From a virus, in IMG/VR virus record IMGVR_UViG_3300000255_000004, positions 737 to 42,109 of that record: a stretch of 41,373 nucleotides of DNA; one strand, given 5' to 3'. The number at the start of each line of letters is the position of its first letter. The first letter of the stretch is position 1. The notes under the pieces are model-generated. The model was given only the letters and a program-made list of their open reading frames with translations. It had not been told where the DNA came from and did not search any database. The position numbers were made by a program, and so were the translations under genes. Positions 1 through 41,373 of the stretch are shown piece by piece.

Positions 1-1
1 G

Positions 2-1156
2 ATATATACTAAGATTATAGTTATGGAGGATATGTTTACTCAAAGTGTCAATGTTGATTTGTTTATTTCTGATACTTCTGATATGATATCGACTCTTCCT
101 ATTATTGGTCAAGAGAGGGTTGAGCTTAAATTTAAAAGTCCAGCTGCCAGTAGGTATATTTATTTACAGTTGTGGGTATATAGGGTATCGAATTTAAAGG
201 TTGAACGTGGGGAGTTGGAATATAGATTAAATTTAGTTACAATGGATCTTGTTTCAAATTTCGAGCATAAGATATCTAGATATTTCAGTAATAATTCTGC
301 GGCTATAGCATTACAGATATTTGAAGAATTTGGTTCATCTAAATCATTAAGTATAAGTAGGAGTGAAGATGTTCAAGAATTAGTTGTTCCTAATATTAGT
401 CCATTTGCTGCAATACGGTGGTTGGCTAAATTGGCATATAAGAGTGGAACTTCTGCATATTTCTTTTTTGAAAATACTAAAGAATATATATTTAAGCCGA
501 TAGAAGAGTTATTTTTTAATGTTAAGAAAGCTGAATATAAGATTGGTCCGTCCGATGTGTCTGATATTATTGCATCATTACCAATGATACAAGAATGGAA
601 AACGATATCAAATTTTGATGTGTTGGCTAATATTTCAAAGGGTATGTATAAAACCACTAATCTTAGTTGTGATATATTATCTAGGCAAGTTAATAAGACC
701 ACTCATTCTTATTGGAAGGATTCTGAACGATATATTGAGAGTCGTATTAATGATATTGATGGTGCAGACAAACCATTAATGGATATATCTAAGTCATCAA
801 AACTTTCTAATTTACAACATAACCCCGAAATTATGGTATATACTTCTTCTAATAAATATAGGAGTTATAATACTGATGAGAACATATTATCTAGATATTA
901 TGGATTGCAGTTATTTGAAAATTTAAAAATAGAGTTGAAAGTGTATGGTAATAGTTCTATATCAGCTGGTGATATTATAGGGATTGAACTTCCTGTTTTT
1001 GTAGAATCCAGTTCAATTAAAGATGTGAATGCAAGTCCGACATATTACGGAAAATGGTTAGTAGTTTCTAATAGACATACTATAACAGTTGATGGGTATT
1101 ATATGGTTATACAAGCTGTTAAGGATCGTACTGCTATAATATTACCGAAATCATAG
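2..1156 (+). CDS. 27: Baseplate hub protein, T4 gp27-like (5' end cut by window edge)
   Basis: Likely the baseplate hub protein that links the tail tube to the central spike. The frame is open back to base 2. The first ATG, at 23, has no ribosome binding site, so I treat the gene as partial with its true start upstream. Counting from that ATG there are 377 residues, close to the 391 of T4 gp27. Family-typical features are a beta-rich first domain with the stretch VYRVSNLKVERGELEYRLNL, followed by a KISRYF motif. Then comes VVPNISPFAAIRWLAKLA with an aromatic SAYFFFE strand at about residues 120-149, a pattern I know from hub proteins of gp27-like phages. The next gene encodes the spike, which is the expected partner. 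Assignment rests on pattern and position, not on an alignment. It could instead be a more generic tail hub protein of the same fold. Confidence 0.72.
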   Translation: MYTKIIVMEDMFTQSVNVDLFISDTSDMISTLPIIGQERVELKFKSPAASRYIYLQLWVYRVSNLKVERGELEYRLNLVTMDLVSNFEHKISRYFSNNSAAIALQIFEEFGSSKSLSISRSEDVQELVVPNISPFAAIRWLAKLAYKSGTSAYFFFENTKEYIFKPIEELFFNVKKAEYKIGPSDVSDIIASLPMIQEWKTISNFDVLANISKGMYKTTNLSCDILSRQVNKTTHSYWKDSERYIESRINDIDGADKPLMDISKSSKLSNLQHNPEIMVYTSSNKYRSYNTDENILSRYYGLQLFENLKIELKVYGNSSISAGDIIGIELPVFVESSSIKDVNASPTYYGKWLVVSNRHTITVDGYYMVIQAVKDRTAIILPKS

Positions 1157-1160
1157 GAGA
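1155..1160 (+). promoter_or_regulatory. Ribosome binding site deciding a TTG start
   Basis: AGGAGA overlaps the TAG stop of the hub gene (1154-1156) and sits 6 bases before the TTG at 1167. The ATG at 1160 and the GTG at 1162 are in other frames and stop within a few codons. TTG is therefore the best start for the spike gene. Confidence 0.7.
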
Positions 1161-1166
1161 TGTGGG

Positions 1167-2018
1167 TTGGAATATTTAGGTAAAGATAAATTTATTTGGT
1201 TTTATGGTGTCGTAGAAGACATCAATGATCCATTAAAAGTTGGTAGGTGTAGGGTGCGTATAATAGCATCACACACCCCAGATATTGCAGTATTGCCGAC
1301 AGATGCGTTGCCATGGGCATCACCTATTATGTCATTTACTTCTGCATCCATTGGTGGTGTGGGTATTTCTCCTACAGGGATATTAGTTGGTTCTTGGGTT
1401 GTTGGATTTTTTGTAGATAGTACTCATCAGCAGCAACCAATATTATTAGGTACAATTCCAGGAATTCCTGTTCCACCTGATGCGAACACCGTTGGATTTA
1501 AGGATGTAAGTGGTAAATATCCAGCGATTGAAGAGACAGAAACACATTCTAGTCTTATTGGGGAGTCTGATGTTAATAGATTGGGTAGGGGAGATTTGAC
1601 AGAAAATACTATTGTCAAGAAGAAAATTGACTCAGTAATTTCCAATGAACTATTCAGCGAACCAGTTACTAAATATAATACAAGGTATCCGTATAATAAA
1701 GTGGTTAGTACTGAGTCTGGTCATCATCAAGAGTTGGATGATACACCTGGTGCAGAACGGATACATACTTATCATAGAAGTGGATCATTTGAAGAATATC
1801 ATCCGAATGGAGATAGGGTTACTAAAATAATCGGAGACGATTATGAAATTATTAAAGGGAATAAGAACATGCATATAGATGGTAATATCAATATAGTAGT
1901 TTCTGGTGATTGTAATATTAAAGTTAATGGTGTATGGGATTCTACAGCTAATGGTAAATATATAACTTCTAGTAATGAGAGTATGGTGTTACATGCTCCT
2001 AAAATACATTTAAATTAA
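1167..2018 (+). CDS. 5: Baseplate central spike, gp5/VgrG-like, without lysozyme domain
   Basis: Likely the membrane-piercing spike at the centre of the baseplate, acting as a trimer below the gp27-like hub. The 283 residues begin with an OB-fold (WFYGVVEDINDPLKVGRCRV at about 11-30, then LPWASPIM and the QQQPILLGTIPGIP strand), the classic gp5/VgrG N-terminal domain. A linker follows. The C-terminal ~60 residues form a short beta-helix with alternating hydrophobic repeats (KGNKNMHIDGNINIVVSGD, CNIKVNG). T4 gp5 is 575 residues long and has a lysozyme domain between these parts; here that domain is absent. The protein ends in the helix, so a separate PAAR-type tip may be needed, and none was recognised here. 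The start is TTG with a strong upstream site. Four bases separate it from gp25. Confidence 0.85.
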   Translation: MEYLGKDKFIWFYGVVEDINDPLKVGRCRVRIIASHTPDIAVLPTDALPWASPIMSFTSASIGGVGISPTGILVGSWVVGFFVDSTHQQQPILLGTIPGIPVPPDANTVGFKDVSGKYPAIEETETHSSLIGESDVNRLGRGDLTENTIVKKKIDSVISNELFSEPVTKYNTRYPYNKVVSTESGHHQELDDTPGAERIHTYHRSGSFEEYHPNGDRVTKIIGDDYEIIKGNKNMHIDGNINIVVSGDCNIKVNGVWDSTANGKYITSSNESMVLHAPKIHLN

Positions 2019-2022
2019 AAAT

Positions 2023-2463
2023 ATGTCATATCATAACACAACAGATGGGAAGTCTTCATTTTGGAAAGATGTTGATTTAACTTTCTCAAAAAACACAGAA
2101 CATAATGGATTAAATACTATAGGGGATATTACTATATTAGAAGGTACTGGTGCCATGACACAATCCTTATCTAATATAATTTTAACAATAGCAGCTGAAC
2201 GTGTATTTGATTCTTCCTTTGGATCTAATGTTTCTGATTTGATGTTTGGGAGTATGGCGGATCAATTAAGAATTGAATTGATAATTAAAGGTATGATTAA
2301 ACAATTAGGTTTAAAAGAGACTCGCATAGAGGTACAAGAAATGTCATTATCAGAATCCGATTCGGTAGATGGTGGGATGGAAGTTAATATACAATATAGA
2401 ACATTATCCTCAAGTAGTGATAATGTATTTTCTACTACAATTTCATTATATAGAGTAAGATAG
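2023..2463 (+). CDS. 25: Baseplate wedge subunit gp25 (GPW/gp25 family)
   Basis: Small wedge protein that in T4-like tails clamps the wedge to the sheath and hub and helps start sheath assembly. The length, 146 residues, fits the family (T4 gp25 is 132). The core starts at DITILEGTGAMTQSLSNII and runs through ERVFDSSFGSNVSDLMFG, matching the conserved gp25 segment in which a positively charged residue precedes a short loop ending in FG. Then follow a helix (LRIELIIKGMIKQLG) and a terminal pair of strands ending ISLYRVR. It sits immediately between spike and gp6, the order found in many T4 relatives. ATG at 2023 follows the previous stop by four bases with no clear ribosome binding site, so translation is probably coupled. 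Confidence 0.9.
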   Translation: MSYHNTTDGKSSFWKDVDLTFSKNTEHNGLNTIGDITILEGTGAMTQSLSNIILTIAAERVFDSSFGSNVSDLMFGSMADQLRIELIIKGMIKQLGLKETRIEVQEMSLSESDSVDGGMEVNIQYRTLSSSSDNVFSTTISLYRVR

Positions 2464-2465
2464 AT

Positions 2466-4391
2466 ATGGAAAAGAATATAAAAGTTGCAGAACTAGATTT
2501 TAAAGAAATAAAATCTAGTATAATCGGTTATATGAAAAATCATCCAACTAATAAAACATTTAATAGTTATGATTTTGAGGGTTCTGGTTTAAATTCATTA
2601 ATAGATATTTTAGCATATAATACACATCATCAAGCATATTATTTAAATATGATAGCATCTGAAATGTTTTTGGATACTGCACAGATACGGGAAAATATTA
2701 TATCTAAGTGTAAATTGCTTGGATACACACCAAAATCTAATATATGTTCTAAAGTTTCTATTAATCTTATTGCAGTTGTTGAAATAAGAGCAGATGCGGA
2801 AGCATTACCTACAAGGTTTTTACCTATTACAAGAAGTGCTAAGTTTAGATTGAGTCGAAAATCTGGTCCACCATGGAACTTTTATCCTAAAGAAGAGGGA
2901 TATGCTGTTAGGACACATTCTAATATTATAGGTGGTATTGAGGGTAGGAGATATGATGTATTTCAGATAGATGATTTTGTATTATTACAGGGCAATTTAG
3001 TTGAAGAATATTTTGTTGTCAATAATGATGATATTAATCAAAAATTTTTATTAAGTAATCCTTCTATTGATATAAAGACACTTAGAGTATTTATTACATA
3101 TACATCAGAAGAAAGTGATAATATATCGGAATATATGTTGGAACATGATAATATGAAGTTGACATCTGAAAGTTTAGTATTTTTCTTACAGGAGTCAAGT
3201 AATGAACAATATCAAATTTATTTTGGTGACGGTGTATTGGGTAGAAGATTAGATACTAATGATATAATAAAAGTAACATATATGGAATGTGTTGGTTCTG
3301 CGGCTAATGGTGTTGGCCAAGGTATAACATTTGATTCTGATTTAGAGAATGATGCATATAGTGTAATTGATGTTGGGTTTTTGGGTATTTCTGAACCATC
3401 GATTGTGTTAAATGGTAAATCATTTGGTGGTGGAGATAAAGAAACATTAGAGCAAATAAGACACGCAGCACCAAGATCATTTTCTACACAAAAAAGAGCT
3501 GTTACATTAGATGATTATAGAACTATTATTAATGAAGTATATCCATTAGTTGAATCTTTAAATGTGTGGGGTGGGGAAGATAATGAACCGCCTAGATACG
3601 GAAGTATATTTATATCAATACGTCCTAAGTATGGTGATTATATATCAGAGGTTGAACGAGATAATATAGAATATGATTTAAAGACTAATTATTCTATGCT
3701 TGGCATTTCGCCTGTTATTGTCAATCCAAAATATATTAAATTGGGTATTAAAACTCTGGTTAAATATAATTCAGATCAAACGACAGCCACATCTGATGAT
3801 ATTAAGAATAAAGTTTATGATGAAATTACTAGATTCTCTAAAGAAGATTTAAATAGTTTTGGTGACTATTTTAGGTATTCTAAATTTCTTACTTTAATAG
3901 ACAATACACATTCTTCCATTGAAAATAATCTGACAGATATTGTACTTATGGTGAATGAAGATGTACCATCACATGGGAAACCACATACATATTTGTTTAA
4001 TTTTTCTAATATGATAAAGAAAGGAACTGTTCGTTCTACTGAGTTTAAAATTAAAGGTTCTGACTATTTATGGCATTTTGTTGATGATAAACATGGTCGG
4101 TTGATATTCCATCGAAAAGATGAGGTATCTGGTGAATTTATAGCTAATACATATTTGAAAGGTATATGTGATTATAAAACTGGTTTAGTAAGAGTGGATG
4201 ATATCGTCATATTAGAAGATGAATATTATACAGATGTATTGGTAACCTGTTCTTTAATATCTAAAGATATATATCCAAGGGGGAATCAAATATTATATAT
4301 AGATCAAAGTAATATTCAGGTGGATATAATGGATAATGATTTATTTTATAATTCGGAAAATGCAGCAGTGCGTTCAGTAAATATACTTTAA
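2466..4391 (+). CDS. 6: Baseplate wedge subunit gp6 (Baseplate_J-like)
   Basis: Core wedge protein whose dimers join neighbouring wedges into the inner baseplate ring. At 641 residues it is close to T4 gp6 (660). The N-terminal region has the family signature DILAYNTHHQAYYLNMIASE followed by MFLDTAQIREN and a KLLGYTP motif at about residues 48-92. In the middle, YQIYFGDGVLGRRLDTND (about residues 249-266) is the gp6/Baseplate_J hallmark, followed by KSFGGGDKETLEQIRHAAP. The later part (VTLDDYRTIINEVYPLVESL) also fits. It starts two bases after the gp25 stop and ends four bases before the next gene. I see no insertion, in contrast to the genes downstream. Confidence 0.92.
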   Translation: MEKNIKVAELDFKEIKSSIIGYMKNHPTNKTFNSYDFEGSGLNSLIDILAYNTHHQAYYLNMIASEMFLDTAQIRENIISKCKLLGYTPKSNICSKVSINLIAVVEIRADAEALPTRFLPITRSAKFRLSRKSGPPWNFYPKEEGYAVRTHSNIIGGIEGRRYDVFQIDDFVLLQGNLVEEYFVVNNDDINQKFLLSNPSIDIKTLRVFITYTSEESDNISEYMLEHDNMKLTSESLVFFLQESSNEQYQIYFGDGVLGRRLDTNDIIKVTYMECVGSAANGVGQGITFDSDLENDAYSVIDVGFLGISEPSIVLNGKSFGGGDKETLEQIRHAAPRSFSTQKRAVTLDDYRTIINEVYPLVESLNVWGGEDNEPPRYGSIFISIRPKYGDYISEVERDNIEYDLKTNYSMLGISPVIVNPKYIKLGIKTLVKYNSDQTTATSDDIKNKVYDEITRFSKEDLNSFGDYFRYSKFLTLIDNTHSSIENNLTDIVLMVNEDVPSHGKPHTYLFNFSNMIKKGTVRSTEFKIKGSDYLWHFVDDKHGRLIFHRKDEVSGEFIANTYLKGICDYKTGLVRVDDIVILEDEYYTDVLVTCSLISKDIYPRGNQILYIDQSNIQVDIMDNDLFYNSENAAVRSVNIL

Positions 4392-4395
4392 TATT

Positions 4396-7300
4396 ATGAA
4401 TACTTCTAAATTACAATGGTTAACTGATGACATAGCAACACAGGTACCACGTTGGATGCGTGAATTTGATGGTGATTATGATAAATTTATAATATTTTTA
4501 GAATTATATTATGAATGGATGGCTCAAGAAGGAAATCCATTAGAAGTGTTATCTAATTTATTAAAGGATTCTGACATTGACAACGTTTCTAATAAATTTG
4601 CTGAATTATATATTTCTGAAATGGCACATGATATGCCAAAGGTTATTACTACTAATAATCTAATAGAAGAAACTAATGAAACTAATGTTGCTAAAAATAA
4701 ATTTATTTCAAAAAATAAATTTTCTTCTTCTATATCATATTCTTCTGACAATTTTCTTGGGAATGGTATAGTTTCTGAGTATAATTTATCATATTATGAA
4801 CCATCATATTACAATGATAAAGATTTTTTACAAAAAGTTGATGATATTACCGTATATGTTAATCCGTTACTCGGTGACTTCTTTATACCTATGGACATGT
4901 ATGGTGTAGTCTTACTTTCCAATCAAGTAAATGAGACTAACTCAGAGGATTACGATGAGATTGCTGCCTTTGGAAGTAGACGTGTGATGAATAAATCAGA
5001 AATACTTTCTGACTTACGATTTAATCCTAATAATACTTTAATTGCCTTTCCTAGATTTGTATTTACTTTATTAGATGGTTACAATTCTTTATCTGATGTT
5101 GATGTTACATATCGTTCGCGTGGATGGTTAGATGGTATTTATCTACTTAATGTTGGTGGATTTAATGTTACTGATTCTGGACAGAATGGTACAATTCAAG
5201 TAGTAATAGAATCTGGAAGTGTTAAATCCGTTACTATAGTAGATGTCGGATCCGGATATACTCAGAATGATGTGTCATTACGTGTAGATTTTTTTAATAA
5301 TAACACAATATCTTCTGCATTTGGATTAAGTACACAGTATTCAATTTTACCCAAATTCAAATTTGAATTAGATGTTGGTAATAAATTAAGTTCAGTTAGT
5401 ATAGATGATGAAGGTGACTCAAGTGATGCTGGTGCAGTATTACATAACCAAGGTTATTCTTTAATTCCAGGCAAATATATTGTGGATGTCATTGATTCTT
5501 CTGGGGATGGTTACGGTGGACAAATTGAGATTAAAGTATCCCAGCATAAAATTGTTGATAGTGTTGTCATCCTAACAGAGGGTCAAAATTACACCAACCC
5601 TACCTTATCTCAGTACTCACGTAATTCTAAATTTTCATCCGTCACACCCCTCAACAGCACCTCTTCTAACATTTCTTATACATATGAGATTTCGGATTTT
5701 TCGGTGCCGCAAGACGCAGCAGTTACTGAAGGTCCTGTGTATGTCGCCCCTGTTTCGCATTTATCTAATATCCTTTTAGACAAATCGTCTGGTACAATAG
5801 TATCTGTTCAGTTTGAAAATGGTTTTAATGAAAGTTGTAGTGTTTCCGGTAGTTGTTCTGATAATACAATTGAAACCGAATCGGAGTGTCTATCAAATGG
5901 CGAGGTATGGACTAGTATTACTACGCAGAGCGAGTGTATTTCACCTGCCGTATGGGGAGTGCCTTGGGTTGTTATTAATGATGTTAAAGATATATTGGCT
6001 CCATATGGCACGACTGATATAAGATTCTCGGTGGTTGTCCCACCAGGCGAGACTTATACTTCTATAGATTTTGATATTAATTATAATGTTGGGGCTGGCG
6101 ACTTTGTTAAATTACCTAGAGATTATTATAAGATAGAAGACGGTGTATTAGTGTTTAAATCCCCGTTAGGCGATACAAGAATGATCCCGAAATCGCAAAC
6201 GGTTATTCGTGTTCTTTATAGAATATCTACATCAAGTGTTAGTAAAAGCGAAACAGAAAGTCGTAGTATTCAATCTAGACCTAACATTAAAGTCAATGCA
6301 GATAGGAAAAATCTTATCAAGTTTATGCGTGAGTTCTATAATAATAAAGGGACAGAAAAGTCATATAAATTTTTATTTAATTTGTTTTTTCAAAAAGGTG
6401 TTGACTTTTATTATCCAAAGGGGTATACTTTCAAACCAAGTGATAATACATGGGTTAATGAACAAACTATAAGGTGTGCTCCATATATAAATAGATTGGG
6501 TAATATGGTTAACTATACAGATGACACATATAATCCTAGATTTGTAAAAGGAACTATTAGTGGGTGTGTAGCTACTATAGATAGACACGAATCATATATG
6601 ATTGGTAATAATCCAGTTGAAGAATATTTTGTTACTAATATAAATGGTAAGTTTAAAAGTAGGGAAGATGTAATAATTACTGATATTAATAATGAAGAGT
6701 TTATTGAAAATTTATATGAAGTGGTAGAATCTGTTGATATCATTGATGGTGGCAGTAATTATACCGTAGGACAGTCACTTAGTTATAATCCTATTACTCT
6801 TGGGTCAGGTTCTGGATTTGAATGTTTTGTTGGATCAGTTGGAACTGGTGTTCTTTCTAGAGTTTCAGTGATATCTCCTGGATCGGGATATATTAGTGGA
6901 GAATTAATAGAGTTTGGAAATGATGGTACTGGTGGTACAGGCGCTGTGGGTGTTGTGGGTGAGTGTGAGAATCCAAAAACATTCAATTTGATTGAATTTA
7001 TCCAAGACCCCATTATCGGCAGAAGATGGTCATATGATATTAGTCAGGGTAAAATGAGAGAAGATGGGTCGTCTGATATTTCTGATAATGTCGATGTATC
7101 CTTTGATTCAAGTTATTCACATCATGTTGAAGTTTCTATCGGCATGTCTGATAATAATTATTTGAATAATATTTTACTTTTAGATTTCCAGAACAGTGCC
7201 ATGATTGGTAATAAACTATACAATTTTGGTAGTAATAATTTTATAGATTATGCCAATTTTGGTGATAATAAATTAACTATAGAAAAAAATTCAGTTCTTT

Positions 7301-10300
7301 TAGGTTCTTTTGGTCATCATGATGGGTATTGTGAAGTTATAAAAAATAATAGAATTGATCCAACATTAAATATTATTTCTGGTTATTTTCATGAAAATGG
7401 GTCAATTGATATATCAACATCACAGGAACAGGACAATATTGGTGATTTTACTTTTGTTGATGGATATGGATTGAGTTCTGGCAATTATTTTGTATCTATT
7501 TCAAATGGAGCTAATTCTACAAGGGGAACACATTCTCCTGCTTATTTACCAATTACCGTTGCATCTACTAACGGTGTCTCGTCGGTAACTATAGTCCCAA
7601 ATACCACTACATCGTGGATTTCTGGATTTAATATTGATAAAGATAATTATGTGGTAGATTATACCGATATATCGACGGATTATAGTGTTAGTTATGAGTA
7701 TGTTCGTACTCATATGTTAAATGAAAATATGTGTTTATCTGATGGAGGAAGTTATACTCATTCTAATGAGTCGGCTGGAGATGTTTTTAAAAACAAGTCT
7801 ATGGATGTTAGTAATTGGATAATTAATTTTCCTAATAGCGAATGGAAATTTAATACAATGTTGTTTTATAAAGATGTAACATTTACTCAGGGTGATGACC
7901 ATAAGGCTACAATTATCACCGGTACGTTAATGCATGAACAACAGGTTGACACCGAATGGGTTTCTGGATCTGGTTTATCTGATGGTACAACCATATCATA
8001 TGTACCATCTTATGTAAATCTTAACAATACGACATTGTTTATAAAAGTGGCGTCTTTTGTGTCATCATATGGGCCTTATACTGGTGGTGATATAATTGCA
8101 GTTGAAGAGTACGATATTCCACCTACGTTTTATCTTCCTTCTGTTCCAACTGAGGGACATGTATTTGGTAATACTAAAAATTTAACATTTGGTGATGATG
8201 GTACAGGTTATGTTAAAATAAATGGTGTTGGTTCACTTATCTCATCAACAGTTGTAAGTGGTAGTTGTTCTGATACTTCAATTGGAACTGAATCGGAGTG
8301 TGCGTCATCTGGCGGAGAATGGACTCCAGATGATCTTTCTGGAAAATATACATTTGATCTTTGGTATCGTCCTGTTAAGATTTTTAACACATTATCGGTT
8401 AATGGTGTGGATACGGTAACAAGCGGTTGGAAAGATGAAGTTGTCATTTTTTCTCTTGCTTCACAGTATAGAAGTACTGAACCAAATAAAATAACTCTAT
8501 TGCAACGTGAAGTTAATAATAAACTTAAGATAGTTTTGGTTCTAGGTGATGGTGATGAAAAAACAGAGATTGATATTGACGTTGCAGATAATATTAAAGA
8601 AACAGATTATGACAACATTGAAGTATCTGACTCTAGTTGGTTTCATATTGCGGTAGAAATTGATTTTGCAGTTAATAAAGCTAGTTTGTATATAAATGGT
8701 AGATCTCCTAATGCATTAACATATGATCAAGATTTTACTGGGTTTCTCATATCAGATGGACCTTATGCAGATAATTGGCAAGATATGATTTATAGTTGGA
8801 AGGATGCTATTGAGGCTGTTGTTCATGAAATGAATTCTATTGAATCCGGTGTCATTTCGAAAGATATCACTTTAAAGTCTTTTTTAGAAGAGGATGTCAT
8901 TATTAATGGACATTCATATAAACGATGGGATATTAATGAAGATGATTCTATATCTGGTGATGTTGATATTATATATGAGATGTTGTCAAATAAAAAATAC
9001 TATTGGTCATTTTATACGAAAATTATATCTAATATGTTGGTGGTTTCATATTATGACAAATATTTTAAAACTGAAGGTACACGATTAGAAGATGAATTTT
9101 TGATTGGTGCAAAACGTTCGACTATTGGTGAATCTTCGGATGGTGAGTTATTAATACCAACCGAGGGACATAATAATGCGGATTATGCCACATTTAGAAT
9201 AACAAGAGGACATAGATTTGATAAGGAAACAATTGAAGGAGATACCACTAGATATTTATTTCAATGGTCTGCCAACCCTATATTAAATAATAGGACTTTG
9301 GAAAACAGTGAATATTCTATAAGTGATGCCGAAACAATTGGTAATAGTACTACTTTACCATTATTAAGAATTTATAAACCGAATTATAGAATAGACCCCA
9401 TTATGTCACAACTGACAGATGAATATTGGACGATTGATGCGGATGGAAAGGGGTATTTAAATACCACACCGGGTGTGCCATGGAGCGATATTATTTTTTC
9501 TAATGGTTATGGGTTAGTTAGTGGTACATATTATGTTATTATATCTTCTCAACCACATCTAATAAGTGATACACACGTTGCTGCTAAAATACCAGTTAAT
9601 GTGGTTTTTGATATTGATACTGGTATATCTACTGTTGTTATAATACCACCAGATAATGAAAACACAGTCAGCGGCGGAGTTTGGTATTTGAACGTGGGTC
9701 AAGATATAGAAACCGATTGGTCAAAAAATATTGTACAGTATTATGCATTAATTGATATAGAGGAACATAATATACGATATCCAGATAAAACATTATTGTG
9801 GGAGGATGGGATATCTGTTGGAGATTTTACTGGATATATAAAAATTCCTTTGATGTTACCAGATTGGACTACCATCTCATTGAAATATTTTAATGTTTCG
9901 GAGGGTGGTATAAAGAGTATACATTTACATTCAAGTGGTAGTGGGTATAGATCCTTACCATCAGCTTCGGTTTCTAGTAAGAGTGGTAATTATATTTCTA
10001 AAGGGTATGGGTCACAGTTAACTTGTAAGACAAACGATATAGGATCCATCACTCAAGTACATATAGGTAATTATATTTCATCATATAATCGTGCTGATGA
10101 TTTTGGTGTTGGATATGATGTTTTGCCTATTCTTGATTTAACAGACAAAGGAGATGGTAATGCTGTATTAAAACTTAATGGTGGTGTTATTTGTAAACGA
10201 CAAGGATATTCGTTTTCTAATAAAGATTCATTCCCATCTAATCAAGTTAGAGTACAAGATAGTAATTTATGGCAAGACTATTCATATGTTTTACGTAGTA

Positions 10301-12855
10301 CGGTAACTATTGATAAATGGCGTGATGTAATTAAAAAGGTGATACATCCTGTCGGGTTTGCTGTATTTGGTGAATTTGTTTTAGATGCAGATGTATTTAA
10401 AAGGAAAAATAAAACCACCGCTATTACTGCTATGAATTTTAATATTATAAAAAATGTTGAAATTACAGTTGATGTTATGGATGGGTTGGGTATATGGACA
10501 AAGGGTCTTAAAAAGGATAGCCAAACCGGTGATATTATTCATAAAACTCATGTTATAGATGTTAATAATCTGTATTCTGGTGGACATCATGATATAGTTC
10601 TATATGATAATTTACAAAGTACATTGAACGATCTGGGAACAGTTAACGATGATGATGTAGGTGTTACATCTCCACATCTTCAAAGTATAGGTAGGTATGG
10701 GTTATTTTCTGCAACACGTAAAACAATAGTGTCATCGCCAGTAAATGACACTGATGTTTTTAAGGGTAACAATGGGTTTGACTATACAATCGACTTGACA
10801 CATATTGATCAGTTAGAGATTAAAAGTATTTATGCTTCTACATCGGTAATTGCCGTTGTATCTACAACGAATTATGATGATGCTAAGGTGGAAGTGTCTT
10901 TTGATAATAAATCGACATGGTATGAGTTTGTTCTCATGGATGGTAGAAGATTGTTGGATGTTCCGCTGGGTAATGTCGGTTATGCAAAATTTAGAGTGTC
11001 ACATATAGAGACAGGGGTTAAGTTCTCACATGTAGAAGTTTTACGATGGTCTTATGATTTTGGTATTGGTGGATCTTATGCGAGTGATACGGTAGATATA
11101 TATTGGTCAGATGAGTTAGATGATGATATATCTGTAGACACTATGGCGTGGTCTGATGTTAGATATGTTGGTTTAAACTATAAGGCATTTATTAATCCCC
11201 ATTATACAAAAGATAGAACACCAGAGTCAAATTTAAGAATTGTGCATGATATGGAATCATATTATAAATCATCTAACATTATTGGTACTAATTTCACAAT
11301 ATATAAAAATAGAAGTATATCTGGTTATAATACAAGTTCATGGAATTGGGGTAAGTTTGTAGTAGAATCTATTGATACGTCATTATCAAATTATATAGTA
11401 TTTACTGTTAAACATATTGCAAGTGCTGGTAATTTGCCCAATGGTTATGGAGCCGGTGGTTTTATCGGTCCTAATGATAGTCGATATGATTATCCTAATA
11501 ATGTTGAATTTAGATTTGACAGTATAAGTAGAAGTGGTGTAGAAGAGAGTACTAATTATTGGGTTGGTAGTTATAGACGTGGTGCTGATGTACGAGATGA
11601 TAAAATGGTTATCAGACTTGATAAATATTGGCAAGATATACCATCTTTGGGTGTTACTACTAAATCATTAGAACGACTTAAATTTAGATTTTTAAGTGGA
11701 AATGAGTACCGGGATGTTTTAAATTATAGATTTACTGACAAAGATGAAGTGTTGTTATCACCGCATATATTATATAAACCTACTAAATATAAATATTCAG
11801 ACACACCTGATGAAAATAGTGGTAGCGAGTATACACGAATATATACTGATTATAAAAGAGTTGATAAAACCAGAATACTTATAGATATGGCATCAGATAT
11901 AGATGGAGATCATATTTCAGATGAAACATTATGGTCATATCATAATGTTAGTAATACATGGAAATATGAAAATGTAGACACCACTAATCTTTTAAGAGCG
12001 GTTAGTGTGGAGATTATTAATGACATTGTTGGACTTCCGTCTATAGACATTGAATTGCAGTCTTTTCTGAAAGAATCGGTAAACGGTTTCCCAAGATGGG
12101 ATATTAATGTTGATAGTGATATCACCATTCGTGACTTCCTTAGTGTCTACCGCCACATGCTTGAAATCCAAGAGTACCCTAAGATACTTGACTTTATTAT
12201 TAAACCTGCATTAGATCGCAATATGTTCGATCATTATTTATTTAAGAATCAAGGCATTACGGACTATTCTGATCATCTTTGGCCAGCATCAACTATTAAT
12301 TCTATAGAATCTTTATATGAACGGAACTATCATGCAGTTCTTGATTCTGCCTTGTCTATAGTACCTAAACGTTTGTTTGTTACACCTGAACAATCTGACA
12401 GTTCAATGATAACATTGGGTATGAACTATAAAGGTTTAGAGCGAATGAAGTTTTATAACACCCCTCAGTGGTATGTAGATAATGATTTAGATAAATTTAC
12501 TATAGATGATGTTTATAACAACTTCCATGAAAGAATAAATATAGGACACGAATCAATAGTTAACTTGACTACAGTTAATGCTATGTTCCATTTAACAGAA
12601 CTACAATGTATCTTTATTCATAATGAGATTTTTGATCCAAACAATGGTTATATAGATCGGTTAACGAGGACGGTACCAGATGCTAATATTCCGACGGAAT
12701 ATTCTAATGAGAATTGGGTAGGTGCTAATGTCATTGATAATGCAGATATTTGGCCTCATATATATACTACTGCATTGCTTATTGCTTTGGAGAATAGATA
12801 TGTTCATAAGTTTAATATTGATGATATAAATAATAGAAACGAGTTAATTAGTTAA
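4396..12855 (+). CDS. Giant mosaic baseplate/tail structural protein in the gene 7 position
   Basis: A 2819-residue virion protein in the slot where T4 has gp7 (1032 residues), between gp6 and gp8. It may join the wedge to the outer baseplate, though that role is inferred from position. The N-terminus (FIIFLELYYEWMAQEGNPLE, about 32-51) and the segment NNKGTEKSYKFLFNLFF (about 647-663, followed by FYYP) match large structural proteins of cyanophages and pelagiphages. Added modules include GSGY-type turns (about 286, 396, 786, 830, 1849) and two Cys-pair modules with a C...EC...G..W pattern (about 481 and 1291). There is a LamG-like lectin fold at about 1314-1438 (SWFHIAVEID, ASLYINGR). EF-hand/dockerin-like loops occur at about 1494-1530, 2501 and 2552-2590, and a duplicated NGYGL..G.Y module at about 1020 and 1700. 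The family assignment is solid as phage structural; exact homology to gp7 is unproven. Confidence 0.82.
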   Translation: MNTSKLQWLTDDIATQVPRWMREFDGDYDKFIIFLELYYEWMAQEGNPLEVLSNLLKDSDIDNVSNKFAELYISEMAHDMPKVITTNNLIEETNETNVAKNKFISKNKFSSSISYSSDNFLGNGIVSEYNLSYYEPSYYNDKDFLQKVDDITVYVNPLLGDFFIPMDMYGVVLLSNQVNETNSEDYDEIAAFGSRRVMNKSEILSDLRFNPNNTLIAFPRFVFTLLDGYNSLSDVDVTYRSRGWLDGIYLLNVGGFNVTDSGQNGTIQVVIESGSVKSVTIVDVGSGYTQNDVSLRVDFFNNNTISSAFGLSTQYSILPKFKFELDVGNKLSSVSIDDEGDSSDAGAVLHNQGYSLIPGKYIVDVIDSSGDGYGGQIEIKVSQHKIVDSVVILTEGQNYTNPTLSQYSRNSKFSSVTPLNSTSSNISYTYEISDFSVPQDAAVTEGPVYVAPVSHLSNILLDKSSGTIVSVQFENGFNESCSVSGSCSDNTIETESECLSNGEVWTSITTQSECISPAVWGVPWVVINDVKDILAPYGTTDIRFSVVVPPGETYTSIDFDINYNVGAGDFVKLPRDYYKIEDGVLVFKSPLGDTRMIPKSQTVIRVLYRISTSSVSKSETESRSIQSRPNIKVNADRKNLIKFMREFYNNKGTEKSYKFLFNLFFQKGVDFYYPKGYTFKPSDNTWVNEQTIRCAPYINRLGNMVNYTDDTYNPRFVKGTISGCVATIDRHESYMIGNNPVEEYFVTNINGKFKSREDVIITDINNEEFIENLYEVVESVDIIDGGSNYTVGQSLSYNPITLGSGSGFECFVGSVGTGVLSRVSVISPGSGYISGELIEFGNDGTGGTGAVGVVGECENPKTFNLIEFIQDPIIGRRWSYDISQGKMREDGSSDISDNVDVSFDSSYSHHVEVSIGMSDNNYLNNILLLDFQNSAMIGNKLYNFGSNNFIDYANFGDNKLTIEKNSVLLGSFGHHDGYCEVIKNNRIDPTLNIISGYFHENGSIDISTSQEQDNIGDFTFVDGYGLSSGNYFVSISNGANSTRGTHSPAYLPITVASTNGVSSVTIVPNTTTSWISGFNIDKDNYVVDYTDISTDYSVSYEYVRTHMLNENMCLSDGGSYTHSNESAGDVFKNKSMDVSNWIINFPNSEWKFNTMLFYKDVTFTQGDDHKATIITGTLMHEQQVDTEWVSGSGLSDGTTISYVPSYVNLNNTTLFIKVASFVSSYGPYTGGDIIAVEEYDIPPTFYLPSVPTEGHVFGNTKNLTFGDDGTGYVKINGVGSLISSTVVSGSCSDTSIGTESECASSGGEWTPDDLSGKYTFDLWYRPVKIFNTLSVNGVDTVTSGWKDEVVIFSLASQYRSTEPNKITLLQREVNNKLKIVLVLGDGDEKTEIDIDVADNIKETDYDNIEVSDSSWFHIAVEIDFAVNKASLYINGRSPNALTYDQDFTGFLISDGPYADNWQDMIYSWKDAIEAVVHEMNSIESGVISKDITLKSFLEEDVIINGHSYKRWDINEDDSISGDVDIIYEMLSNKKYYWSFYTKIISNMLVVSYYDKYFKTEGTRLEDEFLIGAKRSTIGESSDGELLIPTEGHNNADYATFRITRGHRFDKETIEGDTTRYLFQWSANPILNNRTLENSEYSISDAETIGNSTTLPLLRIYKPNYRIDPIMSQLTDEYWTIDADGKGYLNTTPGVPWSDIIFSNGYGLVSGTYYVIISSQPHLISDTHVAAKIPVNVVFDIDTGISTVVIIPPDNENTVSGGVWYLNVGQDIETDWSKNIVQYYALIDIEEHNIRYPDKTLLWEDGISVGDFTGYIKIPLMLPDWTTISLKYFNVSEGGIKSIHLHSSGSGYRSLPSASVSSKSGNYISKGYGSQLTCKTNDIGSITQVHIGNYISSYNRADDFGVGYDVLPILDLTDKGDGNAVLKLNGGVICKRQGYSFSNKDSFPSNQVRVQDSNLWQDYSYVLRSTVTIDKWRDVIKKVIHPVGFAVFGEFVLDADVFKRKNKTTAITAMNFNIIKNVEITVDVMDGLGIWTKGLKKDSQTGDIIHKTHVIDVNNLYSGGHHDIVLYDNLQSTLNDLGTVNDDDVGVTSPHLQSIGRYGLFSATRKTIVSSPVNDTDVFKGNNGFDYTIDLTHIDQLEIKSIYASTSVIAVVSTTNYDDAKVEVSFDNKSTWYEFVLMDGRRLLDVPLGNVGYAKFRVSHIETGVKFSHVEVLRWSYDFGIGGSYASDTVDIYWSDELDDDISVDTMAWSDVRYVGLNYKAFINPHYTKDRTPESNLRIVHDMESYYKSSNIIGTNFTIYKNRSISGYNTSSWNWGKFVVESIDTSLSNYIVFTVKHIASAGNLPNGYGAGGFIGPNDSRYDYPNNVEFRFDSISRSGVEESTNYWVGSYRRGADVRDDKMVIRLDKYWQDIPSLGVTTKSLERLKFRFLSGNEYRDVLNYRFTDKDEVLLSPHILYKPTKYKYSDTPDENSGSEYTRIYTDYKRVDKTRILIDMASDIDGDHISDETLWSYHNVSNTWKYENVDTTNLLRAVSVEIINDIVGLPSIDIELQSFLKESVNGFPRWDINVDSDITIRDFLSVYRHMLEIQEYPKILDFIIKPALDRNMFDHYLFKNQGITDYSDHLWPASTINSIESLYERNYHAVLDSALSIVPKRLFVTPEQSDSSMITLGMNYKGLERMKFYNTPQWYVDNDLDKFTIDDVYNNFHERINIGHESIVNLTTVNAMFHLTELQCIFIHNEIFDPNNGYIDRLTRTVPDANIPTEYSNENWVGANVIDNADIWPHIYTTALLIALENRYVHKFNIDDINNRNELIS
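7438..7740 (+). repeat. Duplicated ~100-residue module in the gene-7-position protein, copy 1
   Basis: Encodes a module starting VDGYGLSSGNYFVSIS and continuing through an APxY/LPITV strand to a YVVDYTDI segment. A second copy (FSNGYGLVSGTYYVIIS, then KIPVNV and VVIIPP) lies at about 9487-9790. The copies are similar in protein, not identical in DNA, so the duplication is not recent. Confidence 0.55.
8338..8710 (+). other. LamG/concanavalin-like lectin domain within the giant protein
   Basis: The encoded segment begins GKYTFDLWYRPVKIF and ends with SWFHIAVEIDFAVNKASLYI and NGR. This is the usual LamG_3-type pattern: an opening W strand, a middle with functional loops, and a closing W-H-V-A strand followed by a YING turn. 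Such folds commonly bind sugars or act as scaffolds. It directly follows a Cys-pair module. The domain call is by pattern only. Confidence 0.6.
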
Positions 12856-12870
12856 AAATAAAATAATATA

Positions 12871-12875
12871 AAGGA
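12871..12875 (+). promoter_or_regulatory. Ribosome binding site of gp8 gene
   Basis: AAGGA lies 6 bases before the ATG at 12882, inside a 26-base AT-rich gap that otherwise holds nothing recognisable. Confidence 0.6.
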
Positions 12876-12881
12876 AAAAAT

Positions 12882-14699
12882 ATGTCTGCGATTATAACAA
12901 ATAAATTAAGGATCTTTAATGCTCAACAGTATATAGAATCCGTAAAAATGAGTGCTGCCCCGTACAGTAAAAATAAAACATATAATACCGGTGATTCTAT
13001 AATACATCATAAAAATATATATATTAATGTTGGAGATCCTGGAATAGATGGAACTGCCGATGGTCCAATTCATACAAAAACAGAAGCTGTGGCTGCTGGT
13101 AGTAACGGTGTATTGTGGTTATATTATTCTGCGTCACATTATAATAATATATATCTTGGTATAGGAAATTCGTTGCCGTGGTTTGATGATTCAAATCCAC
13201 CCACTCCATCCGATTCGGTGTCTGGTGCGTTTGATATTATTAATAATCTGACAGCAATTAAAAAGGTTGGACCAGACTCAATAACTTTATGTGTTCCTAG
13301 AATCGATTGGGAATCTGGAACAGTATATGAAATGTATGATGATTATAGAAGTGAATCTATTATACCGAATGGATATGTTTTAGTGTCGCATGACAACGAG
13401 TATCGTGTATATAAATGTATTAATAATTCTAAATGGAGTGATACTAATGGGGTGGTGAAAGTCGCATCAACGGTAAAACCTACTCTTCCTGATTTAGAAC
13501 AACCATTTGAAACTTCTGATGGTTATATATGGAGGTATATGTATTCTATTTATTTATTTGATGCATTGAAGTATTTAACTAAGGATTATATGCCTGTTAA
13601 GTTTTTGACGGTAGATCCTTTGAATGCAAATTCATCAGATGCTCTACAATGGCAAATCAAGAAGAATACAATGGATTCTAATAATACTGGTAGAATTGAT
13701 CATGTTAGGATTTTACCAGATGATGGTACAGACCCAGATGAGTTGGCGGTAGTTCCTTCTGGTGGGTCTGGTTATCTGCCGAATTTGGTGCTTATTGATG
13801 ATAACCTCATTAGCGGATTAGTAGGTGGTAGCACCAGTTCTGGTGGGTTTATACCTTTCTCTGAAAATGTTGCTGATAACTCAAACTATAACGGATATGG
13901 TGTGTTTATAAAATCTACCGGAAATGATTCTGGTGAATGGAGAACTATTACCAGTTCTACGGTGAATACGGGGTCAGGCGGAATAAGTTTTACTATTGAT
14001 GCACAATTTGTAGGGTTGGATGTGAGCAACCCACCTAGTAGTGTTATTATCGCCCCTATTGTGTGGATAGATCCTACAGACACAGATGGGTATGGTTTCA
14101 GTGCGTACGGGGTAGTAACAACCGACAGGATATCAGGTGTTGAGATATTAAATAAGGGTATAAATTATACCTTTGCAACTATTGGTGGGAGTGGTTCTTC
14201 TCAAAAACCACATACACTTACATTGAATCCAGCTTCAGCTACAATACTCTCAGGGGTATCCAATCCACCTATAGAATGTAGAATGAGGGCTATAATATCT
14301 CCACAATATGGACATGGGTTTAATCCGGTAGAAGAATTGGGTGGATATTATGCAATGGTGGCAATGAAGTTGGAATATGATGAACAAAATTCTGAAAACT
14401 TTTCTATGTTTCCAGTGGATGGGGATGAATCGGTATTTAGACAAGTTAGTATTATAAGTGATCCAATAGATGCCGCAACTAACGAAGTTGCGACGGATCA
14501 ATTTTATAGGGGACCTAACCACCCAGAATATTCTAAAGAAAGTGCTACCCACGTTTTCAACGCAAGTGGTGAGTCTACTCCATTATACGAGTTATGCATG
14601 TTGCCTGGTCGTGGTAGGGTATTATATATTGAAAATCGTCAACCAGTATCTAGAGCTATAGATCAAATAGAAGATATCAAAGTAGTTTTTGAATTCTAA
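12882..14699 (+). CDS. 8: Baseplate wedge subunit gp8, with a large internal insertion
   Basis: Wedge protein that in T4 forms a dimer linking gp7 and gp10 in the outer baseplate. The match to T4 gp8 is clear at both ends. The N-terminal half has a YLGIGNSLPWFDDSNPPTP-type segment (about residues 88-107; T4 has a GRSEPW equivalent), CVPRIDWESGTVYEMYDD (about 139-156) and DGYIWRYMYSI (about 213-223). The C-terminus has FRQVSIISDPIDAAT, then GRVLYIENRQPVSRAIDQ and a final KVVFEF. The protein has 605 residues against 334 in T4. The extra length lies mostly at about 225-510 and contains two glycine-tyrosine turn motifs (GGSGYLPN, ILNKGINYT) like those in the preceding giant protein. The start is well supported by AAGGA upstream. 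Confidence 0.9.
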   Translation: MSAIITNKLRIFNAQQYIESVKMSAAPYSKNKTYNTGDSIIHHKNIYINVGDPGIDGTADGPIHTKTEAVAAGSNGVLWLYYSASHYNNIYLGIGNSLPWFDDSNPPTPSDSVSGAFDIINNLTAIKKVGPDSITLCVPRIDWESGTVYEMYDDYRSESIIPNGYVLVSHDNEYRVYKCINNSKWSDTNGVVKVASTVKPTLPDLEQPFETSDGYIWRYMYSIYLFDALKYLTKDYMPVKFLTVDPLNANSSDALQWQIKKNTMDSNNTGRIDHVRILPDDGTDPDELAVVPSGGSGYLPNLVLIDDNLISGLVGGSTSSGGFIPFSENVADNSNYNGYGVFIKSTGNDSGEWRTITSSTVNTGSGGISFTIDAQFVGLDVSNPPSSVIIAPIVWIDPTDTDGYGFSAYGVVTTDRISGVEILNKGINYTFATIGGSGSSQKPHTLTLNPASATILSGVSNPPIECRMRAIISPQYGHGFNPVEELGGYYAMVAMKLEYDEQNSENFSMFPVDGDESVFRQVSIISDPIDAATNEVATDQFYRGPNHPEYSKESATHVFNASGESTPLYELCMLPGRGRVLYIENRQPVSRAIDQIEDIKVVFEF

Positions 14700-14757
14700 A
14701 TTAATTTAAAATATCAATCGTTATAACAAATTCACGAATAAATATGAGAACTGAAAT

Positions 14758-17700
14758 ATGAGTATAAATTTAAATACATTGCCGTATCATAATGATTATA
14801 AATCCACTGATGGGTTTTTAAAAGTATTATTTAAACCAGGATATGCTATTCAGGGCAGAGAGTTGATTGAAATACAATCAATATTACAGAATCAGATATC
14901 ATCGTTATCTGATCATTTATTCAAAGATGGTTCAATAGTAATACCAGGACAATCTTCTGTGGATGTTAATGTTGATTATATAAAAATAAGATCTACTGGT
15001 ATTGAAGGAGGAACCGAGACATATAATACTGTTTATGATTTTCTTGGTAGAATATTAGTAAAAACCCCATTAGAAGGATATCCGACTTCTGATGACGGTA
15101 TTATGGCTAAAGTTATTCATGTGGAACAAGGAATAGAAGGTGATGATAGATATGTCGATACATTATTTTTAAAATACATAGCTGGTAGTACTTTAATTAA
15201 TAATGGAGAGTGCAAGAATGATGTGGGTTCACCAGCGGTAACTTCTCTCGGATCACCACTTTATCCAACTCAAGGACAATGTGAGAGTCAATTGGGTCAT
15301 ACTTGGAATGCACTTAGCATAGATTTTGTTAATGAATATAATCATACCAGCGTTTTGGATACTATATTAGAATATGAAGTTGATAAAAATGGTGTTGAAA
15401 CTGAAGTTCCTAAAAGTAATTTCCAATGTGAAATTATGGAAGAAGGTGTTTATTCAAAAGGCAAATCTTCATTGGCACATATTGATGCGGGTATATATTA
15501 TATTAATGGTAATATGGTTGCTGTCCATGAACAAACAATATCATTAGATTGGTATTCCAACAGACCTACATATAAAATCGGATTACGAGTTAAGGAAGAA
15601 ATAGTAACGGTATACGACGATTCTTCTTTATATGATAATGCACAAGGGAGTCCAAACTTTAATGCGCCAGGTGCTGATAGGTATAAGGTTTCTTTGGTTT
15701 TTGAGAAGGTAGATTACAACTTAAATACTTCTGATGATTTTATTCAACTTATTTCTATAAATGATGGACAAATTGAACGTATACTTAATAGAACGGATTA
15801 TGCTTTAATTTCAGAAATTATGGCACTTCGTACATATGAACAATCTGGTAATTTTACTGTAAAATCATTTAGTCTTGATATTAGGGAATATTTTGATGAA
15901 TTTGATAATAATGGTGTAAAAACTATAGAAGACATTGCATTTAGAACTAATTTAGCAGCAATGGAATTTGTTGAAACATACTTTAAACATACTGATATGT
16001 ATGATGATTTAAATGAAGTTGGATATGTACATAATGTAACTATACCTGATACAGAATTATTTCCTGAACAAAATTTAATTGTTTCTGGTGAGGTTTTTTA
16101 TCCAGGTAAAACTCATTCTCAGATGATGCGTATTTTTAGAGATCATCTAGCGGTGGGTATGGAAAATGGTATTGCTTATGTTAAAGGTAATAGAATAACC
16201 AGCAACACTACTGTATTTATACCATATAAACGAGCGACTGAAGCAATCCAAAGAAATAGTGCATATTTAACATACAATTCTGGTAAATACATATATGTTT
16301 CTGATATTAATGGATTACCAAGAATAAATTCTAGTATTAATTTGTTTAATACTATGATAATTGGTAAAATATCAAAATTTGGTATTAGAAGACTTGCCGA
16401 TGATACGAATGGAGTTCAAGAAATAACTGATATGAAAAGTGATGATAACACTATAACCAATGGTAATTTGTATAATTGGAGAAATCTAACTCTGCACGAT
16501 GCCAGTTATGATCCAGATGATAATAGCCAAAACATTAATACATATCGTGTAGATATTGTAGGTACTGCAAGGATAAAGTCTGTTGAGTTTGTTCAAGGTA
16601 ATCAATCTGGTATCATTAATAATGGGATGGGGGTTGATGGGTCTAACATATCAACACCAACCGGTGATACTAAGACATCTGGTATTTTTAAAATATGTAT
16701 TTATGATCTACAATATAATGACAGGTATGGTTCTACCGGATCTAAATATAATGCATCAGATATTAGGTCTATGGGTGGCAGTAATATTGATGGTTCTGCA
16801 AATACTATTGAGTCATCGTGGAGTTTTTGTGCTAATGTGTTACATGAATATAAATTATCATCAACCGGTGTTGGTTCTGTTACAGTAAAACCAACTAGTG
16901 CCAAGACAATGGTGTTTGCTGCACATGAAGGTAATACTAAGACACGTGGGATAGTATATCAACAAGTTGGAACTACTATATTAGTTAAACATACAGGTTC
17001 ATCTCTTTATGAGGATACCACTACTGTTAGTAATTCGACATTCAAATCTGGTGGATATATTCTTTCTGTGGTATATAATAGTGGCCTTGGTGGTACATTT
17101 GATATCGAAAACACCGCATTATTAGAGACATTAAATGGTGGACGCATTTTATCTGCAACTACTGTTCATGATGATGGTGGTTCTGGTTTAGTTGATTTTG
17201 AAACTCCGTTTATTAAAACAGTTAGACACGTGGATGATGTATCTGGTAGTACTACTATAGATACATCATATACATATCAACAAGAGTATATAAATCAATC
17301 AACGACATCTGATGATGGTGTCGTATACCAGATAAAAATAATATTACCGGCAACATCATTTGATAGATTTATGCCATATAATTCATCAATGGTTATGGTA
17401 TATACTAGTGGTACTACCAGCACCACAGGACAATGCCATGTTGTAGAATCAGCTGGGTATATTGTTAGTTCTGATTCCACAGAATTGACAATAAAATCAG
17501 ATACTTTTACAGCAACTGGTTTGTATAATGTTATATTACCATTAATTAAGACAGAGGCGATTGAAAAAACAAAAACAAAAAGAATAGGGCAAGTATATTT
17601 ACCATTTACTTTTGTTAAAAAAGATGGTGATTCGGTATCACCACCGACACAGTATTATGAATTAATAACAGAACCTGTTGCGACTGTTGTCTCTGCTTCA

Positions 17701-20700
17701 TATGGAGTAGATTTGTATTCTTCTGATCCGAGTGATGGGAACCCTTCTTATATTACCGATAATACGTTAATAGATGCATCTGGAAATCGTATTACTATGG
17801 AACATGTTCAATTGAAACATTCTGATGTTGTTAAAACGACTATATATGACACAAGTACAGAGGTTTCACTGGATGGAAGTAATAATACGGTACAGGTAAT
17901 AAATATTGTATATAGAGTAGATTTAGATGGTACTATGATGTTTATACATAACATGACTGCTGAACATTTTAAATTTGCTGCCGATGCGTGGGCATATTTT
18001 GAAAGGGTAGGTATGGCTCCGTGGGAAGAAAATTTACAAACAACTAATGTAACTGATAATCCATTTTTTGAAGACATGACATCACGATATGAACAGAATG
18101 GCAACATGTATGACAATAGTGGTACTGTGGCGTGGGATAATACGGCAGCTGCTGACGGTAATGGTATTATAACAGGTACTGAAAGACAACTTTTTAGTAT
18201 ATATGATGTAAGTGATAATTATACATTAGATGGTGGTCAACGTGATGGATTAATAGACATTGCAACAGTAAGTGTTAAACGTGGAAGGAGTCCGGTTAAA
18301 GGTAGGATGGTGGTTATTTATGATTACTATTCACATGGTGTTGGTGATTATGCTACAGTAGATTCATATATTAATACCGACTATGATGAAATACCAGAAT
18401 ATAAAGGCATTCGGTTATCTGGATACATGGATTTTAGACCAGCGTCTACCTTTACCAAGATATCCAATTCAATACTTGCCAAAGGATCAGTGTTTGATCA
18501 TACGGGTGGAATCAAATATCCTTTAAATAGATCTAGTATCATTACAGACTATCGTTTATATTTAAGAAGAAGAGATAAAATATATTTAACGGGTGATGGT
18601 ATGTTTAATATTCAATATGGTAACGCATCAGTAAGACCATCATATCCAACTAATTTTGTTGATGGAATGTTATTGTATAAGCTTGAAGCGACTGAATATA
18701 CATCATCTGCTAAAGATGTAGATTATATTGCGGTAGATAATCAGTTATATAAGATGGATGATATTCGTAAATTAGAAACTCGTATATCAAATTTAGAATA
18801 TTATACAAGTTTGAGTTTATTAGAAAAAGAAACAAGTGATATGACAATAACTGATGCCAATGGTAATAATAGATTTAAAAATGGATTTTTAGTAGAACCA
18901 TTTCTAGGACATAATATTGGTGATATAAAGGATGTTAATTATCAATGTTCTATAGATTATGCGGGTGGTGTATTACGTCCAAAATTTTCTGAAAGTAATG
19001 TTAATTTTGAATTAAATGTACCCGATTCAAGTCATTATACAATTAAAGATGGACTTATCATGTTGCCTTATGGTGAGGAAAAAATAATCACTCAACCAAA
19101 ATCATCAAAAACTGTTAATGTGAATCCATATGCCGTATTTACCTTTAGGGGGGGAATTGTTTTAAATCCGCCAAATGATAATTGGAGAGATGTCAACCGA
19201 TCGCCAGATGTTACAATAAAACGTGATGAATATGCACAATTTGCTGCGACTGTTGAACAATCAGGAGTTCTTGGTACAAAATGGGGTGAAATTATAGATT
19301 CGTGGACAACAAGGGAATCTTCTGGTCAAGTAGGTCCAACACAAACTGAACAAATAAGAGGGGCAGGCAACGGTGGATGGGGCATAAGGAGAATTACGTT
19401 TCAAGATACGTATGAAGCGGTTACTGAGCATGAGAGACAGTCCGGTGTTATTACTAGTCTCCAAGAAAATATAAAGACAGAAAGACTTGGTGATAAAGTA
19501 ATAGATACCACAATCGTCCCATTTATTAGGTCTAGACCTATAATGTTTAAAGCTGATGCGATGAAACCGAATACTAAATTATATGCGTTTTTTGATGGGA
19601 AAAATGTTACTGAGTATTGTTCTACTGCGACTTCTATTGTTATGAATAATTTATCTAATACATATAGTTCTACTACTGAATTTGTTAATGATACCATTAT
19701 TAATAATAAAATTAAAAATAATGTGAGATTAGTATTGCAGGGTGCAAGTAGTAATTATAGAACAAGAATATTAGGACTTATATATTCATCGGCTACTGAT
19801 GTTGAATTTATAGTAATAGATAACATACCTCAGAGTAATACTGAGTATATTGTTGGTGAGGATTTAATGATAGTTTCAATCGGTGGTGATTTTAGTTCTC
19901 AGAATGTTGGGAAGTATTCTTATAAAAAAGGAAGTATATCATCGTTAACTACTAGTAATGCTGGAGAGTTAGTAGGTTTTTTTGAAATTCCAAATACTGA
20001 TAGTATTAGGTTCCGTTGTGGTTCACGAGATTTTAGATTAACTGATCAAAAAAACAATTCATCTGATGCTGGGACATCTGCTGAAAGTACATATAGTGCA
20101 TCTGGAATTATTAGCAATGTTCAAGATACTATAGTGCAGACTAGGACGGCGCAAATAGTAAAAACTAATACAACTAGGGATACTTCTACCACAGATACTG
20201 TGTATTCTGGGAGAGTTACAATAGCTGATACTGGTTGGTACGATCCACTAGCACAAACAATAGAAGTTAAACCAGATAATGGTATGTTTGTTAGTTCAGT
20301 TGATTTATTTTTCTCGACTAAGCCGGTTGATACTGCACCACAAATACCAGTAAGACTTCAAATCAGAGATACGGTTGCTGGATTTCCTGGGCAAACTTTG
20401 TTGGGGAATCAATGTGTAGTATCTGCCGATAAAATTAATATTTCGGATGATGGGTCAGTTGCAACAAATTTTAGATTTGATTATCCTGTTCATTTAAAAC
20501 ACGGAAAGGAATATTGTATTGTAATACTTGCGGATACTCAAGATTATCGTTGTCATGTATCTAGATTGGGTGAAGAATCATTAGATGGTACTGGTGTTAT
20601 ATCAAAACAACCATATGCTGGTGTATTTTTTAAATCACAAAACGCATCAACGTGGACTGCGGATCAAATGGAAGATTTAAAGTTTAGTATATATAGAGCT

Positions 20701-21969
20701 AAATTTGATATTACTAAACCAGGGAAATTACTTTTTAACAATACTTTTAGTGATATTAATGGATATGACATAAATTCTGTTATGTTGGGCGAACTTAGTG
20801 TAGAACTTACTCCTAATTCTAGTATGGTTACATTTCATGTCAACAATCATCATTTAGTTTCAGAAGTGTATAAAAGTAGGAGTTTAGTTGCAATAACTGG
20901 TATTAGATCTGACTCTAGATATGGAGGTGATAATGATGCAGTATCTATCTTGGGTTCTCATTTAAATGGAGTTCATACAGTAGTATCCACTACATTAGAT
21001 ACATTTACTATAGATATTAGTAGAGAAAAGTATAATTGGTATCATCCAGATGATGGGACTATTTCTGGTATGATACGTGGCAATAAGGTAAGCGGTACTG
21101 GGGTAACACCAATAAATGGTGGATTATTTACACCACAATCTGAACATGGTTATGATAAAGCAAGAGTATATATTAATTTAACTTATGATATTATGTATCC
21201 ATCTATTACCGATTTGATATTTAATAATACTTCTCTTTCATATAGTATTAAAACAACGAGTGGTACATCTCAACATTCTACTAATTTGCCAGGAATTCCA
21301 GATAGTGTATTTTCTCCAATAATTCCAGATGGTGGCGGAATTTCTTTTGATACTACTAGAACATCATTCTCATATGAGAATGAATATTTTTTCGGCAATA
21401 ATCCTTCATTAGAACTTGTTTCTACACTTTCATCAAACAATGATTACCTTTCCCCAATAATCGATTATAAACGATGTTCTGCCATATTACAATCTAATAG
21501 AGTGAATTATCCAGATTGGAATGTAGATCCTGTTACATTAGACGAAATAGGACATGATACCTTTTCGTGGAATTATGTTGCAAACAATGGGTTTGTATCA
21601 GAATTAGAAAGTAGTGGTGGGTCGTGTGATTGTCGGTATATTACTAAAGAGGTGGTATTGAATGATGCATCAAGTTCTTTAAAAATAACGATAAGTGTTT
21701 ATAAACCATTTGGGTCTGATGTTGCTGTTTATTATAAAACAAAAACAACAGACACAGTAGAATATAGAAGTCTAAAGTATATTAGAGTACCAAATACTAG
21801 GGAATATAATGATATGGTGTCTGTATCAGAAAATGAATGGTTTGAATTTGAATTTGATGTGAATGATATTGATGATTTTATTTCATTTGGAGTGAAGTTA
21901 GTATTACGTGCAAATAATTCTTCAAGTATCCCTATGGTTAAAGATTTAAGAGTTATAGCTACTGCGTAA
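14758..21969 (+). CDS. DUF4815-type giant baseplate/tail structural protein (gp9/gp10 position)
   Basis: A 2403-residue virion protein following gp8, where T4 places gp9 and gp10. It probably forms the outer baseplate and the fibre attachment platform, which is inferred from position. Recognised family patterns are the N-terminus NTLPYHNDY with FKPGYAIQGREL (about 5-38), the DUF4815 signature; LEYYTSLSLLEKE (about 1346-1358); and RFKNGFLVEPFLGHNIGD (about 1372-1389). Farther on are GWYDPLAQTIEV (about 1826) and a late stretch with HLKHGKEYCIVILADTQDY then FFKSQNASTWT, all seen in long structural proteins of cyanophage-like myoviruses. A Cys-pair insertion (GEC then QCESQLGHTW) occurs at about 150-186. 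The 58-base gap before it is AT-rich, with no clear ribosome binding site, terminator or other gene. The end abuts a small gene five bases later. Confidence 0.83.
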   Translation: MSINLNTLPYHNDYKSTDGFLKVLFKPGYAIQGRELIEIQSILQNQISSLSDHLFKDGSIVIPGQSSVDVNVDYIKIRSTGIEGGTETYNTVYDFLGRILVKTPLEGYPTSDDGIMAKVIHVEQGIEGDDRYVDTLFLKYIAGSTLINNGECKNDVGSPAVTSLGSPLYPTQGQCESQLGHTWNALSIDFVNEYNHTSVLDTILEYEVDKNGVETEVPKSNFQCEIMEEGVYSKGKSSLAHIDAGIYYINGNMVAVHEQTISLDWYSNRPTYKIGLRVKEEIVTVYDDSSLYDNAQGSPNFNAPGADRYKVSLVFEKVDYNLNTSDDFIQLISINDGQIERILNRTDYALISEIMALRTYEQSGNFTVKSFSLDIREYFDEFDNNGVKTIEDIAFRTNLAAMEFVETYFKHTDMYDDLNEVGYVHNVTIPDTELFPEQNLIVSGEVFYPGKTHSQMMRIFRDHLAVGMENGIAYVKGNRITSNTTVFIPYKRATEAIQRNSAYLTYNSGKYIYVSDINGLPRINSSINLFNTMIIGKISKFGIRRLADDTNGVQEITDMKSDDNTITNGNLYNWRNLTLHDASYDPDDNSQNINTYRVDIVGTARIKSVEFVQGNQSGIINNGMGVDGSNISTPTGDTKTSGIFKICIYDLQYNDRYGSTGSKYNASDIRSMGGSNIDGSANTIESSWSFCANVLHEYKLSSTGVGSVTVKPTSAKTMVFAAHEGNTKTRGIVYQQVGTTILVKHTGSSLYEDTTTVSNSTFKSGGYILSVVYNSGLGGTFDIENTALLETLNGGRILSATTVHDDGGSGLVDFETPFIKTVRHVDDVSGSTTIDTSYTYQQEYINQSTTSDDGVVYQIKIILPATSFDRFMPYNSSMVMVYTSGTTSTTGQCHVVESAGYIVSSDSTELTIKSDTFTATGLYNVILPLIKTEAIEKTKTKRIGQVYLPFTFVKKDGDSVSPPTQYYELITEPVATVVSASYGVDLYSSDPSDGNPSYITDNTLIDASGNRITMEHVQLKHSDVVKTTIYDTSTEVSLDGSNNTVQVINIVYRVDLDGTMMFIHNMTAEHFKFAADAWAYFERVGMAPWEENLQTTNVTDNPFFEDMTSRYEQNGNMYDNSGTVAWDNTAAADGNGIITGTERQLFSIYDVSDNYTLDGGQRDGLIDIATVSVKRGRSPVKGRMVVIYDYYSHGVGDYATVDSYINTDYDEIPEYKGIRLSGYMDFRPASTFTKISNSILAKGSVFDHTGGIKYPLNRSSIITDYRLYLRRRDKIYLTGDGMFNIQYGNASVRPSYPTNFVDGMLLYKLEATEYTSSAKDVDYIAVDNQLYKMDDIRKLETRISNLEYYTSLSLLEKETSDMTITDANGNNRFKNGFLVEPFLGHNIGDIKDVNYQCSIDYAGGVLRPKFSESNVNFELNVPDSSHYTIKDGLIMLPYGEEKIITQPKSSKTVNVNPYAVFTFRGGIVLNPPNDNWRDVNRSPDVTIKRDEYAQFAATVEQSGVLGTKWGEIIDSWTTRESSGQVGPTQTEQIRGAGNGGWGIRRITFQDTYEAVTEHERQSGVITSLQENIKTERLGDKVIDTTIVPFIRSRPIMFKADAMKPNTKLYAFFDGKNVTEYCSTATSIVMNNLSNTYSSTTEFVNDTIINNKIKNNVRLVLQGASSNYRTRILGLIYSSATDVEFIVIDNIPQSNTEYIVGEDLMIVSIGGDFSSQNVGKYSYKKGSISSLTTSNAGELVGFFEIPNTDSIRFRCGSRDFRLTDQKNNSSDAGTSAESTYSASGIISNVQDTIVQTRTAQIVKTNTTRDTSTTDTVYSGRVTIADTGWYDPLAQTIEVKPDNGMFVSSVDLFFSTKPVDTAPQIPVRLQIRDTVAGFPGQTLLGNQCVVSADKINISDDGSVATNFRFDYPVHLKHGKEYCIVILADTQDYRCHVSRLGEESLDGTGVISKQPYAGVFFKSQNASTWTADQMEDLKFSIYRAKFDITKPGKLLFNNTFSDINGYDINSVMLGELSVELTPNSSMVTFHVNNHHLVSEVYKSRSLVAITGIRSDSRYGGDNDAVSILGSHLNGVHTVVSTTLDTFTIDISREKYNWYHPDDGTISGMIRGNKVSGTGVTPINGGLFTPQSEHGYDKARVYINLTYDIMYPSITDLIFNNTSLSYSIKTTSGTSQHSTNLPGIPDSVFSPIIPDGGGISFDTTRTSFSYENEYFFGNNPSLELVSTLSSNNDYLSPIIDYKRCSAILQSNRVNYPDWNVDPVTLDEIGHDTFSWNYVANNGFVSELESSGGSCDCRYITKEVVLNDASSSLKITISVYKPFGSDVAVYYKTKTTDTVEYRSLKYIRVPNTREYNDMVSVSENEWFEFEFDVNDIDDFISFGVKLVLRANNSSSIPMVKDLRVIATA

Positions 21970-21974
21970 ATATT

Positions 21975-22190
21975 ATGAATTATAAAAAAGTTGAAGGTAA
22001 TCCATCCATTGTTAGAGATACAAATTCTTATGCAATTATTAATACCAACAAAGAAGAATATTCTAAATATATTATGAAGAGGAATAAAGAAAAGAGTCAA
22101 TTATCAGAATTAAACAATTTGAAAAATGACGTAAAGGAAATCAAATTACTTTTAGAAATGCTATTGGAGCAAAAACATGGCCATAACTGA
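21975..22190 (+). CDS. Small coiled-coil phage protein of conserved type
   Basis: A 71-residue protein. It starts YKKVEGNPSIVRDTNSYAII, then NTNKEEYSKYIMKR, and ends with a heptad-rich helix (LNNLKNDVKEIKLLLEMLLE). I recognise this pattern from small uncharacterised proteins next to baseplate genes in T4-like cyanophages, where an N-terminal KVEGHPDLIRD-like motif precedes a coiled coil. No function is known to me; an assembly or connector role is only a guess. The ATG follows the previous stop by five bases. Its last 14 bases overlap the next gene, whose binding site GGAG (22166-22169) lies inside this one, so the two are probably translated together. Confidence 0.78.
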   Translation: MNYKKVEGNPSIVRDTNSYAIINTNKEEYSKYIMKRNKEKSQLSELNNLKNDVKEIKLLLEMLLEQKHGHN

Positions 22191-24756
22191 TAATTATAAT
22201 AATATAACTAAAGTATTACGTACTGATTCATTTGATGATTGGAAAGATAAAACTAATTTAATATTAGAAGATTTAATAATATTAGAACAATCGTTTGGGA
22301 ATTGGAATCATCTACGAACTGATATTGGTAGATTCAGTGATATAGTAGATAATAATATCGTATCTGTTATAAATGAGTTAGATACCCATATTGATGAAAA
22401 TAACCAAAGTATTGTTGATATTCTAGCTAGAATATCAACATCATTTAGTAATATTGGATTATTGGATGATGGGACATATAATTCTGGTGAAAAAAATGTA
22501 TACGCTAATTCTGATATAATATTTCATGATATTAATTTATTAGATACGCAAGTAGAACTTAATCGTGCCAATATACATACTAATAAAATAAATATTAATT
22601 TAAATAGTACTAATTTTGTTAATTTAATAACTAAAGAATTAGGATTAGTTGAATCAAAATATGAAGCGTTACGTGAATATTCATCAAAAAATGGTATATT
22701 ACAAAGAACTACAATAACGGATGATATTAAATATTTAAAATCAATAACAGAAGACAATGCTGAAAGTATAATAGATAATACTGAGGAATTTAGAAAAGAA
22801 TTTGCTGAACATGATATTCTTATCACTAAAAATAAGATTAATATATCACGTAATGATGACAAATTACTTACATATTTACCACAGATTGGTCTTAGTTCAA
22901 GTGGTATATATACATCATTGAATAATACAGATGACAGTATTGCAGATGATATTATATATTTAAATGGATTAATTAGTGATAATTATAATAGTATTGTTGA
23001 TAATACAGAAGAATTTAGAAAAACCTTTTTGGATGTGCGTCGTTCTATAGAAGTTAATAAAAATAATATATCACATAATGATACAAAGTTGATTAGATAT
23101 TTATTATATATTGGACTTGATGAAGAAGGTGTATATACATCATTGAATAATACAGATAATAGTATTGCAGATGATATTATATTATTGAAAAATATGATAC
23201 AGACTGAAGATAATGTTCGTGGTATAGCTGATCAGGATATTCACAATTTAATTGAATTAAAAGAGATTGATATATCTACTAATACAAGATATATTACCAC
23301 ATTAGACAATACGTTTAATAGTACTATGACATCTGCTTTAGGATTGGGGAATTTAATTTATAATCCTATTGATTCTAATGGACATAATACAATAACGGAT
23401 GATATTAAATATTTAAAATCAATAATAGATAACGAAGAAACTGAACGTGAAAGTAATATAGAATCTGTTTATAATTTGATTGCGTTAAAGAATGATATTA
23501 TTAATAGTAATATCAATGATATTAAAGATGTTAATAATATTATTGATACTATGCAATCGTATACTGGACTTCTTAGTAATGGTACGTATGAATCTTCTAA
23601 TATTAATACTCATGCTGTAACAAATAATATAAAACACGATATTGATGCATTAGACATTAAAGTCAGTTCAATTGACACTGATTTAGAAAATAATAGACAA
23701 TCTTTTAGTTCCAAATTTATATCTTTTGAACAAAGGTTTGATGATAGATCAAACGGATTAGGTGGTAGAATAGTTTCCGAGGGGTTCCCGAATCCAGATT
23801 CAACTGTTGCTTTGCCGAATTATAATAGAACACCGTTAGAGGGTGATATATGGTATACTGTCGGGGGTAAAGCAACAAGATCTACCGTACAAGATGAATC
23901 AGCTCATATGACTGAACCAGATGTTCGTAGTTTTTATGCGGAAACTAACAAACATGGTGTTATTAAAGTTGGAGATAGATTAAATATAAGTAGTGAGGGG
24001 GTGTTGAGTGCTGAGGAAGTATTACATCCACCACACCCAGCTGGAATACATGCCCCAAGTCCAAGTTCTAATGATACAGATAAAGTATTAACGGCAACTG
24101 GTGATGGAACAATCGTATGGAAAGATCCAGATATCGCCACTCTGTCAGCGACAGAAGAAATCCTAGCAGCTGCCATAAATGAAATGGGTAAAAAGATATA
24201 TCCTATTGGATCTATATATACTAATGCTAATGATGATAACAACCCATCACTATTGTTGGGGTTTGGAACGTGGGAGAGTTTTGGAAGAAATAAATTCTTA
24301 TTGCCAATAAATCCAAATGGTGGAAGTAAGGTAACTGGTGGTAGAGGAATGGAAGTGGATCTTACTACACACGGACTTGTGGGTGGTAATTTTTATAATA
24401 AAATAACTATTTCGAATTTACCAAGTCATGATCACTTGTTTGCTGGGGATAGCGAATTAAAAGTTAATGGTATGCAAAATGGTATATCGGAACAGTTCCC
24501 ATGGACATATGGCGGTGCCTGTGTTATGAATGACGGGACTGAAAGGGATTTGGATGAATTCACATGTACAAGAGAAATAAACGGTAAACGAGCCATTGAA
24601 TGGAAAGACAAGACTTCATCATTTTCATATACTTCCCACGCACATTCATATCATGGTACATCTATTTTTTATAATACTTCAAGTAGAGGTGGCGGAGAAC
24701 AGATACCAAACATGCCGCCGTATATAACAGTATATATGTGGAGACGGGTGTCGTAA
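22177..24756 (+). CDS. Tail fibre with fibritin-like repeats and tail-collar C-terminus
   Basis: An 859-residue fibre protein. Residues 1-65 form an N-terminal domain (RTDSFDDWKDKTN, FGNWNHLRTD, VINELD) shared with the fibre gene at 25299, likely its attachment end. Residues about 90-505 hold six coiled-coil units of the form IGL..G.Y.S......I..DI..L, similar to the segmented coiled coil of T4 fibritin (wac). A short beta region with KHGVIKVGDRLNISSEGVLS (about 589-608) follows. The C-terminal domain starts YPIGSIYTNANDDNNP (about 675) and contains LLGFGTWESFG, PSHDH and the closing NMPPYITVYMWRR, a tail-collar pattern found in many phage receptor-binding fibres. GGAG 7 bases upstream supports the start. 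It could be the short tail fibre or a collar whisker; the C-terminus favours receptor binding. Confidence 0.85.
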   Translation: MAITDNYNNITKVLRTDSFDDWKDKTNLILEDLIILEQSFGNWNHLRTDIGRFSDIVDNNIVSVINELDTHIDENNQSIVDILARISTSFSNIGLLDDGTYNSGEKNVYANSDIIFHDINLLDTQVELNRANIHTNKININLNSTNFVNLITKELGLVESKYEALREYSSKNGILQRTTITDDIKYLKSITEDNAESIIDNTEEFRKEFAEHDILITKNKINISRNDDKLLTYLPQIGLSSSGIYTSLNNTDDSIADDIIYLNGLISDNYNSIVDNTEEFRKTFLDVRRSIEVNKNNISHNDTKLIRYLLYIGLDEEGVYTSLNNTDNSIADDIILLKNMIQTEDNVRGIADQDIHNLIELKEIDISTNTRYITTLDNTFNSTMTSALGLGNLIYNPIDSNGHNTITDDIKYLKSIIDNEETERESNIESVYNLIALKNDIINSNINDIKDVNNIIDTMQSYTGLLSNGTYESSNINTHAVTNNIKHDIDALDIKVSSIDTDLENNRQSFSSKFISFEQRFDDRSNGLGGRIVSEGFPNPDSTVALPNYNRTPLEGDIWYTVGGKATRSTVQDESAHMTEPDVRSFYAETNKHGVIKVGDRLNISSEGVLSAEEVLHPPHPAGIHAPSPSSNDTDKVLTATGDGTIVWKDPDIATLSATEEILAAAINEMGKKIYPIGSIYTNANDDNNPSLLLGFGTWESFGRNKFLLPINPNGGSKVTGGRGMEVDLTTHGLVGGNFYNKITISNLPSHDHLFAGDSELKVNGMQNGISEQFPWTYGGACVMNDGTERDLDEFTCTREINGKRAIEWKDKTSSFSYTSHAHSYHGTSIFYNTSSRGGGEQIPNMPPYITVYMWRRVS
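22711..22746 (+). repeat. 36-base direct repeat in fibre gene, copy 1 of 2
   Basis: Identical 36-base segment, encoding TITDDIKYLKSI, found again at 23389-23424, 678 bases downstream. It is the most conserved part of two of the six coiled-coil units. Confidence 0.85.
23389..23424 (+). repeat. 36-base direct repeat in fibre gene, copy 2 of 2
   Basis: Second identical copy of the segment at 22711-22746. Another pair of similar stretches (TSLNNTD.SIADDII) lies around 22907 and 23132, 225 bases apart, that is 75 codons. Confidence 0.85.
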
Positions 24757-25302
24757 ATGACTTTATTTATAACGGACAAATCTCAATCAATATTGCCATC
24801 GATTTATGATGAATTTGGATCGGATTATACAGATTATACTACGGATGATATTCCACCGTTTACTAGTAACATCCACCATATAGTTAATGACGTATCAGTA
24901 AGACAATTTCAGGAGTGGAAGACCGCTCATGAAATATTTATTTTTCATAATGATGAGTGGCGATCTACTTTATATGAAGACAAAACCTATACCCTTTACA
25001 GTAACCCCCGTGTTAAACAAGAGGGGGTTTACTACGTTCCACCAGGTGTATACCGTTTAGATGTAACTATAACAGGAAGACATGATAGGATGGAAGTTAT
25101 CGGGGGAGGTTACATTGATCACGACGGAAGTAGTTTAGAATTTGATTCACGAAATGACACTAACGGCGAAGTTACATACTCTGGTGTGTCAGTTACACCG
25201 TACACACACATTAAATATACCATGGAAAGGAGCTCGATTATGGTTGGGACAAGATCCTTAACTATTAAACAATTACCGAAAATATTAGAGGCAGTCGTAT
25301 GA
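24757..25302 (+). CDS. Unrecognised 181-residue protein between two fibre genes
   Basis: Not recognised. The ATG directly follows the TAA of the fibre gene with no gap, and the TGA overlaps the ATG of the next fibre gene (ATGA), so it is locked between two fibres in one translation unit. The N-terminal third is rich in acidic and aromatic residues. The middle has a motif YYVPPGVYRLDVTITG (about 92-107) then GGGYIDHDGSS, suggesting a beta-sandwich or a short beta-helix turn. No signal peptide, membrane segment or catalytic motif is evident. Position suggests a fibre connector, a fibre tip protein or a folding chaperone; none is supported by sequence. A GC-rich inverted repeat (25001-25032) lies inside it. 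Confidence 0.8.
   Translation: MTLFITDKSQSILPSIYDEFGSDYTDYTTDDIPPFTSNIHHIVNDVSVRQFQEWKTAHEIFIFHNDEWRSTLYEDKTYTLYSNPRVKQEGVYYVPPGVYRLDVTITGRHDRMEVIGGGYIDHDGSSLEFDSRNDTNGEVTYSGVSVTPYTHIKYTMERSSIMVGTRSLTIKQLPKILEAVV
25001..25032 (+). repeat. GC-rich inverted repeat (hairpin) inside coding sequence
   Basis: GTAACCCCC (25001-25009) pairs with GGGGGTTTAC (25023-25032) with one bulged T, giving a 9-bp stem and 13-base loop. Runs of five C and five G are rare in this AT-rich window. No T tract follows, so it is not a typical terminator. Confidence 0.6.
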
Positions 25303-27452
25303 TAAACGTAAAATATCCGTCACTATCAACAATTAATAAGACAGACACTTTTGATGGGTGGAGGCAAAAAAATAACGTGCAGAAGGATCATTCTGAATAT
25401 ATAGAACTTATATTTGGAGATTGGGATGTTTTAAGAACAAGTGTAAAAGACAACATGGTGGGGTCTATTAATGAAACATATGAATATGCATACCAGAATG
25501 ATTTAAATATACAGAAATTAACTGAGAGACAAGATAATGCGTTTATAAATGTTGGGTTGTCAGAAGATGGTGATTATACATCCGGCCAAAGGTTTTATGG
25601 TACCGCTAATAATATTAAATTAGATATTGATTTAATAGATTTTCGATTGAATTCTGTTGATGTGTTCTTACATGATTTAAATGGTAGATATGTTAGTACT
25701 GTTGATCATATTGAGGTGATGCGTGATAATATAGGATTGGATGTTGGTGGAGTATACACATCCGATCATTGGGGTTCTAATACATATGCTATTTCAGATA
25801 ATATTGGTAATGATATACATGATTTAGATTATAATCTGAAGTTATTAAATACTAGACATGATAAAGAATTTAAATTTCTTGAAACCTATATAATTAAAGT
25901 TGAGAATTATTCATTCGATTTAAATGACAGACATATTAATACTCTTAATCATATTGGAGTAATGCGTGATAATATAGGATTGGATGATGATGGTATATAC
26001 ATTTCTAATTCTAGTAATGTGTATGCTATTTCAGATAATATTGGTAATGATATAAACTATTTGGATAAAGATTTAAAATCATTAAATGATAGACATGATG
26101 GGGAAATTACTCTTCTTCAAAATAATATTAATAGAGTTGAAACGTATGCATTCGATTTAAATGACAGACATATTAATAGTCTTAATCATATTGGAGTGAT
26201 GAGTGATAATATAGGATTGTCTGATACGGGGGTATACACATCGGATCATTGGGGTTCTAATACATATGCTATTTCAGATAATATTGGTAATGATATACAT
26301 GATTTAGATTATAATTTAAAGTTATTAAATACTAGACATGATAAAGAATTAGATATTGCTAGAACTAGAAGAAATGTTATTGAAACTTATGCATTTGATT
26401 TAAATGATAGATATGTTGGTACTCTTAATCATATTGATGTGATACGTGATAATATAGGGTTGTCTGATGTGGGGGTATATACATCATATAACAATAATGT
26501 ATATGCAACTGGAAATGTTATAAGTTCTGATATTAATTTATTAGATATGAAATTAAAGTCATTTAAAGACGAATATGAAATTACGGTAGATGGTGTATAT
26601 GAATCTAAGTTTATCGATTTATTTTCTACTAGACAAGACGATAGAGATTTCACGGCAGCTATTGAAGATAGAATAACAAAAACACAGATATCATTAGGCA
26701 TTTCTGAGGATGGTGGATATACTTCCCACCCACTTAATGAATCTGCTAAAACTAACAATGTAAGAAGTGATATAACTGCGTTAGATGATAGGTTACAGTT
26801 TCTTAAAGATGATATTGATACCTTAATACAAACACATACTCATATAGTAAGTTGGTCAAATCTCACAGATAAACCAAATATTGATAATATGATAGACACC
26901 GCCATTCGTGATAATACATTTGAGAGTGGAACTACCATGGTATTTTATCAATCTAGTCCACCTAATGGGTGGCATTTGGTAACGACTGACACGGATATTA
27001 ATGGAAACAAGACTTCAGTTAATGACACTCTATTACGTGTTATGCAAAATAATGAGTCGGGTGGTACTATTAGGGGGGATACATATGCATCAAATGTGTT
27101 TAATCATGATCATCCACACACATTAAAAGTCAATGGTACTACTGATGGACATACTTTAAGTATTAATGAAATGCCAAGTCACGAACATTCTGATTCCAAT
27201 TCTTTTAATGCTACTGGCGGAACAGCTGTTGTTTATAACTATGCTCATGGTGGATGGTGGTATCATCATTGGAGGAATTATTACTATATGCAGCAAGTTG
27301 CTACAGGGACTAGTACCAATAGTGCTGGAGCATATCAAGGTGGTGGTGGATCCCATTATCATAGTTTAAGTAATGTTGGATTGACAGGTAGTATATCTAA
27401 TTCATCAATTTCACCTAAATATAGTAATATGATATTATGTAGGAGAGATTAG
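25299..27452 (+). CDS. Tail fibre with near-identical fibritin-like repeats and His-rich tip
   Basis: A 717-residue fibre protein. The start overlaps the previous stop (ATGA) and has GAGG (25288-25291) 7 bases upstream. Residues 1-60 resemble the N-terminus of the fibre at 22177 (KTDTFDGWRQKNN, FGDWDVLRTS, VGSINE). Six coiled-coil units follow, of the form IGL..G.YTS......I..DI..LD. The middle four are strongly alike, with DLNDRH, LNHI.VM.DNIGL and NTYAISDNIGNDI, about 80 residues each. The tip starts TMVFYQSSPPNGWHLV (about 546) and carries NHDHPH, PSHEHS and GSHYHS. It ends SPKYSNMILCRRD, as in tail-collar and gp12-like receptor-binding tips. The HxH motifs could bind metal ions as in T4 gp37. 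The protein is probably a trimeric receptor-binding fibre paired with the earlier one. Confidence 0.85.
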   Translation: MINVKYPSLSTINKTDTFDGWRQKNNVQKDHSEYIELIFGDWDVLRTSVKDNMVGSINETYEYAYQNDLNIQKLTERQDNAFINVGLSEDGDYTSGQRFYGTANNIKLDIDLIDFRLNSVDVFLHDLNGRYVSTVDHIEVMRDNIGLDVGGVYTSDHWGSNTYAISDNIGNDIHDLDYNLKLLNTRHDKEFKFLETYIIKVENYSFDLNDRHINTLNHIGVMRDNIGLDDDGIYISNSSNVYAISDNIGNDINYLDKDLKSLNDRHDGEITLLQNNINRVETYAFDLNDRHINSLNHIGVMSDNIGLSDTGVYTSDHWGSNTYAISDNIGNDIHDLDYNLKLLNTRHDKELDIARTRRNVIETYAFDLNDRYVGTLNHIDVIRDNIGLSDVGVYTSYNNNVYATGNVISSDINLLDMKLKSFKDEYEITVDGVYESKFIDLFSTRQDDRDFTAAIEDRITKTQISLGISEDGGYTSHPLNESAKTNNVRSDITALDDRLQFLKDDIDTLIQTHTHIVSWSNLTDKPNIDNMIDTAIRDNTFESGTTMVFYQSSPPNGWHLVTTDTDINGNKTSVNDTLLRVMQNNESGGTIRGDTYASNVFNHDHPHTLKVNGTTDGHTLSINEMPSHEHSDSNSFNATGGTAVVYNYAHGGWWYHHWRNYYYMQQVATGTSTNSAGAYQGGGGSHYHSLSNVGLTGSISNSSISPKYSNMILCRRD
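25761..25870 (+). repeat. 110-base near-identical direct repeat, copy 1
   Basis: Matches 26241-26350 at 107 of 110 positions by direct reading, exactly 480 bases apart (two 80-codon units). It encodes SDHWGSNTYAISDNIGNDI and the following coiled coil. Confidence 0.9.
26241..26350 (+). repeat. 110-base near-identical direct repeat, copy 2
   Basis: Second copy of 25761-25870. The three differences are silent or conservative (a tcc/tcg Ser codon and a ctg/tta Leu codon). Confidence 0.9.
27441..27447 (+). promoter_or_regulatory. Ribosome binding site deciding a GTG start
   Basis: AGGAGAG ends 6 bases before the GTG at 27454, which lies one base after the TAG of the fibre gene. No ATG in the same frame lies nearby. 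Confidence 0.65.
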
Positions 27453-27453
27453 T

Positions 27454-27753
27454 GTGTTAGATAATGATATAGTTATGACTTGTCCATTGGGTAGTGCATG
27501 TGAGGAAATACGTGAAGATGAAAATGGTGTTCCTAAGATACATAGATGTATGTGGTATACAAAGGTTATTGGAACTGACCCACAAAATAGTAATAAAGAA
27601 TATGATGATTGGAAATGTGCTATTGCATGGATGCCTATATTAGAATTAGAAGTTGCTAATATTAATAGAGTGGGTGCATCTACATTAGCTACATTAAGAA
27701 ATGAAGTTGTCAAATCAAATGATGAACATAATAGATTGATAAAAAAAGGATAA
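27454..27753 (+). CDS. Small Cys-containing phage protein of conserved type
   Basis: A 99-residue protein with four cysteines arranged as TCPLGSAC (about 10-17), KIHRCMWYTKV (about 29-39) and DWKCAIAWMPILE (about 52-64), followed by a helix. I recall closely similar small proteins in marine T4-like phages, always unnamed, with the same CP.G..C, HRC.WY.K and W.CAIAW.P motifs. The spacing could support a small metal-binding or disulfide-linked fold. In this position a virion tip, connector or accessory role is possible, but nothing proves it. The start is GTG, chosen because of the strong upstream site AGGAGAG. Confidence 0.8.
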   Translation: MLDNDIVMTCPLGSACEEIREDENGVPKIHRCMWYTKVIGTDPQNSNKEYDDWKCAIAWMPILELEVANINRVGASTLATLRNEVVKSNDEHNRLIKKG

Positions 27754-27762
27754 GGATAATTT

Positions 27763-30105
27763 ATGCCACATATTAGCGGATTAACAGGTGGGGGTACTAC
27801 GATTGAAGTATCTGCCCTACATAATTATGGGATATCACGACAGCGTAGTGGGTTTAGTAGTTTCACAGAGGAAGCTGTATTTGGTGACATTGATATGATG
27901 CAAGTAGGTTCTGGTTTATTGCACGCTCTTGCCACCGATTTAACACGTGTATGGCCATTGTATTATGGAACTCAAATCCCACTAAATACTGCTGCTGAAG
28001 TACAAATAACAAAATCATTTTTTAGTGAAGTGAATATAAATGATGTGAAGTATACGGGTAGTGCTAATTATTGTGACAGTAATTTTGGTAATCTATTAGG
28101 TTCTAATAAATATCAACACGTTCTTTTAGTAGAAACTACCAATGAAATAGAACCGAATGCCAAAGTTAATAGTGGTATTTCTCAGAAATATAGAATTAGG
28201 TTTGAATTTGATGAAAGAGAACGATTATATAGTCAAGATCCTGAATTTAAAAGAGAATTATTTCAGTTAAATAGACGTAGACAAAATAAAGGATTGACAA
28301 TATATGCTACTGGTAATAAAGTAAATGAAGTTGATTTAGATCTTTATGGTAATAATGTTATAGGTGATGATTATACCGAATCTATGGAAGGACATCCAGG
28401 ATATCGTTGGATGGGTGCAGTTGATTCTGGGGTGGTTGCTCCTGGCTCACAACCGGATGTTAATGATTCTGATGATTGGTATTTGGGAGAAACATTAAGA
28501 AAGACATTTAAAATCAATGGTAAGTTAAGTGGGAATGATTCTGTTAGGATACAAGTATCATCAATAAAACAGAACGTAGGTTATGATTTATTGATGGATC
28601 ATACATCAACATTAGTTACTTGTGTTTCATCTAGTGGTGATGGTGATGTTGATGCTTCGGCTGAGACAATTGTTTCTGCATTAAATAATGATGATACTTT
28701 TAAATTATATTTTACTGCTTCTACCGATAGTGTAATGGGTAATAGAATTTATATTGAAAATCAAGTTCCATATACATCGGTTCATGTTACTGTAGAATAT
28801 GTTCCTGATCCGAATGGTGGCAGTACTATTGCTGGATACGCAGCGACTGCGGAACTGTTAGATGATGTGGATGGTGCAGTCACAGGGACGGTGTCTCCTG
28901 GTTGGGCATCATATGGTGTGACAGGCAGGACAGGTTTCCAAAATGGTTATGTTGGTATACCAAACCCAATGTATGGGTGGTTAAAGGTAAATATTGCAAC
29001 TTCATTGCAATTGACGGATTCTGGCAGCATAGTGATGTCAGAATCTGTTACATTTGATGAGTTATCACATGCTGGTGGCGGTGTTTATGTTGATGGGTCG
29101 GTTTTTAGAAGTCCAGGAGAATTGGTTGATATTAATTTCGAAGATAATATATTCCCATATATAAACGAAGAAGGCGGATCTCAATTAACAATAAAAGCTA
29201 GAAATAAACGAAAATTGCCTGGGTGGTTTAAACGATTTCCAAAACTAATAGATGGTGGTGCGTATCCGATGTCATATAGATTAACAATTACGGAACGTGG
29301 TATTGGTTTTTCTATATGGGATGATGCAGGGGTCGATCAAAACGATGATTATGCATGGTTTGTTTCTCAACGACTTGTTGATAATTATACTGGACAGACT
29401 AGGAGAGATCCTATATCTAATTTTCCAGTACATTGTTTATATTCTTGTTCAAGGGAGTCATTATATCCAAGTGATTTTGGAATATATTATTCTAGTGCTG
29501 CCTTGGATAGTCACGTTCCTGGTAGTCAACTGACACAAGTGCATAGATTGGGTGGGGAATCAATTGCAATCGGGTCGGATGCGTTTAGAAGTTCAACAAG
29601 TGGACAAAATGCTATAATATTATCTATACTTGATAGAGAGGATTATCTGCAAGAAGAAGAGTTATCAAAGAAAATATGGAGATTTGTTGTACGTGAATAT
29701 GACACATTTAAACCATGGGATGTTCATAAATCTGCGACTAGACATCAGACAGATAGTAATGCGGTGATAAACCCAATGGAACAATTAGCAATAACAGATG
29801 ATAATAGGTTTGTTATAACATTTCCAACTGGATTAACTACTCAAAGAGTTATGTATCCTAAAGAAGAAATTGATATGGTATGTTTTTCTTCTGCCGAAGT
29901 TGTTGCAGAAGGTTCAACAGTACCAATGAGTTCATATAATAGCGGAGCTGTTACAAATACTACCAATGAAACAGGAGAAGATCATCGTAGATATTATGGG
30001 TTAAGATCGACATTACCAAATAGTAAGGGGATGCGAGTATGCATGTTAGTATCTGGTGATTGGATATTTAATACTGATGTGAATCTAGATGTACATGGAA
30101 CTTAA
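27763..30105 (+). CDS. Virion structural protein, short paralogue of the giant neighbour
   Basis: A 780-residue protein that I do not recognise by name. The N-terminal part (SALHNYGISRQRSGF, GLLHALATDLTRVWPLYYG, EFDERERLYSQDPEF) and the block GIPNPMYGWLKVN (about 399-411) followed by LVDINFED (454-461) recur in the next gene. So does the C-terminal ~300 residues from RNKRKLPGWFKRFP (480) through PMSYRLTITERGIGF, FPVHCLYSC, KIWRFVVREYD and GMRVCML. Residues about 220-395 are an extra domain absent from the neighbour (FKINGKLSGNDSVRIQVSS, YIENQVPYTSVHVTVEY). AAGGA (27752-27756) lies 6 bases before the ATG. A peripheral baseplate or fibre-base component fits the context. Confidence 0.82.
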   Translation: MPHISGLTGGGTTIEVSALHNYGISRQRSGFSSFTEEAVFGDIDMMQVGSGLLHALATDLTRVWPLYYGTQIPLNTAAEVQITKSFFSEVNINDVKYTGSANYCDSNFGNLLGSNKYQHVLLVETTNEIEPNAKVNSGISQKYRIRFEFDERERLYSQDPEFKRELFQLNRRRQNKGLTIYATGNKVNEVDLDLYGNNVIGDDYTESMEGHPGYRWMGAVDSGVVAPGSQPDVNDSDDWYLGETLRKTFKINGKLSGNDSVRIQVSSIKQNVGYDLLMDHTSTLVTCVSSSGDGDVDASAETIVSALNNDDTFKLYFTASTDSVMGNRIYIENQVPYTSVHVTVEYVPDPNGGSTIAGYAATAELLDDVDGAVTGTVSPGWASYGVTGRTGFQNGYVGIPNPMYGWLKVNIATSLQLTDSGSIVMSESVTFDELSHAGGGVYVDGSVFRSPGELVDINFEDNIFPYINEEGGSQLTIKARNKRKLPGWFKRFPKLIDGGAYPMSYRLTITERGIGFSIWDDAGVDQNDDYAWFVSQRLVDNYTGQTRRDPISNFPVHCLYSCSRESLYPSDFGIYYSSAALDSHVPGSQLTQVHRLGGESIAIGSDAFRSSTSGQNAIILSILDREDYLQEEELSKKIWRFVVREYDTFKPWDVHKSATRHQTDSNAVINPMEQLAITDDNRFVITFPTGLTTQRVMYPKEEIDMVCFSSAEVVAEGSTVPMSSYNSGAVTNTTNETGEDHRRYYGLRSTLPNSKGMRVCMLVSGDWIFNTDVNLDVHGT

Positions 30106-30111
30106 TCCTAT

Positions 30112-33100
30112 ATGTCTGTATTTAATAATAATACAATATCACTTGATGAATTAACTCATTATGGTATATCAAATTCAAATAATGGATATGTAAGTGTTTC
30201 ATCACTGTTAATATCTTTAGTCGATGATTTGACTAAAGATTGGCAGATGTATAATGGTAATAAAGAAGAAGGTAATGAATTACGAAATATTGAAGATGAT
30301 ACTTTAATAACAAAGAAATATTTCAATCTAATATATCCAGCAACTGGATATGACGGTACTGCCAATTTTACTAATATTGTTGACGGTGACTTTAAACAAC
30401 ATGTTATTGTCTTAGAATCTACAGATGAAATGATGTTCGGTCAAGTCTGGCGAATGCGATTAGAATTTGATGAAAGAGAACGTTTATATTTCGATGATGT
30501 AGAATTCACGGAAGAACTATATCAATTAAATCTCAAATTAGATTCCGTATTATATACAACCTATGAACTTGGTAATGTGGTATCTGATAGCAAATACAAA
30601 TCAAAAGAAAAAATAACAAATCATCCAGGATATACTTTTGACGACACTTTAACAGAGTCGTGGGAAATTAATGTCGGCATACCAAATCCAATGTACGGTT
30701 GGTTAAAAGTTAATAATGCAACGGCTTCACAATTATATAATGATGGGACTATTGGTGGTATTTATGATTATAGAGAAATCTCTAGAACACATGGACAGTT
30801 AGTAGATGTAATATATGAAGATATTTTATCATATAGACAGCCATCAACTAAAGTTAATGTGGCTCTTACTGTTGATGGGATATTACACGGAGAATCTTCA
30901 TACAATATTAATGGGGATATATTAACATTAGTTAAATCTCAACCAGACGGTGCAATAATACAGGTCAGATACGAGTCATCATTAATTGAAGATACTATAA
31001 CTGATACATTCACAAGTAATGGTGAAACAACAACATTCACATTAACAGAAAGTATATTATTAGATGAAATAAAACCAATTGCAGACACTATATATATGAT
31101 GGACACAACTGTTGCTGCAGGAAGTACTGTTGATTTTGATATTACCAATATATATAACAATAAAATAATACCATATATACAGAAATATGTATATAATGTA
31201 TTAGATAATAAAGGGTGGGAATCAATTGTAGAGGGGGAGTGGGTATATAATTCTGAATTAATAGAGTTTGTCGACGGTGGTATTAAATTAATACCCAATA
31301 TTGAAACTGTTACAGAACAACAAGAATCAATTGTTACTACTACATGGGATTTCCAAAATTCAGATGAATGGACATCATTAGATGATAAGATTGAAATTAT
31401 AAATGGTTCTATTCAATTAAAAACAGAATTAATAGAACATATGTATGCTGAATTGCAGTTGTTACCATCAACTCCTTTTAATTGGACATTTGATGACACT
31501 AATGATTGGATATATGATACCCAGAATATAGAATTTAATGATGGTACTGTTAAATTAAAACCAAGTATAACAAATATATATGAATCTCAATATGTTCCTA
31601 GAATCAATACATCATGGGATTTTAATGATGAAAATAAATGGAATTATAATACTGAATTATTAGTATTTAATAATGGAGTAGTGAAGTTAAATGGTACCTT
31701 GATAAATGTACTTGGAGAACAAGATGTTTTATCCGATGTAACATTTGATTTTAATGATAATGTACTGTGGACTAAATCTGCTGAAATGGATGTTGTGGAC
31801 GGCGTTGTCAAACTTAAAGGTGTTACAAACACAGTAACAGATTATATATATAATTCCACTCCCATTGCTTTTGATATGAGTGATGTTTCGGTTTATTATA
31901 ATGCAGACTTAATAGATCAATCTGATGATGGAATATCAATAAAGTTACAACCCACATATACTCCACAAGATACTATTGTAGACAACTTACAATGGAATAT
32001 ATTTGATGATAATATGTATTCCATTGTAAATTCTGAAAATAAATCATTAAATGTTGAAAATAATACACTGTCTACTACAACTACTTTTCATCCGAGAGTT
32101 CCAGCAATATATGGAATACCAGCAACCGCAAAAATACGACAACTTGATTCAGGAAATGGATTCCATACATGTTTAATGGATAGTGGAGAATTGTATGTTC
32201 AAGGTGTTAACAATGACGGTCAGTTAGGATTAGGACATACTGATGAGGTGACCGAGTGGATGTTATCTCTTTCTAATATACGTAAAGTTGTATGTGGAGA
32301 TAGTCATTTATTGGCAATAGGATTAAACAATAAATTATATGCAACTGGAAACAATACATGGTGTCAACTTGGAAAGGATTTTGGATTTGATACGAATGAT
32401 GTAGGTGATAAATCGTATTATTCTATTGATAATTGGAGATTAAGTCATGATGGACCTATAAAAGATGTATGGGCTGGTGGGAATTCTAGTATTATAAGTT
32501 TGGCAGGACAAACAGCTAATACCATGTACTGGTCTGGTGAAAACAGAGATAATCAATTATCAGTTTCAAAATCGCATGATAGAAAGTCATGGTGGTCAGG
32601 TGTCGATCAAGAATACAAATATAGAGAATTTGTTACTGGTGGTTGGTTGAGTTGGGACAGTAATTGTCGTGGGATTTACTCAGATGACCCAGATTATATA
32701 TCTCTTAGTAATGATGTAAGTAATCCGGCGACTTGGTGGTTAGGAACTATTAAAGGATACCAAGAAATATTTAGAATGGGGAAAACTCATACACATACGT
32801 ATAGAAAAAATAAAGATTCTAATAATCAAAATATACCATTCAGTGATTATTTTAAAATAGATAAAAGTGATAGATCTTTAGAGGATTTAACAGAAAACGA
32901 ACCTATATTGTTTATGTCTGGATCGTCCGATGATGTAATAGTTGGTCACAATACAAAAGGTATTAGTTGGAGATTGGCAAATAGGTATAAGTCAGAAGTC
33001 TTGTATGATGTGGCAACTACAAGATATCTTCAAAAAACATATGAACATGTGTCTATTGACAACGGTATTACTTCAACCGGTAATACAGTAAGTACATATA

Positions 33101-36100
33101 AAGGAATCGCAGCATTTAAAAATGCATCTTTAAAAAACGCTCCATTTGCAACTTATTGGAATAATGTTACAAAGCCACCAACACAACATTCACAAAGTCA
33201 GAGTGCAGAGTCGTTCAACGCATCGCGCACATACACCTTTGAAGTTAGCTTTACTAATCCTACTGTGTTGTCTGGATTAATTTTTAAGTATGATTTGAAA
33301 GACACGTATAAAGTATCACCGGTGTATACTCCACACGGGGGTAATAATTCTACGTGGTATATTTATGGGAAGGATGGCAATACATTCTCCGCCAAGCAAA
33401 CCGGATATTTTTTAAGATATGATGTAAAAAGAGTCGTTGATAGATCGTATTCTGTATCTACTAGTGGTGTATGGACCGGTAAATTTCGTAAAAAGACTAT
33501 ATACAATTGTGGTTGGAAATACTGTTATGTCAGCTACAACGTTAATTACGGTAATCAAACGTGTCCAGCGGTTGATTCGAATGGTTACCAGACAGGTGGG
33601 ACTATCGTCGGTAATAGTTCTTGGAAATCTTGCGGTCGATCACATGGAGTTAAGGAGTATGGATACGATTTCTATAAGACTGCAAAAACAGATGCTGGTG
33701 TATATAATTTGAAAAATGGCACTTACTCTAGGCATCCGTATTCATTTCTTTATACTTATAGTGACACTAGGACTAGTGTTACTACAACTATAAGGACATG
33801 GGAACATGTGGTTGAGTTAAAGTGGGATAATATTAATGCTCATAAGACATTTCACATTGAAACTATGACAGGATTGGATTTAAGCAAAGTAAGTAATAAT
33901 TCCTCACAGATAAAGGAAATAGTTGGAGTTATAACTAAAGGTGGTTATCACATAGATACATCATATGACCCAGTAGAATGCATTAAGTCATCATCATTAT
34001 ATAATGTTATTATATATAAATCGGGGAAGATAGAACTAAGAGATAAGAACAATCCTAACGATATATCTTATACAGGAACATCTGTGGGTGAGTCTGTGGA
34101 ATATATTGGAAATTATGTGAGTGTTGGTAAAGATAGTATAATGTGGTACAATTCAACTGATACTAACTTTAAATTACAAACAACTAACTTAGTTGATGTT
34201 GATACGCCAATGTATGTTTATCCTGAATATACTGCACCAGTACCAGAATATGTAGACTATGATACTTCATTAACTGTTGAATCAATATCCCCAATATCAA
34301 TGGGATCCGGGGATCATCAAGAGTTATTTACTGATGAATTTATTATAACATTAGAACCAAATGAATCTATCGATGTAACATTATCTCATGATCATAATGA
34401 CTATCTTGGACAACTTTTAACACAAGTTAGTGTAATGAATCCAGTAGAAACGTCTACAACATGGGGTGGTATTGGTGTATTGGATACTACTAGTTTTGAT
34501 AAAACAAATGGTATAGCGGGGGTGTTAAATAGATTACAGTTAGATAGAGATACAAGTAATGAGTCTACCTTTCAATTAACAAATGTGGTTGATATATCAT
34601 GTGGGGATAGTCATTGTCTTGCTCTATTGGACACTGGTGAAGTATATGGTATTGGTGACAATTCAAAGTTACAGTTAGGTGGTTTAAGCGAAGGCGGGTC
34701 GTACAATGAGTGGACGAAATTGGATATTAGAGTTGCTGCAGAGGATCCCGCTCTTATTGCAAAAGATGTGGTATGTGGTTATAATAGAAGTGCGATAATA
34801 TTAGAAAATGATGATTTATTGGTTTGTGGAGAACGTGGTCTTGACTACATGGGTGTAGGACAAGAAATATGGTTGGAGGAAGAGGGTACTGGCAACCCAT
34901 GGGTTGCTGTTGGAAAGGAAATTCCTAATATATTTTGGCGATTCAGTAGTATATCAAATGTGAAATCAATAGCTTTTGGTAAGCGTTTTTCCATGGTGGT
35001 GAAACATGATGGTACTGTATGGGCTACTGGATCCGGCAATCATTTGGGCACGACTTCAACTGGTAGAAGATCTAGTAGAGATTGGGTTCAATCTAATATA
35101 ACAGCAGTAGACTATGTAATATGTGGAGATCATTATGCCATATCTGTTAAATCTGACGGAACAATGTACGTTACCGGTGCTGACAATCCTGGTTATGGAA
35201 CACATTTTTTACCAGTGTGGACGAACGCTGGAGGTTTAAGTTCTATGGGTGTTTCAGGATACGAGTTCAACATGAATTGGTATGAGATGTCGGGTACTTT
35301 TGGTCCTAGTACGTTAGCAAAGGTAGTATGTGGCAAAGAACACACAATGACATTAGGAACTGATGGGTTTGTACGAGGTACTGGTCAAAAAATAGGTTCT
35401 AGTTCTAGAGGACAATTAGGATACCCCATAGGGGTATCCCCATTAAATGGTTCTTCTAGTACCCGCGGGTGGGGATTGCTGGGGTTTGTACTTTCAGATA
35501 TAACAGATGTAATAGACATAGAATGTGGTGCATATTCTACTTATGCTCTTAAGAAGGATGGTAGCATATGGGCATGTGGTTGGAATACCACTGGTGAGTT
35601 GGGGGTTGGAAACAATATCGAAATACACTATGGACCAAATCTCTGGCGTAGAATAAGTGTTGAAAGTTCCTTGCTTGGAACCATAGGGTTGCCGATAGGG
35701 TCATATAATGGTAAATTAAACTACATCAGTATTGATCATATGTTTACTGACGATACTCACAATAATCTTATTACTAAAATATATTTTGCACATCCTATTC
35801 CTAATTTAAGACGAATATATGTTTTATTTAATGGTGTATTACAAAAGAAAACAGGATATAGTTTTGAAGATGTTCCTCCTGGGTTAACCCATCAAGTTGA
35901 CGGTGTTGATGTTCCAGTAGAATATATTTTAGTAGTAGAAGGTTACTATCCGTGGTTCAACTCATCAACTCCGATAGAGATATATGAATACTCCTTTATA
36001 TCTCCTGGTGATTATTTTAATTATTGGTTAGTGGCAAATGACCGTGATAGATCTCGTTTTGCATCTGACCCACTGGATGTAAAGGGATTGTTAGATGGTT

Positions 36101-39100
36101 TCTGTCAACTCGGAGTTGGACCTTCTGATAATAGTAATAATGTTGCCATTTTGTATGCAGGGATTTCGGGGATTTCAAACGGCGAGGGCGTCAGTAAATT
36201 TGTTTTTACTGGGGGTATTACTGGAACATATAATCCATATTATTTGTCTGGTATAACCGAATCTACTCAATCCATATTACTAGATAATGTTTTTTATATT
36301 GAATCATTATCGTTTATTGAGGAAATTAAACCAACTAATACTAATATAAAATATGCCCTGTCGTTTGATAATGGATATACATGGAATACTCCAACAAATT
36401 CTGATATTGATATAACCACCCATGGTGTAGATGCAGATGTTATAATGGATTATGATTTTAATACGATTCCGTCATCAGCGACAACGTTAGACATACAGAT
36501 GTATTTTACTACGGAAGATGACGATATTACACCAAGTGTTCGTGATATTAAGTTTAACGTAAAACCTTTTACATTTTCACAAAAACAAAATATTTTGGGG
36601 GATGATGTAACGTTAATAACAAGTGGAACTAATATTGTCTCAATAAAAAATAATACTATTCATAAAGAATCATATAAGATAATTACATCTTATATAACAC
36701 AACAAGTTTCAGATGTGACACGCAGTGTGCCGACATCTATTGTAATAGATGATACAGTTCCTGACGGCACTACTATATTATATAGTTTAAGTTTTGATAA
36801 TAAAGACAACTGGACAACTGCGAATAATTCCACTGATATGAATACTTTTGATTTTACTAGTTATACAGTTGATGATATATATCTTAAAATTACGATGACG
36901 GCAACTGGCGATGTAACTCCAACGATTAATTTAATATCACTTAAACTGACTAATACTTTAGATGTCTTTGTCAAAGATATATATCCTAGTGAAACTATAA
37001 TAGGGATTAAAAAAACGGGAATAAGTAGTCTGTTAAATACCGATAATCTTAATGATGTGAGAGATATATCAATCAATGCAACAACCCCAACTGGTACTAG
37101 TATAGAATATTATGGAGATTTTTCTACTGATCCTACAACTCAACAACCAATTTCTACCGCCAGTAATTTATCACCAGTAGTTGTAAATGGTGATACATTT
37201 TATTTAATTATAAAACTCAAAACGACTGATGATGCTATAACTCCAACCATTGAAAATGTGTCATTTGATTTACATGAGAAAGACGTTCCATATATACATG
37301 ATGTAGATATATACAGTACTGATCCTAATATTGTTAATAATATGAGTTATGTTCCAATAGATGTATCTAAAATCACTTCTATTGAACACGTTGTATTGAC
37401 ACATGATATACCAGATAATACTTCTATAAAATTTAAAATTGACATAGATGGTGTTGAATCAACATATGATACTGTTGAAATGTTTTCTTATTATTTAAAA
37501 AGTGATACATTTATTGCTGATATTTCGGGTAAAACTGAGATGATAATTGGCATAGAGTTATCATCAACGTCTGAAAGAATAAGTCCGTCAATATCATCTA
37601 TGATATTAAATATTAATGAATCTTATGATATTATTGTAAGCACACATATTGATTATAAAACGAATGGAGTTATGTATACCAATAATACCATTGACATATT
37701 AGATATGTCATCCATTGAAAGTGTTTTGATTAATGAACATAATCCATTAGAAACCGATGTCAGATATTCAGTATCATTTGATGGTAAAGATACTTGGGAA
37801 CACGGCAACGGTAGTGATTTCACTGGCGGTTATAGTTTATCTGAATTGAATAACTTTTTAGTAGGAAGTGATATAGAAAATAAGAATAATCTTGACATTG
37901 CTATTTGTTTAATTAGTAGTGATGATGGTACAATTAGTCCAAGTGTATCTTCTTTAATATTAAATATGACTGAAAAATTTAATATTATTATTAATACACC
38001 AACATCATATCCAGAACATGGATATGTGCAGACAAATATATCTATATCTTTACATGATATAGAATCAATTGATAATGTTATTGTTGATGAAACTGTACCA
38101 TTAACTACTGATATAAAATATGTCATTTCTACCGACTCTAGAAATGATTGGGTTACTCAATCAGGATCAGTTAATGTATCACAAATATCCAATGTTATTA
38201 ATAATGGTATGACTTCTACTGAATTTATAACTTATTTAAAATCATCTGATTTTAAAAATGTGTTAGGTACGGATAATGGACAGACATTAGATATTATGGC
38301 TGTGCTTATTAGTCATGATAACATTTATACTCCATCATTGTTTGGTATAACATTAGAAGTTAGTAAAATGACACAAGTTGTAGAAAGTACGACAATAGAA
38401 TATGACACATTAAGTGCCGACAATTATATAACTTCTGATGCAATTCCATTGTCAAGTGCATATATAATATCAATTGATAGCATAGTAATTGATGAAACTA
38501 TACCAACGGGTACTAGTATAAAGTATGGGGTTTCTACCAATGGTACTGATTTCGTATATAGAAACGATTCGAATGAATTATCTTCTTATATAACTGGATT
38601 GTCAATAAATAATATAGAATCTTTATATATTCAATTAAATATATCAACTACTGATACTGGACTCACACCTTTTGTGAATTCAATAACGTTGAATTCGACA
38701 GATTCAAGAGAGGTTGTGATTGACTCGGTAGAAACATATAATACTAATAATAGTAGTAGTATTATATCTGATTTTATATTATTGGATGATAGACCGTCTA
38801 GTGATGAGTATACGATTGGTGTTCACAAAATAAAAACAATTACAATTAATGAAACTAAACCTACTGGTACAGATATAAAGTATTCTGCAAAATTTAGTGA
38901 AAATGGTTCGTGGGAAATATCTACTGGTGATATATCTGATGTTGAGTATGGACACTCTTCTGATGACTTTAAAACTTGGATAGAAAATAAAGATTTTGAT
39001 GGAATAAACACTATGTCTATTGGGATACATTTAATGTCAAATGATGACGGTACGGCAACACCAAGTGTTGGTTCAATCATATTAGATATATTAGATATTG

Positions 39101-40140
39101 GCGAATATGTATCTATAAATAATGGTGTAGATGATACATTTGATTTGTTTATGTCTGGCACCAATAAGGTATCTTTAAAAAACAATGAAATAATAGATAA
39201 TAAATATAACATAGAAGTGAAATATTATGAGCCATATAATATTGATAGATCATATAGAGTAAGAAATAAGAGAAGAGGGAGAGGTTGGTTTAAACGATAT
39301 CCTAAAAACATACCAGATATATCAGGAACATATCCAATGTCATATAGATTAACTATGACTAATCATGGAATGGGATTATATATTGGACACGAAACCTTAT
39401 CGGTGGATTCTAATGATTCATCTTGGTTTTCGGTGCAGTTGACTGTAGATAATATTACTGGACTACCTATAACGGGTGGTAATTATGTATTTGATACTCA
39501 TCCTGTTCATTGTTTATATTCTTGTACTGATGAACATATATATCCGGCAGATTATGGTATATATTATTCAGAATCTTCTCGTAATTTACAAACTTTTGAT
39601 TCTGAAATAACAGAATTGCAAGATTCTTATGGAAATTCATATTCATTATCAGAAACGGGGATTTTAAATACATCTGGTAATGTGGTTTCATTAGTATATA
39701 AACCAGATTTAGAAGATACGTTAATTTCTGATTCGATGGAACCTAAAATCTGGAGATATGTTGTCAGAGAAAGTGATATGGAAACCCCGTGGAATATTCA
39801 TATTTTGGCAACCAAAAATAATGTTGATAGTGATGCCATAATCAACAGCTTGGAACAACAGGTTATAACCAAAGACAACAAGTACATAATCAATTTTCCA
39901 TCCAATTTAACAGGCACTCGGTGTGTTTACCCAAACGAAGATTTGGATATTTTTGCGTATACTTCAGCATCGGTTGTGTCTGAGAGTAGTATTGAACCGA
40001 TTGTCCGTTATAAGTATGATGGTACGAATGATGACACTCGGCATTACGTTGGGTTGAAATCATTGTCACACGGCAACGGAATGCGGATACTTATGTTGAG
40101 TAATTCGGTGTATATACTCAACAGCGATATAAATATATAG
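30112..40140 (+). CDS. Giant 3342-residue virion protein with RCC1-like propeller and Ig-like repeats
   Basis: The largest gene of the window, an uninterrupted frame. Residues 1-237 and 3051-3342 match the preceding 780-residue protein (EFDERERLYFDDVEF, GIPNPMYGWLKVN, LVDVIYED; then GWFKRYP, PMSYRLTMTNHGMGL, HPVHCLYSCT). Between them lie about 2,813 residues. In order these are short repeats with a W-x-F...W...G-x-v-K-L pattern (about 364-657), three RCC1-like repeats (674-830), an insertion with four cysteines and a beta-rich region (830-1490), six more RCC1-like repeats (1490-1836), a linker, and eight Ig-like repeats (about 2057-2997). RCC1 folds are seven-bladed propellers best known from eukaryotes but also found in bacteria. 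Here it is probably a display or binding module on the tail. No signal peptide, membrane segment or enzyme motif was found. No ribosome binding site is evident. It starts six bases after the previous gene. Confidence 0.85.
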   Translation: MSVFNNNTISLDELTHYGISNSNNGYVSVSSLLISLVDDLTKDWQMYNGNKEEGNELRNIEDDTLITKKYFNLIYPATGYDGTANFTNIVDGDFKQHVIVLESTDEMMFGQVWRMRLEFDERERLYFDDVEFTEELYQLNLKLDSVLYTTYELGNVVSDSKYKSKEKITNHPGYTFDDTLTESWEINVGIPNPMYGWLKVNNATASQLYNDGTIGGIYDYREISRTHGQLVDVIYEDILSYRQPSTKVNVALTVDGILHGESSYNINGDILTLVKSQPDGAIIQVRYESSLIEDTITDTFTSNGETTTFTLTESILLDEIKPIADTIYMMDTTVAAGSTVDFDITNIYNNKIIPYIQKYVYNVLDNKGWESIVEGEWVYNSELIEFVDGGIKLIPNIETVTEQQESIVTTTWDFQNSDEWTSLDDKIEIINGSIQLKTELIEHMYAELQLLPSTPFNWTFDDTNDWIYDTQNIEFNDGTVKLKPSITNIYESQYVPRINTSWDFNDENKWNYNTELLVFNNGVVKLNGTLINVLGEQDVLSDVTFDFNDNVLWTKSAEMDVVDGVVKLKGVTNTVTDYIYNSTPIAFDMSDVSVYYNADLIDQSDDGISIKLQPTYTPQDTIVDNLQWNIFDDNMYSIVNSENKSLNVENNTLSTTTTFHPRVPAIYGIPATAKIRQLDSGNGFHTCLMDSGELYVQGVNNDGQLGLGHTDEVTEWMLSLSNIRKVVCGDSHLLAIGLNNKLYATGNNTWCQLGKDFGFDTNDVGDKSYYSIDNWRLSHDGPIKDVWAGGNSSIISLAGQTANTMYWSGENRDNQLSVSKSHDRKSWWSGVDQEYKYREFVTGGWLSWDSNCRGIYSDDPDYISLSNDVSNPATWWLGTIKGYQEIFRMGKTHTHTYRKNKDSNNQNIPFSDYFKIDKSDRSLEDLTENEPILFMSGSSDDVIVGHNTKGISWRLANRYKSEVLYDVATTRYLQKTYEHVSIDNGITSTGNTVSTYKGIAAFKNASLKNAPFATYWNNVTKPPTQHSQSQSAESFNASRTYTFEVSFTNPTVLSGLIFKYDLKDTYKVSPVYTPHGGNNSTWYIYGKDGNTFSAKQTGYFLRYDVKRVVDRSYSVSTSGVWTGKFRKKTIYNCGWKYCYVSYNVNYGNQTCPAVDSNGYQTGGTIVGNSSWKSCGRSHGVKEYGYDFYKTAKTDAGVYNLKNGTYSRHPYSFLYTYSDTRTSVTTTIRTWEHVVELKWDNINAHKTFHIETMTGLDLSKVSNNSSQIKEIVGVITKGGYHIDTSYDPVECIKSSSLYNVIIYKSGKIELRDKNNPNDISYTGTSVGESVEYIGNYVSVGKDSIMWYNSTDTNFKLQTTNLVDVDTPMYVYPEYTAPVPEYVDYDTSLTVESISPISMGSGDHQELFTDEFIITLEPNESIDVTLSHDHNDYLGQLLTQVSVMNPVETSTTWGGIGVLDTTSFDKTNGIAGVLNRLQLDRDTSNESTFQLTNVVDISCGDSHCLALLDTGEVYGIGDNSKLQLGGLSEGGSYNEWTKLDIRVAAEDPALIAKDVVCGYNRSAIILENDDLLVCGERGLDYMGVGQEIWLEEEGTGNPWVAVGKEIPNIFWRFSSISNVKSIAFGKRFSMVVKHDGTVWATGSGNHLGTTSTGRRSSRDWVQSNITAVDYVICGDHYAISVKSDGTMYVTGADNPGYGTHFLPVWTNAGGLSSMGVSGYEFNMNWYEMSGTFGPSTLAKVVCGKEHTMTLGTDGFVRGTGQKIGSSSRGQLGYPIGVSPLNGSSSTRGWGLLGFVLSDITDVIDIECGAYSTYALKKDGSIWACGWNTTGELGVGNNIEIHYGPNLWRRISVESSLLGTIGLPIGSYNGKLNYISIDHMFTDDTHNNLITKIYFAHPIPNLRRIYVLFNGVLQKKTGYSFEDVPPGLTHQVDGVDVPVEYILVVEGYYPWFNSSTPIEIYEYSFISPGDYFNYWLVANDRDRSRFASDPLDVKGLLDGFCQLGVGPSDNSNNVAILYAGISGISNGEGVSKFVFTGGITGTYNPYYLSGITESTQSILLDNVFYIESLSFIEEIKPTNTNIKYALSFDNGYTWNTPTNSDIDITTHGVDADVIMDYDFNTIPSSATTLDIQMYFTTEDDDITPSVRDIKFNVKPFTFSQKQNILGDDVTLITSGTNIVSIKNNTIHKESYKIITSYITQQVSDVTRSVPTSIVIDDTVPDGTTILYSLSFDNKDNWTTANNSTDMNTFDFTSYTVDDIYLKITMTATGDVTPTINLISLKLTNTLDVFVKDIYPSETIIGIKKTGISSLLNTDNLNDVRDISINATTPTGTSIEYYGDFSTDPTTQQPISTASNLSPVVVNGDTFYLIIKLKTTDDAITPTIENVSFDLHEKDVPYIHDVDIYSTDPNIVNNMSYVPIDVSKITSIEHVVLTHDIPDNTSIKFKIDIDGVESTYDTVEMFSYYLKSDTFIADISGKTEMIIGIELSSTSERISPSISSMILNINESYDIIVSTHIDYKTNGVMYTNNTIDILDMSSIESVLINEHNPLETDVRYSVSFDGKDTWEHGNGSDFTGGYSLSELNNFLVGSDIENKNNLDIAICLISSDDGTISPSVSSLILNMTEKFNIIINTPTSYPEHGYVQTNISISLHDIESIDNVIVDETVPLTTDIKYVISTDSRNDWVTQSGSVNVSQISNVINNGMTSTEFITYLKSSDFKNVLGTDNGQTLDIMAVLISHDNIYTPSLFGITLEVSKMTQVVESTTIEYDTLSADNYITSDAIPLSSAYIISIDSIVIDETIPTGTSIKYGVSTNGTDFVYRNDSNELSSYITGLSINNIESLYIQLNISTTDTGLTPFVNSITLNSTDSREVVIDSVETYNTNNSSSIISDFILLDDRPSSDEYTIGVHKIKTITINETKPTGTDIKYSAKFSENGSWEISTGDISDVEYGHSSDDFKTWIENKDFDGINTMSIGIHLMSNDDGTATPSVGSIILDILDIGEYVSINNGVDDTFDLFMSGTNKVSLKNNEIIDNKYNIEVKYYEPYNIDRSYRVRNKRRGRGWFKRYPKNIPDISGTYPMSYRLTMTNHGMGLYIGHETLSVDSNDSSWFSVQLTVDNITGLPITGGNYVFDTHPVHCLYSCTDEHIYPADYGIYYSESSRNLQTFDSEITELQDSYGNSYSLSETGILNTSGNVVSLVYKPDLEDTLISDSMEPKIWRYVVRESDMETPWNIHILATKNNVDSDAIINSLEQQVITKDNKYIINFPSNLTGTRCVYPNEDLDIFAYTSASVVSESSIEPIVRYKYDGTNDDTRHYVGLKSLSHGNGMRILMLSNSVYILNSDINI
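31201..32080 (+). repeat. Short W/F-rich repeats in the giant protein
   Basis: Five to seven units of about 40-55 residues share a pattern like WDFNDENKWNYNTE followed by a hydrophobic strand and DG.VKLK. The clearest are at about 31330-31430, 31480-31580, 31610-31700 and 31735-31830. The last two of the run are degenerate. Confidence 0.7.
32131..35620 (+). other. RCC1-like repeat region, split by an insertion
   Basis: Nine repeats are visible by pattern (hydrophobic strand, CG..H..al..dG.ly..G.n..gQLG). The first three lie at 32131-32600 (GNGFHTCLMDSGELYVQG, VVCGDSHLLAIG, WAGGNSSIIS). The other six lie at about 34586-35620 (ISCGDSHCLALLDTGEVYG, VVCGYNRSAII, FGKRFSMVVKHDGTVWATG, VICGDHYAIS, VVCGKEHTMTLG, IECGAYSTYALKKDGSIWA). 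About 660 residues separate the groups and include two weak, degenerate repeat-like stretches near 33980-34150. Confidence 0.75.
35419..35439 (+). repeat. Perfect 9-bp inverted repeat with 3-base loop
   Basis: GGATACCCC, loop ATA, then GGGGTATCC. It lies in frame between the last two RCC1-like repeats. Two further palindromes follow within 31 bases (35440-35450 and ACCCGCGGGT at 35461-35470). Confidence 0.8.
36280..39100 (+). repeat. Eight Ig-like repeats in the giant protein
   Basis: Each unit of roughly 80-130 residues begins with a pattern like I.tI.I.ET.PTGT.IKY..SFDg...W and ends L.I...L.S.D...TPSV.SI.L. Clear starts are near 36300, 36730, 37060, 37380, 37715, 38065, 38480 and 38835. 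The protein match is good but the DNA differs between units, so the expansion is old. Confidence 0.75.
40128..40135 (+). promoter_or_regulatory. Candidate T4-type late promoter box, upstream copy
   Basis: Exact TATAAATA, overlapping the last codons and stop region of the giant gene, 54 bases before the next ATG at 40189. TATAAATA is the T4 late promoter -10 consensus. A chance match is possible in AT-rich DNA. Confidence 0.4.
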
Positions 40141-40155
40141 ACAATATTGCATAAT

Positions 40156-40163
40156 TATAAATA
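40156..40163 (+). promoter_or_regulatory. Candidate T4-type late promoter box, downstream copy
   Basis: Exact TATAAATA in the 48-base gap before the last gene. A transcript starting a few bases downstream would keep the AGGAG site at 40178-40182 and give a short leader, the arrangement typical of T4 late genes. Confidence 0.55.
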
Positions 40164-40177
40164 TAATAAATAAACTT

Positions 40178-40182
40178 AGGAG
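40178..40182 (+). promoter_or_regulatory. Ribosome binding site of the last gene
   Basis: AGGAG, 6 bases before the ATG at 40189. It is among the strongest sites in the window. Confidence 0.75.
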
Positions 40183-40188
40183 TTAAAA

Positions 40189-41373
40189 ATGCCTTTATCA
40201 AGCGGTTACAGCATACAAAGGAATGAGATAATAACTATTCCACACAAAATACAAACTGAAATTCATGTTGGCGTTGGTGAAACCATTTTGCCTTTGCATG
40301 GGAAAATAGATTTTTCTGATAAGTCATGGGATTGGAATATTACGGTAAATGGAACTCAATATTTGCTGGATAGGACGTTAGGTAATAATTTCCAAAATGC
40401 TACTGATCCTGTTGTTGCCAGTCAAATCGTTAGTATTGATGAAGAAAAAAGGTATTGGGATAGCGACCAATCTTCTGAAATATATACGGAAGGTGATCAT
40501 GTTGAAAGTGGGATAGTTTCGTTTGAACAAACTATTGGTTCATTTGGTGGACTTAGATTTAAAAATGGGTATCATCCGGCTCAAGGCGAACACATAGAAA
40601 TTGAATATCGTATACATCAAGAACAATGGTCATCTTCTAGTGGCGGGTTGTTATATCAATTAGCTAAGGATTTGTGTGTAAACCCATATGATTCTCCTGA
40701 AATAAAACAAATTAGTCCTAATAACTTTGTAGCCGAGTCAAACGATAATACATCTGCTAGAAAGGGTTTCGTTAAATTGTTCGCCCATGGAGTATCTGTG
40801 ATCGGTGATTGGAGTGATACTACACTACACCAATTTAAATTGACTGTTAATGGCGAAGAAGTGACAGTGACTGAAGGTGCTGTAGGAGATTGGGCAAGTA
40901 GTTTTGGTGATATTGATGCCAAAACACTTGAAATTTGTGGTAAAATTCAATCTTCAATAACTACAGCTCTATCTGCTAACTCGATGGATGGTGTATCTGT
41001 ATTGATTAATAGTGCATCCGATCAAGTTAATGATGGTGTGGTGTTTTTTGTTGAACACGATTTAGCACCATTAGTATCTGTAGTTTGGGATCCCATATCG
41101 ACTAACAGTGCCGGTCCTAACGATCCACCCGAATTTGATGTCACTACTATCTTTACTTTTGAAGATTTTACTGGTTATCAATCTATTTCATTTGTTGAAT
41201 CGTCTACTGGGAAATTTGTAGTGCCGTTGAATCCCAACGGATTTCTTGATGATGCTGCGGTTGGTGGTTCTGGTATTTATCAACGAAGAGTTAAAACTAT
41301 AACACCGGCTTCATCGGAGGCTCCATATAATGTTGGATTATGGAAATTAAAAAGACAAGATTCATTGAAGTTT
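40189..41373 (+). CDS. Unrecognised virion protein, 3' end beyond the window
   Basis: An open frame of 395 codons with no stop before the window ends. The start is firm: ATG behind AGGAG and a TATAAATA box. I do not recognise the family. The first 150 residues look beta-rich (KIDFSDKSWDWNITVNGTQY, GIVSFEQTIGSFGGLRFKNG). GGLLYQLAKDL at about 149-159 resembles GLLHALATDL and SLLISLVDDL in the two preceding proteins. A later stretch (FKLTVNGEEVTVTEG, SSITTALSANSMDGVSVLI, VVFFVEH) loosely parallels the extra domain of the 780-residue protein. It is therefore possibly a third, divergent member of the same set of tail proteins. That link is weak and by eye. Confidence 0.75.
   Translation, partial: MPLSSGYSIQRNEIITIPHKIQTEIHVGVGETILPLHGKIDFSDKSWDWNITVNGTQYLLDRTLGNNFQNATDPVVASQIVSIDEEKRYWDSDQSSEIYTEGDHVESGIVSFEQTIGSFGGLRFKNGYHPAQGEHIEIEYRIHQEQWSSSSGGLLYQLAKDLCVNPYDSPEIKQISPNNFVAESNDNTSARKGFVKLFAHGVSVIGDWSDTTLHQFKLTVNGEEVTVTEGAVGDWASSFGDIDAKTLEICGKIQSSITTALSANSMDGVSVLINSASDQVNDGVVFFVEHDLAPLVSVVWDPISTNSAGPNDPPEFDVTTIFTFEDFTGYQSISFVESSTGKFVVPLNPNGFLDDAAVGGSGIYQRRVKTITPASSEAPYNVGLWKLKRQDSLKF

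Follow-up and report, generated by a model that had tools for sequence, protein, structure and literature searches.

Cores of phage structural proteins are known to accept inserted domains, as in the I-domains of the HK97 fold and the sheath domains of T4 gp18, where one to a few hundred residues are added, and conventional tail fibres such as T4 gp37 are fixed to the particle at one end and carry the tip at the opposite end. In combining a modular stalk with a binding head, T4 gp37 and the receptor-binding proteins of the phi11 type are comparable to the giant protein described below, and the phi11 protein is reported to include a propeller (PMC4901313). Anchor domains common to several virion proteins (families a, b and c) have been proposed for Bacillus phage 0305phi8-36; the resemblance to the present proteins, which is one of description only, lies in a repeated virion-anchoring domain combined with other modules, but there the modules are described as fused to the anchor and loop insertion is not described (PMC2147016). 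RCC1-type modules also occur in proteins of the large phages phAPEC6, 121Q and GAP32, some of them virion-associated, but their propeller is not described as a loop insertion (PMC7247149, PMC5259590) and our framework search gave no match in these three phages. A homologous framework was found in jumbo-myophage proteins of PHROG 12249 (PaBG gp261 and proteins of NCTB, Lu11, HRDY3, Erwinia and Dickeya phages and Agrobacterium phage Atu_ph07), the C-terminal part being approximately 25-45% identical. Like the genes described here, these are often arranged in tandem beside tail genes; they encode 330-400 aa without large cargo at the site termed B below and are named 'tail sheath' or hypothetical.

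The window, i.e. the whole stretch of DNA analysed, covers approximately 41 kb of a virus record that is 42,109 bases long. It contains two adjoining open ORFs, separated by six bases, for a short (S) and a giant (G) protein, with the following features:

1167-27452, plus strand: baseplate setting upstream of S and G, from Pfam and PHROG matches
27763-30105, plus strand: short paralog S, 780 aa, consisting of the scaffold with additional residues inserted at site A and an 18-residue site B
28405-28950, plus strand: site A insertion of S, approximately residues 215-396
29146-29199, plus strand: site B of S, residues 462-479, 18 aa
30112-40140, plus strand: giant paralog G, 3,342 aa
30112-30822, plus strand: N part of the G scaffold, residues 1-237
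30823-39261, plus strand: site B cargo of G, residues 238-3050 (2,813 aa), inserted where one predicted beta-hairpin turns
30823-32031, plus strand: outgoing part of the cargo, residues 238-640
32056-32583, plus strand: first putative RCC1-type beta-propeller stretch, residues 649-824 (PF25390, PF00415)
33427-33801, plus strand: putatively replaced patch, residues 1106-1230
34552-35811, plus strand: second putative RCC1-type beta-propeller, approximately residues 1481-1900
36262-39090, plus strand: returning part with eight predicted beta-sandwich repeats, approximately residues 2051-2993
39262-40137, plus strand: C part of the G scaffold, residues 3051-3342
40189-41373, plus strand: beginning of a third paralog, T, truncated where the window ends

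The upstream region encodes a baseplate hub/lysozyme-type protein, baseplate wedge proteins of the gp25, gp6 and gp8 types, a phrog_358 protein, a Gp10_C collar fibre and a second fibre-like protein.

A preliminary description of this DNA had proposed that S and G have common N- and C-terminal ends, and BLASTP bore this out with three collinear blocks: S 13-214 versus G 8-174 (31%, E 2e-21), S 397-461 versus G 188-237 (46%, E 3e-11) and S 478-775 versus G 3049-3342 (41% over 308 columns, E 3e-67). A whole-protein MAFFT alignment of the two spreads S across the cargo and was set aside. For S and G, the distance between the LVDxxFED and RNKR motifs had been given as 18 and 2,813 residues, and a recount yielded exactly these values (462-479 and 238-3050, respectively). 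S itself also carries cargo, since approximately 180 additional residues lie between HPGY and GIPNP; this site A insertion is missing from G and from S proteins beyond close relatives.

To place the two proteins in a family, viral contigs were scanned first with S (16 loci) and then with the aligned sequences of the last conserved block (61 loci), and the framework was located within these loci by a profile of S-type proteins. S and G are both matched by phrog_12249 (7e-50 and 4e-36), and its matches extend to T and to a fifth paralog. Across jumbo myophages the short form is widely distributed: a minimal form of approximately 323-402 aa is present in PaBG, Lu11, HRDY3, NCTB and Erwinia and Dickeya phages in one to five copies per phage, mainly in tandem. 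A second layer consists of contigs of up to 204 kb, mostly partial, which encode S (582-785 aa), followed by T and Q (1,049-1,629 aa), and, approximately 11-20 kb distant, a fifth paralog of approximately 1,300-2,000 aa, in which approximately 900-1,080 residues precede an uninterrupted C part (e.g. L067:6350-10390 and L070:5702-10435). The group to which the window belongs comprises S, G, T and Q, with T and Q reaching 1,682-2,024 aa in two relatives; in the T ortholog of contig L011 the scaffold blocks begin at residue 687. Contigs from two other metagenome data sets (L010 and L011) exhibit the same two-gene order; their giants are uninterrupted and measure 3,398 and 2,481 aa, which brings the giants known to three in total.

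In the arrays of two further contigs, L058 and L059, the gene in second position occupies the same slot as G and encodes only 539 and 550 aa. In a framework tree rooted at midpoint these two proteins and the three giants formed one group (100% support) separate from every S, and G thus has natural cargo-free orthologs. A short site B is also found in many S proteins and in the minimal form, which together with these orthologs suggests that the short state may be ancestral. Among the S proteins of the close relatives L058 (320-2803) and L059 (8651-10414), site B measures 254 and 18 residues, a difference of approximately 236.

The preliminary description had asked for other members with differing cargo at the same point and for a structure in which both ends form one fold. 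Site B was found to range from 14 residues (cargo-free G) and 16-18 (several S) through 86-92, 99-100, 185-196 and 254 to 1,948, 2,805 and 2,813. By BLASTP, the giant cargo and the groups of 86-92, 99-196 and 254 residues did not match one another, so that site B has received at least four mutually unmatched cargo groups, in addition to one nested case. The latter is the 185-196 group, which equals the 99-100 group with approximately 90 residues inside, i.e. an insertion within an insertion; the nested residues are present in the S proteins L037:8069-10423, L050:8078-10432 and L053:8081-10426, and the un-nested cargo of approximately 100 residues in those of L019, L041, L043 and L047.

The cargo-free G ortholog of L059, which contains both ends, was modelled with 84 family rows as one confident molecule (mean pLDDT 79.6, pTM 0.84) with the insertion point at a turn. 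Site B maps in this model to the turn formed by residues 246-253, with strand 238-245 before it and strand 254-261 after it; the pairing of these two strands was read from strand order and the short turn. The model is 60% coil, and location in a loop is therefore by itself weak evidence; the stronger point is that site B is predicted to lie exactly between two conserved successive strands. That the two ends of G fold jointly, as those of the L059 ortholog are predicted to do, rests on this ortholog. A sequence-profile search of the PDB with the framework gave no match, and Foldseek gave none better than E 0.22 against the PDB; against viral models the good matches were to the family's own phages or to uncharacterised phage proteins, the others being weak.

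The preliminary reading of a common scaffold with one filled loop thus held with respect to the scaffold and to site B, but not with respect to a single loop, as several loops tolerate insertions. The tandem paralogs place large cargo at a loop other than site B: in T and Q, site C contains 400-900 residues, and it corresponds to the low-confidence stretch 343-407 of the L059 model. Site D (after residue 504) corresponds to a turn between strands 494-500 and 508-517 of the same model, and the L010 giant (L010:12368-22564) has 64 additional residues in a loop of the N part (approximately residues 90-157) that are absent from the window giant. Compared with the I-domains of the HK97 fold and with T4 gp18, the insertions described here reach 2,813 residues, occupy several sites, can be nested and occur in tandem paralogs. 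The preliminary description knew of no example of this exact architecture, and our literature search likewise found no description of it, although its restriction to open-licence papers makes this weak evidence.

Closer examination of the G cargo revealed a modular composition. The outgoing part (238-640) contains repeated short tryptophan-rich units of the W.F.D...W......GG.VKL type and is 45% identical to that of the L011 giant. Pfam assigned only RCC1 families to G, apart from one sub-threshold chance match, and no family to S; the RCC1 models exceeded their curated cut-offs (PF25390 189 bits versus 150, PF13540 111 versus 22, PF00415 56 versus 21.7), and the propeller repeats are predicted at residues 649-824 and again at approximately 1481-1900. 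Residues 961-1330 had been read by eye as discoidin-like; Pfam gave no support for this, and the idea was dropped. The eight returning repeats (approximately 2051-2993) measure approximately 105-130 aa each; a single-repeat model computed from 20 repeats reached pLDDT 85 and pTM 0.82, and its comparison with solved structures by Foldseek yielded only weak beta-sandwich matches (E 0.14 and above). When phage records were searched with the cargo, the second propeller matched RCC1-type proteins of unrelated phages and the repeats matched nothing. In the L011 giant the second propeller is missing and the outgoing part, a single propeller stretch and the repeats are retained, which indicates that the cargo changes by modules.

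Framework and cargo were also found to differ in selection when the window was compared with L010, the closest giant. The dN/dS ratio was 0.13 in the N part and 0.06 in the C part of the G framework and 0.69 in the cargo without the patch described below (Fisher P 6e-16 for cargo versus framework, from counts of nonsynonymous and synonymous changes). Four neighbouring tail genes ranged from 0.23 to 0.29, while S exhibited 0.39 in its framework and 1.08 in the site A insertion. The ends of G are thus under strong purifying selection and the cargo is not. The low C-part ratio is aided by a high dS, yet the dN of this part (0.018) is one third of that of the cargo (0.056). Within the cargo, a patch of 125 residues (1106-1230) is only approximately 25% identical to L010 between flanks of approximately 90%, with synonymous sites saturated, and fits replacement by recombination. 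Residues 1681-2280, a segment picked after looking, gave a dN/dS of 1.77 (P 0.025), so that a ratio above 1 is only suggestive there. Over the last 100 codons of G (39832-40137) dS was approximately 0.72 at a protein identity of approximately 95%, which suggests a recombination boundary at the 3' end; recombination would then touch the framework too, and the ratios lack one uniform history.

PaBG_00261, a distant family member, was equated by its number with gp261, which published mass spectrometry places among the Coomassie-visible bands of purified PaBG particles (PMC7412058, Table 1), and it is on this band together with the baseplate gene neighbourhood that virion membership of the family rests. 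Taking all of this together, S and G probably belong to a single paralogous family of virion proteins, found in large phages with contractile tails, in which an anchor would display host-facing modules. A compact framework of approximately 330-550 residues would attach each protein to the particle, probably in the vicinity of the baseplate or lower tail, and several of its surface loops accept very large in-frame insertions. In G, one beta-hairpin turn would open into the 2,813-residue arm, in the order of outward repeats, two RCC1-type propeller stretches flanking the fast-changing patch, and eight beta-sandwich repeats leading back. Both ends of the arm would rejoin the same hairpin, giving a fibre tethered at two ends with its tip in mid-chain, and the arm most likely shows binding modules to the host surface. 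The common framework, the cargo-free orthologs, the insertion point in one turn, its repeated use by unrelated cargo, the use of other loops in paralogs and the contrast in selection are computational results, from which we infer the place on the particle, the role in adsorption and the physical shape of the arm; display of the cargo to the host is supported indirectly by the dN/dS values. Both ends of G lie in the anchor and the tip would be in mid-chain, in contrast to T4 gp37 and the phi11-type proteins. More tentatively, and with slightly more doubt than conviction, we suggest that G is indeed such a double-tethered fibre and that the family forms a general display framework with multiple sockets, in which the insertions themselves also receive modules.

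Several other readings have to be weighed against that of an anchor with a host-facing arm. The cargo could be a passive spacer, could serve as a shield, for instance to ward off host defences or to stabilise the particle, or could act inside the cell, with propellers that do not bind the host surface. A function in DNA packing has been proposed for the RCC1-type proteins of phAPEC6 (PMC7247149), and RCC1-type domains can bind many partners, so that a role in adsorption does not follow specifically from their presence; raised dN/dS and a replaced patch, on the other hand, would be expected where a partner changes, and the genes sit in a tail/baseplate cluster, which makes this reading rather unlikely. 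We regard it as clearly improbable that S and G share two independent clamps in place of one framework, with the N and C parts attached apart and the middle being an ordinary fibre or bridge. A bridge between tail parts would presumably conserve both ends as well, and the joint fold was modelled on an ortholog, but the two parts are only 14-18 residues apart in the cargo-free orthologs and in S, and in the ortholog model they make up a single molecule in which adjacent strands flank site B.

The remaining two readings have very little in their favour. As annotated by PHROG 12249 and RefSeq, the family would be the tail sheath, and the phrog_12249 matches of S and G agree with this; but no Pfam sheath model matched, no solved fold resembles the framework model (the best PDB hit being that at E 0.22), a separate PF17482 protein is encoded on 5/8 relatives' contigs, and NCTB, SNUABM_5 and PaBG have another sheath gene, which renders the annotation extremely improbable. 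An equally slim chance is given to a self-excising or mobile, intein-like element or an assembly artefact, which a very large in-frame insertion at a single point could bring to mind. No intein or endonuclease domain (Hint included) was detected in the cargo, the junctions ILSYRQ... and ...DRSYRVRNK lack the residues usual for intein splicing, the same layout is present on independent contigs and the cargo contains structural repeats.

Changes in how phages contact their hosts usually affect the free fibre end; in the anchor-and-arm proteins described here the anchor is constant and the host-contact part is apparently swapped inside loops. The cargo-free orthologs represent a natural empty control, and the family as a whole offers a natural set of evidently tolerant insertion points, holding 14 to 2,813 residues, in one virion protein family. 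The analysis also corrects the 'tail sheath' label on dozens of jumbo-phage records; this name looks wrong on NC_022096, NC_017972, NC_061445 and others, the phages concerned having another sheath gene.

A link to 'hairy' phages was considered but is not claimed: Y3 and Atu_ph07 are reported to be hairy and have the family, while the family search gave no match in CBB and phAPEC6, which are hairy as well. Upstream of S, cysteine motifs of the form SGSCSD...ESEC...GEW are repeated in a 2,819-aa protein (4396-12855 of the window), and a 2,403-aa protein (14758-21969) contains the similar GEC...QCES..GHTW.

Follow-up and report, generated by a model that had tools for sequence, protein, structure and literature searches.

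The gene at 30112..40140 (+ strand) of the window, that is, of the whole stretch of 41,373 nucleotides analysed here (positions 737 to 42,109 of IMG/VR virus record IMGVR_UViG_3300000255_000004), is an open frame for a baseplate-cluster protein of 3342 aa that carries nine RCC1 repeats, three at residues 674-~820 and six at residues 1490-1834. On the basis of a predicted model, the second group is likely a self-sufficient RCC1-like propeller, and the segment bearing both groups is probably an exchangeable, exposed host-contact part of the baseplate fibre of a T4-like contractile-tail phage.

The RCC1 assignment is based on several profiles. In particular, Pfam PF25390 (RLD, E=2e-55), PF13540 (6 stretches, 1.1e-32) and PF00415 (3 stretches, 4.4e-15) all match above their curated cut-offs, which places the protein in the RCC1 superfamily by its repeat sequence, and its PDB relatives include UVR8, HERC1, RCC1 and RPGR. 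A blade HMM trained on other phages' repeats (77 at most) locates the repeats at residues 674, 721, (797), 1490, 1551, 1614, 1664, 1736 and 1797, with scores of 8.1-41.7 bits for eight of the nine; none of 200 shuffles of residues 655-1853 reached 8 bits (best shuffle 4.1), against the eight real repeats above this value. The third repeat of the first group is weak (-2.3 bits; 0.9 in the near-full-length homologue of 3398 aa, L004, and a -4.1-bit fragment in a second relative, L009), but it is still covered by the whole-domain models PF25390 (649-824) and phrog_7220 (676-824). The first group thus comprises three blades (674-709, 721-755 and ~784-818, the limits of the last set by eye; 32131..32565, +) by Pfam, PHROGs and blade HMM, and the second lies, with its flanks, at residues 1446-1882 (34447..35757, +). 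A preliminary description of this DNA had claimed nine RCC1-pattern repeats on a phage tail protein, starting at 32131 (residue 674) and parted by about 660 residues, and had left its case to profile searches; start and gap are both correct, and the searches agree with it.

An RCC1 propeller has seven blades, and the same description had considered either one propeller, with a domain looped out between blades, or two. The model of residues 1446-1882 (437 residues, pTM 0.65), made from an alignment of RCC1 rows, adopts a propeller fold with a mean pLDDT of 55.5, and its structural matches are whole RCC1-like domains, namely HERC2 RLD2 (VIA; Z 27.5, rmsd 3.7 A over 319 residues, model range 4-419) and UVR8 (Foldseek; E 1.3e-18, TM 0.51/0.60). 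Given such an alignment, which favours an RCC1 fold, and this pLDDT, the fold is not independent of homology. Moreover, the trimming of the RCC1 rows was picked after inspecting four trial alignments, a choice that favours clean register, and reference RCC1 proteins split into fragments for alignment depth were misaligned and dropped. The pLDDT is under 50 in 210 of the 437 residues, closing ends included, and two possible half blades, read by eye in the alignments, fall in such parts (~1450-1489 and ~1844-1880).

A single propeller whose blades are divided 3 + 6 by a loop of residues ~830-1490 would accord with all repeats being of one family; other propellers are known to have insertions between their blades, and another phage contig (L074), with 10 + 3 repeats and 686 residues between two repeat starts, indicates that split repeat arrays do occur. 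On the other hand, a ring of nine blades would be larger than that of RCC1 with its seven, L009 has the first group and the insert behind it without the six-blade group, and in the model the six-blade region plus its flanks is enough to cover a whole RLD. Because of these last two observations a single looped-out ring is disfavoured, and we consider it highly improbable; under the two-propeller option, the second propeller is likely. In contrast to the model of 1446-1882, that of both groups together (655-1853, 1199 residues, three sequences) had a mean pLDDT of 25.1 and a pTM of 0.23. As for a ring around the first group, tested over residues 642-1396, three blades only are found, the third being weak, and any RCC1 signal that profile-profile comparison gives for residues 831-1396 stays within the range of column shuffles. 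By eye, a seven-blade first ring around the insert could be completed well by four diverged blades (about 860-905, 932-975, 1285-1330 and 1330-1370); these were dropped, as their profile-profile probabilities (0.0-0.2%) are at the level of column shuffles.

The gene lies downstream of T4-like baseplate genes, with gp5-, gp25-, gp6-, gp8- and gp10-like genes in the window, and its end modules are conserved in tail-cluster proteins, so that both neighbours and modules place it among phage baseplate or tail-fibre proteins, as the preliminary description had it. The N-module (residues 1-261; 30112..30894, +) and the phrog_12249-like C-module (residues 3048-3342; 39253..40137, +), common to neighbouring genes, are both found in the paralogue immediately upstream (27763..30105, +; 780 aa), which has no RCC1 match. 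With an E limit of 0.01, no match to the N-module turned up among 50,697 named phage records. A query of residues 1-343 found 25 viral loci, and 18 of the 20 complete, relevant frames among them measure 544-786 aa; the other two are long (L008, on the contig of L004, and L009), and the five frames left out either run off the contig (L011, L012, L026, L031) or are the upstream paralogue itself (L024). RCC1 was present in the records of two of 20 relatives, L004 and L009, in a search covering 20 of these 25 loci (with L004 in place of L008; L011, L012, L019, L021 and L025 left out); a crude motif pattern missed the repeats of L009 and was dropped as evidence.

Module order was compared in 14 of the 25 loci. 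In L010 (555 residues) the two modules abut, the match to the N-module extending to 268 and that to the C-module starting at 259, and in L013 (544 residues) the corresponding positions are 249 and 256; in the 3342-aa protein, the two modules are separated by a stretch of ~2,790 residues with both RCC1 groups. The two short proteins, of about 550 and 544 aa, lie directly after a relative of the gene at 27763-30105, in the same position as in the window, and share with the 3342-aa protein an N-module about 50% identical and a C-module 40-43% identical; they differ in having none of the RCC1 and repeat segment. These are the insertion-free counterparts proper of the RCC1 gene. In 10 single-copy loci the C-module resembles that of the upstream paralogue more than that of the RCC1 gene, and these may therefore be counterparts of the paralogue. 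On this comparison the segment may have been gained here rather than lost in L010 and L013. Scans of viral contigs for relatives of the RCC1 segment, from which records very near the window may be excluded, returned only the contigs of L004 and L009, and for this reason the segment alignment is shallow.

Beyond the propeller region, the segment contains further repeats that were recognised by pattern only: four of ~45 residues (starts at 412, 458, 502 and 545; 31345..31911, +) and about eight of ~115 residues (~2050-2980; 36259..39051, +), for which every Pfam family fell well short of its cut-off. The latter are presumably a beta-sandwich stalk or decoration. The first RCC1 group is followed by an insert (residues 969-1287; 33016..33972, +) without significant RCC1, Pfam or PDB similarity, for which a search of the phage collection with an E limit of 1 also gave no match. 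A discoidin-like fold (F5/8 type C) was considered for it on a likeness by eye, and the Pfam and PDB searches gave no match.

Inside this insert, identity to L004 drops over a hypervariable block (residues 1085-1215; 33364..33756, +), with 49 of 104 aligned residues identical in bins 1085-1211 against 88-92% in bins 985-1084 and 1262-1311. The block also differs in length. Its dN (0.74) and dS (1.63; dN/dS 0.45) are high between flanks with a dS of 0.15 and 0.11, a pattern that points to replacement by recombination. With regard to a diversity-generating retroelement, RVT_1 was found in none of three records, which are fragments, and no template repeat was found in the window.

The remainder of the protein also changes unevenly, as estimated from this one sequence pair. 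The end regions (1-290 plus 2981-3342) show a dN/dS of 0.08 (Nd 22, Sd 67) and RCC1 plus insert without the hypervariable block one of 0.67 (Nd 173, Sd 69; Fisher p 1.9e-14). The highest value, 2.47, is that of residues 1854-2040 (35671..36231, +), a part assigned to no domain, and over 1486-2040 the bootstrap interval of 0.79-1.64 includes 1; relaxed constraint would look identical to positive selection in these values. Fast change is not special to RCC1, since constraint is weaker than at the ends in residues 291-640 (0.54) and 2041-2980 (0.76) too, and recombination confuses all of these ratios because dS is uneven between regions (0.04-0.27 outside the block).

In the mechanism that we propose, the gene product would be a very large baseplate protein of a T4-like contractile-tail phage. 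The N- and C-modules would form a conserved body, bound to the baseplate as the gene neighbours suggest, and the ~550-aa relatives at the same gene position would be its complete version. From the junction of the two modules would project the ~2,790-residue segment, apparently gained there as judged from the relatives, with the three-blade group and its variable insert, the likely propeller 1446-1882 and the run of ~115-residue repeats. This segment would be exposed and exchangeable and would bind, most likely, a receptor on the host surface; the propellers would serve as rigid display platforms, and putative contact sites would be the hypervariable block together with the region 1486-2040, which changes fast. 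Host binding, which the preliminary description had raised beside protein docking, would find indirect support in the pattern of change and in tail-fibre/RCC1 fusions of one other contig: here (L071), two adjacent proteins combine stretches of tail-fibre families (phrog_7760, phrog_9017) with RCC1 repeats at the C-terminal end, and they are the two of six RCC1 proteins scanned with a tail-fibre stretch of their own.

Alternatively, the exposed segment could serve as a spacer, or as a platform on which other tail proteins dock. Protein docking is a frequent role of RCC1-like propellers, complexes of RPGR, HERC2 and BLIP-II being among the structural matches, and the C-module common to neighbouring genes (27763-30105; 18080-23128 of L004) makes a multi-protein assembly plausible. 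A surface for the phage's own conserved partners should, however, be conserved, and here change is faster than at the ends and one block has been replaced; we therefore regard a spacer or docking role as rather unlikely, and host contact remains the preferred reading.

A further role to be weighed is the ordering or condensation of phage DNA. Phage RCC1 proteins are already known and often annotated as DNA condensation, and the PHROGs category of their families is DNA, RNA and nucleotide metabolism. Mass spectrometry has found RCC1-like proteins in the virions of phAPEC6 (PMC7247149), GAP32 (reported in PMC5259590) and W70 (PMC11370258). In print, DNA organisation or encapsidation has been proposed for such proteins of large phages, both jumbo and rV5-like: in the available text, the phAPEC6 authors call them candidates (PMC7247149) and the W70 authors raise the idea for three virion proteins (PMC11370258), and the same portions of these two papers contain no DNA-binding test. 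These virion proteins are of the same RCC1 family and are separate small proteins (about 30-43 kDa in phAPEC6 and W70, where masses are given), unlike the 3342-aa protein; the available text assigns them no place within the particle. In the 3342-aa protein the repeats are flanked, on a single chain, by modules of a baseplate-cluster protein, an architecture that argues against the DNA-condensation label, and in L071 they are fused to tail-fibre modules. In addition, tail-fibre family matches are frequent among genes near other phage RCC1 genes, in a count without random control over 44 of 127 flanking frames, hand-chosen by nearness and length, at 17 of 30 RCC1 loci (25 families displayed out of 136 matched, where a single protein may match more than one). 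A DNA-ordering role thus seems to us very unlikely for this protein. Of two other papers, PMC5723332 uses 'RCC1' as a strain number unrelated to the repeat, and PMC12648861 has it, in the available text, only as an abbreviation in a figure legend.

Phages may, that is, use the RCC1 repeat to touch hosts and not to condense DNA. Whether the whole class of phage RCC1-like proteins consists of outer tail propellers that recognise hosts and can be swapped, with the label 'DNA condensation protein / regulator of chromosome condensation' being wrong, appears to us evenly balanced; the 3342-aa protein would exemplify such a class because it is a baseplate-cluster protein within which propellers are embedded and diversify. 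The alternative to DNA organisation is testable, as the repeats share a chain with baseplate-cluster modules, are absent from the same-position homologue and change faster than those modules, and the natural size series of about 550, 2481, 3342 and 3398 aa bears on the way in which entire propellers are added to a phage baseplate protein.

The repeat is most familiar from eukaryotes, and eukaryotic RLD propellers (HERC2 RLD2 and RLD3, UVR8, RPGR, RCC1) resemble the protein in sequence family and in the fold of the group 2 model. Their roles, in Ran exchange, ubiquitin ligase and UV-B sensing, are those of eukaryotic cells, and neither Ran nor a nucleosome is to be expected in a bacterial host. 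Other phage RCC1-like proteins (PHROGs 7220, 4219, 16766) share the repeats, and tail, baseplate or structural genes lie nearby in five of eight annotated records (nine contexts examined among 33 phage records, ES-S-0173-01, without annotation, being excluded). They are, unlike the present case, separate genes, many of about 370-410 aa and some longer, such as that of LIBA6276 (1,627 aa); in Jenst gp140 and L071 the repeats are at one protein end, and none of the phage RCC1 proteins compared has them between two conserved modules of a baseplate-cluster protein. Examples come from Clostridioides phage LIBA6276, Brevibacillus phage Jenst and Synechococcus phage S-SRM01. Finally, some metagenomic phage proteins have 13-28 RCC1 repeats and hence more than one propeller.

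The RCC1-bearing gene is one open reading frame on the plus strand (30112-40140; 3342 aa), and its product is a member of the RCC1 family. In particular, a Pfam profile search matches the RCC1-like domain PF25390 at E 2e-55, with single RCC1 repeats far above cut-off. Moreover, a blade HMM of 38 positions, trained on as many as 77 repeats from other phages, finds eight repeats at 8.1-41.7 bits, while no shuffle out of 200 yielded an 8-bit repeat and the top one scored 4.1 bits. The third blade is weak by itself (-2.3 bits), yet falls within the span of the whole-domain models. The nine repeats reported in the preliminary description, their 3 + 6 grouping (residues 674-~820 and 1490-1834) and their coordinates are thus all correct.

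That description had proposed either a single propeller with a domain looped out between blades or two propellers. The first option is disfavoured by L009, a homologous locus on another viral contig. Its 2481-aa protein matches window residues 1-984 and then again from 2219, weak homology continuing in a global alignment across the insert as far as residue ~1396 of the window; the blade HMM detects two blades clearly and a third weakly, and nothing for the six-blade group. Having the first group without the six-blade repeats, L009 shows that the former is independent of the latter; in other words, the repeats form two separable groups, not a single ring. Likewise homologous is L004, whose 3398-aa protein is laid out like that of the window. 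Of the two-propeller option one half is likely, namely that the second group is a propeller in its own right, judging from a model that resembles complete RCC1-like domains (RLDs); for the first group, no further blades were found in residues 831-1396, where profile comparison stayed at shuffle level.

A structure model of residues 655-1853 was unusable (pLDDT 25). The model of residues 1446-1882 was based on L004 and 15 more phage RCC1 rows, most of them belonging to proteins that have eight repeat positions, read as an N-terminal half blade, six full blades and a C-terminal half blade. It reached a mean pLDDT of 55.5 and a pTM of 0.65. The blade cores have pLDDT values of about 70-90, and 210 of the 437 residues, including both ends, fall below 50. 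The likeness to complete RCC1-like domains emerges with both Foldseek (UVR8, 1.3e-18, TM 0.51/0.60) and VIA-align (HERC2 RLD2, Z 27.5, 3.7 Å across 319 residues), and among viral models an RCC1 protein from an uncultured phage ranks first (5.3e-20). Because RCC1 rows were fed in, the model makes the six-blade region compatible with a whole RLD and does not prove ring closure.

The RCC1 groups are located between two conserved modules, at residues 1-261 (N-module) and 3048-3342 (C-module), of a protein encoded in a baseplate cluster. The window covers most of the 42,109-base virus record (GC content 33%), and genes upstream match the T4 baseplate families gp5 OB domain, gp25, gp6, gp8 and gp10 C-terminal domain. 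Two more related genes (22177-24756, whose product bears the gp10 C-terminal domain, and 25299-27452) share ~26% identity across 500 residues. A 2819-aa protein (4396-12855) matches families of baseplate wedge and virion structural proteins in PHROGs and, below cut-off, a baseplate wedge family in Pfam.

A search with residues 1-343 retrieved 25 viral loci; leaving aside four cut frames and the upstream paralogue of locus L024, 18 of the 20 proteins are 544-786 aa long. Both modules lie in one frame in all 14 loci checked for gene order, and in the 555-residue protein of L010 they abut, the N-module match running up to 268 and the C-module match starting from 259. Of the 25 loci, 20 had their records searched for RCC1, which is present in two, those of L004 and L009. 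With modules abutting in relatives and RCC1 so restricted, residues ~262-3047 are an extra segment located at one junction, whose gain seems more likely than its loss. A tandem pair of two-module genes, as formed in the window with the upstream paralogue (27763-30105, plus strand), occurs in three of the 14 loci (L009, L010 and L013). Where it lacks RCC1, the second tandem gene encodes ~550 aa (L010) or 544 aa (L013); its product reaches 2481 aa in L009, 3342 aa in the window and 3398 aa in L004. Ten loci have a single two-module gene, with a C-module nearer to that of the window's upstream paralogue; L024, whose genes shown are identical to the window's, has the upstream gene only, then the contig ends.

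Among named phage records the N-module has zero matches and the C-module 50, including large Erwinia, Dickeya and Pseudomonas phages. The C-module is common to neighbouring genes (27763-30105 and 30112-40140 in the window, 18080-23128 in L004). Its PHROGs label, 'tail sheath' (phrog_12249), looks doubtful, because a sheath protein would not be expected to have several paralogues in a genome, each with a variable middle part. The N-module is nearly identical between L004 and the window, apart from ~64 additional residues in L004 (gene 7835-18031, protein ~90-152) at window residue 89.

The segment changes faster than the end modules. In the one comparison made, window versus L004, dN/dS is 0.08 for the ends (1-290 plus 2981-3342; Nd 22, Sd 67) and 0.67 for RCC1 plus insert (Nd 173, Sd 69), the hypervariable block being left out; the two differ with a Fisher p of 1.9e-14. 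Values are 0.53 for the blade parts around the first group, 0.84 for the second group and 2.47 for residues 1854-2040. As residues 291-640 (0.54) and the ~115-residue repeats at ~2050-2980 (0.76) are also elevated, the looser regime spans the whole segment and RCC1 is not special in it. For residues 1486-2040 the bootstrap interval is 0.79-1.64, so positive selection cannot be claimed; relaxed constraint or mosaic recombination would be a sufficient explanation. The hypervariable block (1091-1215) shows length changes, dN 0.74 and dS 1.63 (ratio 0.45) between flanks with dS 0.15 and 0.11, and is most simply a replaced cassette. Neither a reverse transcriptase nor a template repeat was found in the sequence fragments examined.

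The second group has matches in 33 of 50,697 phage records (E up to 1). Tail, tail fibre, baseplate or structural gene names occur near the RCC1 gene in five of eight annotated records viewed (LIBA6276, S-SRM01, SP-15, Serratia phage BF and XbC2). Jenst has a 'cell adhesion protein' nearby; the viewed stretches of PS6 and Munch hold no tail, baseplate or structural names, and Munch has a long run of genes labelled 'DNA condensation protein'. In a control-free tally of 44 hand-picked genes near phage RCC1 genes, 12 of the 25 most frequent PHROG matches are to tail, tail-fibre or minor-tail families. A family scan covered six RCC1 proteins encoded on metagenomic phage contigs: both L071 proteins match tail-fibre families mid-protein (313-413; 409-492) and RCC1 families toward the C-terminus, those of L050 and L074 have tail matches at whole-protein level with no single stretch passing alone, and those of L058 and L068 have none.

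RCC1-like phage proteins, several of them in virions, are described in print. phAPEC6 encodes eleven, with a suggested role in ordering DNA, and its structural proteome includes at least six 'DNA condensation' proteins (gp003, gp005, gp007, gp009, gp549 and gp551; PMC7247149). GAP32 protein 1, which is RCC1-like, is structural by mass spectrometry, according to the phage CBB paper (PMC5259590), and W70 virions contain three RCC1 proteins, similar proteins being suspected to help in encapsulating DNA (PMC11370258). In fEgEco12, seven gene products are <50% identical to its close relative, and 'chromosome condensation regulators' account for two of the most divergent ones (PMC13070987), consistent with fast change. 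Among the papers listed in literature searches, mostly outside subscription journals, titles and abstract openings do not propose RCC1 propellers as phage receptor-binding parts.

A somewhat favoured reading is that the second group forms its own propeller, that the segment would project from the baseplate and that its variable parts may touch the host. Its weakest step is receptor contact specifically, as opposed to a docking platform. The architecture itself is true and unusual, within a known kind of phage protein and with a fold that is not new; it is worth following for its arrangement, its insertion-free counterparts and its pattern of change. A parallel to its split repeats is found in the 1487-aa L074 protein (4794-9254), with RCC1 repeats divided 10 + 3 and 686 residues between two repeat starts, and the 1430-aa L050 phage protein (1656-5945) carries 28 repeats, room for about four propellers.
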